Below are positions 1 through 64,000 of a DNA stretch of 64,000 bases, piece after piece. The stretch is taken from the NCBI GenBank assembly GCA_000384615.1, contig ARQU01000004.1, positions 1-64,000 on the forward strand, given 5' to 3'. The notes under the pieces were generated by a model that was not told the origin of the DNA, searched no databases, and saw only the letters and a program-made list of their open reading frames with translations. The DNA is from an alpha proteobacterium SCGC AAA536-G10. GTDB taxonomy: Bacteria > Pseudomonadota > Alphaproteobacteria > Puniceispirillales > Marisalimonadaceae. A program made the translations under genes and the position numbers. How positions within the stretch are numbered: position 1 is the first letter of the stretch; each line of letters starts with the position of its first letter.

Positions 1-95
1 GGCTTTTTACCCATTAAATATGACTTTACTGCAGGACCATAAATTAGGTCATTAGACCTTAAAAAACTAAATGTTTGGGATAAAAAATCACCATC
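1..95. repeat. Left arm of a perfect 95-bp inverted repeat inside phaC
   Basis: The reverse complement of 1-95 equals 11085-11179 base for base. The match stops at 95/96, where phaC reads ATG-GAT and the other copy reads ATT-GAT. It reaches the window edge, so its true outer length is unknown. Either recombination arms or an assembly-graph overlap at a contig end would produce this. Confidence 0.97.
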
Positions 96-1262
96 CATAA
101 AACCAAGATCATCAATTTGATCTTTAATTGTATTTAAATACTCATCTGAAACAAATATTGATAAATCACCTGGATCTTCAAAATCAGTAAGAGTAGTAAA
201 AAAAGATGCTGACTTAATATATTCTAATTTTCTTGCATTTAGATAACTCAATCCTGTAGCTAATAGTGTGCCTCCAATGCAATAACCGATTGAATTTATT
301 AAATCTACAGAATAAAACCTTCTAGTTTGTTCAATAGCGTCCAGTAAACCATCTTTAAGATAATCATCATAACCTATTTCAGAATGACTGCTGTCAGGAT
401 TAACCCAAGACATTAAAAAAACTGGAATACCCTTGCTCAATAAAAATTTAATAAAACTATTTTCTGGTTTTAGATCTAAAATGTAAAATTTATTTATCCA
501 GGGAGGAATTATTAATATTGGTATTTGATGTGATATTTCTTGAGTTGGTTTATAGTAAATTAATTGATATAACTTATTTTCATAGATTACGGATCCTTCG
601 GCATTAGCAATATTTTTCCCTATCTCAAATGCAGTTTCATCAGTAAGAGAGACATTAAATTCACCATCATTCTTTTCAAGATCATCAACTAAATTTTCTA
701 ATCCATTCACTAACGACTGACCCTTAGTTTCCATAGCCTCTTGAAGTGCGTCTGGGTTTGTCATTAGAAAATTTGTGGGAGAAAAAAACTCCAGCATTTG
801 CTTTGTAAAAAAAGTAATTTGTTTTTGCTCAGGATGACTAAGACCATCTATTCCCGTAATAGTTTCCTGAATTATATCTGAAGAAGTAAGATATTGTTGC
901 TTTATCATTTTAAAATATGGATTTTCTTCCCACGTAACACTTCTAAAGCGTTTATCATTTTTTTTTGAATTATTATTTTCTTGCTTGAGAAAATATCTTT
1001 GGACATCTGACCACGTTTCTAAAGATGATTTGTAATACTTAACTTGGTTTTCTATTAATTTAGAAGGGTTTGAAAGTATTTCAGAAAAATATTTAGCTGC
1101 AGCTTTATAGTAAAGATCTTGATTTGGTTGAGTTATTTGTTGCTTCTTAGATTTAGATGCTATTATAAATACTAATCTTTTTGTAAGAACATCAACTTTT
1201 TCTAAATTTTTTTTGAGTTCATCAAAATCAAAATTTTCGTATTGATTTTTATTATCCTTCAA
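1..1262 (-). CDS. phaC: Class I poly(3-hydroxyalkanoate) synthase PhaC, N-terminal part (cut by window edge)
   Basis: Polymerises 3-hydroxybutyryl-CoA into PHB at the granule surface. About 420 codons are present. The frame runs off the left edge without a stop, so the C-terminus is missing here. The nucleophile motif GYCIGG lies at about residues 326-331, with Cys328 encoded at 279-281, close to the position in other class I synthases. The start is a TTG at 1260-1262: the frame is closed by a stop just upstream and AAAGG sits 8 bases before it. The catalytic Asp and His are absent from this part; matching sequence containing both lies at 11085-11690. The gene is divergent from phaZ across 73 bases. 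The last 95 bases are an exact inverted copy of 11085-11179. Confidence 0.93.
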   Translation of the reverse strand, partial: MKDNKNQYENFDFDELKKNLEKVDVLTKRLVFIIASKSKKQQITQPNQDLYYKAAAKYFSEILSNPSKLIENQVKYYKSSLETWSDVQRYFLKQENNNSKKNDKRFRSVTWEENPYFKMIKQQYLTSSDIIQETITGIDGLSHPEQKQITFFTKQMLEFFSPTNFLMTNPDALQEAMETKGQSLVNGLENLVDDLEKNDGEFNVSLTDETAFEIGKNIANAEGSVIYENKLYQLIYYKPTQEISHQIPILIIPPWINKFYILDLKPENSFIKFLLSKGIPVFLMSWVNPDSSHSEIGYDDYLKDGLLDAIEQTRRFYSVDLINSIGYCIGGTLLATGLSYLNARKLEYIKSASFFTTLTDFEDPGDLSIFVSDEYLNTIKDQIDDLGFMDGDFLSQTFSFLRSNDLIYGPAVKSYLMGKK

Positions 1263-1335
1263 TTTATTTGCCTTTGTGAGTTTTTAATCATAATGTTATA
1301 ATAAGTTAACTAGTTAATTTTTTAAAGGGGTAATA

Positions 1336-2571
1336 ATGTTATCGCCAACACAATCTTATGATCTTTTTGAAATTAACAAACAGTATTATCAGTGGCTTGC
1401 GTCTTCAACTAGAACATTTTGGAACAATCCTATATTTGGGTTGCTTCCAAGTCCATTGCCCCCTGCCTTTGCTGCGTGGGGAAAGGTAACAGAGCATTCA
1501 TTATCTAGAATATCTTCAAAACCAGATTGGGGTATTTCTTCATATATTTCTGGAAATAAAGAATATTATGTTAATGAAAAAATTATAATGGATTTTCCTT
1601 TTTGTAATCTTATAAAATTTGAAAAAGAAAATAATAATAATAAAGAACGAAAAGTACTTATAATTGCTCCAATGTCAGGTCATTATTCTACTTTAGTTCG
1701 AAATACAGTTATATCACTTTTGCCTGATTGTGATGTATACGTTACCGACTGGAAAAATGCGAGAGATATTCCCAGTTCACATGGAAAATTTGATATAGAA
1801 GATTTTACAAAATATTTAATAAATTTCTTTAAAAAACTTGCTCCAAAATTAAATGTTATCGCAGTATGTCAACCAGCTCCATTAGCATTAGCAGCAACAG
1901 CTTTTCTTGCTAAAGAGAAAAAGTTTGTCCCATCTACTCTAACTTTAATAGGAGGACCTATTGATCCAGAAGCAAATCCAACAGCAGTCACTGATTTTGG
2001 AAACAAAATACAGATGGATAAATTAAAAAATACTATGACCATGTCAGTAGGTGTAAATTATAAAGGTGTTGGTAGGATGGTCTATCCTGGTATAATTCAA
2101 ATTTTATCTTTTTTATCAATGAACCCACAAACCCATCAAAAAGCTTTCCATGATCAGATTTTAAGAGAAATAAATGGTGAAGCATCTGAAGTAGATAGAC
2201 ACAATACTTTTTATGATGAATATTTAGCAGTTATGGATATGACAGCAGAGTTTTATCTATCCACAGTTGATAGAATTTTTAAAAACAGAGAAATCGCACT
2301 AAATAAATTTTCAATTGATAATAAAAAAATTGATATAGAAAATATTCAAAATACTGCTGTATTTATAATAGAAGGTGCTAATGACGATATTTCAGCACCT
2401 GGACAATGCTTAGCTGCAGTGAAATTATTGAAGAAACTACCAAAAAATAAAAAAATCTCTCATTTACAAAAAAATGCTGGTCATTATGGAATTTTTAGTG
2501 GAAAGGCATGGAGAAATGAAATAAAGCCAAAATTTTTAAAGTTTCTAGATAATAATAATTATGATTGTTAG
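1336..2571 (+). CDS. phaZ: Intracellular PHB depolymerase (PhaZ)
   Basis: Mobilises stored PHB inside the cell. The 411-residue length fits the intracellular depolymerase family (PhaZa type, about 400-430 residues). An alpha/beta-hydrolase core is visible: the segment VCQPAPLALAA places Cys178 at the nucleophile elbow, as in the Cys-type PhaZ of Ralstonia. Candidate acid and base residues are the Asp residues in EGANDDISAPG and the His of NAGHYGIF near the C-terminus. AGGGG lies 5 bases before the ATG. It is divergent from phaC and followed 116 bases later by phaB on the same strand. Synthesis, breakdown and precursor supply are thus clustered. Confidence 0.92.
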   Translation: MLSPTQSYDLFEINKQYYQWLASSTRTFWNNPIFGLLPSPLPPAFAAWGKVTEHSLSRISSKPDWGISSYISGNKEYYVNEKIIMDFPFCNLIKFEKENNNNKERKVLIIAPMSGHYSTLVRNTVISLLPDCDVYVTDWKNARDIPSSHGKFDIEDFTKYLINFFKKLAPKLNVIAVCQPAPLALAATAFLAKEKKFVPSTLTLIGGPIDPEANPTAVTDFGNKIQMDKLKNTMTMSVGVNYKGVGRMVYPGIIQILSFLSMNPQTHQKAFHDQILREINGEASEVDRHNTFYDEYLAVMDMTAEFYLSTVDRIFKNREIALNKFSIDNKKIDIENIQNTAVFIIEGANDDISAPGQCLAAVKLLKKLPKNKKISHLQKNAGHYGIFSGKAWRNEIKPKFLKFLDNNNYDC

Positions 2572-2687
2572 AACGTATGTTTTGGCTAATTTTTAATCAT
2601 TTTTTTTTAGTTTAATATAACATTAAATCCTTAGTTTACCATTTTAGTATTTACCTTTAATGAATGTATCAAATTGAGGTTTGATAA

Positions 2688-3458
2688 ATGATTAATATGA
2701 ATAATTTGCCATCTGATAATAATAAAGACTACCTGGTTGGAAAAGTTGCTATTGTAACTGGAGGTACTAGAGGTATTGGAAAAGGTATATGCGAAATACT
2801 TAATCAAGCTGGTGCAAAGGTTATTGCTGGTTATGCAAAAGATGATAATCAAGCAAACATTTTTAAAACACAAACTAATATAGAAGTTTTGAAATGGGAC
2901 GTATCAAATCATAACTCTTGCATTGATGCTGTTGAACAAATAATAAAAACTTATGGGACTGTCTCTATTCTTGTAAATAACGCTGGTATTACAAGAGACA
3001 GAACTATAAAAAAAATGACCCCAAGTGATTGGCAGGAAGTAATTGATACAAATCTTGGATCTGTTTTCAATATGACTAAAGCTTGTTGGGAAGAAATGAC
3101 AGTTAGTAAGTTTGGAAGAATAATTAATATATCTTCAGTAAATGGACAAGCAGGACAATATGGTCAAATTAATTATTGTGCTGCAAAGGCAGGAATTGTT
3201 GGAATGACCAAAGCCATAGCGTTGGAAGGTGCCAGATATAATATAACAGCTAATACAGTTGCACCTGGTTATGTTGACACTGAAATGGTTGCCTCTGTAC
3301 CAGAAAATGTTTTAGAAAAAATTGTAAGCACAATTCCTGTGGGAAGATTAGGACATCCAATTGAGATAGCGCGAGCAGTTTCATTCCTAGCAAGGGAAGA
3401 CACACAGTTTGTAACTGGGTCAACTATCTCTATAAACGGTGGCCATCATATGTATTAA
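2688..3458 (+). CDS. phaB: Acetoacetyl-CoA reductase PhaB (SDR family)
   Basis: Reduces acetoacetyl-CoA to (R)-3-hydroxybutyryl-CoA, normally with NADPH, supplying the PhaC substrate. It is a classical 256-residue SDR. The nucleotide-binding motif TGGTRGIG lies near residues 23-30 and NNAG near residue 103. The catalytic triad is Ser150-Tyr163-Lys167, and the C-terminus has the usual SINGG. GAGG precedes the ATG by 8 bases. A FabG-type 3-oxoacyl-ACP reductase cannot be excluded from sequence alone, but the PHB cluster favours PhaB. No phaA thiolase is present in the window. Confidence 0.88.
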   Translation: MINMNNLPSDNNKDYLVGKVAIVTGGTRGIGKGICEILNQAGAKVIAGYAKDDNQANIFKTQTNIEVLKWDVSNHNSCIDAVEQIIKTYGTVSILVNNAGITRDRTIKKMTPSDWQEVIDTNLGSVFNMTKACWEEMTVSKFGRIINISSVNGQAGQYGQINYCAAKAGIVGMTKAIALEGARYNITANTVAPGYVDTEMVASVPENVLEKIVSTIPVGRLGHPIEIARAVSFLAREDTQFVTGSTISINGGHHMY

Positions 3459-3474
3459 TATTAAATTATAATTA

Positions 3475-3732
3475 CTAATGTTGAATATATCCGGCTTCGA
3501 TTGTTAAATTATCTTTAACATGTTTTTCAGGTGTCTTTATTATGTTATTAGGTCTTATTTCACTAAGAAAAACTGGAAGCGGTATTTCACCATTTTTAAG
3601 TTCGTCACCATTAACTAACTGATTAAACCTTTGGACTGAACCATAGCTTTCATTAATATAATACTCATCCAAGTTATATTGATTTACAATCTCAGTAACT
3701 TTTTTTTCAACAACAGAAACTTTAATAGACAT
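3475..3732 (-). CDS. Small hypothetical protein, 85 aa
   Basis: I do not recognise this protein. It is a soluble, mixed-charge 85-residue product with no cysteines, signal peptide or membrane segment. It carries a Pro-rich stretch (EIPLPVFLSEIRPNN) in the middle. GGAG placed 6 bases before the ATG argues that it is translated. It is convergent with phaB, whose stop lies 16 bases away, and is followed by the divergent adenylate cyclase gene. Location next to the PHB genes is the only hint of role. Confidence 0.6.
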   Translation of the reverse strand: MSIKVSVVEKKVTEIVNQYNLDEYYINESYGSVQRFNQLVNGDELKNGEIPLPVFLSEIRPNNIIKTPEKHVKDNLTIEAGYIQH

Positions 3733-3916
3733 ATTAACTCCAAATAAAATAAAAATAGACTTATATCAACACACAACGACAGTTTTCAACTAATGTTAAA
3801 GTTTAAACCCCAAATATTTTTAATTGCTTCATCAATGTACTTTATAAAAAATTTGATTAATTTTTAGACAAAAATGCTTATTGAATATTATCTTTTTTAC
3901 ATCTAACATAATTTTT

Positions 3917-5773
3917 ATGAGTTCTCCAGACATAGATCGCAAAATAGCAGTTATATTGGCCACTGACGTAGTTGGTTATAGCAAACATATGGAAAAAGAC
4001 GAGGATGCTACTCTAGCTAGTCTCAATGCCTGTAATAAAATTATAGAACCTCTGATAAAAAAACAAAAAGGTAGAATTTTTAATACAGGAGGCGACTCTG
4101 TTTTTGCAGAGTTTCCTAGTGCAGTCGCTGCAGTTAACACAGCTGTAGAGTTCCAAAAACAAATTAAAGCCCGTAATGATAATGACACTACAGAAGTAAA
4201 GCTAGAATACCGTATAGGTATTAATATGGGAGATGTGGTAAAGCAGGGTGATAAGAACCTGATGGGTGATGGTGTTAACATTGCAGCCAGATTAGAAGCT
4301 CTAGCTCAGCCATGTGGAATTACTATATCCAAAAATGTTTATGATCTAGTAGCAAATAAAACAAAGTATGAATTCAATGATTTAGGAATACAAAAAGTAA
4401 AGCAGAACCATTTCCATGCTTATGATCTATTATTAGACCCATCTCAAAAGAGAAAGGTTAAGACCCAATCATCCAATACAAAGCTTATAGCCATTATAGG
4501 AGGAGCTGTAGCTGCCGTCTTCATAGGTCTGTTCTTCTCAGGTGTCTTTGAAAAGGAAAATAAAATAGATAATGATAATGCAATTTCAACATTATCTATT
4601 CCTACTATTCTAGTCTATCCATTTGAAAATCTATCAAATGCAGACGATACTAAAGGTATAAGTCCTGCATTGACGGAAAGCATGATTTCAAGTCTTTCCA
4701 AATATATTGGTATTAGAGTTTTGTCTGGAACGACTAGCCAACATGCAAAAAAAAATAATTATTCAGAAACACAATTTAGAGATGAATATAACGCAGATTA
4801 TGTGATCAAGGGATCTATTCAAACAATTATAAATCAATCTAGATTGAATTTACAGTTAGTGGATTTAAAACAGAATAAAGTAGTTTGGTCTGATAAAGAG
4901 GAATTTGATTTAAAGGATATTTTTAAAGTTCAAGATAATATAGGGAATAAAATACTAAAACATCTCCAAGTAAAAGTAGTTACAGGATCAACTGGTGACA
5001 TATATGCAAAAAGAGTAAAAAATATTCAAAATTTGACTTTGGTTTTAAACTCGCGTGCTGAGTGGAGAAAATATACAATAGATGGTCATAAAAAATACCT
5101 TGAATATCAAGAACAATTAAGAAAAAATTTGGGACCAAAATCACCAGCTATATACAACGGTATGGCATGGGGAATTTATCAAAGAATAAGACTTGGTTTA
5201 TCAAAAGATAAAAAAAGCGATATAAAAAAATTAGTAGAATATTCTAAAGCTGATGTTGCTGCTTTTAAAGATCCAGGAGCATATGCATTAAGAGCATTGG
5301 TTGAATTTCGTTATGTTTCGAAAGATTGTGAAAAATCTAAATCATTTTTAAAGAAAGCTATTGATGCAGGTGGTTCAGTAGATGCTTTTTCAATTGCAGG
5401 TTCAATATACAAAAGATGTTCGGATTTAAAATCAGCAATTTCTTTTTACAAAAATGCATTGCAATTGGCTCCAAATGATAATGGATTTTTTATTACCAAA
5501 AATTTAATTGCTGCTTATTATCAAAACAATGACTTAGTTTCAATTGAACGTATAATAGCACCAAAATTAGACGTAAAAGATATTGATCCAGTAATGCTAG
5601 GGTTTTATTCGTATGTTCTTCTAACTAAAGGAAAAGATGAAGATGCCAAAAAGTTTTTCTTGAAAGCAAAAGAAAAAGGATTGACGAGAAAACGTCTAAG
5701 TTTGTTTGTTAATTATAAAAAAGTATTAGATGAATTTATTGAAAAATTAAAACCACTAGGGAGTTTAGATTAG
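3917..5773 (+). CDS. Class III adenylate cyclase with TolB-like and TPR-type C-terminal region
   Basis: Probably makes cAMP in response to an input sensed by its C-terminal half. Residues 1-170 form the cyclase catalytic domain: metal-binding Asp in ATDVVGYS and in GGDSVFAEF, and the Asn and Arg of NIAARLEA, so it looks catalytically complete. A membrane segment follows at about 190-210 (IAIIGGAVAAVFIGLFFSG). A TolB-like domain and helical TPR-type repeats make up the rest. I chose ATG 3917 over an upstream in-frame TTG at 3881 because the paralogue at 12844-14739 begins at the equivalent residue. No clear Shine-Dalgarno is seen. Its stop is 4 bases from the convergent ggt gene. Confidence 0.87.
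   Translation: MSSPDIDRKIAVILATDVVGYSKHMEKDEDATLASLNACNKIIEPLIKKQKGRIFNTGGDSVFAEFPSAVAAVNTAVEFQKQIKARNDNDTTEVKLEYRIGINMGDVVKQGDKNLMGDGVNIAARLEALAQPCGITISKNVYDLVANKTKYEFNDLGIQKVKQNHFHAYDLLLDPSQKRKVKTQSSNTKLIAIIGGAVAAVFIGLFFSGVFEKENKIDNDNAISTLSIPTILVYPFENLSNADDTKGISPALTESMISSLSKYIGIRVLSGTTSQHAKKNNYSETQFRDEYNADYVIKGSIQTIINQSRLNLQLVDLKQNKVVWSDKEEFDLKDIFKVQDNIGNKILKHLQVKVVTGSTGDIYAKRVKNIQNLTLVLNSRAEWRKYTIDGHKKYLEYQEQLRKNLGPKSPAIYNGMAWGIYQRIRLGLSKDKKSDIKKLVEYSKADVAAFKDPGAYALRALVEFRYVSKDCEKSKSFLKKAIDAGGSVDAFSIAGSIYKRCSDLKSAISFYKNALQLAPNDNGFFITKNLIAAYYQNNDLVSIERIIAPKLDVKDIDPVMLGFYSYVLLTKGKDEDAKKFFLKAKEKGLTRKRLSLFVNYKKVLDEFIEKLKPLGSLD
3929..4543 (+). repeat. Cyclase head, copy 1 (diverged inverted duplication)
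   Basis: This segment encodes the cyclase domain plus membrane helix. It pairs with 14116-14727 in opposite orientation. By hand count the proteins are about 88% identical over ~205 residues, while the DNA is only about 80% identical with many synonymous changes. It is an old, selected duplication rather than a recent one. Similarity ends just after the membrane helix. Confidence 0.85.
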
Positions 5774-5777
5774 TTAT

Positions 5778-7556
5778 TTAATTGCCAATAGCTATTCCCT
5801 CTCTTCTATGGTCAGATCCTCCATATAATTTATCATCTATATGAACAACATTTAATCCAGACGAAAAACTTCTTAATTTAACTTTATAGTTCATAGCTTC
5901 TAATGAGGGCAATAGCTTACCCATATAAGTATCTTTCTCTACGTAATAAGTTCCAAATTTATTTATTCCATGAGCTACCGATGCAGCTTCTTGGGCATTG
6001 TATTTCCAATCAATCATTGAAATTATAGCATTTGCTACATATCCAATAATATTACTTCCACCAGGACTTCCTAAAATATAAACAGGTTTATTATTTTTTA
6101 AGATGATAGTAGGGGCCATGGATGATCTCGGTCTTTTACCAGGTTCAATATTATTAGCTATTTTTTTCCCATTTTTGAATGATTTAAATGAGAAATCAGT
6201 TAATTCATTGTTAAGTAAGAACCCACCATTAGTCATTAACCTAGAACCAAATCCGTTTTCAATCGTAGTTGTCATTGACAATGCATTTCCGTATTTATCT
6301 ACTATAGAAATATGTGATGTTGAAGGTAACTCGATCGAATGGTCTTTACCCCAATTTAGAGAGGATTTACGGATTAAATCACCAGCTTTAATTTTGTCTA
6401 TTTTATTTTTCCTATCAAGTAATTGTGCACGTTCATTTAAGTAATTTTTACTAACTAACTCGTTGATTGGAACATGTACATAGTCACTATCAGCCATATA
6501 AAGAGATCTATCTGCGAAAGCTAACCTTGAGGCATCTCCTATTAATCTCCATGTTTCAGGATTTTTAGGACTAAGTTTTGAAATATCATAACTTTCTATA
6601 ATTCCTAGTATTTGTGCAATTGTTAATGCGCCTGAAGATGGAGGACCCATTCCGCATACTTCATATTCTCTATATTTTGAACATACAGGCTCTCTTTGAA
6701 TTACCTTATAATCATGCATATCCTTAAGAGATAAAACTCCTGGATTTAGACTAGCATTGTTAACAGTTGCAACAATATCATTGGCTATAAAACCTTGATA
6801 AAAAACTTTCGATCCATCTTTTGCAAAAGCTTTGAGAGTATCTGCATAATTTTTGTTATAGTGAATATTTCCTGATTTTAACGGTTTATCATTTGGCAAA
6901 AAATAAGTTTTTGTATTCAAAAACTTACTCAAAGAACGTTTACTTCTTTTAACAGAAGAGCTAAGTTTTTTCGAAATAATGAAACCATTTTTAGATAAAT
7001 TAATGGCATCTTTAAATAGCAAAGACCAATCTGTTTTACCCCACCTTTTATATGCCTCTTCAAGCAAAGCTGGAGTGCCGGGGGTTCCGACAGATTTGCC
7101 TCCTACAACAGCATCAAAAAATTTTAATGGATTACCTTTAGTATCTTGAAATACATTTTCCTTGATTAAAAGTGGGGCTGTTTCTCGACCATCTAGAGTT
7201 ATGACTTCTTTTGTTTTATTATCAAAATAAACTAGAAAAGCACCACCACCAAGACCAGAGGATTCTGGCTCTACTAAACCCAAAACTAACTGTGCTGATA
7301 TCATCGCATCTGTAGCTGTTCCTCCATTTTTAAGTATCTTGGCAGCAATCTTGGAAGCCTGTATATTTGCTGTAACAACCATCCATTTATCAGAAATAAC
7401 TGGTTTGCCTTCTTTTTTTAATTTAAGAAAATGACTTTCCTTATTAAGTTTATAATTTTCTGAATTGTTTAGATCAGATTTTTGATTGCTATTCGCTGCA
7501 AAGGGGAATAATAAAAAAATAAACACTATTAATTTAAAATTAATAAAAAACATCAT
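5778..7556 (-). CDS. ggt: Gamma-glutamyltransferase (periplasmic glutathione hydrolase)
   Basis: Cleaves the gamma-glutamyl bond of glutathione and related peptides in the periplasm and is autoprocessed into two subunits. The precursor begins with a signal peptide (hydrophobic run ending PFAANS). The autocleavage Thr lies in LPSTSHISIVD, matching the family's TTH motif, and downstream come PRSSMAPT and GSPGG. GMGPPSSGALT is also conserved. Two adjacent ATGs at 7556 and 7553 follow GGAG. An in-frame codon at 7619 would overlap the upstream gene and place 21 charged residues before the signal peptide, so I reject it. Confidence 0.92.
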   Translation of the reverse strand: MMFFINFKLIVFIFLLFPFAANSNQKSDLNNSENYKLNKESHFLKLKKEGKPVISDKWMVVTANIQASKIAAKILKNGGTATDAMISAQLVLGLVEPESSGLGGGAFLVYFDNKTKEVITLDGRETAPLLIKENVFQDTKGNPLKFFDAVVGGKSVGTPGTPALLEEAYKRWGKTDWSLLFKDAINLSKNGFIISKKLSSSVKRSKRSLSKFLNTKTYFLPNDKPLKSGNIHYNKNYADTLKAFAKDGSKVFYQGFIANDIVATVNNASLNPGVLSLKDMHDYKVIQREPVCSKYREYEVCGMGPPSSGALTIAQILGIIESYDISKLSPKNPETWRLIGDASRLAFADRSLYMADSDYVHVPINELVSKNYLNERAQLLDRKNKIDKIKAGDLIRKSSLNWGKDHSIELPSTSHISIVDKYGNALSMTTTIENGFGSRLMTNGGFLLNNELTDFSFKSFKNGKKIANNIEPGKRPRSSMAPTIILKNNKPVYILGSPGGSNIIGYVANAIISMIDWKYNAQEAASVAHGINKFGTYYVEKDTYMGKLLPSLEAMNYKVKLRSFSSGLNVVHIDDKLYGGSDHRREGIAIGN

Positions 7557-7572
7557 ATTCTCCAGATTTACT

Positions 7573-8421
7573 TTAGTAAATTTTTTGTGATTTAATCCAA
7601 TTTTGAATAATGTGGCCAATTACTACCATACGAATTACCTGAGTCTCTTTAAATACATAGTCCTTAACTGTTGAATAAGCTTTTGGTGATAAATTATGAT
7701 TAAAAAATTCTTTAAACTCAATTTGTAGACCATTTTGACTTAGTTCAGTTTTAGTTTTTAATAATAAGGATTGAAGTTTATCAGTCTCGTAAAGAGGCTT
7801 AAGTTTTTTATTTATTATTCTGAGAAAAGTTGGCCAATGAGCTAAATGTCTCCATAACGTGGCAACATGTGATTTTTTTCCATTTGGAGCACATAAGCTA
7901 TTAACATCGCATATTAAATCCCATGTATTATCATCAATTTGTTCTCTATGCATTAGATTTGGGAGTGTAGGCCAGTTGATCTTTTCACTGCTTTTAGTAT
8001 TAACAGAAACTTTAGGAAAATTTAATTTAATCATAGCGTGCAAAGCCACCATATTCATACCATTAGAGCGATTATAAGCTTTTAAAATTATTGAAATTTG
8101 CTCCCAATCTTGTCTAGTTAACTCACAATTTTTAAGTTCATCACTTTCTAAAGATGATGGAAGGGGCAAGACAATCTTGGATATGATAGCTTTTAACTTA
8201 TTTTCCACTTTTTCAGTTTGGTAAATTGGTTTAGCCATAGCCCAAATTGTTTCGAGGCTATTGTCAATATCTGCTAAACCTCTCCATATAGAAGTAACAA
8301 GAGGTATTTTCATTGTATGTCTTATATCAAGAAAAATATCCGCAATAACTCCAACTGCTTCATTTTCGTCTAAAGCTGAAACTGGATCATATGAAATATC
8401 AGAACTCATGGTGGCATACAT
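7573..8421 (-). CDS. DehI-like (halocarboxylic acid dehydrogenase family) protein
   Basis: The protein resembles the DehI 2-haloacid dehalogenase fold. It has two tandem helical half-repeats, each with an (S/T)LWR.LA-type motif (TSIWRGLADI near residue 44 and TLWRHLAHWP in the second half), plus an AYNRSNG segment similar to DehI. In my hand alignment, the position of DehI's catalytic Asp (before the LANWP motif) is Leu here, so dehalogenase activity is doubtful. It lies 8 bases downstream of a TfdA-like dioxygenase on the same strand, suggesting a shared transcript. No strong ribosome-binding site is visible, and Met5 at 8409 is an alternative start. Confidence 0.6.
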   Translation of the reverse strand: MYATMSSDISYDPVSALDENEAVGVIADIFLDIRHTMKIPLVTSIWRGLADIDNSLETIWAMAKPIYQTEKVENKLKAIISKIVLPLPSSLESDELKNCELTRQDWEQISIILKAYNRSNGMNMVALHAMIKLNFPKVSVNTKSSEKINWPTLPNLMHREQIDDNTWDLICDVNSLCAPNGKKSHVATLWRHLAHWPTFLRIINKKLKPLYETDKLQSLLLKTKTELSQNGLQIEFKEFFNHNLSPKAYSTVKDYVFKETQVIRMVVIGHIIQNWIKSQKIY

Positions 8422-8429
8422 TTTTCATT

Positions 8430-9332
8430 TTAGGCTTTTAATCTCACCTCATTTGAAAATGGGCCAAGAACTGGCACCTTTCCTTCTACAGTACCTCTGA
8501 TCATTGCCCTTCTATATTTTGAATAATCATAAGGTATTACCCTATGCAATAAAACTCTATTATCCCACATAATTAAATCATTTCTTTCCCATGAATGTTT
8601 ATAACAAAACTTATCTTGGCTTATGTAATCTACAAGCCAACCGTGCAGTTTCTTTCCTTCTTCTAAGCCCATTCCTCCAATTTCAAGGCTTGTGTTAGAT
8701 GTGAAATAAATAGATTTTTTATAGTTCCTATCTGGGTGAACTCTGATAACTGGATGAGATACAGGAGGAAAATTTGATTTTTCTTCATAAGTTAACTCAG
8801 GAAGACCTGGTTCTAACCTTCTGATATCATTATACGAATGTACTTGATGAAGAGGTTCTAATAGTTGTTTTTTATCATCTGATAAATTTTCATAAGCTAA
8901 TAACATATTGGAAAATTCGGTCTGTCCACCTTTTGCTTCATGAGGAAGTGTTTCCTGACCATATAAGATGGAAAAAATAGAAGGATAATATCTATAGGAA
9001 CTATCTGTATGCCATCTTGAGTTATTTTTTTGCAGTATTACTCTTTGATCGTTTGGAGATAAATGTTCCCCGTCTTCAGAAACATTTGACACATTAAATA
9101 TTTCAATTTTTCCTTTAGTTTTATCTTTTTCTGGATAAGCCTCTAAATCACCAAAGTTTTTTGTAAATTTTGCTAAACTATTTCCATCTAAATTTTGATT
9201 TTTAAAACATATAAAATGCTTATCTTGCATTGTTTTTTTTAAGAATTCTATTTCAGCAAATTTGATTTCCTTTGAGCAATCAAAATTATTAATCTCTACT
9301 CCAAAATCTTTACTTAAATTTTTGATGTCCAT
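8430..9332 (-). CDS. TauD/TfdA family Fe(II)/2-oxoglutarate dioxygenase
   Basis: A 2-oxoglutarate-dependent oxygenase of about the usual family length (300 residues). The facial triad is visible: HTD in SRWHTDSSYR near residues 108-114 and the distal His in LLHRVIPYDY near the C-terminus. This is followed by RRAMIRGT, whose Arg normally binds 2-oxoglutarate. It looks closer to TfdA-type (aryloxyalkanoate) members than to taurine dioxygenase, but the substrate cannot be read from sequence. GAGGAG lies upstream of the ATG. It is cotranscribed with the DehI-like gene and divergent from the VOC gene. Confidence 0.85.
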   Translation of the reverse strand: MDIKNLSKDFGVEINNFDCSKEIKFAEIEFLKKTMQDKHFICFKNQNLDGNSLAKFTKNFGDLEAYPEKDKTKGKIEIFNVSNVSEDGEHLSPNDQRVILQKNNSRWHTDSSYRYYPSIFSILYGQETLPHEAKGGQTEFSNMLLAYENLSDDKKQLLEPLHQVHSYNDIRRLEPGLPELTYEEKSNFPPVSHPVIRVHPDRNYKKSIYFTSNTSLEIGGMGLEEGKKLHGWLVDYISQDKFCYKHSWERNDLIMWDNRVLLHRVIPYDYSKYRRAMIRGTVEGKVPVLGPFSNEVRLKA

Positions 9333-9459
9333 TTAAATCAGCTCCTCATCTAATTTATAGAATATTTTTATTCAATTTGTTCTTTTTGTAAACATTTGTT
9401 AGTTTTGATTTTTTATTTTGATTGATTATAAGAGCAATAATTTTGTAAGGATTACTAAA

Positions 9460-10296
9460 ATGAATTGGACAATTTTGAATGTTTCCATCCCTGTTCATGA
9501 TTTAGACAAATCAAAAGAATTTTATGAGATGCTTCTCGGCATTACAGAAGACCAGGAAGAGTTATATCAACCTTTATTTCAAAATGAAGAAAGTGTTTTT
9601 TTAGGAGACAAAGGTTTTGGATTAAGATTATTTAAGCCAAAACCAGATCTTCTAGTTTCAGATAATATCCAGAGTAGAAGGAGTTTTGTAACTCTTTTAG
9701 TTGAAAGTATTGACCATATTCAAAGAAATTTAGAGGCTGAAAATATAAAGTTTAAAATTAATGACTTTAATAATGGTAATCCTATCAAAAGTATTTTTGT
9801 GCAAGAACCATCATTAAATCTTATACATTTAGTTGAAAATAAAAATGGTTTTAATGATAACTTAAATGGATGGAATATAGGTCTTGATTGGGGTATTCAT
9901 CACATGAATCTTGAATCTTTAAACGTAAGAGACTCGATAGAATTTTTTTCTAACATTTTAGGAATGAAAGAAGGTAGATGGGTTGCTCCAGTAAATAAGG
10001 GAGATTTTAGTATAGACCCATCTGAGTTGGCTATATTACCATTATCAAATAATAATAGAGGTTTACATGTAATTAAACCTGATGATGGGTTTGGATATAG
10101 AAACAACTTTGCACATAATCCTTCAATTGGAGGCCATCCAGCTTTTACAATAAATGATTTATCAAATTTAACAGCTAAATTAGATAAGGAAAAAATATTA
10201 TATTCAGATGCTAAAGTTTACGCAATGCCAGGCTTCCACCAAATTTATTTATATGACATTAATGCTAATATGTTAGAAATTAATCAAGCAGTATAA
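9460..10296 (+). CDS. Two-domain VOC (glyoxalase/extradiol dioxygenase-like) protein
   Basis: Contains two vicinal-oxygen-chelate modules: one starting at NVSIPVHDLDKSKEFYE and a second starting at IHHMNLESLNVRDSIEFF at about residue 145. Metal-ligand candidates are the His residues of GIHHMN, the His in MPGFHQIYLYD and the Glu of MLEINQ, all in the second half. The first half looks degenerate. This two-module layout is typical of extradiol dioxygenases and glyoxalase-like enzymes; the substrate is unknown. ATG 9460 is preceded by AAGG at 9 bases, and I prefer it to an upstream TTG at 9418. The SDR gene follows after 29 bases. Confidence 0.75.
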   Translation: MNWTILNVSIPVHDLDKSKEFYEMLLGITEDQEELYQPLFQNEESVFLGDKGFGLRLFKPKPDLLVSDNIQSRRSFVTLLVESIDHIQRNLEAENIKFKINDFNNGNPIKSIFVQEPSLNLIHLVENKNGFNDNLNGWNIGLDWGIHHMNLESLNVRDSIEFFSNILGMKEGRWVAPVNKGDFSIDPSELAILPLSNNNRGLHVIKPDDGFGYRNNFAHNPSIGGHPAFTINDLSNLTAKLDKEKILYSDAKVYAMPGFHQIYLYDINANMLEINQAV

Positions 10297-10325
10297 TTTT
10301 AGGAAAGCTCGCATTTCATATTATC

Positions 10326-11690
10326 ATGGTCAAAGTATATAAAAACGTTTGTATTACAGGTGCTGGAAATGGCATTGGAAGAGCTATTGCTATTGCCATG
10401 AGTAATGAAGGTTACAACGTCGTCTGTGCAGATATTGACTTGAAACAAGCTAAAGATACTCTTGATTTTATATTGAATAAACAAGGATCTGGGATAGCAG
10501 TAGAAACTGACGTAACAAAAGCTTTTGACATCAAGAATATGATCAACTCAACTGTAGATGAATTTGGTAGCTTGGATATTTTAGTAAATAATGCAGGTGT
10601 AACTAGGACATCTAACATTATGGATTTAACCGAAAAGGATTGGTATTGGATTAATGACGTTAATGCCAAAGGTACATTCTTTTCTTTGCAGGCTGCTGCG
10701 AAACAAATGATTAAACAAAATCAAGGTGGTAGAATAATAAATATGGCTTCAGTTGGTGGCAAAGGTTTTGTAGATGTATCTAATGCAATTTATGCAGCCA
10801 GTAAAGGTGCCGTAATAAGTTTAACAAAAACTGCTGCACAAGAATTAGCAAAATATGAAATTACTGTTAATTCTATTTGTCCAGGCATTACCCATACAAA
10901 TATTTTATCTGGCATTGTCAAAAAAAGAGCCTTAGAACAGAATAAATCAGAAGAAGAAATTATGAGACATTATGCAAGAGATATACCTTTGAAAAGACCA
11001 AATGATCCAGAAGATATTGCAGAAATGGTTGTTTTTTTATCTTCTAAGGGTGCAAGAAATATTTCAGGTCAATCTTATAATATTGATGGTGATTTTTTAT
11101 CCCAAACATTTAGTTTTTTAAGGTCTAATGACCTAATTTATGGTCCTGCAGTAAAGTCATATTTAATGGGTAAAAAGCCTCCACCATTTGACCTGTTATA
11201 TTGGAATAGTGATTGTACAAATTTGCCTGGGAAAATGGCCCTAGAATATTTAGAAAAATTTTATAAAAATAACGATTTCTCAAAAGGTAAGCTAGAAGTT
11301 TTAGGTGAAAAAGTTAATTTAGAACAAATTTCGCAACCTATTATAGCTATTGGAACTTTTAATGACCATATAGCTCCATGGAAATCATCTTTTAACGGTT
11401 TGAGTAAAACCTCTGGAGAAAAAGTATTTATTCTTGCAGGAAGCGGACATATTGCAGGAATAATTAATCCAGAACATTCTAATAAATACGGGTATTGGAT
11501 CAATAATGAAAATTATTCAACTCCTGAAAAATGGTTCAATAGTTCTATTAATAAAAATGGTTCTTGGTGGAATGAATGGTATGAATGGAAAAAACAATTT
11601 TTAGCAGAGAAAATAATTTCAACTAAAATGATTGGAATTACTGAAATAGAACCTGCTCCAGGACGTTATGTAAAAAAGAAAAATAAATAA
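10326..11690 (+). CDS. SDR oxidoreductase joined in frame to the C-terminal third of PhaC (probable chimera)
   Basis: Codons 1-253 are a nearly complete short-chain dehydrogenase: TGAGNGIG near residue 10, NNAG, the MASVGG serine, the YAASK catalytic pair, and the family ending GQSYNIDG. From codon 254 (11085) the reading frame continues as 201 residues of PHB synthase, including LRSNDLIYGP, LLYWNSD, the catalytic Asp of FNDHIAPW and His of GSGHIAG. An SDR would normally stop a few residues after NIDGG. The join coincides exactly with the end of the 95-bp inverted repeat, so this is more likely a rearrangement or assembly junction than a bifunctional enzyme. The synthase part lacks its nucleophilic Cys. 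Confidence 0.85.
   Translation: MVKVYKNVCITGAGNGIGRAIAIAMSNEGYNVVCADIDLKQAKDTLDFILNKQGSGIAVETDVTKAFDIKNMINSTVDEFGSLDILVNNAGVTRTSNIMDLTEKDWYWINDVNAKGTFFSLQAAAKQMIKQNQGGRIINMASVGGKGFVDVSNAIYAASKGAVISLTKTAAQELAKYEITVNSICPGITHTNILSGIVKKRALEQNKSEEEIMRHYARDIPLKRPNDPEDIAEMVVFLSSKGARNISGQSYNIDGDFLSQTFSFLRSNDLIYGPAVKSYLMGKKPPPFDLLYWNSDCTNLPGKMALEYLEKFYKNNDFSKGKLEVLGEKVNLEQISQPIIAIGTFNDHIAPWKSSFNGLSKTSGEKVFILAGSGHIAGIINPEHSNKYGYWINNENYSTPEKWFNSSINKNGSWWNEWYEWKKQFLAEKIISTKMIGITEIEPAPGRYVKKKNK
11085..11179. repeat. Right arm of the perfect 95-bp inverted repeat
   Basis: Identical to the reverse complement of 1-95. Its left boundary is exactly the SDR/PhaC junction. The right end is set only by the window edge on the other copy. 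Confidence 0.97.
11085..11690 (+). other. phaC: PhaC C-terminal coding segment (201 codons plus stop)
   Basis: This segment encodes the part of class I PHB synthase that is missing from the gene at 1-1262. It is in the correct frame to follow codon 389 of that gene, which would give a 590-residue protein with Cys328 and the Asp and His supplied from here. It sits 84 bases upstream of phaP, matching a phaC-phaP-phaR order. I infer that this is the true 3' end of phaC, separated from its 5' end by inversion or by an assembly error. Confidence 0.8.
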
Positions 11691-11691
11691 T

Positions 11692-11742
11692 TTGCAGTTG
11701 CAGCATTTTTCTATTGACAATTTCTGCAATGCGGCATATGTA
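11692..11742 (+). promoter_or_regulatory. phaP promoter with TGC-rich putative PhaR operator
   Basis: A TTGACA box at 11714-11719 is followed by a 17-base spacer and TATGTA at 11737-11742. The spacer contains CTGCAATGCGGCA, and TTGCAGTTGCAGCA lies just upstream at 11692-11705. PhaR of Paracoccus is known to repress phaP by binding TGC-rich sites over its promoter. The match here is by inspection only. Confidence 0.6.
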
Positions 11743-11774
11743 TCTAATATATTAACTAAATTACGGAGTTCTTT

Positions 11775-12197
11775 ATGTTTACACTAGACGAATACACAAA
11801 AAATTTTGAGAAGTTTTCTACTCAAAACCCTTTTATGTCATCACATTCCTTAGATGGTATACTTGAATTCAATTCAAAGTTATCAAAAATAGCATTGGAC
11901 ACATTTAAAAAAAATACAGAGCTTAGCCAAGAATGGTCTAAAGAAACATTAAATTCACTAGAAACATTTACTAAGACACATAAAAATCCAAGTGACTATT
12001 CAAAAGTAATAAACGATTTTGTTACTCAACAAACACAATCTTCTCCAAAACATATTGCTGAGTTTGCTGAAATAGCAAAAAAGGCTCAATTGGATACTAT
12101 AGATTTATATATGTCTGCTGGAAAAGAAATGAACGAAGAAATGACTAAAACAGCAAAAAAAACAACAAATAAAACTGTTGTGACATCATCAGAATAA
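11775..12197 (+). CDS. phaP: Phasin (PHB granule-associated protein)
   Basis: Coats PHB granules and limits their size. The 140-residue product is almost entirely predicted amphipathic helix, rich in Lys, Glu, Thr and Ser, with no cysteine. It ends in a Lys/Thr-rich tail (TAKKTTNKT), as is common in phasins. GGAG lies 6 bases before the ATG. It has its own strong promoter with TGC-rich elements upstream, and phaR follows 74 bases downstream after a large hairpin. Assignment rests on composition, length and neighbours rather than on a catalytic motif. Confidence 0.82.
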   Translation: MFTLDEYTKNFEKFSTQNPFMSSHSLDGILEFNSKLSKIALDTFKKNTELSQEWSKETLNSLETFTKTHKNPSDYSKVINDFVTQQTQSSPKHIAEFAEIAKKAQLDTIDLYMSAGKEMNEEMTKTAKKTTNKTVVTSSE

Positions 12198-12204
12198 TTT
12201 ATCA

Positions 12205-12245
12205 TAGTTACTAGTAAAGAATATAATATTCTTTACTAGTAACTA
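12205..12245 (+). terminator. 18-bp perfect hairpin between phaP and phaR
   Basis: Left arm 12205-12222 and right arm 12228-12245 are perfectly complementary around a 5-base ATAAT loop. Each arm contains the palindrome TTACTAGTAA. Only a short, broken T-run (GTTTTGATTTT) follows, so it may be a partial terminator, an mRNA-stabilising stem at the phaP 3' end, or a double operator for a dimeric repressor. Confidence 0.55.
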
Positions 12246-12271
12246 GTTTTGATTTTACGAGGTGATAAATC

Positions 12272-12838
12272 TTGTCTGAAGAACAAATATTGATAACCCG
12301 ATATTCAAGCAGACGTTTATATAATACCAATTCAAGTGAATATGTTACACTTGAGGAAATATCAGCACTTATTAAAAATGGTAAAAATATAAAAATCATT
12401 GACAAGCAAACTGGTGAAGATTTGACTAAACAATATCTTCTTCAAATAATATCCGATATTGAAAACAAAGATGGTAACGTACTTCCAGAGAATATGTTGA
12501 CTGAAATAATTAAAAGTTATAGCAATGCAACAGAAAAAATTATGCCAGACATGGTAGCCAAAACATTTGAGTTTTATCAAAACCAGCAAAGTGAATTTTT
12601 AAAACACCTCAACACTAAAAGTGTCAATTCATTCACGGACAAATCCAGTTCAGAATTAATGCAAGATTGGCAATCAAAGCAATTTGGATTGATGAAAGAT
12701 TTTTTAAACCCCTGGGATAAAAAAGAAACTACTGAAAATTCCTCTAACGAAAAATCATCACTTAGTGATAAAGACGAAATTGAAATTTTAAAAAAACAAA
12801 TGTCTGAACTTAAAGAAGAGTTAAATAAGAAAAAGTAA
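12272..12838 (+). CDS. phaR: PHB synthesis repressor PhaR
   Basis: Transcriptional repressor that also binds PHB. When granules form it leaves DNA and phasin is made. The N-terminal 60 residues carry the family's signature (RYSSRRLYNT then SEYVTLEEI and GEDLTKQYLLQII). A helical middle region follows, and the C-terminus is a charged coiled coil (DEIEILKKQMSELKEELNKKK). The start is TTG 12272 with GAGG at 9 bases. Its stop is 6 bases from the convergent cyclase gene. TGC-rich sequence upstream of phaP is the likely target. Confidence 0.93.
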   Translation: MSEEQILITRYSSRRLYNTNSSEYVTLEEISALIKNGKNIKIIDKQTGEDLTKQYLLQIISDIENKDGNVLPENMLTEIIKSYSNATEKIMPDMVAKTFEFYQNQQSEFLKHLNTKSVNSFTDKSSSELMQDWQSKQFGLMKDFLNPWDKKETTENSSNEKSSLSDKDEIEILKKQMSELKEELNKKK

Positions 12839-12843
12839 ATCTT

Positions 12844-14739
12844 TTATTCAAAACCATATTTTTTCAAATTATTAGTAATATATGGATAGGTATTTAGATG
12901 TTGATTTTGCTTGGTAAATGCAAATTTTATTTTAGATAAATGATTTTCTTTTAAAAACTTTTTAACAAAATCTAAATGCTTTTTAGCAATATCAAATTTT
13001 TTCAAAGAATCATAAGCTAAACCTAAATGTAAATTCCACCAAACAAAGTTTTTATGTTGTAAAGGCTCTAAAACACGGATAACATTTTCTTTTTCTCCAC
13101 TTGTTTGATAACATTGAGCTAACAAATAGTTATCCCAAGTCGCATAATTTCCAATATCCAATTCATAAGCTTTTTTACCTATTTCCCAACATCCTCTTTG
13201 AAATTGACATCTATTTTTTTTAACTATTTGAAATTTTTCAGTACTGGCAAACACATCCTCTTTCTCACAATCTCCACCGTAAGCTAAACTATATCCAATT
13301 TTACCAAGTAAATGAGGTCTGTCGCCTGCTAATTTATAAGCTTTTTCAGCAACATTAAACATTTCTTCCCAATTATTATTATAGAATTCAATCTGCAATT
13401 TTGCAGCATAACCAAAAGCATGCTCAGGATCTAATATTAAACCTTTATCAATTTCTTTAGAAGCATCATCTAACATATATTTGAATTTATCAGTCATTGA
13501 AAAGGAGGAATGTTGTGCTCTTTTTCGATCAGCTAGCCATATCCATGCATCAGCATAGTTCGGATCTTTTTTTATTGAATTTTGCAAACATTCTATTGCT
13601 TTTGGATTTAAAGTTGGGGTAACAGCACCTCTAGCAAAATTTATACACTCATAAATTGATATATCATCTGTACTGGAGGAAGCAATTTTTTTGTTTATAT
13701 CCTTTGACAATACAGCCCCTGCTCCGACTAATTCATTTATAATTTGTTTAATAATCTCATTTTGTAATTTAAATATATTTTTACCTGTTAAATCTCTGTC
13801 ATACGTTTCTGACCAAATATTTGATATATTTTTTCCATCAATTAGATCTACTTTTACCCGCAGCATATTATCAATCTGCATGATGTTTCCATCAACTAGA
13901 TAAGATGCGTTAGTATTGTTAGATACTTCTTTTAAATTCTCAGGTGTTTTCTTCAAGTTAAGTACATTTATCATTTTAGATGATTTTGTAAGCTTACTTC
14001 CTAAATCTTGAGATATACCTAATGCTAGCAATGTTTCCTTTTTTGTTTCACTCAGACTCTTGAATGGCAAGATAACTATTTTACTACTGTCAAGTTTTTG
14101 TTCTGTATCTAAAATACCTGAGAAAAATAATCCTATGAAAACAGCAGCGATAGCCCCACCTATCATAGCTATTAACTTCGTGTTAGATGATTGTGTTTTA
14201 AGCTTTCTCTTTTGTGATGGATCCAATAACAGATCGTAGGCATGAAACTGGTTCTGTTTGACCTTTTGTATTCCTAGATCATTAAACTCATACTTTGTCT
14301 TATTGGCCACTAAATCATAAACATTTTTTGATATGGTTATACCACCAGATTGTGCAAGGGCTTCTAATCGCGCGGCAATATTTACACCATCACCCAAGAG
14401 GTTATCACCCTCTTTAACAACGTCACCCATATTGATACCAATACGATATTCTAGTTTAATATCTGTTGTATCTTTCTCATTCCGATCCTTAATCTGCTTT
14501 TGGAACTCAACTGCTGTGTCAACTGCAGCAACAGCACTTGGAAACTCGGCAAATACAGAGTCTCCACCTGTATTAAAAATACGTCCTTTTTGTTTTTTAA
14601 TAATGGTTTCTATAATCTTATTACATTCACGAAGACCTCGTAATGTAGCATTCTCGTCTCTTTCCATGTGTTTGCTATAGCCAACTAAGTCAGTGGCAAA
14701 TATTACTGCTATTTTACGGTCAATATCATTATTTGACAT
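12844..14739 (-). CDS. Class III adenylate cyclase with TolB-like domain and TPR repeats (paralogue of 3917-5773)
   Basis: The N-terminal 205 residues are about 88% identical to the first cyclase. They include the catalytic Asp residues (ATDLVGYS, GGDSVFAEF), the NIAARLEA motif and a single membrane helix at about 190-210. The remainder is quite different: a TolB-like domain (KIVILPFKSLS and following), then TPR-type repeats with several cysteines (such as CEKEDVF and CQFQRGCWEIGKKAYEL). AAGGAG sits a few bases before the ATG, giving an unambiguous start. It is convergent with phaR. The shared head with different tails suggests two inputs controlling the same output. Confidence 0.9.
   Translation of the reverse strand: MSNNDIDRKIAVIFATDLVGYSKHMERDENATLRGLRECNKIIETIIKKQKGRIFNTGGDSVFAEFPSAVAAVDTAVEFQKQIKDRNEKDTTDIKLEYRIGINMGDVVKEGDNLLGDGVNIAARLEALAQSGGITISKNVYDLVANKTKYEFNDLGIQKVKQNQFHAYDLLLDPSQKRKLKTQSSNTKLIAMIGGAIAAVFIGLFFSGILDTEQKLDSSKIVILPFKSLSETKKETLLALGISQDLGSKLTKSSKMINVLNLKKTPENLKEVSNNTNASYLVDGNIMQIDNMLRVKVDLIDGKNISNIWSETYDRDLTGKNIFKLQNEIIKQIINELVGAGAVLSKDINKKIASSSTDDISIYECINFARGAVTPTLNPKAIECLQNSIKKDPNYADAWIWLADRKRAQHSSFSMTDKFKYMLDDASKEIDKGLILDPEHAFGYAAKLQIEFYNNNWEEMFNVAEKAYKLAGDRPHLLGKIGYSLAYGGDCEKEDVFASTEKFQIVKKNRCQFQRGCWEIGKKAYELDIGNYATWDNYLLAQCYQTSGEKENVIRVLEPLQHKNFVWWNLHLGLAYDSLKKFDIAKKHLDFVKKFLKENHLSKIKFAFTKQNQHLNTYPYITNNLKKYGFE
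14116..14727 (-). repeat. Cyclase head, copy 2 (diverged inverted duplication)
   Basis: Counterpart of 3929-4543 in opposite orientation, one codon shorter (the KNLMGDG loop of copy 1 is NLLGDG here). The two heads enclose about 9.6 kb including the PHB and dioxygenase genes. Homology ends immediately after the membrane helix. Confidence 0.85.
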
Positions 14740-14829
14740 GTACTAGTATCTCCTTATTATTTTAGTACAGTTTCATCTATTAACATGAACTAATTCATTT
14801 AAAAATGATATAAATTTTTGGTTAAAAAA

Positions 14830-16425
14830 ATGACTATTATAAATAAAATTTTTGGGTCTTTTAAATTTTCATTTATTCCGCCATTAATGATTTATCTCGC
14901 TGCTGGAGTGTCAGGAATTACAAATATAGTTGGTCTTTTTTTTGTAAAAGAATATTTGGATTTGTCGGCAGTATTTCTTGCTGGATTAGGTTTTTGGGCT
15001 GGACTTCCTTGGGTATTAAAAATGCCATTGGGACACTTGGTTGACATTCTTTGGAAGTTTAAATCAATTCTTGTAATACTAGGAGCCCTAGTAATGGCAG
15101 CTAGTAGCATAATTATGTATTGTCTTATTCAGTATAAATCGGAAATGATTTTACTACTAAACGCTGAAACATGGTTTGTTATTTCATCTTTATTAGCTCC
15201 GATTGGTTTTGTTTTACAAGACGTAGTTGCGGACGCTATGACGGTTGAAGCAGTTCCAAAAATAGATGATAATGGTGAAGAAATAGATTTTAAAGATCTG
15301 AAGTCTATGAATGTTTCTATGCAACTTCTTGGTAGAGTATCAATTATTTTTGGAACACTACTTGTATCGATGCTCAATTTAATAGTTTTTGCTGACTCTT
15401 CAGAAATGACTGAGTTGGAAAAAATTAATGCATATGGAAAAATTTATTTATACTCTTTAATTGTTCCACTTATTTCGATTTCAGGAATTTTTCTAGCTTA
15501 TATAAACAAACAAAATAAATTAAATTCTCTTATTAAAAATGGCATTGCTCCCCTTAAGGCAAAGGGAATGGTATTTATTAGTCCAGAACTAACAAAACCA
15601 AACCTATTAATTATTATCGGTTCAATTATTTTTGTTTTATTCACATTATTTATAGGTACTTCTAAGATCCAGTTTTCTCAAGAAATTGTCTTCGTGGGAT
15701 CATTTGGAATAATATTATTGTTACTCATTAAATTATCTAATGAGTTAGATACAAAAGCAAAAAGAATGCTGTTAGGGACAGCAATTATTATTTTCGTGTT
15801 TAGAGCGATGCCTGGCGTTGGTCAAGGAGGCAGTTGGTTTGAAATAGATGTATTAAAATTCGACCAAGAATTTCTGTCATTACTTGGATTAATAGCATCT
15901 TTTCTAACAATTTTTGGTATTTTTATTTTGAGACCTCTCATGGAAAAATCTTCTATGTCTAGACTGATTATTATTCTCTCTGTAGCGGGCTCAATTTTTA
16001 TATTACCTTCTATTGCAATGTATTATGGGTTTCATGAATATACATCTAACCTAACTGGCGGAATAGTGGATGAGCGCTTTATAGCTATATTTAATACTGC
16101 TTTAGAAAGTCCACTTGGTCAGGTGTCGATGATACCAATACTCGCATGGATAGCACAATCAGCACCTAGTCACCTCAAAGCAACCTTTTTCGCAATACTT
16201 GCAAGTTTTACTAATTTAGCACTTTCAGCTAGTAATTTAGGAACTAAATATTTGAATCAAATTTTTGTGATCACACGAGAAGTAAAGACCGAGCAAGGTG
16301 AAATAAAAATTCCTGCAGATTATTCTGAACTTGGAATTCTATTAATTATTGTATGTTTATTGACACTAATAGTTCCTATTATAATTACTTTTGTAATAAA
16401 AAAATTAAGATTAATTTCTTATTAA
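14830..16425 (+). CDS. MFS-type membrane transporter (possibly folate/biopterin transporter-like)
   Basis: A polytopic inner-membrane protein of about 531 residues with roughly 12 hydrophobic segments. The early motif GLPWVLKMPLGHLVD resembles the loop 2-3 region of BT1 (folate-biopterin) transporters, but this is a resemblance only and the substrate is unknown. A long loop near residues 145-170 is acidic. ATG 14830 is chosen over TTG 14818; neither has a good ribosome-binding site. It is divergent from the cyclase, and its stop codon directly abuts that of the convergent YeiH-type gene. Confidence 0.6.
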   Translation: MTIINKIFGSFKFSFIPPLMIYLAAGVSGITNIVGLFFVKEYLDLSAVFLAGLGFWAGLPWVLKMPLGHLVDILWKFKSILVILGALVMAASSIIMYCLIQYKSEMILLLNAETWFVISSLLAPIGFVLQDVVADAMTVEAVPKIDDNGEEIDFKDLKSMNVSMQLLGRVSIIFGTLLVSMLNLIVFADSSEMTELEKINAYGKIYLYSLIVPLISISGIFLAYINKQNKLNSLIKNGIAPLKAKGMVFISPELTKPNLLIIIGSIIFVLFTLFIGTSKIQFSQEIVFVGSFGIILLLLIKLSNELDTKAKRMLLGTAIIIFVFRAMPGVGQGGSWFEIDVLKFDQEFLSLLGLIASFLTIFGIFILRPLMEKSSMSRLIIILSVAGSIFILPSIAMYYGFHEYTSNLTGGIVDERFIAIFNTALESPLGQVSMIPILAWIAQSAPSHLKATFFAILASFTNLALSASNLGTKYLNQIFVITREVKTEQGEIKIPADYSELGILLIIVCLLTLIVPIIITFVIKKLRLISY

Positions 16426-17484
16426 TTAATGTTGTATCATAGGTAATATTAAAAGAAGATACATTACACTAACAACTCCAACAGTTGTAGAAGCGGCAAA
16501 TCCAATTATTAATGGCTTTGCTCCTAATGATGACATACCCTTAAGGTTGGTTTGTAGACCTAAAGCAACCATTGCAAATAAAATACAATAAATCGATATC
16601 TGTTTAGATATTAATAAAAATGTTTCCCAATAACGAACCAAGTTACTATCCATGATTAATTGATCACCAAAAGTTCTAAAAATAGATAATAAAATAAATC
16701 CAAATACAAACATTGGAAAAAAATCTTTAATTGATTTTTTTACATCAACTGGTTGATTTCTATTGTAGAGATAAGCAATAAGTGGAATTAAAATTATCAA
16801 AAATGAGTTTCTTAATAACTTTGTTGTCATTGCCGAATTTAAAGCTTCCTGGGTATTGTATAATTCAGAATAAATAACACTTGCAGCACTAACTTGGGCT
16901 GTGTCGTGTATAGCTGTACCTAAAAATATACCTGCAAAATCTGGAGATAGATTGAAATAATAATTAGCTAAATAAGGGTAAAAAAATACTGCTAAAATTC
17001 CAAATAAAGTTACTATTCCTACTGCATAACTAGTTTCATCTTTGTTAGATTTAATTATTGAAGAAGTGGCTATAACTGCTGTTACACCGCATATACAAGT
17101 GCCCATTGTAATTAAATACCCTAAATTACTGGGAATATTAAACATTTTACATAAAAACATTATTATTAAAAATGCTATTATAATATTTAATAAAACTAAA
17201 ATAATTGCAGTAGATCCGTAATCTAAAAGTTCAGTTAAACTTAAACTAAGACCAAGAATAGCTATTCCAATTCTTAATAATTTTTTTAAACAAAAACTAA
17301 TAAAAGGAAGTGCATTTTCATTAATAGAAAAAAAATTTCCTATAATTAATCCGGTAAAAATACACAGGAAGGCAGACGAAATTAGTAAATTACTAGATGA
17401 AAGAAATTTACTTAATAAGACTGATAAAATCACTATGGCACTTATTGTTGCAATGCCAAAAATATTCTGTCTAAAAATAAACAT
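16426..17484 (-). CDS. YeiH/YadS-family (UPF0324) putative sulfate-exporter-like membrane protein
   Basis: About ten hydrophobic segments over 352 residues. Family landmarks are visible: the GTCICGVTAVIATSSII segment, TLFGILAVFFYPYL, and the diagnostic GIFLGTAIHDTAQVSAASVIY. Members are annotated as putative sulfate exporters, but biochemical support is thin. It is transcribed away from the 76-residue ORF gene behind it and is exactly convergent with the MFS-type gene. I see no sulfur-metabolism genes next to it. Confidence 0.85.
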   Translation of the reverse strand: MFIFRQNIFGIATISAIVILSVLLSKFLSSSNLLISSAFLCIFTGLIIGNFFSINENALPFISFCLKKLLRIGIAILGLSLSLTELLDYGSTAIILVLLNIIIAFLIIMFLCKMFNIPSNLGYLITMGTCICGVTAVIATSSIIKSNKDETSYAVGIVTLFGILAVFFYPYLANYYFNLSPDFAGIFLGTAIHDTAQVSAASVIYSELYNTQEALNSAMTTKLLRNSFLIILIPLIAYLYNRNQPVDVKKSIKDFFPMFVFGFILLSIFRTFGDQLIMDSNLVRYWETFLLISKQISIYCILFAMVALGLQTNLKGMSSLGAKPLIIGFAASTTVGVVSVMYLLLILPMIQH

Positions 17485-17544
17485 CTAATAATTATCCTAA
17501 TAAAGAATATTTATCTAAACAGAAAATTAAATTAATACTATCTA

Positions 17545-17775
17545 TTATTTGAGAAAATATTTTAAATGTTCGATTTCTTTACGCTTGTTTAATGCCCTAT
17601 CTAAAATGACACTCGACATAATTTTAGTAATAGCAGACTTATTACATTTTAAATTTTGTTGAACGCGTTGTACATCTTCTTTTTTATCCCAAACATGCAC
17701 TATTCCATCATGCATATCTCTTAGTAAATACCAGTCATTTTTGTTGTCAGATGACCAAACTTTAATCCCATACAT
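17545..17775 (-). CDS. Small hypothetical protein, 76 aa
   Basis: I do not recognise this protein. It is soluble, with an aromatic N-terminal half (YGIKVWSSDNKNDWYLLRD, HVWDKKED) and a basic helical C-terminal half. The longer frame begins at 17787, but GGAG lies exactly 6 bases before the ATG at 17775, which decides the start. It is located between the YeiH-type gene and pdeM, all on the minus strand, with gaps of about 57-60 bases. Confidence 0.6.
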   Translation of the reverse strand: MYGIKVWSSDNKNDWYLLRDMHDGIVHVWDKKEDVQRVQQNLKCNKSAITKIMSSVILDRALNKRKEIEHLKYFLK

Positions 17776-17831
17776 TGTAAACTCCATTTTAAAAATTAAT
17801 GGAAGGGTGCAAAAATCATACCAAATTCGTT

Positions 17832-18503
17832 TTAATATTGAGACTCAATCTCTTTGTTCGAAAATTTATAAATAGATTTTTTTGTTAAAAAATAAATATT
17901 GTAGTCCTCACTAATAAATGGTTTTAGAACTGGATCATTTATATTTAAACCTCCAGTAAATTCCCCAAAAGAAGGTAAAATTATATGATTATTTGAGTGA
18001 ATTAGACATTTACTTGTTATTTTTTTTGAGCTTACTTTTATTGAAGCCACGGGATGGAAATGACCTGAAATCTGATTTATATTCTTTTGAATTGCCTCGT
18101 GAAGAAAATGAATGTTATCTACAATATATTCTTGGTGAAATTTAATACCTTCTATTTTAATTTTATTTTCGTGATTTCCAAGGATAAATATAACTTCATA
18201 CTTTATGGTAAAATCTTCAAATAAAAACCTAACTTTTGATGTCATTCTGAGAAAAGCATCTTTATCATGAAATGTGTCACCTAATAAAATTACTTTTCTA
18301 ACTTTATAATTATTTAATATATCTAATAACTTTAGAAGTGTCTCTTCACTATCATATGGAGGTATATATTGTCCTGAGGATGCATAGCTCGAACCTTTTT
18401 CAAGATGTAAGTCTGATACAATTGCTATTTCTTTTTCTAACCAGAATAAAACACCCTCTTTACATATCTGTAGCCCATGATTACAAAAATTTAAAGTCTT
18501 CAA
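17832..18503 (-). CDS. pdeM: Ligase-associated DNA damage response endonuclease PdeM
   Basis: A calcineurin-like metallophosphoesterase. The metal ligands appear in order: SDLHLEKG (DxH), GDTFHD, GNHE and GHFHP. At 223 residues it matches PdeM, found beside Lhr-like helicase, beta-CASP exonuclease and ATP-dependent ligase in many alphaproteobacteria. All four are present here. The start is a TTG overlapping the helicase stop (TTGA), indicating translational coupling, and GAGG lies about 10 bases upstream. Nuclease function is inferred from family and context. Confidence 0.9.
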   Translation of the reverse strand: MKTLNFCNHGLQICKEGVLFWLEKEIAIVSDLHLEKGSSYASSGQYIPPYDSEETLLKLLDILNNYKVRKVILLGDTFHDKDAFLRMTSKVRFLFEDFTIKYEVIFILGNHENKIKIEGIKFHQEYIVDNIHFLHEAIQKNINQISGHFHPVASIKVSSKKITSKCLIHSNNHIILPSFGEFTGGLNINDPVLKPFISEDYNIYFLTKKSIYKFSNKEIESQY

Positions 18504-20923
18504 TTCAAACCAACCTCAGTTAATATTTCATTTTCCAATTCTTCAAGAAAATATTCGTCAACTTCTGATTTATCAATAGTTTGTTTATTTATTTCCAATA
18601 CTAATGGAACTGCAAGTGGAGAAATCCTATCTAATCTTTTATGAATAATATTATTTTTAATTCTTTTTAAAAAATCACCTAATCTATCTAAATCAATAAG
18701 CCCCCTATATGAGTCATTTCTAGCAACTTGTAGTAAGATATGATTAGGCTCATGCTTTTTTAAAACGTTAAATATAAGATCAGAACTAAACATTACTTGT
18801 TTTCCTGTTTTTTTTCGTCCAGGTATAGTTCGTTCAATCAAGCCAGATATGATAGCAGCATCTCTAAAGTTTTTCTTTAAAAGAGGCGTTTCCTCCAACC
18901 ACTCATATAAGTCGTCTAGCATAATGTCTTCATTTAGAATGATATTTATATCTTCAACTTCGATCATTGACCATATAGCTAATGCATAATCAGTTGCTAC
19001 AAAGCTAATAGGTTTATAGCCCATTCTCTGCATTTTTTTAGATATTAAAAAACCAAGTGTTTGATTGGCATTTCTACCTTCAAAAGTATAACAAATTAAA
19101 AAATATCTTTTTTTATTTTTGATATGGCGAGGAAAAGTCTCTACTAAAAGTCCTTCTACTGAAGGTAACCCTGAAAATTTATTCTGTAATTTCAACCAAT
19201 CACTAATTTGATTTGGAAAATGTTTCCAATATTCTTTTTTACTTATTAACTTCCTAACTTGAAATGAAAGTTCTGATGTTAAAGGTAATCTACCACCAGC
19301 ATATGAGGGTATTTTAGGATGTGCACTATTTGTAGATCTTACAATAATATTATTATTTGTGATGCTTTGATATTCTAAAACTCGACCACTAAATAAAAAT
19401 GTATCTCCTTCATTTAGCCCTTCTATAAACCACTCCTCTACTTGTCCTAGCGTTCTATTACCTAGCTTTACTTTAAGCATGTAGGATTCAACTATAGTGC
19501 CAACATTTAACCTATATCTATTTCTTATATTTTTATTTTTTATTGCGTAAAAATTATTTTTGTTAATACCTATCTTAGCATATTGTTCATAATGCTTTAG
19601 AGAATATCCTCCATTTCTGACAAACTCTAAAACATCTAAGAATGTTTGTTTTTTTAAGTTTCGAAATGGCCAGGCCTTTTTTATTTCTAGAAAAAAATCA
19701 TCAATTTGGAATGGATTGCTACAAGCGACGCCTAAAATATGTTGGGCTAACACATCCAGACTTCCCTCCTTATCTCTAACTTCATCTAACAAATTTGCTT
19801 TGATTGAAGCTATTGTAGAAATACATTCTAAATACTCAAACCGATTAGATGGAACTAAAAGTGCCTCTGATGGTTCATCAAATCTATGATTACTTCTACC
19901 TATTCGCTGTAAAAACCTCGCTATTCCTTTTGGAGAACCTATTTGAACTACCAAATCAACTTTTCCCCAATCAATTCCTAAATCTAGAGAGCTAGTTGCA
20001 ACAACGCAATCTAATTTCCCTAAAGACATTAAGTTTTCAACTTTTCTTCTAATTTCTTTTTGTAAACTCCCATGATGTATAGCAATTTTTAAATTATTTT
20101 CATTTTCCTGCCAAAGTTTATTAAATACTAGTTCTGCTTGTGCTCTGGTATTAACAAATAAAATAGTCATAGATGAAAGTTTAATTTTTTTATATATATC
20201 TGTAATAGCGTAGCCAGCCATATGTCCTGACCACGGAACCCTATTTTCAGTTTCTAAAATTTCAATTTTGGGAGATGACTTTTCTCTAATATTAATAATT
20301 TTAGATTTTTTTTTCTGTGATAAAAAATTAAGTGTAGATTTCTTATTTTTAATTGTTGCTGACAAACCTATTCTTTTACAATTTGGAGAAATATTATTTA
20401 GTCTAGAAAGATTAAGAGATAGCAAATCCCCTCTTTTTGAGTTTACTAGACTATGAATTTCATCAATGATTAGATATCTTAAAAATTTAAAATATTCTTT
20501 TGCTTGAGTGTCCGCTAATAATAGAGCCAATGACTCTGGAGTTGTCATTAACATATGTGGTGGAACTTCTTTTTGTCTTGTCTTTTTATAACCTGAGGTG
20601 TCACCTGTCCTAGTTTCAACTCTTATATCTAATTTTTGATCTTCAATAGGATTTGTTAAATTTCTGTGTACATCAATAGTTAGAGCTTTAAGTGGAGAAA
20701 TATAAAGCGTGTGTAATTTATTATCTGGAAATTTGTTATTAATTAAATCATGAAGTGAGGGCAAAAATCCTGCTAATGTCTTTCCTCCTCCTGTAGGAGC
20801 GATTAGTAAAACATCACGTCCGTTTATAGACTGGTTCAAAGTCTCAAGCTGATGATCATAAAAGAACCAGTTATTTTTTTTTAACCAGTTTTGAATAGGT
20901 TGAAGCTTTAAATTTTCTGACAT
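18500..20923 (-). CDS. Lhr-like ligase-associated DEXH helicase
   Basis: Superfamily 2 DNA helicase of 807 residues. It has Walker A APTGGGKTLAG near residue 42, the DEIH box in IIDEIHSLV, the SAT motif, and motif VI QRIGRSNHR. The long C-terminal region after about residue 370 fits the Lhr-type winged-helix and DEAD-associated architecture. It overlaps pdeM and is divergent from the exonuclease gene across only 17 bases. No Shine-Dalgarno precedes the ATG, so the transcript may be leaderless. Confidence 0.93.
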   Translation of the reverse strand: MSENLKLQPIQNWLKKNNWFFYDHQLETLNQSINGRDVLLIAPTGGGKTLAGFLPSLHDLINNKFPDNKLHTLYISPLKALTIDVHRNLTNPIEDQKLDIRVETRTGDTSGYKKTRQKEVPPHMLMTTPESLALLLADTQAKEYFKFLRYLIIDEIHSLVNSKRGDLLSLNLSRLNNISPNCKRIGLSATIKNKKSTLNFLSQKKKSKIINIREKSSPKIEILETENRVPWSGHMAGYAITDIYKKIKLSSMTILFVNTRAQAELVFNKLWQENENNLKIAIHHGSLQKEIRRKVENLMSLGKLDCVVATSSLDLGIDWGKVDLVVQIGSPKGIARFLQRIGRSNHRFDEPSEALLVPSNRFEYLECISTIASIKANLLDEVRDKEGSLDVLAQHILGVACSNPFQIDDFFLEIKKAWPFRNLKKQTFLDVLEFVRNGGYSLKHYEQYAKIGINKNNFYAIKNKNIRNRYRLNVGTIVESYMLKVKLGNRTLGQVEEWFIEGLNEGDTFLFSGRVLEYQSITNNNIIVRSTNSAHPKIPSYAGGRLPLTSELSFQVRKLISKKEYWKHFPNQISDWLKLQNKFSGLPSVEGLLVETFPRHIKNKKRYFLICYTFEGRNANQTLGFLISKKMQRMGYKPISFVATDYALAIWSMIEVEDINIILNEDIMLDDLYEWLEETPLLKKNFRDAAIISGLIERTIPGRKKTGKQVMFSSDLIFNVLKKHEPNHILLQVARNDSYRGLIDLDRLGDFLKRIKNNIIHKRLDRISPLAVPLVLEINKQTIDKSEVDEYFLEELENEILTEVGLN

Positions 20924-20940
20924 TATTATATATTAAAAAT

Positions 20941-21930
20941 ATGAAATGGATTGACAAAAATTTACATATAAAGCCAATAAATACACATATTGATCCCTAT
21001 AAGCCAGTAGAAAATGCAATAATAACTCACGGACATGCTGATCACGCGAAACCCGGTCATAAGAATGTATTGGCTACTTCAGAAACTATAGAAATAATGA
21101 AAATTAGATACGGTGAAAATTGTGCTGAAAATTTTCAAATATTACCTACAAATCAGTCACTCAAAATCAATGATGTATTAATTAAATTTTTTCCAGCTGG
21201 GCATATTTTAGGTAGCGTCCAAGTCTTGACTGAATATAAAGGAGAAAAAATTAATTTCACAGGTGATTATAAAACAACAAGTGATCAAACATGTAAAGAT
21301 TTTGAACCCGTAAAATGTCATACTTTGGTAACAGAAGCTACATTTGGGCTTCCAGTTTTTCAGCATCCAAATGAAAATGAAGAGATAAAAAAACTTTTAA
21401 AATCGATAAATTTATTTTCAGAAAGACCACACCTTGTAGGCGTGTATGCACTCGGAAAGGCACAAAGAGTTATAAATTTGTTAAGACAACAAGGCTATGA
21501 TAAAGAAATTTTCATTCATGGATCTTTAGAAAAATTATGCGAATATTATCAAAATAATAATATAGATTTAGGCAGAATTACTAAAGTTAACCTCAAGAAA
21601 AAAAAAGATTATAACGGAGAAATAATACTAGCCCCTCCTTCCGCTATTAAAAATATTTGGTCAAGAAAATTTGAAGACCCCATAATTTGTCAAGCTTCAG
21701 GATGGATGTCTATAAAACAAAGAGCTAAACAAAGCTTGGTTGAATTGCCTTTGATTATTTCTGACCATGCTGATTGGAATGAGTTAACAAAATACATTAA
21801 ATTTACTGATGCAGAAAATGTGTATGTTACACACGGAAGAGAAGAGGCGATAGTTCATTGGTGCAAAATGAATAACATTAACGGCTTAGCTTTGTCCTTA
21901 TCGGGAAGAGATGATGAGGAACAATTGTGA
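20941..21930 (+). CDS. Ligase-associated beta-CASP/MBL-fold DNA exonuclease
   Basis: Metallo-beta-lactamase-fold nuclease of 329 residues. The zinc motif is THGHADHA at about residues 29-36. Later ligands are in GHILGSVQV, FTGDYK, SDHADW and VTHGREEA. This architecture matches the SNM1-like exonuclease encoded with bacterial ATP-dependent ligases. The start has no ribosome-binding site and only 17 bases separate it from the divergent helicase start. Its stop overlaps the ligase start, so exonuclease and ligase are coupled. Confidence 0.9.
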   Translation: MKWIDKNLHIKPINTHIDPYKPVENAIITHGHADHAKPGHKNVLATSETIEIMKIRYGENCAENFQILPTNQSLKINDVLIKFFPAGHILGSVQVLTEYKGEKINFTGDYKTTSDQTCKDFEPVKCHTLVTEATFGLPVFQHPNENEEIKKLLKSINLFSERPHLVGVYALGKAQRVINLLRQQGYDKEIFIHGSLEKLCEYYQNNNIDLGRITKVNLKKKKDYNGEIILAPPSAIKNIWSRKFEDPIICQASGWMSIKQRAKQSLVELPLIISDHADWNELTKYIKFTDAENVYVTHGREEAIVHWCKMNNINGLALSLSGRDDEEQL

Positions 21931-23492
21931 AAAAGTTTAGTGAATTAATAAATAAATTATTATTAACATCCTCTAGAAACAGAAAAATTGATATTTTATC
22001 TAATTATTTTCAAAACACCTCTGATCCAGATAGAGGATATACCTTAGCTATTTTGACAAATGAATTAGAATTAAGAAATATTCCTATTTCTAGAATTAAA
22101 GAAATTGTTTTTGAAAATGTCGATAATGAATTATTTACTCTTTCATATGACTATGTCGGAGACTTAGCTGAGACAATTTCTTTAATTTGGCCTCACAAGG
22201 AATTAGGTTCTCTTTTAAGCATTTCAGAAATAATAGATGTATTAAGAAATTTAAAAAGAGATGAAGTTAATAAAACTCTTAAAAATTATCTTTCTATAGC
22301 AAACGAAACTGAAAGATGGGCACTAATTAAATTAATTAGTGGTGGATTAAGGATAGGTGTATCATCTAGGTTAGCAAAAACTGCCTTAGCTAAATTCAGT
22401 AATAAAAAATTAGATGATATTGAGAAAATATGGCATGGCATCGAGGCCCCTTATGATAATTTATTTAATTGGTTATGTGATGAAGGACCTATGCCCAAGA
22501 TAGATTTGTTGAAAACATTCAATCCAATGATGCTTGCTAATCCTATATCAAAAAATGACTTCAAAACACTTATTTCAAGTCAGTTTATAGCAGAATGGAA
22601 ATGGGACGGAATTAGAGTGCAAATTATTTTAGGTAAAAGTTCTGTAAAAATTTTTTCCCGAACTGGTGACGATATAAGCCAATCCTTTCCTGAAATTAAA
22701 AATAGTGCCGATAGTATGGTAATCTTAGATGGTGAGTTATTAGTTGGTAGAGATTTTATACCAATGAATTTTAATTCACTGCAACAAAGGTTAAATAGAA
22801 AAAAAGTAACACAAAAACATATGGACGAGTTTCCTGCATTTATAAAGTTGTACGATATTTTGTATTTAAACAATGAAGATTTAAGAGATAAAACGTGGAA
22901 GAGTAGACGTTTTGAATTGGAAAAATGGTTTAAAAAAAATGACAATAATTATTTTGATTTATCGAATGTCATTAAATTTAGTAGTTGGGATGAGTTATCT
23001 AACTTCAAAAAAAATCAAATTATTGATGATCAACATGAAGGATTAATGATAAAAAAAATAGACGGATCTTATATTCCTGGTCGACCAAAAGGATATTGGT
23101 ATAAATGGAAAAAAGATCCCAAGAATGTTGATGCTGTTTTAATGTATGCAATTAGAGGTCATGGTAAAAGAAGTTCTTACTATTCTGACTTCACGTTTGG
23201 TTTGTGGAATGGCAATCAATTATCGCCTATTGGTAAGGCTTATTTTGGATTTGATGATAATGAGCTTAAAGTTTTAGATAAATTTGTTCGAAATAATACT
23301 ATAAAAAAATTTGGCCCAGTAAGGGAAGTTGAAAAAACGTTTGTTATTGAAATTGCGTTTGATGCAGTTAATGAAAGTAATCGACATAAATCAGGTGTTG
23401 CTTTAAGATTTCCTCGTATTAAAAGACTAAGAGAAGACAAGCCTGCAAGTGAGGTAATACAGCTCTCTCAATTTAAGTCAGATTTTTTATAA
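21927..23492 (+). CDS. ATP-dependent DNA ligase (Lhr/PdeM-associated type)
   Basis: Seals DNA nicks using ATP. The nucleotidyl-transferase lysine is Lys225 in EWKWDGIRVQI (motif I). Motifs III-IV are recognisable (LDGELL, EGLMIKK), motif V is in WYKWKK, and motif VI is near the C-terminus (RFPRIKRLREDK). The N-terminal ~180 residues are the helical DNA-binding domain and the C-terminus is the OB fold. The start is GTG 21927 with GAGGA upstream, overlapping the exonuclease stop. At 521 residues it is a repair ligase, separate from the replicative NAD-dependent enzyme. Confidence 0.94.
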   Translation: MKKFSELINKLLLTSSRNRKIDILSNYFQNTSDPDRGYTLAILTNELELRNIPISRIKEIVFENVDNELFTLSYDYVGDLAETISLIWPHKELGSLLSISEIIDVLRNLKRDEVNKTLKNYLSIANETERWALIKLISGGLRIGVSSRLAKTALAKFSNKKLDDIEKIWHGIEAPYDNLFNWLCDEGPMPKIDLLKTFNPMMLANPISKNDFKTLISSQFIAEWKWDGIRVQIILGKSSVKIFSRTGDDISQSFPEIKNSADSMVILDGELLVGRDFIPMNFNSLQQRLNRKKVTQKHMDEFPAFIKLYDILYLNNEDLRDKTWKSRRFELEKWFKKNDNNYFDLSNVIKFSSWDELSNFKKNQIIDDQHEGLMIKKIDGSYIPGRPKGYWYKWKKDPKNVDAVLMYAIRGHGKRSSYYSDFTFGLWNGNQLSPIGKAYFGFDDNELKVLDKFVRNNTIKKFGPVREVEKTFVIEIAFDAVNESNRHKSGVALRFPRIKRLREDKPASEVIQLSQFKSDFL

Positions 23493-23572
23493 AACCTTAA
23501 TTATAATTTGAATTGAAAAGAGAAGATTTTTTTTTTAAACTTTTTCTTAATACTATATTAATGGAGAAGCAA

Positions 23573-24400
23573 ATGTCAGATTTACAAGAATTAATGTTAG
23601 GTTCAACCAAAATAATAGCTTTGAAAGATGGGGATTTAACATTACCTAAAGAAGTTCTTTTAAATTTGGATGAGGATACTTCTAACAAAGTGGCCGAAGA
23701 AAACAATCAACTTACCTTAAGTGAAATAAACGCTTATCTTATATTTAAAGGCGAAAAAATCTTATTAGTTGATGCTGGGTGTAGAGATTTGTTTGGACCA
23801 ACTTGTGGTTTTATTCATGAACAAATTGCAAAAGCTAATGTGAAACCTGAGGACATAACAGACATTTTTTTCACACATTTACATCCTGACCACGTGGCTG
23901 GATCAATTGATAAGGATGGCATGGCTATGTTTTCTAACGCAGTAGTTAGTGTAATAGAAGAAGAATTGAATTTTTGGAGTAAAGATGATTTTGAGGATGT
24001 TGAAATAAATGGGAAAAATTTTGCTGATTTAAATAAAGAGGTAATTAAAGCTTATGGAGAAAGGGTCAAAACCATCAAAACTAATCAAGAAATTATCACT
24101 GGGATTTATCCAGTACCTCTACCTGGCCACACACCAGGGCATTGCGGATTTAGAATAGATGATGGTAAAGACAGTTTCATTCAAATGGGTGATGTTCTTC
24201 ATACCCCAAATTTACAACTGGCTAATACAAATATTTCAGTAATTTTTGACGTCGACGTAGAACAAGGTCTAAAATCTAGAAAGCAAGTATTTGATATGGT
24301 TTGTAATGATAGAATAATCTGTTCCGGCGGTCATATGTTGGAGCCAAAGTTTGGTTATTTGGACAAGTATGGAAATGGATATAAGTTTGTTCCTGTATAA
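23573..24400 (+). CDS. MBL-fold metallohydrolase
   Basis: Soluble metallo-beta-lactamase-fold hydrolase of 275 residues. The zinc site is THLHPDHVAG near residues 103-112, with a further His in LPGHTPGHCGF and Asp in QMGDVLH. The layout is similar to quorum-lactonase-like or other small-molecule hydrolases of this fold, so the substrate is open. The start at 23573 is chosen because GGAG lies exactly 6 bases upstream; longer in-frame extensions to 23513 lack support. It ends 31 bases from the convergent 609-residue gene. Confidence 0.8.
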   Translation: MSDLQELMLGSTKIIALKDGDLTLPKEVLLNLDEDTSNKVAEENNQLTLSEINAYLIFKGEKILLVDAGCRDLFGPTCGFIHEQIAKANVKPEDITDIFFTHLHPDHVAGSIDKDGMAMFSNAVVSVIEEELNFWSKDDFEDVEINGKNFADLNKEVIKAYGERVKTIKTNQEIITGIYPVPLPGHTPGHCGFRIDDGKDSFIQMGDVLHTPNLQLANTNISVIFDVDVEQGLKSRKQVFDMVCNDRIICSGGHMLEPKFGYLDKYGNGYKFVPV

Positions 24401-24431
24401 TACTCATTAGTTATTTAATTAATTAGTATAA

Positions 24432-26261
24432 TCATACCTTACTATAGTTAATAAGTGATTTGAGGCTGCCATTAGAATCCTGAAATTTTTCAACCCTGTT
24501 GACAAATTCACGCCAGTATAATTTTTCGATATTATATTGTTTTTCTAACTGTGTTTTACAAAAAATTTGAGTATCCACTAATCTTTGTGACCCTAAATTA
24601 ACATAATCTTTTCCATTATGACTTCCGTCAATTAAAAATATCAATCCTGATAAAAGTTCAGGATATTGGGTTAAAAAAGACGACGTGAATGGCCATAAAT
24701 GTTTTTTTAATATTTCAAAACCTAAATCATGAATTTGGATGTAATAGCTAAATATTAAAATTCTTTCTAGGTTTCCAATTTCTTTTCCAAATTTCGACAT
24801 TTCTATACTTTTTTGAGCAAAAGCATGTTTGTCGTGTCTCATAACTAAATCTTTAGCGTGACAATGACTTAAATATTCTTCTTCTTTAATGGAAGAAATT
24901 ACAAAAGCTTGGTCCTCTGCTCTATTTACAAAGCTAGGCGTAAAAGGAGCCCATTTTACTAAACTATCTACGGTTATACCAGTAGTACCACCAGTAACGT
25001 GAATTCTTTGGATGTTATCTAACCTATACATCAACTCAGACTCAGTAGACAATGATTGAGGCCATTCCGGACAAAATACTCTTTTAGAAGATAGATTTTT
25101 TAATAAATCGTTATTTTTGGGTCGATTAACGTCTGGGGTAAATAATGATTTTGAAATATCAGCCTTATTTACTAGTGCCCCTGCTAATAAGCCAAGATCA
25201 ACTTTTTTCCCTTCATAATCAATTGCTGTACCTCCCCAATTTTTTTGATTTTTAAAGATTTCAAAAATTGAAAAACCCGTTGTTTTTAAAAGAAGCTCTT
25301 GATCAAAAACCTGATCTAAGTCAATCTTAAAACTATATCTTACGTCTTTATCAACAATCTTATTCCATATTAATAATATATACTTTAAAAATGTATAATG
25401 GCGACCATAATTGCCATTAACACCCATTATATTATCGGTATCTTTGCCCGTAGTAAATAAAATTGAGTTTATGTTATTACATACATCTTCATCAAATAAG
25501 TAGACATTTATAAATTTTAAATTCAAATGTTTTTTTATGATTGTTTTGATATACTTTAAAGCAATATTTTCTAAACCAATATGTGTCACAGAAACTGATA
25601 AAATAAGCTTAATTTTATCTGTATTGTTAATATTACCTCTTTTAACTTCAAAGGCTATAGCCCTATCAAGATTTTCTAAACCATAAATAATTTCATTTTC
25701 ATAATTTAGAGCATCTAATGGTATTGGATGATCATACCAAAATCGTTGTTTAACATTTTTAAAGTTTTTTAATTCATCCTTAATCTCTAAAGGAATATTT
25801 GTGGAATGAAAGTCTGAGGGAGTTGTAATTAAAACATTACTTAAAAATAAAATTTCTTTAACTGGGTTTTTTAAAAAATTTTGATTTTCATTAATTTTAA
25901 TCAACTTTCTTTTTTTTAAAATTTTATCCTTAACTTCTTCTGGTTTTGTGGAGGCTTCAAATGCTTCAGGACAAAATATTTCCCATATATGTGAGTCTGA
26001 TTTAGTTGAAAAATTTTTAGGAGTTTTTATTTTATTTTCATTAAAAAAATTATTAAATAGTTTTAATGCAGGATTATTTTTTTCACTATTCAAAAAAGAT
26101 AAAGATTTTTTGTTATCCAAATTTTTTTCATAAAATTGTATGATAAAAGCTCTACAGAGTTTTGAAAATTCATCATTTGCATCATCTAATGATAAAGTTA
26201 ACAAATCATTCTCAGAAATAACGCTTTTTAAAATCTTTTGAAAATTATTAGTTTGTTGCAT
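24432..26261 (-). CDS. Uncharacterised large protein with possible GT-A glycosyltransferase core
   Basis: I do not recognise this 609-residue protein with certainty. It has no signal peptide or membrane helix. A segment near residues 310-330 (YSFKIDLDQVFDQELL) contains an acidic DxD-like motif after a hydrophobic strand, as in GT-A glycosyltransferases. It is followed by conserved-looking HVTGGTTGITVDSLVKWAPF and NRAEDQAFV, which resemble acceptor-loop and catalytic-base regions. The N-terminal 170 residues are Lys/Asn-rich and variable-looking. It stands alone, convergent with the MBL gene and divergent from the enoyl-CoA hydratase gene 141 bases away. Confidence 0.55.
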   Translation of the reverse strand: MQQTNNFQKILKSVISENDLLTLSLDDANDEFSKLCRAFIIQFYEKNLDNKKSLSFLNSEKNNPALKLFNNFFNENKIKTPKNFSTKSDSHIWEIFCPEAFEASTKPEEVKDKILKKRKLIKINENQNFLKNPVKEILFLSNVLITTPSDFHSTNIPLEIKDELKNFKNVKQRFWYDHPIPLDALNYENEIIYGLENLDRAIAFEVKRGNINNTDKIKLILSVSVTHIGLENIALKYIKTIIKKHLNLKFINVYLFDEDVCNNINSILFTTGKDTDNIMGVNGNYGRHYTFLKYILLIWNKIVDKDVRYSFKIDLDQVFDQELLLKTTGFSIFEIFKNQKNWGGTAIDYEGKKVDLGLLAGALVNKADISKSLFTPDVNRPKNNDLLKNLSSKRVFCPEWPQSLSTESELMYRLDNIQRIHVTGGTTGITVDSLVKWAPFTPSFVNRAEDQAFVISSIKEEEYLSHCHAKDLVMRHDKHAFAQKSIEMSKFGKEIGNLERILIFSYYIQIHDLGFEILKKHLWPFTSSFLTQYPELLSGLIFLIDGSHNGKDYVNLGSQRLVDTQIFCKTQLEKQYNIEKLYWREFVNRVEKFQDSNGSLKSLINYSKV

Positions 26262-26402
26262 GATTTATTCTTAATAATTAACTTAAAGGGCGATGATAGA
26301 GCAAAAAAATTGTAATTTTAATTTGAATTTTTTATTTAAAAAAAAATGAAAATTATGAGAGATTTTTAATCAAATAAATTTAATTTTGTCAAAGAAATAT
26401 AA

Positions 26403-27188
26403 ATGAATAATAAAAAAAATATAAATTATAAAATTGAAGATAGTATTGCTATAATAACCCTAAACCGTTCCCCTGCAAATGCTTTCACAATTCAATTTTT
26501 AGATGAAATCTTAAATTCGCTTACGAAAGCTTCTAAAGATAAGAGTGTTAAGGTAGTTATATTAGAAAGTAATATTGCTAAAACATTTTGTGCCGGACTA
26601 GATTTAAACATTTTAGTTGATAAATCTAGTATGGAAATTAGAGAGTTTTTAAATCGTCTTTACATAGATCTTTGGGATGTTCAATACAATATGGGTAAAC
26701 CAATAATTGCAGCGGTAAATGGAGCAGCAAGAGGTGGTGGCATGACATTAGCTATTTCATGCGATATGATTATAGCATCTGACAATGCTTCTTTTGGTTA
26801 TCCAGAAATTAATTTAGGGCTTTTACCAGCTGTTCATTTTAATCATCTGCCTAAAATTGTTGGTAGATATAACGCTTTTGAATTGTTATTTAGTGGTCGA
26901 ACATTTTATCCTGACGAGGCCGTAAAACTAGGATTGATAAATAAGCAAGTATCAATTTCAAATTTTCTGGAAGAGGTTTACAAAACTGCTAATATTTTTT
27001 CTAAGAAATCTCCTACAGCGATACGCTTAGGTAGAGCAGCCTTCATGAGAACTAATGACTTAGACTACAGAAGAGGAGTAGCAAATGCTGTTGAAGATTT
27101 TTGTAACGCTGCTGTTACAGATGATGCTCAGGAAGGCATAAAAGCATTTTTAGAAAAAAGAAAACCTGGTTGGGAAGAAAAAAATTAA
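26403..27188 (+). CDS. Enoyl-CoA hydratase/isomerase family protein
   Basis: Crotonase-fold enzyme of 261 residues. The oxyanion-hole segments are TFCAGLDLNIL near residue 62 and NGAARGGGMTLAISCD near residue 105. The second Glu position is kept in YPEINLGLLPA, but the first typical Glu region reads ARGGGMTL without an acidic residue. Isomerase or another crotonase activity is therefore as possible as hydration. The upstream region is A/T-rich with no clear ribosome-binding site. It stands apart from the neighbouring genes. Confidence 0.85.
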   Translation: MNNKKNINYKIEDSIAIITLNRSPANAFTIQFLDEILNSLTKASKDKSVKVVILESNIAKTFCAGLDLNILVDKSSMEIREFLNRLYIDLWDVQYNMGKPIIAAVNGAARGGGMTLAISCDMIIASDNASFGYPEINLGLLPAVHFNHLPKIVGRYNAFELLFSGRTFYPDEAVKLGLINKQVSISNFLEEVYKTANIFSKKSPTAIRLGRAAFMRTNDLDYRRGVANAVEDFCNAAVTDDAQEGIKAFLEKRKPGWEEKN

Positions 27189-27284
27189 CATTAGTATTAA
27201 CATTTTAATTTATCTACTTTACATCAATCTAGTTTAAATTCAGTATCATTCTTAGAATAATAAATTAAGTGAGAAAGATATAAA

Positions 27285-27899
27285 ATGATAATTTCTAGAA
27301 GAATTTTAACACCAATTTTAGGTAAAAGTGATTTAGTGCTAACCCGTGCAAAATCTATGCAGGAAATAATGACTAAACATGGGGCAAAATCTCGTGTAGC
27401 CAAGATAATTGCTGGAGATATGGCTGGTTCAATCCATTTAACAGGATCTTATGAAAATATGCAAAATGGTTGTGACTCTTTTAATGAAATGTCCAATGAT
27501 CCATCTAGAATTGCTCTAATGAAAGAAAGAGAAGCAGATCCTGGAGGTCACTTAATTGGACCTGAAGTTTTTAGGACAATATATGGGAATATTTCACCTG
27601 ATCATAAAGTAATAATGATGAGGGAATATCAACTATCGAGAAGTAATTTGTCTGAGGCTGTTAAAGTTTTTCCTGATATTGACGCCTTACTAAAGAATGA
27701 AGATGCTTCATTCATGGCTGTAATCCCTATGGTAGCAACTAATATGGATAGACTAATTGCTTGTTATTATTTCCCTGACATGTCTTCCATGGGAGAACAA
27801 GTAGACAGAGTTGGGATGTCTGAAGAAATGCAAAATATTGTGCTTAAGGCAAGTAGTTCTGGAAACCTCATCTCATCAAGAGTATTATTAACAGTCTAA
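27285..27899 (+). CDS. Hypothetical protein, 204 aa (possibly dimeric alpha/beta-barrel type)
   Basis: Not confidently recognised. It is soluble and has two similar-looking halves: an AKSMQEIMTKHGAKSRVAKI segment followed by SIHLTGSYENMQNG, and a later short ferredoxin-like pattern around VKVFPDIDALL and RLIACYYFPDMSSM. These patterns resemble tandem dimeric alpha/beta-barrel modules. Eighteen bases downstream lies a GYD-type gene, so the two are probably cotranscribed. GAGAAAG precedes the ATG at a suitable distance. Confidence 0.6.
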   Translation: MIISRRILTPILGKSDLVLTRAKSMQEIMTKHGAKSRVAKIIAGDMAGSIHLTGSYENMQNGCDSFNEMSNDPSRIALMKEREADPGGHLIGPEVFRTIYGNISPDHKVIMMREYQLSRSNLSEAVKVFPDIDALLKNEDASFMAVIPMVATNMDRLIACYYFPDMSSMGEQVDRVGMSEEMQNIVLKASSSGNLISSRVLLTV

Positions 27900-27916
27900 T
27901 TAAAAAGGAGTTTAAA

Positions 27917-28234
27917 ATGGCTACATTTTTAATACTTGGAACATATACAAATAAAGGTGCAAAAGGCCTTGTAGAAAAAAATTCAGATCGGCGCGAAGCT
28001 ATGAAAACATTAGCCGATAGTGTAGGTGCAAAATTTATAGATTTTAGTATTACACGAGGTATTTATGATTTTTGGATACTTATAGAGGCTGATAATTACG
28101 ATCAGATAGCTGCAATAAATTTAAAGGCAAAATCAGCTGATACCATAGAAAAAGCCGACGTGCTTGAAACAGTTGACATAAATAAAATAAGACAAGAAGC
28201 TAAGGGTGTTAATTACATCTCACCAACAGCATAA
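27917..28234 (+). CDS. GYD-domain protein
   Basis: A 105-residue single-domain protein. The family core is visible in ITRGIYDFWILIEADNYDQIAAI, where GIYD stands for the GxYD signature, with the preceding helix REAMKTLADSVGAKF. GYD proteins form dimeric alpha/beta barrels of unknown activity. AAGGAG lies 8 bases before the ATG. It is the second gene of a pair with the 204-residue protein and is followed by a tRNA on the other strand. Confidence 0.8.
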   Translation: MATFLILGTYTNKGAKGLVEKNSDRREAMKTLADSVGAKFIDFSITRGIYDFWILIEADNYDQIAAINLKAKSADTIEKADVLETVDINKIRQEAKGVNYISPTA

Positions 28235-28252
28235 AATTAGATAATAAAAGTA

Positions 28253-28329
<77 letters not shown>

Positions 28330-28448
28330 AACTTCAAAATTTATACGTTATAAATTTTCAAAAGCAAGTAAATGTTTAAATATTTCTCAATTATTAAATG
28401 TTTGACCAAAGATTTATACATGCGATAATATTTAAGAGGGGGTTCAAA

Positions 28449-29519
28449 ATGAAATTAGGTTTTTTTACAAGACCGTTACATCCTCTTAATAAAGATTGGC
28501 AAACTTGTTTAAAAGAAGACAGGGAAGCCATTATTTTAGCTGATGAACTTGGTTTTAGTGAAGCCTATGTAGGTGAACATTTATCTGACAAAGCTGAAAA
28601 TATAACTTCTTGTGTCGCTTTTATAGCTTCCCTCGCTTATGAAACACAAAATATACGTTTGGGTACCGGTACCGTTAATATTCCAAATTTACATCCAGTT
28701 CATATTGCAGGACAAGTTGCAATGATAGACCATATGTTAAATGGAAGGTTTAATTTTGGAATTTCACCAGGTGGTTTGATTTCAGATGCTGAATTATTTG
28801 GTAATTTAGAAAAAGATAGATCAGCAATGTTTTTAGAAGGTATAAATACCATTTTAGAAATTTGGTCTAAAGAAGCTCCGTATGACATTAAAGGTAATTA
28901 TTGGGATGTTTCAACGGAAAACACAATTATCTCTGAAATCGGCCAAGGTTATATGACTAAACCACTACAAAAACCTCATCCACCCATTATAGTGACTGCT
29001 GTTGCACCATATTCAAAAGGTATTACTGAGGCTGCAGCTAGAGGCTGGAAACCTATTAGTGCAGACATAATTATGCCTAATTGGGTAAAAACTCATTGGG
29101 ATAAATATAAAGAAGGCTGTGAAAAAAGTAATTTAGATATTAAAACAAAAGACTGGAGAATAGCTAAAACTGTTTTTGTAGCAGATGATCTTAATACAGC
29201 TAAAGAATACGCTTTGGGTACTAATAGTCCTTATGTTTTTTATTTCAAACAACTATTTAAAAAGTTTGTAGCCCTAGGAAAATTAGATCTTTTCAAAACA
29301 TCTATAGACCAACCTGATAAAGAAATAACATTAGAAACAGTTTGTGAAAAACTAATCATTTGGGGGACACCTGAAAAAGTTGTTGACGACCTATCTGCTT
29401 TTAAGTATCAAGTTGGAGAGTATGGTATGTTAATGTATGCTGGTGTTGATTGGTTAGACCCAGCAATTGCTAAAAAATCTATGACATTAATGGCCGAAAA
29501 AGTTAATCCCTATTTATAA
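28449..29519 (+). CDS. LLM-class flavin-dependent oxidoreductase (luciferase-like monooxygenase)
   Basis: A TIM-barrel flavin-dependent enzyme of 356 residues. The N-terminal strand MKLGFFTRPLHP, the YVGEHLSDKAE segment and RLGTGTVNIPNLHPVHIAGQ are typical of the bacterial luciferase-like superfamily, in which reduced FMN or F420 is used. It looks like the alkanal monooxygenase alpha-like branch; the substrate is unknown. ATG 28449 follows GAGGGGG closely and is preferred to an in-frame codon at 28398. The stop lies 1 base from the convergent DUF192 gene. Confidence 0.87.
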   Translation: MKLGFFTRPLHPLNKDWQTCLKEDREAIILADELGFSEAYVGEHLSDKAENITSCVAFIASLAYETQNIRLGTGTVNIPNLHPVHIAGQVAMIDHMLNGRFNFGISPGGLISDAELFGNLEKDRSAMFLEGINTILEIWSKEAPYDIKGNYWDVSTENTIISEIGQGYMTKPLQKPHPPIIVTAVAPYSKGITEAAARGWKPISADIIMPNWVKTHWDKYKEGCEKSNLDIKTKDWRIAKTVFVADDLNTAKEYALGTNSPYVFYFKQLFKKFVALGKLDLFKTSIDQPDKEITLETVCEKLIIWGTPEKVVDDLSAFKYQVGEYGMLMYAGVDWLDPAIAKKSMTLMAEKVNPYL

Positions 29520-29520
29520 T

Positions 29521-29976
29521 TTAATTTAAACTACATATTAGATTATCACCTACTTTTGCTTTAATATCTCCAGCTTTCATCTCTAAAACAAACTTAACTT
29601 TTTCCTTACTGATAATTTTCTTTTCATCAAAAGCTTTCGCATTTTTAAAAACTTCTACAATAACTCCATATTTGTTAACAAAGAACAAATCTAAGTTAAA
29701 ATATGTGTTTTTCATCCAAAACTCTCTTATTTCACTATCTTCCCAGATAAATAACATTCCTTCATTTGTTTCAATTTTTTCTCTATTCATTAAACCATAA
29801 GATCTTTTTTCAAAAGTATCAGCTATATCGAGAGATAAAAATTTAGATTTATTATTATCAAACTTTATTTCACATTCGATATGTTTGAAAATTGGACTAT
29901 TAGAGTTAGCTAACAAAACAAATGAAAAATTTATTAGGAAATTTCCTAATAATATTGATTTAATAAGAAAACTCAT
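29521..29976 (-). CDS. DUF192 family exported protein
   Basis: A 151-residue protein with an N-terminal signal-like hydrophobic segment ending near LLANSNS, so it is probably periplasmic or lipid-anchored to the membrane by an uncleaved helix. The DUF192 core is clear: RSYGLMNRE, GMLFIWEDSEIREFWMKNT, and VLEMKAGDIKAKVGD. The family's function is unsettled. Its start overlaps the stop of the deacetylase-family gene by 4 bases (ATGA), implying coupled translation. Confidence 0.88.
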   Translation of the reverse strand: MSFLIKSILLGNFLINFSFVLLANSNSPIFKHIECEIKFDNNKSKFLSLDIADTFEKRSYGLMNREKIETNEGMLFIWEDSEIREFWMKNTYFNLDLFFVNKYGVIVEVFKNAKAFDEKKIISKEKVKFVLEMKAGDIKAKVGDNLICSLN

Positions 29977-31097
29977 ATTTTTTTTATTTTTAATACCTGA
30001 TCTAAAAGCGATTTAATTTCGTCTCCAACTTTACTATTTGACTTTTTATCTCGCCAATTACTAATCCAGTTGTCAGGAATTCCATTCCTAACTCGGCTGT
30101 TATTCCATTTTAAAGACTTTAATAAATTATAACATTCAGGTTTCATTACATCATCTAAAAGATTAACATTATTATTTAATAAAGCCCAATTACCTGCCCA
30201 AGCTTTTGCAGTCAGATATGGATTATACCCACCACCTCCTAATATGATGACATTTTCACAAAGAGATAATAAATCATTAATTGCTTTCCAATATGCATTA
30301 TTAGTTAAACAAATTCTTGATTGTGGGTCACCATCGAGCATGTCTGCGCCAGCTTGAATTATCAAAAGATCAAGGTTTTTTGTTTTGGCAAAAGGTAAGA
30401 CACCATTTGTAATTAGAAAATCCATCTCTCTATCATTAAATTTTTCAGGTACAGGAAAATTAATGATATTATCTATGTTACAATCTTCAATTAAACCAGT
30501 ATTAGGCCATCTATTTTTTTCATGAATTGAAATTATTGAAACATTTTTATTATTGGCAAAAGTATCTTGCACCCCGTCACAATGATGTGCATCTATGTCA
30601 ACATATAAAATTCTTTGAAATCCCAATTCTATTGCTTTGAGAATAGCAAGAACACAATCATTTAAAAAGCAAAAGCCGTATGCTTGAGACTTTCTTCCAT
30701 GATGAGTTCCACCAGAAATATTTAAAATTTTTTTAGCCTTTTTATTAGATATCATTTCAACTGCTCTAATAGATGCTCTTGCAGCAGTCGCCGGTCTGGA
30801 AAAAACTTCACTAAAAATAGGATTATTTCCTATACCAATATTAAATTTTCTTTTTAAATTTTCAGGTAAATGTTGATTCTCTTCAGCTTTTTTTAAGGCC
30901 TGCACATAGTCTAAATCATGAAACTTAATAAGTTCATTTATTTCTGCAGGGTCATTTTTAATAATTTGTTCATTATCAATCCAACCCATTAATTGAATCA
31001 ACTCAACGCTTGGCCATACTCTATCCATATCCAAGGGATGTCCTTTTTCATATCTTGATCCTTTGAAAATATCGCCTGTAAATAAAAAATTCTGCAT
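29973..31097 (-). CDS. Histone deacetylase/AcuC/AphA family hydrolase
   Basis: A zinc-dependent amide hydrolase of the arginase-deacetylase fold, 374 residues. The landmarks are HPLDMDRV near the N-terminus, GGTHHGRKSQAYGFCFLND (paired catalytic His), YVDIDAHHCDGVQDTF (zinc Asp and His) and QAGADMLDGDP, followed by GGGGYNPYL. In bacteria such enzymes are annotated as acetoin utilisation AcuC or polyamine deacetylases; the true substrate cannot be told. It is the first gene of a two-gene unit with the DUF192 gene, divergent from the thiamine-uptake permease. Confidence 0.88.
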   Translation of the reverse strand: MQNFLFTGDIFKGSRYEKGHPLDMDRVWPSVELIQLMGWIDNEQIIKNDPAEINELIKFHDLDYVQALKKAEENQHLPENLKRKFNIGIGNNPIFSEVFSRPATAARASIRAVEMISNKKAKKILNISGGTHHGRKSQAYGFCFLNDCVLAILKAIELGFQRILYVDIDAHHCDGVQDTFANNKNVSIISIHEKNRWPNTGLIEDCNIDNIINFPVPEKFNDREMDFLITNGVLPFAKTKNLDLLIIQAGADMLDGDPQSRICLTNNAYWKAINDLLSLCENVIILGGGGYNPYLTAKAWAGNWALLNNNVNLLDDVMKPECYNLLKSLKWNNSRVRNGIPDNWISNWRDKKSNSKVGDEIKSLLDQVLKIKKI

Positions 31098-31152
31098 TCT
31101 AATTTTTTAATATATATATTTAAATTATCAATTTAATTTTAATAAGGTTATA

Positions 31153-31878
31153 ATGATTAGAGGATTATTTATAGCAATAATAATTTTTACGATTTGGGAA
31201 ATATGTTGTATATTTTTTGAATTACCTCCATTTATGCTTCCTCCTCCAACAATGATTTTTCTTTCAATTTTTAATAATTGGGAACAACTTTTAATTCACT
31301 CATCATATACTCTTGTTGAAATTCTAGCTTCTATTATAATAGGAACGCTAATAGGCATTACTACAGCTCTAGCAATTTCTTCATCACCACGATTGAAGAT
31401 ATGGGTTATGCCTATCTTACTGGCAAGTCAGTCAATCCCAGTATTTGCCTTAGCTCCATTATTAATTTTATGGCTTGGCTATGGAATAAGTAGCAAAATT
31501 GTAATTGGTGTTTTAATTGTTTTTTTTCCAATTACCTCAAATTTTACTGATGCATTGAATAAAGTACCTCAAGAATTAATTGACGCTGGTAAAACATTAA
31601 ATTTATCAAAAACTCAATTATTTTGGAAAATTAAAATCCCCTCTTCTCTTCCCGGATTATGTTCTGGAATTAGAGTTGCTGCCTGCTTCGCACCTATCGG
31701 AGCTGTAGTTGGTGAATGGATTGGTGGCAGTACCGGACTTGGTTCATTTATGATTTATAGCAACGCACGTCTTCAAACAGATAATATGTTTGCAGCTTTA
31801 ATAATTTTAATATTCATGACAATTACCTTATACAGAATTACTGATATAATTTTGAGTAGATATGTGTGGTGGAAATAA
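31153..31878 (+). CDS. thiX: ABC transporter permease, probable ThiX (thiamine-precursor uptake)
   Basis: Inner-membrane permease of 241 residues with about six helices. The coupling motif that meets the ATPase is present (DAGKTLNLSKTQLFWKIKIPSSLPGLCSGIRVA, the EAA-type loop). It belongs to the SsuC/TauC/ThiX group. Assignment to ThiX comes from the next gene, a ThiY-like binding protein under a TPP riboswitch. AAGG lies upstream of the ATG. No ATPase gene (thiZ) is in this window. The gene itself sits upstream of the riboswitch, so it is not obviously controlled by it. Confidence 0.8.
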   Translation: MIRGLFIAIIIFTIWEICCIFFELPPFMLPPPTMIFLSIFNNWEQLLIHSSYTLVEILASIIIGTLIGITTALAISSSPRLKIWVMPILLASQSIPVFALAPLLILWLGYGISSKIVIGVLIVFFPITSNFTDALNKVPQELIDAGKTLNLSKTQLFWKIKIPSSLPGLCSGIRVAACFAPIGAVVGEWIGGSTGLGSFMIYSNARLQTDNMFAALIILIFMTITLYRITDIILSRYVWWK

Positions 31879-31921
31879 AAAAGTTATTGATTATTTTTTA
31901 AAATATGTAAAAAATTCATTT

Positions 31922-31998
31922 GCCAGGGGTGCTTGACATTTGTCTTGCTGAGAAATTAACCCTTATAACCTGATCTGGTTAGAACCAGCGGAGGGAGA
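31922..31998 (+). ncRNA. TPP riboswitch (THI element)
   Basis: The conserved aptamer segments occur in order: CAGGGGTGC at about 31924-31932, CTGAGA at 31948-31953, ACCC then ACCTGATCTGG at 31968-31978, and CCAGCGGAGGGA at 31985-31996. The downstream ATG at 32005 lies 9 bases after the last segment. The GGAGGGA part of the aptamer doubles as the Shine-Dalgarno sequence, so ligand binding would directly hide the ribosome-binding site. Confidence 0.95.
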
Positions 31999-32004
31999 TG
32001 CATA

Positions 32005-32943
32005 ATGCATAATATATTTAAGATACTCACTATAGTTTTGTTATCAGTCATGACCTGTGTTGTTAACGCTAAAACAGACAAACTTACTATAGGGCTTGAT
32101 TGGTTTATTAACCCTGATCATGCTCCTTTAATAATAGCTCAAAAAAGAAATTTTTTTAAGGATGTTGGATTAGAAGTTGAAATGATTGAACCAGCTGATC
32201 CTAATGACCCTCCAAAACTAGTTGCTGCTGGTAAATTAGACTTAGCTATTTCCTATCAACCACAACTTCATATTCAAGTGGATCAAGGCTTACCAGTAGT
32301 AAGAGTTGGAACGTTAGTTAGTGTTCCTTTAAATTCCCTTGTGGTTTTAAAAGATGGACCTATTAAATCAATTACAGATCTAAAAGGTAAAAAAGTTGGT
32401 TTTTCTGTTGGGGGCTTTGAAGAAGCTCTGCTGTCAGGCATGCTACAAAAGTACAACCTTAAAATGTCAGATGTTGAATTAATAAACATAAATTTTTCTT
32501 TATCGCCATCTTTAATTGCAAAAAAAGTTGATGCAGTAATAGGCGCATTTAGAAATTTTGAACTTAATCAAATGGATATAGTAAATCACCCTGGTAAAGC
32601 TTTTTACCCTGAAGAACACGGAGTTCCTTCCTATGAAGAACTTATTTATATAGCAAATGCTAAAAACAGAAATAATCCTGTTTTTAATAAATTTTTCAAA
32701 GCTATCCAAAAAGCAACACTTACTATTGTTAACGATCCAAAGTCGACATGGAAAGATTTTTCTACTTATAGAAAGGGTCTTGATGATGAGTTGAACAAAC
32801 GTGCTTTTAAAGATACTTTACCAAGATTTACATTAAGACCACAAGCTCATGATTTAAATATTTACAAAAATTTTAGTAATTTTCTCAAGGAAAAAGGAAT
32901 TATTAAAAAAATCGCAAAAGTAGAGACATTTGCTAAACCTTAG
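32005..32943 (+). CDS. thiY: Thiamine-precursor (HMP/formylaminopyrimidine) binding protein, ThiY-like
   Basis: Periplasmic substrate-binding protein of the NMT1/ThiY group, 312 residues. A signal peptide ends near TCVVNA. The mature start TIGLDWFINPDHAPLIIAQKRNFF carries the typical pyrimidine-binding strand, and ISYQPQLHIQ and VIGAFRNFELNQM continue the family pattern. A TPP riboswitch lies immediately upstream. Together with ThiX it would import a pyrimidine precursor when thiamine diphosphate is low. The ATPase must be elsewhere. Confidence 0.9.
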   Translation: MHNIFKILTIVLLSVMTCVVNAKTDKLTIGLDWFINPDHAPLIIAQKRNFFKDVGLEVEMIEPADPNDPPKLVAAGKLDLAISYQPQLHIQVDQGLPVVRVGTLVSVPLNSLVVLKDGPIKSITDLKGKKVGFSVGGFEEALLSGMLQKYNLKMSDVELININFSLSPSLIAKKVDAVIGAFRNFELNQMDIVNHPGKAFYPEEHGVPSYEELIYIANAKNRNNPVFNKFFKAIQKATLTIVNDPKSTWKDFSTYRKGLDDELNKRAFKDTLPRFTLRPQAHDLNIYKNFSNFLKEKGIIKKIAKVETFAKP

Positions 32944-33020
32944 GTAGATAAAAACTTTTATTGAAATTAAACCTAACATTAGCTAAAAATTAGCGTTAGT
33001 ACAAATCGGGGTTTAGTTTA

Positions 33021-33488
33021 ATGAAATCAATATCACTATTTGTTATTTTACTAGGATTATGGCTTTTAATGTCTGGGCATTATAGTTTCCTTATAACAAG
33101 TCTTGGAGTACTATCTTGCGCTTTTTGTGTGTATGTTGCCAGAAGAGCAAAACTTATTGATAAAGAAGGATTACCTTTATTTTTCTTTCCTAGACTTTTT
33201 AACTATTTAATTTGGTTGTTTAAAGAAATATTTATCTCAAACCTAAATACTGCAAAAGTTATAATATCTGGAAAAATTGAGCCTGAAACTTTTACTGTAA
33301 AAGCCTCACAATCAACTGATGTTGCTAAAGTAACATACGCAAATTCTATTACTTTGACTCCAGGAACTGTTACTACAAAGATTAAAGATAATATGTTTGA
33401 GGTACATGCTCTTAACTCTGATTTTGGGAATGACGTTAGAAGTAATGTAATGGATAAAAAAGTAAAGTGGTTAGAAGGAGATCAATAA
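33021..33488 (+). CDS. mrpE: Mrp antiporter subunit MrpE/MnhE
   Basis: A 155-residue membrane protein, first gene of the antiporter operon. It has two N-terminal helices, then FPRLFNYLIWLFKEIFISNL and TYANSITLTPGT, a sequence characteristic of MrpE. GGGG precedes the ATG. A TTGAAA and a TAAAAA 17 bases apart at 32961-32989 could be its promoter, but such matches are common in AT-rich DNA. Its stop overlaps mrpF (TAATG). Confidence 0.88.
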   Translation: MKSISLFVILLGLWLLMSGHYSFLITSLGVLSCAFCVYVARRAKLIDKEGLPLFFFPRLFNYLIWLFKEIFISNLNTAKVIISGKIEPETFTVKASQSTDVAKVTYANSITLTPGTVTTKIKDNMFEVHALNSDFGNDVRSNVMDKKVKWLEGDQ

Positions 33489-33754
33489 TGTTTTTAGCCG
33501 CTTTAATCGCATGCGCATTTTCAGGTATACTAATATTAGTTAGAATCATTTTAGGTCAGACAACTTTTGACAGAGTTTTAGCTGTTAACAGTCTTGGAAC
33601 TATCATTGTAATTGGAATTGCTCTTCATGGTTTTTATACAAATAGACCAGAGTTTTTGGACATCGCAATTGTTTACGCTTTAATTAATTTCATAGGAACA
33701 GTTGCTGTGTTAAAACTTTTTAGTACAGGCTCATTAGGGGAACAAAGAAAATAA
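33488..33754 (+). CDS. mrpF: Mrp antiporter subunit MrpF
   Basis: An 88-residue, three-helix membrane protein. The family motif is RIILGQTTFDRVLAVNSLGT near residue 20, with conserved Asp. The start is ATG 33488, which shares a base with the mrpE stop and has GGAG at 7 bases; an upstream in-frame extension to 33467 is rejected. Its stop shares a base with the mrpG start. Confidence 0.88.
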   Translation: MFLAALIACAFSGILILVRIILGQTTFDRVLAVNSLGTIIVIGIALHGFYTNRPEFLDIAIVYALINFIGTVAVLKLFSTGSLGEQRK

Positions 33755-34074
33755 TGGACTTGTTTATAGACATCATTACAGGCTTATGTTTTTTTATAGG
33801 TTCTTTATCTATTATAATTGGTGCGTGCGGTCTCATTAAACTACCAGATGTGTTTTCAAGAATTCACGCTGCGGGTATGATTGATACTGGTGGCACAGCT
33901 TTTTTTCTTCTAGGTATGATCTTACAAACAGGCTGGTCTTTAATAACAGTTAAATTGATTTTAATAGGTGTTTTTGTATTTTTTACTAGTCCGGTCACCA
34001 GTCACGTTACTGCTAATTTGGCTCGTAAAAAGAATTTAATGCCTGTAGGTAAGAAGATCGGAAAGCTTTTATGA
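33754..34074 (+). CDS. mrpG: Mrp antiporter subunit MrpG
   Basis: A 106-residue, three-helix membrane protein with the MrpG signature IKLPDVFSRIHAAGMIDTGG and the later SPVTSHVTANLAR. The start codon overlaps the mrpF stop, and its stop overlaps the next start (ATGA). Confidence 0.9.
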   Translation: MDLFIDIITGLCFFIGSLSIIIGACGLIKLPDVFSRIHAAGMIDTGGTAFFLLGMILQTGWSLITVKLILIGVFVFFTSPVTSHVTANLARKKNLMPVGKKIGKLL

Positions 34075-34643
34075 TATCTGAATTAATTATAAATGCATTT
34101 TTGGTCACTGTTATGCTTGCTATTGGCATTGCACTACTCAAAACAAGAACTTTAATTTTTACTGTAGTTTTAACTAGTGCTTATTCGTTAGTTGCTGCGT
34201 TAATGTTCATAACTCTTGATGCTGTTGATGTTGCCTTTACTGAAGCCTCTGTAGGAGCTGGAATTTCTACAATATTATTTTTAGCTGCTATGGCTTACCT
34301 ACCAAAAGAGGAAGAAGAAAATATAAATAGTCAAATTCTACCAGCCCTTACATGCATACTTCTGGGTGGAATTTTGATCTGGTGTAGTTATGACTTGCCT
34401 GAAATTGGACTATTGTCCTCTCCAGTACATCAACATATTGTTCCAGACTATATTTTAGGATCACGAGATGACATTGGTATTCCAAATATAGTTACGTCAG
34501 TGCTCGCAAGTTATAGAGGTTATGATACTTTTGGTGAAACAATAGTTGTGTTTACAGCTGGAGTTGCAGTTTTAGTATTATTAAAGAATAACACGCAAAC
34601 CAGTAAACAAAAAAACAAAAATTCTAAAAGAAAAGTTAGTTGA
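34071..34643 (+). CDS. Stand-alone MrpA C-terminal-like subunit (DUF4040 plus MbhE-like region)
   Basis: A 190-residue membrane protein matching the part of MrpA that follows the NuoL-like domain. The first ~80 residues form the DUF4040 helices (LDAVDVAFTEASVGAGISTILFL, with the conserved acidic residues). The second part resembles MbhE, with TSVLASYRGYDTFGETIVVFTAGVAVLVLL near the end. In canonical mrp operons this is fused within MrpA. Here, as in archaeal membrane-bound hydrogenases, it is separate. It overlaps mrpG by 4 bases. Confidence 0.82.
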   Translation: MISELIINAFLVTVMLAIGIALLKTRTLIFTVVLTSAYSLVAALMFITLDAVDVAFTEASVGAGISTILFLAAMAYLPKEEEENINSQILPALTCILLGGILIWCSYDLPEIGLLSSPVHQHIVPDYILGSRDDIGIPNIVTSVLASYRGYDTFGETIVVFTAGVAVLVLLKNNTQTSKQKNKNSKRKVS

Positions 34644-34644
34644 T

Positions 34645-35073
34645 ATGAATAAAAACCCAATCTTAAGAGTTTCTACAAAAATACTTTTTGCACCAATAAT
34701 TTTATTTGGCTTATATGTACAATTTCATGGAGATTTTGGTCCTGGTGGTGGATTTCAGGCTGGGGTAATAGTTGCTAGTGCTTTTATACTTTATTCTATT
34801 GTATTTGGCGTTGATGAAGGCAAAAAGCTTTTCCCATCAAATATTAATTTATTTTTATTAGCTCTAGGCGGCTTGCTATATGGTGGAGTTGGCATTGCTT
34901 CAATGTTACTTGGAGAGGAATTTTTATCGTATAACATTTTAGGATCTTCTCCACAATCAGGACAGCATATTGGTATTTTGTTAATAGAATTTGGTGTAGG
35001 TCTTACTGTATCAAATGTAATGATTGCTTTGTTCAATGCTTTCGTAAGTTTTAAATCAGGAAAAAATAAGTAA
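34645..35073 (+). CDS. mrpB: Mrp antiporter subunit MrpB
   Basis: A 142-residue, four-helix membrane protein. The signature is FGLYVQFHGDFGPGGGFQAGVIVASAFILY near residues 20-50, then IGILLIEFGVGLTVSNVMI. It starts 1 base after the preceding stop. Confidence 0.92.
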   Translation: MNKNPILRVSTKILFAPIILFGLYVQFHGDFGPGGGFQAGVIVASAFILYSIVFGVDEGKKLFPSNINLFLLALGGLLYGGVGIASMLLGEEFLSYNILGSSPQSGQHIGILLIEFGVGLTVSNVMIALFNAFVSFKSGKNK

Positions 35074-35074
35074 A

Positions 35075-35488
35075 ATGATATCTTCTACTATTGGCATTTG
35101 GAATTATTGGATTGTTTTCCTACTTATGATGATAGGATTGTTTCTTGTTATTGGAAGAAAAAATTTTTTAAAGAAGATAGTAGGATTAACAATTTTTCAG
35201 ACATCAGTTTTTCTTCTCTATATTACTTTTGGTAAAATTAAAGGTGGTACTCCTCCAATTCTAAATAATGCAATTGAAACTGTTTATTCCAATCCACTTC
35301 CACATGTTTTAATACTAACAGCAATTGTTGTAGGAGTTGCAACTACTGCATTAGGTTTGTCATTGGTATTAAGAATAAATTCAGAATACGGTAGTATTGA
35401 AGAAGATGAGATATCTGCTCAGGATCTGGTTGATTATCATGACCAAATTGAAACAAGTAAAAAAATTGATACGAAATTTATACAATGA
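35075..35488 (+). CDS. mrpC: Mrp antiporter subunit MrpC (NuoK-like)
   Basis: A 137-residue protein with three helices. The central KKIVGLTIFQTSVFLLYITFG and the later PHVLILTAIVVGVATTALGLSLVLRI are typical of NuoK/MrpC. It starts 1 base after mrpB and its stop overlaps mrpD (ATGA). Confidence 0.92.
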   Translation: MISSTIGIWNYWIVFLLMMIGLFLVIGRKNFLKKIVGLTIFQTSVFLLYITFGKIKGGTPPILNNAIETVYSNPLPHVLILTAIVVGVATTALGLSLVLRINSEYGSIEEDEISAQDLVDYHDQIETSKKIDTKFIQ

Positions 35489-36978
35489 CAGATATTGTAA
35501 TTAAAAATCTGCCTATATTAGTCGTTCTATGTCCGTTAATGATGTCTCTGATAGTGGTATTAATACCAAATATTTTTTTAAGCTGGCTGCTGACTTTTGC
35601 TAGCACTTTTGTAGCTTTCATATTTTCAATTTTATTATATCAAGAAGTCCAAATTCATTCGACTATTTCATACGCCTTAGGAAATTGGGCTCCCCCTCTA
35701 GGCATAGAGTATGTAATTGATAAAGTTTCAATATTCCCAATTATCATTATTACTTTGATTGGTTTTTTAACAACTATTTTTTCATCTAAAATGATGCCTG
35801 ACGAAATTAATGAAACCTCAATTTCTAAAGTTTATAGTTTATGGCTTCTAGCAATTGCAGGGTTAATTGGATTAGTCACTACTGGAGATGCATTTAACCT
35901 TTTTGTGTTCTTAGAGATATCTTCTTTGGCTTCTGTTGCTTTGGTAGCAATGGGAGCGCAAAAGGATAAACAAGCTCTGGTAGCAGCTTATAATTATCTA
36001 ATTATTGGTGCTGTAGGTGCCACACTTTACGTAATAGGAGTTGGGTTGTTATATGGAATAACAGGAACTCTTAATATGGCAGATCTCTCAGAACGTGTTG
36101 TAGATCTAAAAAATAATAAAGCATTAATAGCTGGATTTGGTTTTATGATAGTTGGAATTATGGTTAAAGCAGCAGTTTTTCCAATGCATATTTGGTTGCC
36201 AAGGGCATACGCTTATGCACCATCTGCCGTTTCTGTTTTACTAGCTGCCACTGCTACAAAAGCATCTTTATATATACTTGCTCGCATTTTATTTTCTGTT
36301 TTTGATATTGGAGATAATTTGATCATTAACACACTCTCATATATAATTCTCCCTCTTTCAATAATAGCTATGTTTGCTGGTACAATAATGGCTGTCTATG
36401 AAAAAGATATTAAACGCCTTTTAGCGCATTCTTCAGTTGCGCAAATAGGTTATATAACATTGGCATTTGCAATCGGAACTAAGGCAAGTGTTGCTGCTGG
36501 TTTTATCCATATGTTTAATCACGCACTTATTAAAGGCGCGCTATTCATGGCAATAACTTCAATTAGTTTTTATATCCAAAAAAGAGTAACTCTCAGTAAC
36601 TTATCTGGTCTTGGAAGGGCTATGCCAATAACTTTTTTTTGTTTTGTAATTTGCTCACTTAGCCTCGCAGGACTTCCGCTAACTGCTGGTTTTATTTCCA
36701 AGTTATATCTTATAAAAGCTTCTATAAGTGCAGATGGTTTATGGATAGCTATACTTATATTATTTAGTTCAGCATTATCAGTTATTTATTTATGGAAAAT
36801 GATTGAGGCTTTATGGTTACAACAACCAAGAAAAGAAATAATTATTAAGGAAAACCCTACAATTTATATCTCTTTGTTAATAATAACATTCTTAAATATT
36901 TATTTTGGTTTAGATGCTTCTTTTGTTGTAGATAGTAGTACTGAGGCAGCTGAAAAATTAGTAGGAGTGTCAAAATGA
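35485..36978 (+). CDS. mrpD: Mrp antiporter subunit MrpD (proton-channel subunit)
   Basis: A 497-residue, roughly 14-helix protein of the NuoLMN/MrpD family. Proton-path residues are visible: the helix-5 Glu in NLFVFLEISSLAS, the helix-7 Lys in GIMVKAAVFPMHIWLP, and later Lys residues in ATKASLYI and HALIKGALFM. It is the first of three such subunits in this operon. It overlaps both neighbours by 4 bases. Confidence 0.9.
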   Translation: MTDIVIKNLPILVVLCPLMMSLIVVLIPNIFLSWLLTFASTFVAFIFSILLYQEVQIHSTISYALGNWAPPLGIEYVIDKVSIFPIIIITLIGFLTTIFSSKMMPDEINETSISKVYSLWLLAIAGLIGLVTTGDAFNLFVFLEISSLASVALVAMGAQKDKQALVAAYNYLIIGAVGATLYVIGVGLLYGITGTLNMADLSERVVDLKNNKALIAGFGFMIVGIMVKAAVFPMHIWLPRAYAYAPSAVSVLLAATATKASLYILARILFSVFDIGDNLIINTLSYIILPLSIIAMFAGTIMAVYEKDIKRLLAHSSVAQIGYITLAFAIGTKASVAAGFIHMFNHALIKGALFMAITSISFYIQKRVTLSNLSGLGRAMPITFFCFVICSLSLAGLPLTAGFISKLYLIKASISADGLWIAILILFSSALSVIYLWKMIEALWLQQPRKEIIIKENPTIYISLLIITFLNIYFGLDASFVVDSSTEAAEKLVGVSK

Positions 36979-38432
36979 TCTCCTTTGAAAATTTAATTTT
37001 AATTACACTTTTATCTCCTCTGCTAGTGTGTCTATTAACACCTTTGTTATCATCTAAACCTATCTTAAGAGATATTCTTGGTCCTCTAGGGGGTATAATA
37101 AGCTCTTGGGGGGCTATCCAATTGATGGCTTCTATTTTAAATGGAGAACAACCAAGGTTAGAATTGTTACAGATTGCTGAAGGGATCTCTATAAGTTTCG
37201 TAGTCACACCCTTAGGTGCAATATTTGGACTTGTCGCTTCTGTGCTATGGATTTTTGCAGCAATATATTCTGTAGGTTACATGAGAGGAAATAAAGAAAA
37301 AAATCAAACAAGATTTTATATTTTTTATGCTATGGCTGTTCATGCAGCTTTATGTATTGCCTATGCAGGCGATTTACTAACATTATTTATTTTCTATGAA
37401 GTACTAACATTTTCAACATATCCATTAGTTACCCATAAACAAAATGAAATGGCGCAGAAAGCTGGACGTCTTTACATGTCTATTCTAGTTGGTACGTCTG
37501 TTATTCTACTTCTTCCAGCAATAATTTGGGTTTGGGTAGTTACTGGATCTCTAGAAATGTCTCAAAATGGTGTTTTAGATGGAAAAATGAACCCTGATTA
37601 TGCCCCATATTTACTAGCTATGTTTGTTTTTGGAATAGGTAAAGCCGCCTTAATGCCAATTCATAAATGGTTGCCTGCTGCAATGGTAGCACCTACCCCT
37701 GTGTCTGCTCTTTTACATGCTGTAGCAGTTGTAAAAGCTGGTGTTTTTACCATGTTGTTAATATTGACAAATGTATTTGGAATTGATTTTTTGTCAAAAA
37801 CAGGGGCATCTAACTGGTTAGTTTGGTTGGCCTCTTTTACACTACTTACAACAAGTATAATTGCAATTTATAAAGATGATATAAAAGCAAGATTAGCCTA
37901 TTCAACTATAAGTCAACTGTCATACATAACATTAGGAGGAGCACTAGCTTCATCGATGGCTACTCAAGGGGCGACTTTACACATCATTACGCATGCAGCA
38001 GGTAAAATTACTTTATTCTTTGTAGCAGGTGCCATTTATGTTGGAGCAAAAATGTCTAAAATTTCTGAATTAAATGGTCATGGTAAATCAATGCCCTTAA
38101 TCTTTTTAGCCTTTTTCGTAGGATCTTTGTCTATTATTGGTGTGCCTCCAATGGGAGGTTCATGGAGTAAGTTTTTTTTGATGCTAGGTGCAGCTGAAAG
38201 TGGATACATAACAGTAATAGCAGTTTTTTGTATTTCAACAATTCTTAATGCATATTATTTAATGGAAATTCCTGCCAGAGCTTTCTTTTTTAAAAAGGAA
38301 AGAGAAGTTAAAATAAAGATACCAATATTAATAACAATACCTACATTAATAACGTGTTTTTTAACTATTTTACTTTTCTTTTTTATAGAACCATTTGAAA
38401 ATTTAACTTCCATTATGGTGAGTAAATTATGA
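36975..38432 (+). CDS. Second NuoM/MrpD-like proton-conducting subunit
   Basis: A 485-residue polytopic protein, related to MrpD and NuoM but distinct from the previous gene. It keeps the helix-5 Glu (FIFYEVLTFSTYPLV), the helix-7 Lys (GIGKAALMPIHKWLP) and Lys in AVVKAGVF and AAGKITLFF. These residues suggest that it pumps or channels protons. Overlaps of 4 bases at each end point to coupled translation within one operon. Confidence 0.85.
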   Translation: MISFENLILITLLSPLLVCLLTPLLSSKPILRDILGPLGGIISSWGAIQLMASILNGEQPRLELLQIAEGISISFVVTPLGAIFGLVASVLWIFAAIYSVGYMRGNKEKNQTRFYIFYAMAVHAALCIAYAGDLLTLFIFYEVLTFSTYPLVTHKQNEMAQKAGRLYMSILVGTSVILLLPAIIWVWVVTGSLEMSQNGVLDGKMNPDYAPYLLAMFVFGIGKAALMPIHKWLPAAMVAPTPVSALLHAVAVVKAGVFTMLLILTNVFGIDFLSKTGASNWLVWLASFTLLTTSIIAIYKDDIKARLAYSTISQLSYITLGGALASSMATQGATLHIITHAAGKITLFFVAGAIYVGAKMSKISELNGHGKSMPLIFLAFFVGSLSIIGVPPMGGSWSKFFLMLGAAESGYITVIAVFCISTILNAYYLMEIPARAFFFKKEREVKIKIPILITIPTLITCFLTILLFFFIEPFENLTSIMVSKL

Positions 38433-38656
38433 AGGCTTTAATTAAAAAATTTGGAAAAATAAATTCCAGTGTTTTATTATTATGTATTATATTTTTAGTT
38501 TTAGAGCTAATTGGCCATAGACATGGTGAGACATCAATAGAAGATTTCACATTTTTCCCGGCTTTTTTTGGTTTTTTATCATGCATAATAATCTTTAAAA
38601 TCGGTGTGAGCTTGAGGTCGTTTTTAATGAAAGATGAGGATTATTATGATAAGTAA
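38429..38656 (+). CDS. Small membrane protein of the antiporter operon, 75 aa
   Basis: Two hydrophobic segments (about 16-30 and 40-60) joined by an acidic loop containing HRHGETSIEDF. I do not recognise a named family. It is placed between two proton-channel subunits, starts in an ATGA overlap with the previous gene, and overlaps the next start by 11 bases. It is therefore probably a small accessory subunit of the same complex. Confidence 0.75.
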   Translation: MKALIKKFGKINSSVLLLCIIFLVLELIGHRHGETSIEDFTFFPAFFGFLSCIIIFKIGVSLRSFLMKDEDYYDK

Positions 38657-40346
38657 TTTTCCTCCAGGATTTATAATGATTATTGGGGCATTATTGATCC
38701 CTTTTTTACCTCATATGATCAGACAAATTTATATGATGGTATTAGTCTTAATTTCTGCATATTCATTAACCCTTGGATTTGGGATCCATTCCACTATAAA
38801 TGTAATGGGTTTTGATTTTATTTTGTTTCAATCAGATTCACTTACACTACCATTTGCTATAATTTTTCATATAGCAGCTGCACTTAACGTGATATATGGT
38901 GCCCATGAAAAACAATGGAAACAACACGTTTCTATTATGAGCTATAGTGGCGCAGCAATAGCAGCAGTGCACGCAGGAGACTTGTTTACACTGTTTGTCT
39001 GGTGGGAAGCAACAGCTTTTACATCTGTTTTTTTAATATTAGCTGGTAATACTTATAGATCTTACCGATCAGCATTTAGATATATATTAATCCAAGTTAC
39101 ATCCGGTATGTTTTTACTTGCTGGAGCTATTATATTGCTTATTAACGATGGAAGTGCGCTACTCACCAAATTTGATATTAACTCTTTATACGGACAATTG
39201 ATTTTTATTGCTTTTGGAATAAAAGCAGCATTTCCACTTTTAAATGGTTGGTTACAGGATTCTTATCCTGAGGCATCTGAAATAGGTACAGTTGCCCTTT
39301 CCACTTTTACAACTAAGTTAGCAATTTTTTGTTTTGCAAAATGTTTTGCAGGAACTGAGCTTTTAATTGTAATAGGCGCTATTATGACTTTTTATCCGAT
39401 ATTCTTTGCTGTAATCGAAAATGATTTAAGAAGAGTATTAACATATAGCCTAAACAACCAACTCGGTTTTATGATAGTTGCAATTGGAATAGGAACTGAA
39501 TTAGCAATAAACGGTGCTGTGGCACACGCTTTTGCCCATATATTATATAAAGGACTTCTTTTTATGGGTATGGGAGCCGTTCTTTTCAGAGTAGGTACAT
39601 GTAAAGCTTCAGAGCTAGGTGGATTGTTTAAATATATGCCAATAACCGCGGTGTGCACTATAATAGGAGCAATTTCCATATCTGCCTTTCCATTGTTCAG
39701 TGGCTTTGTTGCAAAGTCTTTAATAATGTCTGCACTTGGAAAAGAAGGCTTGGTTTTAGTTTACTTTATGCTTCTTTTTGCTTCTGCAGGAGTACTACAC
39801 CATTCGGGAATTAAAATACCATTTTTCGCTTTTTTTGCTCATGAAAGTGGTATTAAAACTAAAGAAGCACCTCTTAATATGATTATTGCGATGGTAATAG
39901 CTTCTGCATTATGCATTTTAATAGGCATATTTCCTTCCACTTTTTATCAAATTTTACCATATGAAATTAATTATCAGCCATATGATTTCAGTCATGTTGT
40001 AGGACAGTTGCAACTCCTAACGTTTGCGGCTTTTGCTTTCATATGTTTATGGCATTTCAAAATATATCCACCAGAGTTAAACTCTACAGTTTTAAATAGT
40101 GACTGGGTTTATAGAAAAATGATACCTGGAGTGTTAATACCACTCTTAAAATTAGTAGAGAGAATGAACCAAAAGTTTGAGGAAGTTATAGTGATTTCAT
40201 TTTCTAAAACAAAAATTTTGTTATCAAATACTATGATAAAAAATAAAGTTTTTGACAGAGAAGTTGGTTCAGATACATTAATCGTTATTCAAATATTTAC
40301 TATTTTCTTAATTTTAATTTTTATAGGTCAGTTTTTTTATAAATAA
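38646..40346 (+). CDS. Third NuoL/NuoN/MrpD-like proton-conducting subunit
   Basis: A 566-residue polytopic protein. The helix-5 Glu is in LFVWWEATAFTSVFL, the helix-7 Lys in GIKAAFPLLNGWLQDSYPEAS, and further Lys in FTTKLAIF and ILYKGLLFMG. A C-terminal extension contains a long amphipathic stretch and a final helix (IQIFTIFLILIFIGQFF), so it may play the role of the NuoL-like half of MrpA. ATG 38646 follows GAGG at 6 bases and is preferred over 38634. It is the last gene of the operon. Confidence 0.83.
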   Translation: MISNFPPGFIMIIGALLIPFLPHMIRQIYMMVLVLISAYSLTLGFGIHSTINVMGFDFILFQSDSLTLPFAIIFHIAAALNVIYGAHEKQWKQHVSIMSYSGAAIAAVHAGDLFTLFVWWEATAFTSVFLILAGNTYRSYRSAFRYILIQVTSGMFLLAGAIILLINDGSALLTKFDINSLYGQLIFIAFGIKAAFPLLNGWLQDSYPEASEIGTVALSTFTTKLAIFCFAKCFAGTELLIVIGAIMTFYPIFFAVIENDLRRVLTYSLNNQLGFMIVAIGIGTELAINGAVAHAFAHILYKGLLFMGMGAVLFRVGTCKASELGGLFKYMPITAVCTIIGAISISAFPLFSGFVAKSLIMSALGKEGLVLVYFMLLFASAGVLHHSGIKIPFFAFFAHESGIKTKEAPLNMIIAMVIASALCILIGIFPSTFYQILPYEINYQPYDFSHVVGQLQLLTFAAFAFICLWHFKIYPPELNSTVLNSDWVYRKMIPGVLIPLLKLVERMNQKFEEVIVISFSKTKILLSNTMIKNKVFDREVGSDTLIVIQIFTIFLILIFIGQFFYK

Positions 40347-40468
40347 TAATTAAATTAATCTTCAATTTAGCGTTCTATTTAATTATAATTCTCGCTAGAT
40401 TAAATTTTTATAATTAAGTAATTAAATAGTTAATTATTTATTTTGTTAAATAAACAAAAGGAAATTAA

Positions 40469-40600
40469 ATGAAAAAAAATAAAAGAGATTTACCTGCTGG
40501 CGTTCCAGAGGAAAATGTATATGAGAATACCCATATTTTACTGTATGTTTTCTATGCCATTGCTTTAGCTAGTGTGGTTTTATTACTGGTAAATCAATAA
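40469..40600 (+). CDS. Small single-helix membrane protein, 43 aa
   Basis: The product starts MKKNKRDLPAGVPEEN, continues with YENTHILLYVFYAIALASVVL and ends LLVNQ: a basic, soluble head and one C-terminal membrane helix. AAAGGA lies 7 bases before the ATG. The following Fe-S scaffold-like gene begins at the very next base after its stop, so the two look cotranscribed. I do not recognise the family. Confidence 0.6.
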   Translation: MKKNKRDLPAGVPEENVYENTHILLYVFYAIALASVVLLLVNQ

Positions 40601-41020
40601 TTGAACGACCTATCAATATATCAAGAAAAAATACTAAGTCTTGCTGCTGAAAATAAAAAAAGTAATGCAATAGAGGATTATAATCGATCATTTGAAGTCA
40701 AAAACCCTATGTGCGGAGATGAGGTTAAAGTACGTTTAAAACTTATAAATAACCAAATAGAAGACATATCAGCCATTGTTCGAGGATGTGCTCTTTGTGA
40801 GGCATCTGCAGGATTGGTTGTGAAGTTATTCAAAAATAAAGAAATGCCAAGCGAAAAACTAACAGAAGAATTTCTGAGTTGGCTAAATAGTTCTGATCAA
40901 GAAATGCCAAAAACACTGCCAATAGAGATGGATATTTTTAAACCTATTAGAGAGATAAAAAACAGACATAAATGCATAACTATGCCTTTTGAGGCTACTG
41001 TAAAATCAGTAAAAAGATAA
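40601..41020 (+). CDS. SufU/IscU-like iron-sulfur cluster scaffold-type protein
   Basis: A 139-residue protein with the three-cysteine pattern of the NifU-N/SufU family: NPMCGDEV near residue 37, RGCALCEAS near residue 67, and HKCITMPFEA at the C-terminus. The second motif has an extra Cys compared with GxGCxxS. It could be a zinc-type sulfur acceptor or a scaffold. The start is TTG 40601, directly after the preceding stop. No cysteine desulfurase lies nearby, so it stands apart from a full isc or suf operon. Confidence 0.8.
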   Translation: MNDLSIYQEKILSLAAENKKSNAIEDYNRSFEVKNPMCGDEVKVRLKLINNQIEDISAIVRGCALCEASAGLVVKLFKNKEMPSEKLTEEFLSWLNSSDQEMPKTLPIEMDIFKPIREIKNRHKCITMPFEATVKSVKR

Positions 41021-41027
41021 ATAGAAT

Positions 41028-41126
41028 TTAGTCAGGTGAAACTGAATGTTTTCCAAACCATATTATAGCTCCGACTAAAACAATTGGATATAATATTAAT
41101 AATATAACACCTACATCTGGATTCAT
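41028..41126 (-). CDS. Very small membrane protein, 32 aa
   Basis: The product is one hydrophobic helix: MNPDVGVILLILYPIVLVGA then IIWFGKHSVSPD. AAAGG lies about 9 bases before the ATG. It falls in an otherwise empty 218-base gap between the Fe-S scaffold-like gene and ETF-QO. The short length makes chance possible. I see no named family, although small oxidase-associated peptides have a similar shape. Confidence 0.45.
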   Translation of the reverse strand: MNPDVGVILLILYPIVLVGAIIWFGKHSVSPD

Positions 41127-41238
41127 TTAATAAGCCTTTATAATTTGAATTGTTGTACTATATTAATAATATATTATGTAGAAATAACAACTATTAATAT
41201 TTAATATTAAATCAATTATAAATCTGAAGGCCTTATTA

Positions 41239-42864
41239 ATGAATAATAGAGAAGTAATGGAATATGATGTAGTTATAGTAGGAGCAGGTCCATCTGGACT
41301 AAGTGCAGCCATTAAACTCAAACAGTTAAGCAAGGAAAACAATAAAGATTTATCAGTTTGCGTTATCGAAAAAGGTTCAGAAGTTGGCGCTCATATTGTA
41401 TCGGGTGCAGTAATTGAAACAAAAGCTCTAGACGAACTTATACCTGATTGGCAAACAAAAAACTCTCCTCTTAAAATAAAAGCTACTAACGATAAATTTT
41501 TATACTTAACAGAGACAAAATCATATAAGTTACCTACACCTCCGCAGATGCATAATAAAGGTAATTATATTATTAGTTTAAGCGACTTTACAAAGTGGTT
41601 AGCTGAACAAGCAGAAGCCCTTGAAGTTGAGATTTATCCAGGTTTTTCTGTATCGGAGATTTTGTTCAACGAACAAGATAAAGTAATTGGTGTTGCCACT
41701 TGTGATATGGGTAGATTAAAGGATGGAACGGAAGGTCCTAACTTTGAACAAGGTATAGAGTTACATGCCACACAAACAATATTCTCAGAGGGGTGTAGAG
41801 GGCATTTAGGAAAAATTTTAATGAAAAAATTTGACCTTAATAAAGATAATTCGCCTCAAACTTATGGAATTGGAATAAAAGAACTTTGGGAAGTTTCACC
41901 AGAGAATAGTAAACCTGGAAGTATTTTGCACACAACTGGGTGGCCCTTAAAAACAGATACTTATGGAGGTTCATTTCTATATCATTTAGATAATAACAAA
42001 GTGTCAATTGGTTTTGTAATTGGCTTAGATTACAAAAATCCTTATCTATCTCCATATATGGAATTTCAACGTTTTAAGCATCATCCTGAAATAAAAAAAA
42101 TTCTTGAAGGCGGAAGAAGAATAAATTACGGGGCAAGAGCTCTTAATGAAGGTGGTATTCAATCTTTACCAAAATTAACTTTCCCAGGAGGGATGCTAAC
42201 TGGATGTGAAGCTGGATTTCTTAATGTTCCTAAAATAAAAGGAACTCACCTTGCAATGAAATCAGGAATGATTGCCGCTGATGCAATATTTGAAAATATC
42301 GGAAAAAAAGAGGAGGTAGACAATTACCAAAACTTAATTAAGAAAAGTTGGTTATGGTCCGAATTATACAGTGTAAGAAACATTAGGCCGTCATTTAAGT
42401 GGGGATTCTGGAAGGCAATAGTTTATAGTGCCATAGACACATATATATTTAGAGGCAAAGCTCCTTGGACTTTAGATCATCATGGAACAGATCATCAAAG
42501 TCTTGAGAACAAAAGCAAACATGAAAAAATCAATTACCCAAAACCCGATAATGTTATTAGTTTTGATAGATTAACCAATGTATCTTTTTCAGGAACTAAT
42601 CACGAAGAAAATCAACCAAGTCATCTTACTCTCAAAAATGAAGCGGTCCCCATAAACATAAATCTAGAACTTTATGACAACCCTGAGACAAGATATTGTC
42701 CAGCAGGTGTATATGAAATTGTTACAAGTGATAATAAGCCTAAATTACAGATTAATGCTCAAAATTGTGTTCACTGCAAGACTTGTGATATTAAAGACCC
42801 AACTCAAAATATTAATTGGGTCACTCCTCAGGGTGGTGGTGGACCTAATTACCAAGGTATGTAA
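41239..42864 (+). CDS. etfD: Electron-transfer flavoprotein:ubiquinone oxidoreductase (ETF-QO)
   Basis: Passes electrons from ETF, reduced by acyl-CoA and other dehydrogenases, to ubiquinone at the inner membrane. The FAD-binding motif VVIVGAGPSGLSAA lies near residues 11-24. The quinone-side segment HTTGWPL and GCEAGFLNVPKIKGTH follow. The C-terminal 4Fe-4S domain has CPAGVYEI and CVHCKTCDIKDP, giving four Cys. The 541-residue length is as expected. AAGG precedes ATG 41239. No etfA or etfB is in this window. Confidence 0.95.
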   Translation: MNNREVMEYDVVIVGAGPSGLSAAIKLKQLSKENNKDLSVCVIEKGSEVGAHIVSGAVIETKALDELIPDWQTKNSPLKIKATNDKFLYLTETKSYKLPTPPQMHNKGNYIISLSDFTKWLAEQAEALEVEIYPGFSVSEILFNEQDKVIGVATCDMGRLKDGTEGPNFEQGIELHATQTIFSEGCRGHLGKILMKKFDLNKDNSPQTYGIGIKELWEVSPENSKPGSILHTTGWPLKTDTYGGSFLYHLDNNKVSIGFVIGLDYKNPYLSPYMEFQRFKHHPEIKKILEGGRRINYGARALNEGGIQSLPKLTFPGGMLTGCEAGFLNVPKIKGTHLAMKSGMIAADAIFENIGKKEEVDNYQNLIKKSWLWSELYSVRNIRPSFKWGFWKAIVYSAIDTYIFRGKAPWTLDHHGTDHQSLENKSKHEKINYPKPDNVISFDRLTNVSFSGTNHEENQPSHLTLKNEAVPININLELYDNPETRYCPAGVYEIVTSDNKPKLQINAQNCVHCKTCDIKDPTQNINWVTPQGGGGPNYQGM

Positions 42865-42929
42865 TTTTATCAAAATTATTTTATTAGACATAAATAAGCA
42901 CTTTAAGTTAACATGATAAGTAATTCGGG

Positions 42930-43826
42930 GTGTTTAATTTGAACCAGTCAGTCATAGGTATTTTATGGATGGTAGTAACTACGATTTTATTTGTAGGAGT
43001 AACTGCTACTGTAAGATATTTGGAAGGTGAAGTGCCCGCTCCTCAAGCAGCTTTCCTTAGATATGCAATTGGCACACTGCTTTTAACACCTTCGCTTATA
43101 TCCCTTGCTAAATTTAGACCTGAAAAACGACTGCTTCAAAAGTTTATTTTAAGAGGCTTAGTTCACTCAATAGGAGTAACTTTATGGTTTTACGCTATGT
43201 CTGTGATGCCAGTTGCAGAAGTAACTGCAATTGGTTTTTTAACTTATATTTTTGTTTCAATTGGTGCATGCATTTTTTTAAAAGAAAGGCTGCATAAACA
43301 TAGGTTAACAGCTATTTTATTTTCTTTTGTTGGAGCTATAATTATATTAAGGCCCGGTTTTAAAATAATTGAAAATGGTCAAATAGGAATGCTAATGGCA
43401 ACTGTAGTATTTACAGCTTCATATTTAATAGCAAAGGTAGTTTCTAAGGAACGCTCTTCATCTGAAATTGTTGCTATGTTATCTATATTTACAACTATTT
43501 TTCTAATACCTACGGCTATTTACAGCTGGGAACCTCTGTCACTTAAAGCCATTTTGATTTTAACATTTACTGCTTTAATTGCTACTCTTGGCCATATAAC
43601 AATGACAAAAGCTATAAAAGCGGCTCCTATGGTAGTTACACAACCTATTTTATTTCTCCAACTTGTTTGGGCTTCAATTGTTGGTTTGTTTATATTCAGT
43701 GAAAAATTTGACCCTTTTGTAATCTTAGGTGGAACTATAATTATGATATGCGTTTGTTATGTATCTTACAGAGAACATAAATTGGGTAAAAAAATAACTA
43801 GTGATGCTCTACAAAAGGTAATTTAA
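42930..43826 (+). CDS. EamA/DMT-family transporter
   Basis: A ten-helix membrane protein of about 298 residues, made of two EamA halves. The start of each half is visible (MVVTTILFVGVTATVRYLEG and GMLMATVVFTASYLIAKVV), with PVAEVTAIGFLTYIFV and PMVVTQPILFLQLVWA in the conserved positions. The substrate is unknown. The start is uncertain: GTG 42930 or TTG 42939, the latter with GGGG at 8 bases. It overlaps the convergent transporter gene by 18 bases at the stop. Confidence 0.87.
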   Translation: MFNLNQSVIGILWMVVTTILFVGVTATVRYLEGEVPAPQAAFLRYAIGTLLLTPSLISLAKFRPEKRLLQKFILRGLVHSIGVTLWFYAMSVMPVAEVTAIGFLTYIFVSIGACIFLKERLHKHRLTAILFSFVGAIIILRPGFKIIENGQIGMLMATVVFTASYLIAKVVSKERSSSEIVAMLSIFTTIFLIPTAIYSWEPLSLKAILILTFTALIATLGHITMTKAIKAAPMVVTQPILFLQLVWASIVGLFIFSEKFDPFVILGGTIIMICVCYVSYREHKLGKKITSDALQKVI

Positions 43827-45116
43827 GGTAATTAATAGTATTGCTCCTATAAATGTTAAACAACCAGTAGCAAAAAGATTTGGCCCTAAAACTAACTTAG
43901 AAATATGTAGTCTAAAATTTTCTGCAGTAGTCAGTACAGATAATGATGTAAAACTAGTAGCTGTACCAGCACACCACCCAATCAAATGAGCCTGCATCAA
44001 AAATGCAGCTTCCCATAATGATAATAGTGGTCCAAATAAAGATAAAATTGGAGCAGAAGTAATTATAGGATGTATACCTGTTAAACCAAAGATCCATACT
44101 ATTAGGGGAAGAAGAATTATCATTGCCCAAAAAGGAAAATTATTTCCTATATTATTTGACATAAAATTTTGAATCTCAGCAGAACCGCTCAAAATAGATC
44201 CTAAAAACATTGAAACTGATATCAATAACATCTCATCACCAGATTTTAATATTAAGTTATTCAAATTACTTATTATTGATTTAATAGTTTCAGGTCTTCT
44301 CAACATCTGAACGATAACTAAAACTGGTACAACGATAACTATTGCGTTTAACGCTGTCTTATCAAAAATTTGACCAACTGCTAATACAGATATAGATAAG
44401 ATTAAAAGTCTAGGGAAAATTGGCTTTACACAGGAAATAGCTTCAATAAGATAATTTAAGGTAAACTTACCAATTAAAAACCTCATGCTTATTAAATTAA
44501 ATAATAATGCTACTAGCAAACCGAAAATAATTCCCAACCATGCAGATTGACTAGGTAAATATAGTTGTCCAACAGCAAAACTAACGAAAAAGGGTGACCA
44601 TAAAACTGCCGTATTCATTCCTCTGATAGCTGCTTCTCCTGATGATTGTCTCATTTTATATTTTGCATTTTTGGGAATTACTGAAGATAAGAGAGGAAAT
44701 GTACCAATGTTTATTACACCACCAAGAACATGAGATGTAACCTGAATACCAGATAAAATTTTAGTTGAAACTAAATTAGAAAGTAGGTTTTGTGTTTTCG
44801 CCACAGAAGGCATTGTTATTGCGGTTGATCTAAGTAACCATAAGCTAGGTAGAAAAGCTGAAAAAATGATAAAAAAATTACCTGCCTTCCAAAGGCTTTC
44901 TTCACTTGGTAGGTCTTTTAAAATTAAATATGTTGCAGAAAATAAAACACATATGATTATTTTTGTAGTGAACCTAGAAAAAATAAACATTATTAACAAT
45001 AGTAACGCATATAATACTATTATAAAAAAATTATAATTTATTCCAAAGTTGAAACCGTAGACAATTGGTAAAACAGCTAACCAACAAAAGATTGTTAAGA
45101 TCAATTTTATTATCAT
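43809..45116 (-). CDS. Polytopic membrane protein, transporter-like
   Basis: About twelve hydrophobic segments over 435 residues. The arrangement, with GGVINIGTFPLLSSV in the first half and GLTGIHPIITSAPILSLF in the second, recalls ion-transporter (IT) superfamily members such as TRAP large subunits or C4 carriers. I cannot assign a family with confidence. It is the last gene of a minus-strand unit (MoxR, CoxE-like, thioesterase, this gene), beginning 7 bases after the thioesterase stop, and overlaps the EamA gene end by 18 bases. Confidence 0.6.
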   Translation of the reverse strand: MIIKLILTIFCWLAVLPIVYGFNFGINYNFFIIVLYALLLLIMFIFSRFTTKIIICVLFSATYLILKDLPSEESLWKAGNFFIIFSAFLPSLWLLRSTAITMPSVAKTQNLLSNLVSTKILSGIQVTSHVLGGVINIGTFPLLSSVIPKNAKYKMRQSSGEAAIRGMNTAVLWSPFFVSFAVGQLYLPSQSAWLGIIFGLLVALLFNLISMRFLIGKFTLNYLIEAISCVKPIFPRLLILSISVLAVGQIFDKTALNAIVIVVPVLVIVQMLRRPETIKSIISNLNNLILKSGDEMLLISVSMFLGSILSGSAEIQNFMSNNIGNNFPFWAMIILLPLIVWIFGLTGIHPIITSAPILSLFGPLLSLWEAAFLMQAHLIGWCAGTATSFTSLSVLTTAENFRLHISKLVLGPNLFATGCLTFIGAILLITLNYLL

Positions 45117-45123
45117 AAATTAT

Positions 45124-45642
45124 TTATTTCTTAAGAGTAATTTCTTTTCCAAGAACACTCGGAAATGAACCGTTTTTGTGGGTATTTTTTAATTTTAAGA
45201 GCCTTTTATAAGCCCAAGATGGATAATTTTCAGTCTTTCGGATCTTGAGATTAACATTAATTAAAACTTTCTCAGCCACAGCAATAACCTTATCTTTATT
45301 TTGAGAAAAAATATCTAGGCATAAATGCATTCTCTTTTCATCACAGTCTACGACTAATAACCTTACGTTAAATTTTTCATCTAAACTCATTTCATTAAGG
45401 TAATGATAATGTGCTTGAAGAACAAAAGGTCCTTGTTTGTTTACTAGTGCATGCGTTTCTCCAATACCAAGAGTATCTTCAAGAAAAATATCTAAAGATT
45501 TATCAAAAGCTAAAGTATAAAAAGCAACATTCATATGTCCATTGTAATCTATCCAATCACCTATAACTTGTTTTTCAGGGAGAATTATTGGAGTATCATA
45601 TGGACCGTCATATCCTTTATTATTTATTATTTTTTTAACCAA
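45124..45642 (-). CDS. Acyl-CoA thioesterase-like hotdog protein
   Basis: A 172-residue protein of the YbgC/FadM hotdog type. The core motif is VIGDWIDYNGHMNVAFYTLAFD near residues 27-48, with the YNGHMN segment carrying the usual Asn/His region. It probably hydrolyses an acyl-CoA. The start is taken as TTG 45642 and no ATG is available before residue 36. It lies 18 bases after the CoxE-like gene and 7 bases before the transporter gene. Confidence 0.75.
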   Translation of the reverse strand: MVKKIINNKGYDGPYDTPIILPEKQVIGDWIDYNGHMNVAFYTLAFDKSLDIFLEDTLGIGETHALVNKQGPFVLQAHYHYLNEMSLDEKFNVRLLVVDCDEKRMHLCLDIFSQNKDKVIAVAEKVLINVNLKIRKTENYPSWAYKRLLKLKNTHKNGSFPSVLGKEITLKK

Positions 45643-45660
45643 TTTATAATATTCTTTAAG

Positions 45661-46848
45661 TTATTTTTTGGACAAGATCTTTGTTGCCTCTTCAATTCCC
45701 TTTATACTTAATGGAACCATCTTGTTAGAGAAAATTTCTTTTATAATATTTGTTGATTGTGAGTAATTCCAATGTTTTTCTTGGGTTGGGTTTATCCAAA
45801 CATTTGAAGGCCATTGTGCAATAGCTCTTTCTAACCAAACTTGTCCTGCTTCTTGATTAAAATGTTCATTTGCTCCCCCTTCAACTAAAATCTCATAAGG
45901 GCTCATAGAAGCATCACCAACAAAGATACATTTATACTCTTTTCCATAAGTTCTAAAAATTTCTCTTGTAGAAAATTGTTCTTTCCATCTTCTAGAATTA
46001 TTTTTCCAAACACCCTCATAAAGACAATTATGGAAATAGAAGAATTTCAGGTTTTTAAATACATTTTTTGCTGCTGAAAATAAATTTTCTACTTGCCTTA
46101 TATAATCATCCATTGACCCACCAACATCTAAAAAAAGAAGTATTTTTATAGAATTTTCTCTTTCTTGTCTTGTTTTAACATCTAGGTAACCATTTTTGGC
46201 AGAATGTGTTATGGTTTCATCAAGATCTAGTTCTTCTTCAACGCCTGTTCTAGCCCAATGTCTTAATCTTTTTAAAGCAACTTGCATTCCTCTTGTATCT
46301 AATTCTCTTGTGTCATCAAAATCTCTAAATATACGCTTATCCCATACCTTAACAGCTTTTCCTTGCCCCCTTCTATCTTGACCAATTCTTATTCCTTCAG
46401 GATTATAACCATATGCCCCAAAAGGTGATTTTCCAGCAGTGCCTATCCATTTATTTCCACCTTGATGGCGTTTTTCCTGTTCTTTCAGTCTTTGCTCAAG
46501 AGTTTTCATTAATTCATCAAAGCCACCTAAAGCCTTGATGTCTTCCATTTCTTGTTTTGAGAAATGCTTATCCAACATCTTTTGCACCCATTCTTTGGGC
46601 ACATTTAAGTGATCAAGAATATCATCTAATTTAATAGACTCTATCCCTTTAAAATATTGACCAAATATTACATCAAATCTATCTATCAACCTCTCATCTT
46701 TGATTAGACTAGTCCGTGCTAAATAATAAAATTTATTAATATCATACTCGATAAAGTCTAATTTTATAGATTCTAAAAATGTGAAAAATTCATTAAGAGA
46801 TACTGGTATTCTAGCGTTTTTTAATTTGAAAAAAAATTCCAAAAACAT
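45661..46848 (-). CDS. VWA-domain CoxE-like protein
   Basis: A 395-residue protein with a von Willebrand A domain in its C-terminal half. The metal-site motif reads LFLDVGGSMDDY, a DxGxS version typical of CoxE-like proteins, with CIFVGDASMSPYE later. The N-terminal half is helical and Lys-rich (RRGQGKAVKVWDKRIFRDFDDT). ATG 46848 just follows the stop of the MoxR-type gene and fits the family start better than the frame extension to 46911, which would overlap. It probably works with the ATPase as a metal-insertion or protein-remodelling pair. Confidence 0.85.
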   Translation of the reverse strand: MFLEFFFKLKNARIPVSLNEFFTFLESIKLDFIEYDINKFYYLARTSLIKDERLIDRFDVIFGQYFKGIESIKLDDILDHLNVPKEWVQKMLDKHFSKQEMEDIKALGGFDELMKTLEQRLKEQEKRHQGGNKWIGTAGKSPFGAYGYNPEGIRIGQDRRGQGKAVKVWDKRIFRDFDDTRELDTRGMQVALKRLRHWARTGVEEELDLDETITHSAKNGYLDVKTRQERENSIKILLFLDVGGSMDDYIRQVENLFSAAKNVFKNLKFFYFHNCLYEGVWKNNSRRWKEQFSTREIFRTYGKEYKCIFVGDASMSPYEILVEGGANEHFNQEAGQVWLERAIAQWPSNVWINPTQEKHWNYSQSTNIIKEIFSNKMVPLSIKGIEEATKILSKK

Positions 46849-46852
46849 TTTT

Positions 46853-47692
46853 TTAACGATTTCCTCTAGCCATAAAAGCAATTCTTTCGAACAAATGGAT
46901 GTCCTGTTCATTTTTTAGCAGAGCACCATGAAGTTTTGGTAGTAAATCTTTTCCATCACTTTTTAAATCTAAAGGGTTAATATCCTCAATCAACAGAAGT
47001 TTTATCCAGTCAAGAGCCTCTGAAGTCGAAGGTTTCTTTTTTAATCCCGGGACATCTCTAATTTCAAAAAATCTGTTTAAAGCGCTCTGTAATAACGATT
47101 TTTTAATTTCAGGAAAGTGAACGTTCACAATTTTCTTTAGTGTTTCTATATCAGGAAATTGAATATAATGAAAAAAACATCTTCGAAGAAATGCCTCTGG
47201 TAATTCTTTTTCATTATTAGACGTAATAATTACTATAGGTCTTTTATTGGCTTTAATAATTTGGTTTGTTTCATAAACATAAAATTCCATTTTATCTAAT
47301 TCTTGTAAAAGGTCATTTGGAAATTCAATGTCAGCCTTGTCAATTTCATCTATTAGAAGGACAGATCTTTCACTAGTTTCAAAAGCATTCCAAATTTTAC
47401 CTTTTTTAATATAATTTCCAATATCTTCAATTTTCTTATCGCCAAGTTGACTATCCCTTAATCTACTTACAGCATCATACTCATATAATCCTTGCTGAGC
47501 CCTAGTAGTTGATTTAATATTCCACTCTATGATACTTAAACCAAGACTTTCAGAAATTTGTCTAGCTAGTTCTGTTTTACCTGTACCGGGCTCTCCCTTT
47601 ATCAAGAGAGGTTTTTCAAGTGTTATAGCTGCATTAACAGCTATATTTAAATCATCAGTAGATATATAGTTACTTGTTCCTTCAAATTTCAT
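46853..47692 (-). CDS. MoxR/CoxD-family AAA+ ATPase
   Basis: AAA+ chaperone-type ATPase of 279 residues. Walker A GEPGTGKTELARQ lies near residue 31 and Walker B SVLLIDEIDKAD near residue 105. Sensor 1 (IVITSNNEKELPEAF) and the arginine finger region (RRCFFHYIQFP) follow. ATG 47692 has AGGAG about 10 bases upstream; an in-frame TTG at 47722 is less likely. It is paired with the CoxE-like gene 4 bases downstream. No CO dehydrogenase genes are in this window. Confidence 0.88.
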   Translation of the reverse strand: MKFEGTSNYISTDDLNIAVNAAITLEKPLLIKGEPGTGKTELARQISESLGLSIIEWNIKSTTRAQQGLYEYDAVSRLRDSQLGDKKIEDIGNYIKKGKIWNAFETSERSVLLIDEIDKADIEFPNDLLQELDKMEFYVYETNQIIKANKRPIVIITSNNEKELPEAFLRRCFFHYIQFPDIETLKKIVNVHFPEIKKSLLQSALNRFFEIRDVPGLKKKPSTSEALDWIKLLLIEDINPLDLKSDGKDLLPKLHGALLKNEQDIHLFERIAFMARGNR

Positions 47693-47725
47693 AGAATTAA
47701 AATCTCCTAAAGCTTTATTCAAGCA

Positions 47726-48607
47726 TTAAATTTTATTTTTCACAGCTTTTATGTATTCGGGACTGACTTCACAACAACCTCCAATTATTGAAGCATTATT
47801 TTTAATAAAGCTCAACATATCTTCAACAAACTTGTCTAAACTAAAATCTTTTCTTTTGTTTAGTAATGAGACATCATTTGTTTCGTTTAAAAAGTTTACA
47901 GTTTCAAAACCATTTGGCAATGCACCAAAGGGTTTTGAAAACTTCCTCATTATTTCGATTGATTTGTGAATAGCTTCAGGTGGAGCGCAATTTATAAGAA
48001 AAGAATCAACTGAAGAATTATCAAATTCTTTTAAGGCATCTTCTAGTTTTTCTCCAGATCTTAATAATCCACCATCTTCTTCTTTTACACAAAAACTTAG
48101 CCAAACTTTTTTATCAGAATTTAGTGCTATCTCAGTAACTATGTTAGCTTCTTCTAAAGAGCAAACAGTTTCACAACAAAAAATATCAACAAATGGTTCT
48201 TGAAGGTCAACAATCCTTTTATAGGTGTCTTTTGCATCTTCCTTTTCCAGTCCTATAGACGTTTTGTAACTCATTACTAGAGGAGGAAGACAACCTAATA
48301 ATTTTATTTTCTTATCTGATTTAGATAAGTTGATTGCTTCAGTAGCAGCCCTAATAGCACTATTTTGAAGGTTTACAAACATATCTTCTAAATTATGTCT
48401 TTTTAACTTTTGAGGTGTAATACTGTAAGAATTTATTGTTATTGCTTCCGCACCTGATTGTATAAAATCTTTATGAAGATCAACAACCAAATCATAGTTA
48501 TCTAACATAACCCTTGCTCCCCAAAGACCGTCAGGTTTAATCTTAGATCTATGAATTAATTCTTGCCCCATTCCTCCATCTATTAAAAAGACATTATTTT
48601 TATTCAT
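47726..48607 (-). CDS. Homocysteine S-methyltransferase family protein
   Basis: A barrel-fold methyltransferase of 293 residues that would move a methyl group from a donor such as S-methylmethionine or betaine to homocysteine. The zinc ligands are the Cys in LINCAPPEAI and the Cys pair in GGCCEVSPEYI at the C-terminus. The N-terminus LIDGGMGQEL is also typical. AGGAG lies 4 bases before the ATG. It begins 7 bases downstream of the EmrB-type gene, so it may be read from the same transcript. The methyl donor is unknown. Confidence 0.88.
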   Translation of the reverse strand: MNKNNVFLIDGGMGQELIHRSKIKPDGLWGARVMLDNYDLVVDLHKDFIQSGAEAITINSYSITPQKLKRHNLEDMFVNLQNSAIRAATEAINLSKSDKKIKLLGCLPPLVMSYKTSIGLEKEDAKDTYKRIVDLQEPFVDIFCCETVCSLEEANIVTEIALNSDKKVWLSFCVKEEDGGLLRSGEKLEDALKEFDNSSVDSFLINCAPPEAIHKSIEIMRKFSKPFGALPNGFETVNFLNETNDVSLLNKRKDFSLDKFVEDMLSFIKNNASIIGGCCEVSPEYIKAVKNKI

Positions 48608-48614
48608 AATTCTC

Positions 48615-50117
48615 CTACTTATTTTCTTTCTTCTTTACTTTTATTAAAAAAATCAATGGAATTGATAAAAAACCCACCCATGCATAAAGCTTAAATGCAT
48701 CTATATATCCAACCATTAAACTTTGTCTATTTAATTCGTTAGTTAACTTTGCAATATTTAAATTATCAAGTGTCTCTATTATATCGTTAAAATTTATCCC
48801 TTCATTCCATAATGAAACCATAGCTCCCATTTCTTCAAAATTAATTTGACCCATATGAAGTACTACGGCAACACTTACTGAAATGAAAAAACTAGATCCT
48901 ATATTTCTTATTAAGTGAAACATAGCAGTTGCCTCACCATGAAATTTATTTGATAAAGTTGCAAAACATATAACACTTACTGGTGGCCAAGTCAGCCCCA
49001 CACCAAGACCTTGAACTAAACTAGCCCACGCAATATTTGAAAAAGTCATATTAATGTCAAATGTGGACATGTACAGACCTGAAACTGCTTGTATACCAAA
49101 ACCAAAAAATATAATAATCCTAGGATCTATGCGACTAGTTATAGCTATTATCGCAAAACCAATGAAGGTTCCTATCCCTCTAATACCTAGTATAATTCCT
49201 ATAACCGATTGTGGATACCCCCTCAATTCTTGAAGTAAAGGTGGAAAAATTACCATCGGTACAAAGTTTAACATACCAAAGAAAAATATTAGAATTAAAC
49301 CGACAGTATAATTTCTATCTTTAAATATACTTAAATTTATAAATGGCTTTTTTGTTGTCAGGCTATGAGTGATAAAAATATAAAAGCCAATAATTGCCAC
49401 TCCAAATTCAATTATGGTCTCAGTACTATCAAACCAACTATTTCTTTCTCCTCTATCAAACATTATTTGCAAAGCGGCCACGCTACATGCCAAAGCTAAA
49501 AAACCAATCCAGTCTAGAGACAGTCCTCCTTGAACAGGTTTTTTAGGAACAGTAATCATAACGGCAAATAACGCACAAAAACCAAATGGGACTAAGGTGT
49601 AGAAAATCCATCGCCAATTTAGTAATTCTCCTAAATAACCTCCAATAGTTGGAGCAATTACTGGTCCCAAAATAGTACCCATTCCCCAAACAGCCATTGC
49701 GAGCGAAATTTGTCTTTTTGGAAATATTGCTAGAACTAAAGTTTGTGAAAGAGGAGGAAGAGGAGCCCCAAAAACTCCTTGTGCAACTCTAAAGAAAACT
49801 ATTTCTTCAAGAGAATTAGACATTCCACAGAATATCGAAGATATTATAAAACCAAGAACGCTGAAAATAAGTATGGTCCGAATTTGTATTCTAGAAGAAA
49901 GCCATCCTGCAAAAGGAGTAAAGATAGCTGTGGCAACAATATTACCAGTAACAACCCAAGAAATTTGATCTTGAGTGGCTCCCATTGCTCCTCTCATATC
50001 AGATAATGCAATTGACGCAATCGTTACGTTCATAGCATATAGCATAGTTACAAAGGTTGCAGTGGCTAGAATGAACCATTTAAATGATGAATTTGTTTCT
50101 GATATTAAAGGTTTCAA
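48615..50117 (-). CDS. DHA2-family MFS drug efflux transporter (EmrB-like)
   Basis: A 14-helix drug:proton antiporter-type protein of 500 residues. Typical motifs are WVVTGNIVATAIFTPFAGWLSSRI (helix 2 and loop 2-3) and the helix-5 antiporter motif MGTILGPVIAPTIGGYL. It works with the EmrA-like adaptor, encoded just upstream. The start is TTG 50117, 7 bases after the emrA stop, with a weak GAG at 6 bases. The substrate is unknown. Confidence 0.88.
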   Translation of the reverse strand: MKPLISETNSSFKWFILATATFVTMLYAMNVTIASIALSDMRGAMGATQDQISWVVTGNIVATAIFTPFAGWLSSRIQIRTILIFSVLGFIISSIFCGMSNSLEEIVFFRVAQGVFGAPLPPLSQTLVLAIFPKRQISLAMAVWGMGTILGPVIAPTIGGYLGELLNWRWIFYTLVPFGFCALFAVMITVPKKPVQGGLSLDWIGFLALACSVAALQIMFDRGERNSWFDSTETIIEFGVAIIGFYIFITHSLTTKKPFINLSIFKDRNYTVGLILIFFFGMLNFVPMVIFPPLLQELRGYPQSVIGIILGIRGIGTFIGFAIIAITSRIDPRIIIFFGFGIQAVSGLYMSTFDINMTFSNIAWASLVQGLGVGLTWPPVSVICFATLSNKFHGEATAMFHLIRNIGSSFFISVSVAVVLHMGQINFEEMGAMVSLWNEGINFNDIIETLDNLNIAKLTNELNRQSLMVGYIDAFKLYAWVGFLSIPLIFLIKVKKKENK

Positions 50118-50124
50118 TTAAAAC

Positions 50125-51528
50125 TCAAAACATTTTAAAAAAACTAGAAAAAGGTCTAATTAATAGAGGTACTTCACCTTCGTATTTAGTATCAATTGTG
50201 ACAGAAACTGACATCCCAACACGAAGATTTCTATTAATATTAGTTTCTTTTGTTCTTTTTTTATTCAAATCAGATATAGACAGCCTTACAGGAATTCTTT
50301 GAACAACTTTAACCCAGTTTCCAGAAGAATTTTGTGGTGGTAGAATTGAAAACTCTGCCCCAGTGGCAGGACTTATGCTTTCAACTTGAGCATTCCATTC
50401 GCTATTAGGAAATGAGTCAGGTGTAAACAATGCTGATTGACCAACTTTTATGTTAGTTAAATCTGTTTCTTTTAAATTAGCTTCTAACCAAGCTTTTTTT
50501 TCGTCAACTATAGCAAAAAGAATTTTACCAACATCTATATATTCGCCTTCTTCAAGGTTCATTTGTGCGATTATTCCATCTTGTTCAGCAAAAACAGTAG
50601 ATTTGTTAATATCAAATTTTATTTGGTTAAACTTACTTAATTGCTTTAAGTAAAGAGGATGCTCTTTAGTTTTGATATTTTTATCATTAAGTAATGTTGT
50701 TAATATAGTTTTAGCTTTTTGTTTTGCTAATTCAAGTTCACTTTTAGCTATGTTATATTCATAAGTTACTTCTTCAATTTTACTATTTATTTTGATACTT
50801 TTAAGAGATTTAAGAGCTGAGTTGTATAAATATTCTGTTCTTTCTATATCCGTGTTAATTTTAGATGAATTTAACTCCTCAAAAGCTAGATTGTATAAAT
50901 GTTTAACCTCCTGCAATTTGCTTTTTAGTCCAACACCTTTGTCGACTAATAATCTAATTCTATCTAGTTCAATCTTTTTAAATTTTAATTTTTCCTCAGC
51001 TAACTTTATATTGACTTTATAAGAACGCTTTAAACGTTTCAGATCTGTATAATAAAAATTTACCTTTTCTTGCGCTAATTCAGTATCTACTTTTAAAATA
51101 TTTTTTATACGATTAATCTCAGATGAAAAATAAACAATTTTTTCATTAGCTAAATTTATTTGTTGCTGAGCTTCTTTATATTTAGCTTTAATATTTTCTA
51201 TTTCCTGAAACGTATTGCTCAAAATTTCTTTCTGTTCAGCAAGATCCAAATTTAATTTTGCAACATCAATTTTGAAAAGTTTTTCACCTTTTGAAATTTT
51301 CTGGTTATTTTTAATATATACCTTATCAATTCTTCCAGAAATCTCTGACTGAATAGAAACTATTGGTGCTTTTATATATGCATTTTCAGTATTAATATAC
51401 CTTCCTAGAGAATAAAAATAACCTAAAGTTAATAAAATTATTAATGAGGGAAACAAAACTAATAATACAAATCTTTTGATATTATTGGTATTTCTAGAAT
51501 TATTTTTGTTTTCTATTTTATTTTCCAT
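50125..51528 (-). CDS. EmrA/HlyD-type membrane fusion protein
   Basis: Periplasmic adaptor anchored by one N-terminal helix (VLLVLFPSLIILLTLGYFYSLG near residues 23-44). It has the lipoyl half-motifs (IVSIQSEISGRIDKVYIKNNQKI and VFAEQDGIIAQMNLEEGEYI) and a long helical hairpin between about residues 80 and 300, longer than in E. coli EmrA. A beta-barrel with WVKVVQRIPVRLSI closes the protein. Together with the EmrB-like pump it would export compounds across both membranes using an outer-membrane channel encoded elsewhere. Confidence 0.88.
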   Translation of the reverse strand: MENKIENKNNSRNTNNIKRFVLLVLFPSLIILLTLGYFYSLGRYINTENAYIKAPIVSIQSEISGRIDKVYIKNNQKISKGEKLFKIDVAKLNLDLAEQKEILSNTFQEIENIKAKYKEAQQQINLANEKIVYFSSEINRIKNILKVDTELAQEKVNFYYTDLKRLKRSYKVNIKLAEEKLKFKKIELDRIRLLVDKGVGLKSKLQEVKHLYNLAFEELNSSKINTDIERTEYLYNSALKSLKSIKINSKIEEVTYEYNIAKSELELAKQKAKTILTTLLNDKNIKTKEHPLYLKQLSKFNQIKFDINKSTVFAEQDGIIAQMNLEEGEYIDVGKILFAIVDEKKAWLEANLKETDLTNIKVGQSALFTPDSFPNSEWNAQVESISPATGAEFSILPPQNSSGNWVKVVQRIPVRLSISDLNKKRTKETNINRNLRVGMSVSVTIDTKYEGEVPLLIRPFSSFFKMF

Positions 51529-51547
51529 TTAGGCTTTTTTCCTCAAT

Positions 51548-51982
51548 TTAAATCTTAGAAGTTAAATCTTTTTTTAAGATTTGAAGTATGGCTTTTAATT
51601 TATTAAGATCTTTATCCGTTAATATAGATAATGATTCACTTCTGTATTCTGCAGCTTTGTCTCTCATAGAAGATATAAGTGGTTTAATAGTTTCAGATAA
51701 ATAAATATTTTTTGTGCGACGGTCTTTGTTTTCATTTTTTCTAATTACCCACCCTTTTTTTTCCATGCGGTCTAAAAGTCTACTTAATGGTGCCTTTTCC
51801 ATATCCATAAGAATTGCAAGTTCTGATTGATTGATACCGTCTTTAAAAAATAAGTAAGTTAACAACCACCATTGAGACCTAGTAAGTCCAATTGAAGCCA
51901 TTTGACGGTCATAAAGAACTCTGAGTAATCGAGCTACATCATGAATTAACAAACCTATATTTTCTTCAAATATTTCTTTCAA
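51548..51982 (-). CDS. MarR-family transcriptional regulator
   Basis: A 144-residue winged-helix regulator. The recognition region is INQSELAILMDMEKAPLSRLLDRMEKKGWV, followed by the wing NENKDRRTKNIYL. It is the first gene of the unit marR-emrA-emrB and presumably represses it until a ligand binds. The start is TTG 51982 with AAAGG 7 bases upstream. The gap to the adaptor gene is 19 bases. Confidence 0.9.
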   Translation of the reverse strand: MKEIFEENIGLLIHDVARLLRVLYDRQMASIGLTRSQWWLLTYLFFKDGINQSELAILMDMEKAPLSRLLDRMEKKGWVIRKNENKDRRTKNIYLSETIKPLISSMRDKAAEYRSESLSILTDKDLNKLKAILQILKKDLTSKI

Positions 51983-52058
51983 AACTTAACCTTTTAAAAT
52001 CTAGTTTCCTAGTAAACTATTTAGTTAACATATTTACTAATATAAAAAAAGGTAAAAT

Positions 52059-52634
52059 TTATTTTAATATGTTTTGTCTAAATTTTATTTTTGCTTGAGA
52101 TGCATTCCAATTTCTAGAATATTGAGGTGGTCTTGATTGATTAACTTTTAGGAGTATAAAAGTAGGTCCATTAAAATCATTATTGACTAAAGTTGTTGCT
52201 TTTAACAAGTTATCTTCATTATTTATAGTCATAGTATTAGGAAAACCACATCCTTGTGCAACAACATCTAAATCAACACCCAATCCAGTATGTGACTTTT
52301 GACCACCCGTCTCTAAATATAATGCATTGTCTACACAAATTATAATGAGGTTTTTTGGTTTCATCGTAGCAACTGTAGCTAAAGAGCCCATAGACATTAG
52401 AACGTCACCATCACCTGAAACACAAAGAATTGTGTCATTAGGCCTTGCCAAAGCTAAACCTAAGGAAGTTGGAATAGCACCTCCCATCGCTCCTCCGAAC
52501 AAGAACGTATTCGGGCTTTCTTTAGTTAAAAATCCAATATCTTTTGCAGTCCCAGCTAATCCTGAAATTATGAGAAATCTATCAGTATCACCTAATAATT
52601 TTGGAATTGCTTTTTTTCTATCTAATGAATTCAT
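52059..52634 (-). CDS. ThDP-dependent decarboxylase, beta-type subunit (sulfopyruvate decarboxylase ComE-like)
   Basis: C-terminal, ThDP-binding half of a two-subunit 2-oxoacid decarboxylase. The ThDP/Mg motif is CVSGDGDVLMSMGSLATVATMKPKNLIIICVDN, with GDG and the closing Asn about 30 residues later. GGAMGGAIPTSLGLALA precedes it. At 191 residues it matches the beta chain of sulfopyruvate or phosphonopyruvate decarboxylase. The substrate (sulfopyruvate, phosphonopyruvate or another) cannot be told from sequence. It starts 14 bases after the alpha gene. Confidence 0.8.
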   Translation of the reverse strand: MNSLDRKKAIPKLLGDTDRFLIISGLAGTAKDIGFLTKESPNTFLFGGAMGGAIPTSLGLALARPNDTILCVSGDGDVLMSMGSLATVATMKPKNLIIICVDNALYLETGGQKSHTGLGVDLDVVAQGCGFPNTMTINNEDNLLKATTLVNNDFNGPTFILLKVNQSRPPQYSRNWNASQAKIKFRQNILK

Positions 52635-52648
52635 ATTTAGTTTTTTAC

Positions 52649-53152
52649 CTAAAAAGCTTTAGCACCTATTAATTTTTGAGACAGTAAAACTGCAACAGAT
52701 CTTTCAGATTTAAAAACCATAGTAAGAGCAGCTTTTATAGTTTTTTCAACATCATATTCACTATCAATTTTTAGACAATTTATTCCTATTGATTTTAACG
52801 CTGGGATGACAGCTTGCCCCATAGCATATTGCCAAGGATTACCTTCTCCAAACTCTCCCCTCATTGTTACAATTGTTAAAAAAGGGAATTGTCCATGATT
52901 AATTAGTGACAGTTGATTAATACAATTTCCAACTCCACTACTTTGCATCAACAAAACTGACTTCAAACCACCTAGATAAGATCCTGCTGCAATACCAATT
53001 CCTTCTTCTTCAGAAGTAAGAGGAACTGCAGTAATCAAGTTATCTTCTATAGCATTATTTATTAATATTTTATGACCAGCATCTGGTACATAACTAAATA
53101 TTTTAATTTCTTCACTTTTTAATATTCTGAAAATATTATTTTGCCAGTTCAT
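52649..53152 (-). CDS. ThDP-dependent decarboxylase, alpha-type subunit (ComD-like)
   Basis: N-terminal, pyrimidine-binding half of the enzyme. The activating Glu is in PLTSEEEGIGIAAGSYLGG at about residue 44, and QSSGVGNCINQLSLI follows. At 167 residues it equals the alpha subunit of sulfopyruvate decarboxylase-like enzymes. The two genes are adjacent and in the order alpha, beta. The unit lies 80 bases downstream of the formate dehydrogenase alpha gene; no sulfolactate or phosphonate gene is seen near it. Confidence 0.8.
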   Translation of the reverse strand: MNWQNNIFRILKSEEIKIFSYVPDAGHKILINNAIEDNLITAVPLTSEEEGIGIAAGSYLGGLKSVLLMQSSGVGNCINQLSLINHGQFPFLTIVTMRGEFGEGNPWQYAMGQAVIPALKSIGINCLKIDSEYDVEKTIKAALTMVFKSERSVAVLLSQKLIGAKAF

Positions 53153-53232
53153 TTTTTTATATTTTCTTAACTTAATAAGTCAAACTTACTTTTATTATTT
53201 AAAATATATTTGAATCATAAGTAAATATAAAT

Positions 53233-55986
53233 TTAATTTTGATACACTCTAGCTGCACTAAATTTTAACTCAGGAATTTTTCCTATAGGATCTAAATCTG
53301 AATTGGTTAAAATATTTGCCGCAGCCTCTTTAAAACAAAAAGGTAAAAATATCATACCAGGAAGAAGATCATCATCATGTCTTATTTTAATGCTTATTTT
53401 ACCTCGCCTAGTTTCAATTATAACTGATTTATTTAAATTAAGATTATAAAAATTACTATCCACCTTATTCATGAAAATCATAGGATCTGGCTCAAGTTCA
53501 TTTAATACTAACGCTCTTCTCGTCATTGTTCCCGTATGCCAATGTTCTAACAATCTTCCAGTAGATAAAATTAATGGAAAGTCACTGTTCAATTCATCAT
53601 TTGGATTAATTAAATTTACAGGGATAATTTTAGCTAAATTATTAGAAGTTGGAAAACCATTAGTAAATATAATATCTTCTCCTGGAATTAATTCACTCTT
53701 AACAGGGTAGGTGACATGATTATCTTTTTCTAATCTTTCCCAAGAAATATTATCTAATGAAGGCATAATTAATTTCATTTCATCAAAAATATCTTTAGGA
53801 GATTTATAATCCCAACCCAATCCCATTCTTTTTGCAATTTCCTGAATAATCCACCAATCTTGTCTAACTTCTTTTGGTGGTTCTACCACGGCCCTACCAA
53901 TTTGAACTTGTCTGTTAGTATTAGTATAAGTGCCAGTTTTCTCAGCGTGTGCAGATGCTGGTAATATTATATCTGCATTCCAAGCAGTCTCTGTCATGAA
54001 AATATCTTGAACAACTAAGTGTTCTAATTTTGCAAGTGCTTTTCTTGAATGTATTTGATCTGGATCAGACATAGCAGGGTTTTCACCCTGAACATACAAG
54101 CCTTTAATTTTTCCTTGAGAGATTTCTTTAATAATTTCAACTACAGTTTTACCTTCATTAGGATCTAAATTAGTATCCCAAAAACTTTCCATTTTTGATT
54201 TATTTGTTTGTTTATTTACAGTATAATAATCAGGATAAGCCATGGGTATAAGACCTGCATCTGAAGCTCCCTGGACATTATTTTGTCCCCTCAACGGGTG
54301 AAGTCCTGTTCCTGGTTTGCCAAGATGTCCTGTTATTAAAGCTAAGTTTATCAATGAAAATGCATTCTGCGTTCCATGGACATGTTGTGAAATACCCATA
54401 CCCCAAAAAATAATAGATGATTTTGATTTTGCATATATTCTTGCAACATCTCTAATTATATCCTGATTTATTCCACATAATTTCTCCATCATAGTAGGAT
54501 TAAATTTCTCAATTTCTTTTTCTAAAAGAGTAAATCCCTCAGTATGATTTTTGATATAATCTTTATTAATTAAGTTTTCTTTAATTATTGTATGTATAAT
54601 GGCATTTAATAATGCTAAATCCTGTCCTGGATTAAATTGTAAATGATGAGTCGCATATCTAGATAGGTTTTGTCGTCTAGGATCCATAATAATTAATTTT
54701 GAGCCATTTTTAACAGCTTGCTTCAAATATGAGGCTGCAACAGGGTGGTTTTGTTCCGGTCGTGCACCTATTAAGATTATGCATTCAGTATCCTTAACAG
54801 CAGTAAATGGTGCTGTTACAGCAGCAGAACCTACTGATTGTAGTAATGCAGCGACAGATGATGCATGACAAAGACGAGTACAGTGATCTACATTGTTTGT
54901 TTGAAAACCAGTTCTTATTAATTTTTGAAATATGTAAGCTTCTTCATTCGATCCTTTTGCAGAACCAAAACCAGCTAATGCGTTTTCATTATTTTTTAAA
55001 ATTTTAGAAAAATTATGTGATGCTTGGTTAAGAGCTTCTTCCCAAGAAGCTTTTCTAAAATATTTATAAATATTTTTTTCATCAATAGATAAATCCCATG
55101 ACTTTGTTTTTTGAGTTATTCTAATAAGAGGTTCTTTTAGTCTAACTGGACTACTTATATAGTCATATCCAAAACGACCTTTAATGCACAATCGGTTTTC
55201 ATTTGCAGGGCCTTCGTAGCCATCGACGGCCATTATGGAATTATCTTTAACACTTACCAATGTTTGACAACCAACACCGCAAAATGGACACAAACTCTTA
55301 ATTTTTTTGTCAGGATAAACTGTTTGGTTATTATCGTCATTAACCAAAGAAGTTTCAATAAGAGCACCCGTAGGACAGGCTTGGACACATTCTCCACAGC
55401 CAACACAACTACTTTCTCCCATTAAAGCATTTGTATCAAATACGGGATAACTATTTGCTCCTCTTCCAGACATGCCTAACACATCATTTACCTGGACATC
55501 TCTACATGCCCTAATACACAAACCGCATTGTATACATGCGTCTAAGGCAACCGTCATAGCAGGATGACTGTTATCAGTCTTAGGGACTGTGTCAGAGTTT
55601 TTAGGAGTAAATCTAGAGGAGCTAATTTGATTTATGTTAAGTGTATTCCAAAAGTGATCCTCTTGATATGTTTTCTGTTTTATTTTTGGTTGATCAGTTA
55701 AAAGTAATTCTAGTACTAATTTTTGGGACCTTTCTACTTTTGAATTGTTAGTAAAAACTTCCATTCCATCCATAGGCTTTCTTATACAAGAAGCGGTTAA
55801 TGCTTTTTCACCCTTAATTTCTACAACACAGGCTCTACAATTACCATCGGGTTTATATCCAGTTTTTCCATTATGACAAAGATGAGGGATGACTTTACCA
55901 TGTCTTTTAGAAACGTCCCATATTGTCTCATTGTTATTGGCAATAACAGGCTCGCCATTGAGAAAAAAAGATACTTTTTCAGCCAT
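53233..55986 (-). CDS. fdsA: NAD-dependent formate dehydrogenase, catalytic alpha subunit (FdsA-type)
   Basis: Oxidises formate to CO2 at a molybdenum (or tungsten) bis-MGD centre. In order: an N-terminal 2Fe-2S domain (CHNGKTGYKPDGNCRACVVE), two 4Fe-4S motifs (CIQCGLCIRACRD and CVGCGECVQACPTGA), the 4Fe-4S motif CPFCGVGC, and the molybdopterin domain with the catalytic Cys373 in CTRLCHASS. The 917-residue length suits the soluble type. ATG 55986 overlaps the fdsGB stop by 8 bases. FdhD and FdsD chaperones are not in this window. Confidence 0.93.
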   Translation of the reverse strand: MAEKVSFFLNGEPVIANNNETIWDVSKRHGKVIPHLCHNGKTGYKPDGNCRACVVEIKGEKALTASCIRKPMDGMEVFTNNSKVERSQKLVLELLLTDQPKIKQKTYQEDHFWNTLNINQISSSRFTPKNSDTVPKTDNSHPAMTVALDACIQCGLCIRACRDVQVNDVLGMSGRGANSYPVFDTNALMGESSCVGCGECVQACPTGALIETSLVNDDNNQTVYPDKKIKSLCPFCGVGCQTLVSVKDNSIMAVDGYEGPANENRLCIKGRFGYDYISSPVRLKEPLIRITQKTKSWDLSIDEKNIYKYFRKASWEEALNQASHNFSKILKNNENALAGFGSAKGSNEEAYIFQKLIRTGFQTNNVDHCTRLCHASSVAALLQSVGSAAVTAPFTAVKDTECIILIGARPEQNHPVAASYLKQAVKNGSKLIIMDPRRQNLSRYATHHLQFNPGQDLALLNAIIHTIIKENLINKDYIKNHTEGFTLLEKEIEKFNPTMMEKLCGINQDIIRDVARIYAKSKSSIIFWGMGISQHVHGTQNAFSLINLALITGHLGKPGTGLHPLRGQNNVQGASDAGLIPMAYPDYYTVNKQTNKSKMESFWDTNLDPNEGKTVVEIIKEISQGKIKGLYVQGENPAMSDPDQIHSRKALAKLEHLVVQDIFMTETAWNADIILPASAHAEKTGTYTNTNRQVQIGRAVVEPPKEVRQDWWIIQEIAKRMGLGWDYKSPKDIFDEMKLIMPSLDNISWERLEKDNHVTYPVKSELIPGEDIIFTNGFPTSNNLAKIIPVNLINPNDELNSDFPLILSTGRLLEHWHTGTMTRRALVLNELEPDPMIFMNKVDSNFYNLNLNKSVIIETRRGKISIKIRHDDDLLPGMIFLPFCFKEAAANILTNSDLDPIGKIPELKFSAARVYQN

Positions 55987-57634
55987 TACTTTTAATCTCT
56001 TCACTAAAATACTTGATACTTGACTTTATTGGATTAGTTGCCGCCTGACCCAATCCACATATAGAAGAACTTTCCATAACCTCACACAGATCTTCTAAAA
56101 GAGAAATATCCCAATCACGTGTTTCCATAATTGAAGCTGCCTTTTCACAACCAACCCTACAAGGTGTACATTGACCGCAACTTTCTGATTTAAAAAATTC
56201 AATCATATTTAAAGCAACATCCTTAATTTTGTCTTTATCAGATAAAATAACTACAGCAGCAGATCCTATAAATGTATTAAATTCATTTAATGTATCAAAA
56301 TCTAATGGGACGTTACATATAGAAGCCGGTAAAAGGCCTGATGATGCTCCTCCAGGTTGATAAGCTTTAAATTTGTGTCCTTCAACCATTCCACCTGAAA
56401 CTTCTATTATATCTAATATTGTAGAACCAGAGGGTAACAAATATAATCCTGGGTATTTTACTCGGCCAGATACAGAAAAACTTCGTAGTCCCATTCTATT
56501 GTTTTTTTTGACTTCTGTAAAAATCTGAGGCCCGTACCTTATTATTTTGGCTACCCAATAAAGTGTTTCAACATTATGAACTAAAGTAGGTTTTCCAAAT
56601 ATACCTGACTGACCTACATAAGGTGGTCTGTGCCTAGGTAACCCTCTTTTCCCTTCTATGCTCTCTATCATAGCGCTTTCTTCACCACAAATGTATGCTC
56701 CAGCACCCCTTCTAAGATCAAAGAACCCAATAGGAATAATTTTTGCCTCTTCAAGTTTTGTAATTTCTTTTTTCAAAATATGTAAAATTGCTGGATATTC
56801 ATCTCTTATATAAATGAAACATTTTTCAGCCGATACTGCAATTGATGCCATTAAAGCGCCTTCTAAAAACATGTGAGGTTCTGTTTCTAGATAATGCTTA
56901 TCTTTAAAAGTTCCTGGTTCACCCTCATCACCATTAACTGCTAAATATCTTGGACCAGGTTCTTTTGAAACAAGCTCCCATTTTTTTGCAGTTCTAAACC
57001 CTGCTCCTCCTAAACCTCTTAAATCTGCCTTTACAATATTTTCATACCAATTTTGTTTACCAGCTTTGATCTTAATAGTTTGTGCGTAACCACCTTTTTT
57101 GATATAATTTTCTAAAGTTTCATAATTAGGTATGTCTGGTTTATTTCTATTGTTTTTTATAGCTTGATCAACTTTTTCTAAATTTGCATTTTCAATATGA
57201 TAATGACCAATTTCCAAAACTGGGGCAGAATTACATCTTCCCATACATGGAGCTCTAAGAACTCTTAAGTCTTGTCCTTGGTATTTTTTGGTTAAGTCAT
57301 GTTCTAATTTTTTGGAGCCAAATAACTCACAAGAAAGGGAATTACAAACCCTTATGGTAGTTTTAGGTGGAGTTAATTCTCCATCTTTAATTATGTCAAA
57401 ATGTGCATAAAATGAAGCTACTTCATAAACTTCAACACTACTTATGTTAAGTAGTTTAGCTAGTGAAATAAGGTTTTTTTCTGATAAAAATCCAAAGTGG
57501 TCTTGAATTAGATGCAAATGTTCAATTAATAAGTCTCGCCTCAATTCTAATGGAGATAGTAAATTCTTAAGAAATGAAATATCGTTTGATAAATCTATAT
57601 CTTTACGAAAATTGTTTGATTTATTTTTTTTCAT
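55979..57634 (-). CDS. fdsB: Formate dehydrogenase diaphorase subunit, fused FdsG-FdsB (NuoE-NuoF-like)
   Basis: Transfers electrons from the alpha subunit to NAD+. Residues 1-150 are NuoE-like, with four candidate 2Fe-2S Cys in RVCNSLSCELFGS and RAPCMGRCNSAP. Residues ~190-551 are NuoF-like: the FMN/NAD region GRGLGGAGFRT-type sequence (here LRGLGGAGFRTAKKW), GDEGEPGTFKD, GAGAYICGEESAM and the 4Fe-4S cluster SCGQCTPCRVGC. In many bacteria FdsG and FdsB are separate genes; here they form one 551-residue chain. It starts 12 bases after dgoA. Confidence 0.92.
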   Translation of the reverse strand: MKKNKSNNFRKDIDLSNDISFLKNLLSPLELRRDLLIEHLHLIQDHFGFLSEKNLISLAKLLNISSVEVYEVASFYAHFDIIKDGELTPPKTTIRVCNSLSCELFGSKKLEHDLTKKYQGQDLRVLRAPCMGRCNSAPVLEIGHYHIENANLEKVDQAIKNNRNKPDIPNYETLENYIKKGGYAQTIKIKAGKQNWYENIVKADLRGLGGAGFRTAKKWELVSKEPGPRYLAVNGDEGEPGTFKDKHYLETEPHMFLEGALMASIAVSAEKCFIYIRDEYPAILHILKKEITKLEEAKIIPIGFFDLRRGAGAYICGEESAMIESIEGKRGLPRHRPPYVGQSGIFGKPTLVHNVETLYWVAKIIRYGPQIFTEVKKNNRMGLRSFSVSGRVKYPGLYLLPSGSTILDIIEVSGGMVEGHKFKAYQPGGASSGLLPASICNVPLDFDTLNEFNTFIGSAAVVILSDKDKIKDVALNMIEFFKSESCGQCTPCRVGCEKAASIMETRDWDISLLEDLCEVMESSSICGLGQAATNPIKSSIKYFSEEIKSNG

Positions 57635-57646
57635 TTATTAATTAAC

Positions 57647-58288
57647 CTAAGAAATGTCTATAATACACTGATCATAGGATCTTACAATCTGTTGTGCCTT
57701 CAACTTTACTTCTTCAATTAACATACCAGGTTTATAAAGGTTTGAACCCAAACCAAAAGCTGTAATATTCACTTGCAACCAACTTTTGAATTTACTTTCA
57801 TTAATGCCACCAACAGCAATTGAAACAATATTTTTTGGAAGGACTGCAGATAAGGCTTTAAAATTATCTTCTTTTAATAATGAGGCTGGAAAAAACTTTA
57901 ACCCATCAGCACCAGCATCCAAAGCATCAAAACATTCTGATGCTGTAAAAACTCCAGGGAAACTTAGCATATTTAGTTCTTTTGTTTTTCGTATAACTAA
58001 AGTATTCAAATTAGGAGAAACTATAATTTTTCCTCCTATTTCAGCTACTCGATAAACCTCATTTTCCTTTAACACTGTTCCTGCGCCAAAAATACCATTT
58101 TCCCCATGAAATTTTACCATTCTTTCTATTGTTTCATAAGGTTTTGGTGAGTTAAGAGGAACTTCTATCATACTTATTCCAGCTTCAATTAATACATCTG
58201 AAACACTTTCGGCTTCAAGAGGAGATATACCTCTTAAAATAGCAATTAACGGTCTTCTAGATTTAAAAATATTCTCTTTAGAATTCAA
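57647..58288 (-). CDS. dgoA: 2-dehydro-3-deoxy-6-phosphogalactonate aldolase
   Basis: Splits KDPGal into pyruvate and glyceraldehyde 3-phosphate in the DeLey-Doudoroff pathway. The 213-residue TIM barrel has LRGISPLEAESV near the start, the catalytic Glu in MIEVPLNSPKP, and the Schiff-base Lys in GLKFFPASLL. The EVPLNSP wording fits the galactonate-type aldolase more than the KDPG type. The start is TTG 58288 with AAGAG at 6 bases. It lies 9 bases downstream of dgoK. Confidence 0.9.
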   Translation of the reverse strand: MNSKENIFKSRRPLIAILRGISPLEAESVSDVLIEAGISMIEVPLNSPKPYETIERMVKFHGENGIFGAGTVLKENEVYRVAEIGGKIIVSPNLNTLVIRKTKELNMLSFPGVFTASECFDALDAGADGLKFFPASLLKEDNFKALSAVLPKNIVSIAVGGINESKFKSWLQVNITAFGLGSNLYKPGMLIEEVKLKAQQIVRSYDQCIIDIS

Positions 58289-58297
58289 AATTTTCTC

Positions 58298-59185
58298 TTA
58301 ATTAAGTTTATCTTTAAAATGCTGCAAACCTTTTAATACCATGTCTTCAGAGTTAAATTTTTGTATTGAAGAAACTTTTTTTGTCAATACGTTCTCATAT
58401 AACTCAATCAAATCGACATTTCCTATCAAAACTATATCATTATTTTTCCAAAACTCTAAACTGCCTATCAATTCCATAGCCAGCAAATATCCTGATAGTC
58501 TAGATCTATAAATAATTGCTCCGTTGGAATTAATAAGATCATCTGCTCTAAGTTGAAATAATGCGTTAGCAAAAAGTTCTGGTTTATTCATTATTTTATT
58601 AGCTGAATTTAAAATCTCTGCTTTGTCTAAATCGTCGGATTTCATACTATGACTTAATACAGAATTCTTAGAAATTATTTCAAATAGCTCCCCTGTCATA
58701 AACGTTTTAAATTTTTCCAAACTGTTTTTATTGATTTTGATCCATTTGCTGTGGGTTCCTGGCAGACAAATAGAGCCTTTGAAGTTATTATTATTGGTTA
58801 GAAATCCAGCAATCTGCGTTTCTTCTCCGCGCATAACATCTGGAGGATCATTCTGTGAAATTCCAGAAAATATTTTTATAGAAATTCTATTATCAAATAA
58901 AATAGGTGAAATGTAATTGATATTATTTAACTTACATGGAGCTTTTTCATATGGAGCTTCAATCCATCCTTGACGGGCACCTAACATGCCACTTGCCAAA
59001 ACATCTATTTTTTTATCTTTAACTAACCATTTTTCAATTAAATTTATAAAAGTATTTTCAAAATTGTTATCGTTTACAAACTTCATACCATCATTAGTTT
59101 CAATGGTATCAGATACAACATCGTCTTTTATTAAATAGGCACGAAAAGAACTTGTTCCCCAGTCAACAGCAATCCATCTATCCAA
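58298..59185 (-). CDS. dgoK: 2-dehydro-3-deoxygalactonokinase
   Basis: Phosphorylates 2-keto-3-deoxygalactonate using ATP, the step before DgoA. The actin-fold phosphate motif is IAVDWGTSSFRAY at the N-terminus. SGMLGARQGWIEAPY and LPGTHSKWI are family landmarks, and the length of 295 residues is as expected. The start is TTG 59185 with AAGGA at 6 bases. It is the first gene of the unit dgoK-dgoA-fdsGB-fdsA. No galactonate dehydratase is present. Confidence 0.92.
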   Translation of the reverse strand: MDRWIAVDWGTSSFRAYLIKDDVVSDTIETNDGMKFVNDNNFENTFINLIEKWLVKDKKIDVLASGMLGARQGWIEAPYEKAPCKLNNINYISPILFDNRISIKIFSGISQNDPPDVMRGEETQIAGFLTNNNNFKGSICLPGTHSKWIKINKNSLEKFKTFMTGELFEIISKNSVLSHSMKSDDLDKAEILNSANKIMNKPELFANALFQLRADDLINSNGAIIYRSRLSGYLLAMELIGSLEFWKNNDIVLIGNVDLIELYENVLTKKVSSIQKFNSEDMVLKGLQHFKDKLN

Positions 59186-59245
59186 AATATATCCTTCAAT
59201 ATTGGTAATATTTTAAATTATACATTTTAAGAGATAAACAAATGT

Positions 59246-60022
59246 TTATGTTATTAAATTTCGTAAATTATTCATAGCTCTTAATCTTTCTAAAATACAA
59301 ATAAGGACAAACTTAACTAAAATATCCTCTTTTTCAAAATAATCCTTGATAAAGTCTACTCCTACTGCATGTACCGTTGTATTTCCAACTGATTTAGCGG
59401 TTGCAGACCTAACTCGGTCTGTAAACAAAGCCATTTCTCCAAACGAGTCTCCTGGATTAAAAGTAGCTATAACTTTATCTAATTTTGATACAAGTTGCAC
59501 TTGACCTGATTCAACGTAAAAAAAGAATTTAGGCTTCTGATTTCGCATAAAAATAGTTTCATCATCATTATAATCTTTAATAGGAAACTTAACCTCTTGC
59601 TTAGATAAAAATCCATCGTCAATTAGATGGTAGGTTTTACTCTTACTATTATGAAAAATTCTATCTAAAGAATATTTTATCATACCGCGAGTTAAAGATG
59701 AAGAAACTGCAAATGCTTTACGTAAATTTGAACTGTTAAAAGCGAAAACTGTAACGTCTTCTTTTAAAAAATAATCTAAATCGTATGGCTTTGAAATCAA
59801 AGCTTCAGCGAAACCAATTGGGGCACCTGGTTCTAAAGTAAAAGTTTTTCCTTTTTCATCTCTCGCTAATACAGAGCCTTCTTTGATAATATAACATTCT
59901 TCATGATCTTTATTTTTTAAAAGATGTTCTTTTTTAAGCTCATGCACTCGATATGTATTTTTAAGCAGTGGTATGTATTTAGATAAGATAATACTAATCT
60001 GTTTTTCTTTTTCTTTTTCCAA
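59246..60022 (-). CDS. Protein with tandem cyclic-nucleotide-binding-type domains
   Basis: A 258-residue soluble protein with two Crp-type beta-barrels. The second (about residues 150-235) has the phosphate-binding cassette PGDSFGEMALFTDRVRSATA, with the Gly-Glu and Arg needed to hold cAMP or cGMP. The first (residues ~35-105) has only IGFAEALIS and looks degenerate. There is no DNA-binding helix-turn-helix. The start is taken as TTG 60022 because GGGGG is 6 bases upstream; an upstream in-frame TTG is at 60037. It is a candidate receptor for the two cyclases in this window. Confidence 0.82.
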   Translation of the reverse strand: MEKEKEKQISIILSKYIPLLKNTYRVHELKKEHLLKNKDHEECYIIKEGSVLARDEKGKTFTLEPGAPIGFAEALISKPYDLDYFLKEDVTVFAFNSSNLRKAFAVSSSLTRGMIKYSLDRIFHNSKSKTYHLIDDGFLSKQEVKFPIKDYNDDETIFMRNQKPKFFFYVESGQVQLVSKLDKVIATFNPGDSFGEMALFTDRVRSATAKSVGNTTVHAVGVDFIKDYFEKEDILVKFVLICILERLRAMNNLRNLIT

Positions 60023-60140
60023 AATATCCCCCACCAATACAAATTAATTATTTGAATGTTTATTATAAATTAAAAAATAAATCTATTGGAAGTTTAGTAA
60101 ACGCTTATTAAAATTTCACAAATTAAGAACAAAGCATAAA

Positions 60141-60473
60141 TTAAGCCGCCGGATTAGAGAATTTAATTTCAGATGAAGTGGCCTCTGCCTCATAATTATA
60201 AACAAAAACACCAGCATATTGATTTTCTTTAAATACAAATGTTTGTTTTAATTCTTTTATGAAAGCATCAGATTCTGTTTCATATTTCTTTAATCTATCA
60301 ATGGTATCAAATTTGATAAATATTGATAAATCTCCATCTTTACCAATCATTACATTTAAAGATTGAAATTTATACTGACTAATTTTTTTTCCTAAATTAT
60401 CTGAACAAAAAGAGGCTGCAACCTTTGCCTCAGCAACAGTTCCAAATTTATATTGATAAACCTTAGCAAACAT
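60141..60473 (-). CDS. Small protein of possible dimeric alpha/beta-barrel type, 110 aa
   Basis: Not recognised with certainty. The order of segments FAKVYQYKFG, a helix (EAKVAASFCSDNLGKKI), LNVMIGKDGDLSIFIKFD, then a helix (RLKKYETESDAFIKELKQ) resembles an antibiotic-monooxygenase-like (ABM) ferredoxin fold. The start codon shares a base with the stop of the GAF gene (TAATG), so translation is coupled. It probably functions with the GAF protein. Confidence 0.6.
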   Translation of the reverse strand: MFAKVYQYKFGTVAEAKVAASFCSDNLGKKISQYKFQSLNVMIGKDGDLSIFIKFDTIDRLKKYETESDAFIKELKQTFVFKENQYAGVFVYNYEAEATSSEIKFSNPAA

Positions 60474-61300
60474 TATAAATCCCCCAATTTATCAAGCGCA
60501 TTATCTATCAACGAGTTGGCTTCATTACCCTCAACTTTAATTTGGTTGTGAATTTTAGTAACTATATTCATCTTTTCTTGTAATTCATTACCTTTAGAAG
60601 ATAACATGACTGTCATGTTTCTAATTTCACATAAATTAGCATGAATTAAGTTAGTTGCATCTTTTTCTGGTAGATTGAGCCCACTACAAATGTCAATAAA
60701 GTTTTTATAATCTGAAAGCGTGAAGTCCCTATAATTATCCATAAATATATCTATTGATTTAGAAATTTTTTGAGATGTTAACTCTTTTTGTTCTGTTTGG
60801 GTATCGATCTGAAGTGCTAATCGAGACACCAATTTTTCAATTAATTCAATCTTTTCGGGTGATATCTCTTTAACTTCTGAAAAATTATAAATACAAAAAG
60901 TACCCAGTACATATCCATCTTTGTTTCTTACAGGGAAACCACAGTAACTATGAACCATCCCACTTTTAACAGCATCATGATTTTTAAATATTTCATGCTT
61001 GTTTAATTCAAAAACTAGTAATGGATTTTTTTCAAGTATGACATATGAACATATACTTGCAGCTTTATCAGCTTTCCTATGTAATTCTCTCTCACCAGGT
61101 TTGCCGATTTCTGAAATCATACATTGGTTTTTAGAATCATATAAACTAAAACTACCTGCACTATAACCAGATATGTCTTTGGCTATCTCTACATATATAT
61201 CAAATAAGTATATCTGATCGGTACCAATTATTCCTGTTTTTTCAACTGCTTGAGCTCTTCTCTTTTCATTAATCGGTGTTGGTGCTGGTATCCATTCCAT
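60473..61300 (-). CDS. GAF-domain sensory protein
   Basis: A 275-residue soluble protein. Residues ~30-175 form a GAF domain: ISGYSAGSFSLYDSKNQCMISEIG, SICSYVI, VHSYCGFPVRNKDGYVLGTFCIYN, as in GAF domains of two-component and cyclase regulators. The C-terminal ~100 residues are helical and could be a dimerisation or partner-binding region; no kinase or output domain is present. AAGGAA lies 8 bases before the ATG. It is cotranscribed with the 110-residue protein. Confidence 0.83.
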   Translation of the reverse strand: MEWIPAPTPINEKRRAQAVEKTGIIGTDQIYLFDIYVEIAKDISGYSAGSFSLYDSKNQCMISEIGKPGERELHRKADKAASICSYVILEKNPLLVFELNKHEIFKNHDAVKSGMVHSYCGFPVRNKDGYVLGTFCIYNFSEVKEISPEKIELIEKLVSRLALQIDTQTEQKELTSQKISKSIDIFMDNYRDFTLSDYKNFIDICSGLNLPEKDATNLIHANLCEIRNMTVMLSSKGNELQEKMNIVTKIHNQIKVEGNEANSLIDNALDKLGDL

Positions 61301-61404
61301 TTAAAATTTCCTTAAATATATAAATAATATTACAATAATTTATTTTAAAATTGATTTAAACAAAAAATTCTTAAGTAAAAAAAGGTGCACTTTAAATATA
61401 CAAC

Positions 61405-61430
61405 AAAAGCAGCCTTAGGAGGCTGCTTTT
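61405..61430 (-). terminator. Rho-independent terminator of the aldehyde dehydrogenase gene
   Basis: On the minus strand AAAAGCAGCC and GGCTGCTTTT pair around the loop TCCTAA, and the T-run lies at the 3' end. It starts 22 bases beyond the stop codon of the gene at 61452-62897. The flanking A and T runs also extend the stem, so it could work for the plus strand as well. Confidence 0.88.
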
Positions 61431-61451
61431 AAAGTAATACAGAAAATTTAA

Positions 61452-62897
61452 TTATAAACCAGTCTGAGAAACTAATTTAGTCGTCATATAAGCGTCCAAA
61501 CCTTCAGGACCACCTTCTGATCCATATCCAGAGTCTTTCACACCTCCAAAAGGTGTATCCACGAGCCCCAAACCATGATGATTAATAGACACTTGTCCAC
61601 TTTCTATAGATTGACCTAAATCTTGCGCTGTTTTTGCCGAATTTGTGTAAGCATATGCGGCTAAACCATAATTTAGACGATTTGATTCTTCAACAACCTC
61701 ATCTATAGAACTAAAAGAATTAATAGGAGCTAAAGGACCAAATGGTTCTTCATTCATAATTCTTGCCTCATTGCTGACGTTTGTCATAACAGTCGGCTCA
61801 AAGAAGTAACCTTTATTACCCTTTCTCTTACCACCTGTTAAAACTTTTGCACCATTTTCAACAGCATCTGCAACAAAACCCTCTATTGCAGTAAGCCTTC
61901 TATCGTGGGCTAGGGGACCCATTTTAACTCCATCGTCTAGACCATTACCCACATTTAAGGATTCAGCTTGTTTTACAAAACCATCAACAAATTCTTCATA
62001 TACTGAATCATGAACTAAAAATCTTGTTGGAGAAATACAAACTTGTCCTGCATTCCTAAATTTATTCGCGCTTAAGATTTTTACTGCGGCTTTAACGTCA
62101 GCATCCTCACAGACGATGGCAGGTGAATGACCACCGAGTTCCATAGTTACTCTTTTCATATGAGTACCTGCTTGTGAAGCTAATAATTTTCCAACAGCTG
62201 TAGATCCTGTAAAAGTAACTTTTCTGACAATTGGATGTGCGATTAAATATTCTGAAATTTCAGCTGGTATACCATAAACCAAATTAATTGACCCTTTTGG
62301 CATTCCTGCCTCATCAAAAGCTTTTATTAATTCTGCTACACTAGCAGGCGTCTCTTCAGGTCCTTTTACAATAGCTGTACAACCAGCTGCAAAAGCTGCC
62401 GCAACTTTTTTAACCACTTGATTAAGAGGAAAATTCCATGGTGTAAATGCAGCAACAACGCCAACTGGTTCTTTAAATACGAATTGATATACACCTTGAG
62501 GAGCTCTTGAAGGAATAATCCTTCCATAGGCCCTTCGTCCTTCTTCAGCATACCAGTCAATTGAATCAGCCGCTCCCATTGTCTCCATCTTTGCTTCAAT
62601 TAGAGGTTTACCTTGTTCCATAGTCATCAAAGTAGCAATTTGATCTGCTTTACTACGAACGATATCAGCTGCTTTACGAAGTATTTTTGATCTCTCATAT
62701 GCAGAAACATTTTTCCAACTATTAAAAGCACTTTCAGCTGCATTTAAAGCAATATCTAAATCTTCTTTTCTGGCGTGAGAAACTTTCCCAATAACTTCTT
62801 CAGTTGCTGGGTTAATAATTTCAAGACTCTCTTTTGCTGCTGCTTCTCTCCATTCTCCATTTAGAAAAAGATGGGTATCTGGATAATTGGTTGACAT
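61452..62897 (-). CDS. NAD(P)-dependent aldehyde dehydrogenase (succinate-semialdehyde dehydrogenase-like)
   Basis: Oxidises an aldehyde to the acid. The 481-residue ALDH fold is full length. The NAD-site motif is TPWNFPLNQVVKK and FTGSTAVGK. The general base is Glu253 (MELGGHSP) and the nucleophile Cys287 (NAGQVCISP). The closest resemblance is to the succinate-semialdehyde/glutarate-semialdehyde group, but substrate is not certain. A strong GGGAG precedes the ATG, and a good terminator follows. It lies 71 bases after the aminotransferase gene on the same strand; the two may or may not share a transcript. Confidence 0.9.
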   Translation of the reverse strand: MSTNYPDTHLFLNGEWREAAAKESLEIINPATEEVIGKVSHARKEDLDIALNAAESAFNSWKNVSAYERSKILRKAADIVRSKADQIATLMTMEQGKPLIEAKMETMGAADSIDWYAEEGRRAYGRIIPSRAPQGVYQFVFKEPVGVVAAFTPWNFPLNQVVKKVAAAFAAGCTAIVKGPEETPASVAELIKAFDEAGMPKGSINLVYGIPAEISEYLIAHPIVRKVTFTGSTAVGKLLASQAGTHMKRVTMELGGHSPAIVCEDADVKAAVKILSANKFRNAGQVCISPTRFLVHDSVYEEFVDGFVKQAESLNVGNGLDDGVKMGPLAHDRRLTAIEGFVADAVENGAKVLTGGKRKGNKGYFFEPTVMTNVSNEARIMNEEPFGPLAPINSFSSIDEVVEESNRLNYGLAAYAYTNSAKTAQDLGQSIESGQVSINHHGLGLVDTPFGGVKDSGYGSEGGPEGLDAYMTTKLVSQTGL

Positions 62898-62968
62898 ATA
62901 TAAACTCCCTTAATTTTATTTAAATAATTTTATGGTTAATACTTTATAGAATTAATTAATGGAATACA

Positions 62969-64000
62969 CTAACTTTCTGCGAGTGCAATTGGAAAATTTT
63001 GTTCAAATAAATCTATGTCACTATCTAATCCAACTGTTACTCTGATACATCTGTTTTGCGGATAAGAATACGGCATTCTAACGAATATACCCTTTTTAAT
63101 AAGGTTTTCTAATACGCTTTTTGCAAATGATGCATCCTTAAGACAATCTATTGCTATAAAATTCGTGTGTGAGGGAATAAACTTACAATTATTACTTAAA
63201 GCTATGTCACTTATTCTATTTCGGACATGTGATGCCTTTTTGATGACTTCACTTATAAAATCAGTATCTTCAAGTGCAGCTAAGGCACCCACTTGCGAAA
63301 CTCTTGACATCCCAAAATGATTTCTTATCTTTTCAAAATTTAAGATTAAATTTTTTTCTCCTATAGCATACCCTACCCTCAATCCTGCCATTCCATAAGC
63401 TTTGGAAAAAGTTCTCATTCTAATGATGTTTTTTATGTTTGTTGATATATTAGGAATTAATGCTGGATCTACGAAATCTATATATGCCTCATCTAAACAT
63501 AACATAGTATTTTCAGGAAGATTTTGAACTAGGGTTTCTATATCTAATGGTTTATTAATTGTACCCATAGGATTATTTGGATTTGAAACATATAAAATTT
63601 TTGCTGATGTTTCCTTAACTTTTTTTAATAAATTTTCTAAATCTTCAGTATCATTTTTAAAAGGAACTTTATGTAATTGACCACCAAAACCTTCAACATG
63701 ATAATTAAATGTTGGGTAGGCTCCATCGGTAGTTACAACATTATCACCTTTTTCAATTAATAGTCTAACTAGGTATCCAAGTAGACCATCAATACCTTCA
63801 CCGACAACAATATTTTCAGGTTCAACCATATGCTTTTTTGCAAGTGCATGCTTAAGATCAAAATTTTCAGGATCTCCATATTTCCATGTTTTTATTATTT
63901 CATTTTGCATAGCTAAAGTAGCTTTTAATGAAGGACCAAAAACACTTTCATTAGCCCCAATACGAGCTTTAAAAATTTGTTTTAAGTTTCTTTCTTGAGC
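62969..64000 (-). CDS. hisC: Histidinol-phosphate aminotransferase-like PLP enzyme (5' end outside window)
   Basis: Fold-type I aminotransferase; the frame runs off the right edge, so the N-terminus is missing (about 343 codons present). The visible start reads NLKQIFKARIGANESVFGPS. The PLP-binding Lys is in RTFSKAYGMAGLRVGYAIG, and YVSNPNNPMGT carries the conserved Asn. The C-terminal Arg is in NRCIRVTVG. HisC is the closest named relative, but related aminotransferases of other amino acids share these motifs. There is no other histidine gene nearby. Confidence 0.82.
   Translation of the reverse strand, partial: AQERNLKQIFKARIGANESVFGPSLKATLAMQNEIIKTWKYGDPENFDLKHALAKKHMVEPENIVVGEGIDGLLGYLVRLLIEKGDNVVTTDGAYPTFNYHVEGFGGQLHKVPFKNDTEDLENLLKKVKETSAKILYVSNPNNPMGTINKPLDIETLVQNLPENTMLCLDEAYIDFVDPALIPNISTNIKNIIRMRTFSKAYGMAGLRVGYAIGEKNLILNFEKIRNHFGMSRVSQVGALAALEDTDFISEVIKKASHVRNRISDIALSNNCKFIPSHTNFIAIDCLKDASFAKSVLENLIKKGIFVRMPYSYPQNRCIRVTVGLDSDIDLFEQNFPIALAES

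Follow-up and report, generated by a model that had tools for sequence, protein, structure and literature searches.

Contig ends produced by de Bruijn assemblers of the SPAdes type overlap by a fixed k-mer length, and some centres run assemblies at k = 25, 55 and 95. Lists that include a k of 95 in single-cell SPAdes workflows found no usable confirmation in the literature searched; the accessible part of one report on marine single cells gives SPAdes with the '--careful' and '--sc' options and no k list, and retained contigs over 2,000 bases alone, unlike the assembly considered here (PMC6122165). Chimeras formed during multiple displacement amplification (MDA) have been described by Lasken and Stockwell in 2007 (PMC1855051). 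In that study, inverted joins are the main type (406 of 475), made through 2–21 nt of complementarity, and such complementarity is found in 93.5% of inverted joins under 10 kb and in 34.8% of those above.

The window analysed here, a stretch of 64,000 nucleotides, runs from the first base of a contig (C4) in a genome of 2.16 Mb and 148 contigs, so that the contig tip coincides with window base 1. Its first 95 bases (positions 1–95, minus strand) are the exact reverse complement of positions 11085–11179, as an earlier reading of the sequence alone (the 'sequence-only reading') had observed, and a search of the whole genome with this 95-base repeat returned these two places alone. Across the 63,906 start positions of the window no other exact inverted 95-mer was present, nor was any further exact inverted repeat of 25 bases or longer found in it. 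At the other tip of C4, which lies outside the window, positions 137662–137756 form an exact inverted 95-base repeat of positions 118098–118192, and both ends of this contig are therefore suspect.

The repeat falls within phaC, which is found in two pieces. The 5′ part (positions 3–1262, minus strand) consists of 420 codons reaching the contig tip, and is 99.8% identical to residues 8–427 of the PhaC protein of G004, the most similar of the genomes compared, in which the gene is an open frame of 597 residues. The 3′ part (positions 11085–11690, plus strand) comprises 201 codons and a stop, and is 98.5% identical to residues 397–597 of the same protein. The two pieces thus overlap by 31 residues, which bears out the earlier arithmetic whereby 389 codons of the left piece and the 201 codons of the right piece rebuild a class I PhaC of 590 residues. 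Both match the class I PhaC model TIGR01838 (532 positions), the left part at positions 3–363 with 447.8 bits and the right part at positions 329–531 with 249.8 bits; neither reaches the curated cut-off of 622.65 bits by itself. The Cys (in GYCIGG), Asp and His stretches that the same reading had placed in the rebuilt protein were seen in the two translations, and we take these three residues to be catalytic. When the left part was compared with named genomes, the top match among the best 80 of 590 confirmed loci was to a SAR116 cluster alphaproteobacterium, at 64% identity. A search of 40 genomes of the genus (this one included), many of which are incomplete, identified phaC in seven; in all six of the others it is a single open frame of 597–600 residues, with the native sequence across the position at which it is joined here.

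On the other side of position 11085 lies a gene for a short-chain dehydrogenase (SDR; positions 10326–11084, plus strand; PF13561) without its last residues, which reads in frame into phaC and so forms a 454-codon fusion. This SDR was found in 21 of the 40 genus genomes, again counting our own; all 20 of the other copies end in DGGLIPS (native ending GGLIPS), in place of which the window reads DGDFLSQTF. The SDR side of the junction matches G004 as far as position 11091 and the phaC side is common from position 11085, and the native sequences therefore share seven bases, GATGGTG (positions 11085–11091), as a microhomology at the join. A protein search of the same genome, in which 29 matches were listed (mostly to other dehydrogenases), revealed no second copy of the SDR–PhaC fusion. 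A query corresponding to positions 10900–11100 likewise matched the window alone within this genome, with no contig found to share a 95-base overlap with the SDR end.

The gene order in related genomes, a comparison that the sequence-only reading had proposed, indicates which of the two orientations is native. Positions 1–11091 of the window align backwards to positions 52312–41222 of contig C9 of G004 at 97.3% identity, and the sequence from position 11081 onwards aligns forwards from position 52214 of the same contig, in blocks that extend to 27469, from 28253 to 50718, and (in a short final block that stops at the end of the G004 contig) from 51266 to 51672. The join in the window is thus inverted with respect to the true genome as represented by G004, and the segment at positions 96–11084 is wrongly oriented relative to the sequence from 11180 onwards. 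From 11081 to 50718 the window is colinear with G004 except for an unaligned gap at positions 27470–28252; at that gap the G004 interval is the longer of the two, at about 2.4 kb versus 0.8 kb. The SDR gene and phaC were found together on one contig in three other genomes (G003, G004 and G039), and in all three the order is un-inverted relative to the window. Because related genomes carry this region uninterrupted and un-inverted, it appears to be an ordinary region rather than a genetic switch.

Mapping of the G004 flank showed that, in our own genome, the sequence natively adjoining the SDR end is a separate contig, C13. The final 9.9 kb of C13 match G004 at 96% up to the breakpoint, and its tip, read inward, is GGC TTG ATC CCA AGT TAA, which encodes GLIPS followed by a stop: the SDR ending that is missing from the window. 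Taken with the tip of C4 and the sequence at 11085, this means that one assembly holds the native continuation of phaC (as 95 bases), the native SDR ending and the chimeric join. C13 ends one base into the shared 7-mer and, in contrast to C3 and C6 (described below), carries no 95-base overlap, which counts against a chimeric origin.

The inversion geometry relative to G004 is clean, as would be expected if a real and possibly switchable inversion between inverted repeats had interrupted phaC and shut down PHB synthesis. We nevertheless consider such an event highly improbable, since the natural inverted repeat is seven bases alone (the 95 bases being one sequence printed twice) and since 95-base tips are also found elsewhere in the genome. 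In addition, the reciprocal join, leading from the C13 neighbour to the 5′ half of phaC, was found in none of the 40 genus genomes (our own included) with up to three mismatches, a result that informs on close relatives and on our own assembly, given that the native SDR junction, searched as a control at the same tolerance, was itself found in only four of the 40 (each with zero mismatches, and not in our own genome). The chimeric join was found in one of the 40, our own, by means of a degenerate DNA pattern for the protein motif at the junction that is not exhaustive, as it requires Ile where some relatives have Val. The switchable form of this inversion was rejected: by alignment with G004, the flanks in native order have seven bases in common rather than flanking inverted repeats, and the relatives did not display both orientations (chimeric 1/40, reciprocal 0/40, figures that speak mainly to close relatives). 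A Pfam scan of 10 of the 16 listed open reading frames of positions 1–16000 revealed no recombinase family. A more restricted version, in which a rare true inversion between the pair of GATGGTG sequences disables PHB synthesis in some cells of this species and was by chance present in the sequenced cell or cells, strikes us as extremely improbable.

Evidence that the tip of C4 is one case among several came from the remainder of the assembly. The terminal 95 bases at both ends of 18 of the 148 contigs (C1–C17 and C29; 36 tips) were searched against their own genome, and at least 11 of the 36 recur elsewhere, a number that is a lower bound because 40 of 187 first-look candidates were scored. 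Eight of these recur inverted in the same contig (the starts of C1, C4, C5, C11, C12 and C13, and the ends of C2 and C4) and three in other contigs (the start of C3 in C11, the end of C6 in C12, and the end of C15 in C18). The shared length is exactly 95 bases in nine of the 11, a fixed length that agrees with the earlier suggestion that an exact 95-base match at the contig edge fits a k of 95; it is 93 bases in C11 and at least 369 at the start of C13. Among the matches listed, 25 of the 36 tips have no second place, which counts against a chimeric origin, and four tips absent from that listing, when searched anew against the genome, gave self-matches alone. No 41-mers were shared among the 400-base contig tips compared and window positions 1–12000 besides the window's own repeat. 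The repeat at the start of C13 is an exact inverted copy of C13 positions 16600–16968 and is longer than the 95-base class. Separately, 23 sampled short contigs of this genome, which lay outside the tip test, read as N throughout.

A stable real duplication of the phaC segment in this strain would likewise place two exact copies in the sequence, but we regard it as exceedingly unlikely, because one copy ends exactly at a contig tip, because repeats of exactly 95 bases are present at nine of the 36 tips tested, and because phaC is one unbroken frame in every other genus genome in which it was found.

Two of the recurring tips have a second repeat beside them. In C12, the contig's own tip repeats positions 26227–26321 and the tip of C6 repeats positions 26134–26228; in C11, the contig's own tip repeats positions 16685–16777 and the tip of C3 repeats positions 16592–16686. 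The paired repeats have two bases in common where they meet, in C11 as in C12. We read both joins as having the same three-part layout as the C4 tip, position 11085 and C13, in which a chimeric join would be accompanied by the native continuation as the contig's own tip and by the true neighbour as another contig. Of the eight tips that recur inverted in the same contig, the start of C4 and that of C5 were the two compared with relatives. C5 is a second case of the same artefact: the two parts of its first 6.2 kb are un-inverted in all four relatives (G004, G034, G035 and G039), and against G004 the two alignments overlap by approximately 8 bases at the join.

We believe that the explanation that best fits these observations, with a probability of roughly 0.97, is that an inverted chimera arising from DNA amplification, followed by assembly at k = 95, produced the split phaC. 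The amplification step, most likely single-cell MDA, would have joined the SDR end to the middle of phaC through GATGGTG. One phaC 95-mer would thereby have gained a second way in, from the chimeric SDR end as well as from the native 5′ half of phaC. A de Bruijn assembler running at k = 95 might then take the chimeric edge through, so that the native one would stop as a tip with that 95-mer on it. Correctly arranged, the sequence would run from C13 through the SDR gene (reversed) and onward to the 5′ half of phaC, followed by the sequence from 11085 onwards. The sequence-only reading had likewise preferred a chimera at the contig end to a real inversion, and that preference is strengthened by the position of base 1 at the tip, by the un-inverted order in relatives and by the presence of the missing partner at the tip of C13. 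The tips resemble the k-mer overlaps at de Bruijn contig ends in that they repeat a fixed 95 bases of another edge; they differ in that C13 lacks the overlap and in that the assembler and its k are here deduced from the contigs. With respect to the inverted MDA chimeras of Lasken and Stockwell (PMC1855051), the likeness extends to the inversion, the short microhomology (seven bases, within the 2–21 nt described), the joining of near-neighbour segments and the presence of several such joins in one genome (eight of the 36 tips recur inverted within their own contig, with relatives checked beyond C4 for C5). The present case is seen through an assembly rather than in reads, and its breakpoints are separated by about 11 kb, a little beyond the commonest class of under 10 kb, which counts against such an origin given the fewer complementary joins above 10 kb in that study.

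In the best reading of these data, the true phaC is intact, encodes one class I PhaC and lies upstream of both phaP and phaR, in the position that the sequence-only reading had assigned to the rebuilt gene. The phasin gene phaP, the true neighbour of phaC, lies at positions 11775–12197 (plus strand) and is colinear in G004, although its match to PF09361 is weak (27.6 versus a cut-off of 24.9); it is followed by the regulator gene phaR (positions 12272–12838, plus strand), which scores above the cut-off of TIGR01848. Genes for phaZ (TIGR01849) and a phaB-type protein (TIGR01829) occupy positions 1336–3458. Most likely, then, the organism has an intact phaC–phaP–phaR run divergent from the phaZ and phaB-type genes. 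The same region also contains a pair of paralogous genes, at positions 3881–5773 (plus strand) and 12844–14739 (minus strand), of which some 600 bases of the 5′ parts cross-match the G004 copies at 81%; they presumably resemble class III cyclase plus repeat-domain proteins.

With several inverted joins at contig tips in this assembly, gene order near the tips and fusion proteins encoded there are not to be trusted, the suspect products here being the 454-codon SDR–PhaC fusion and the truncated phaC. The lineage itself most likely possesses an ordinary, intact PHB cluster.
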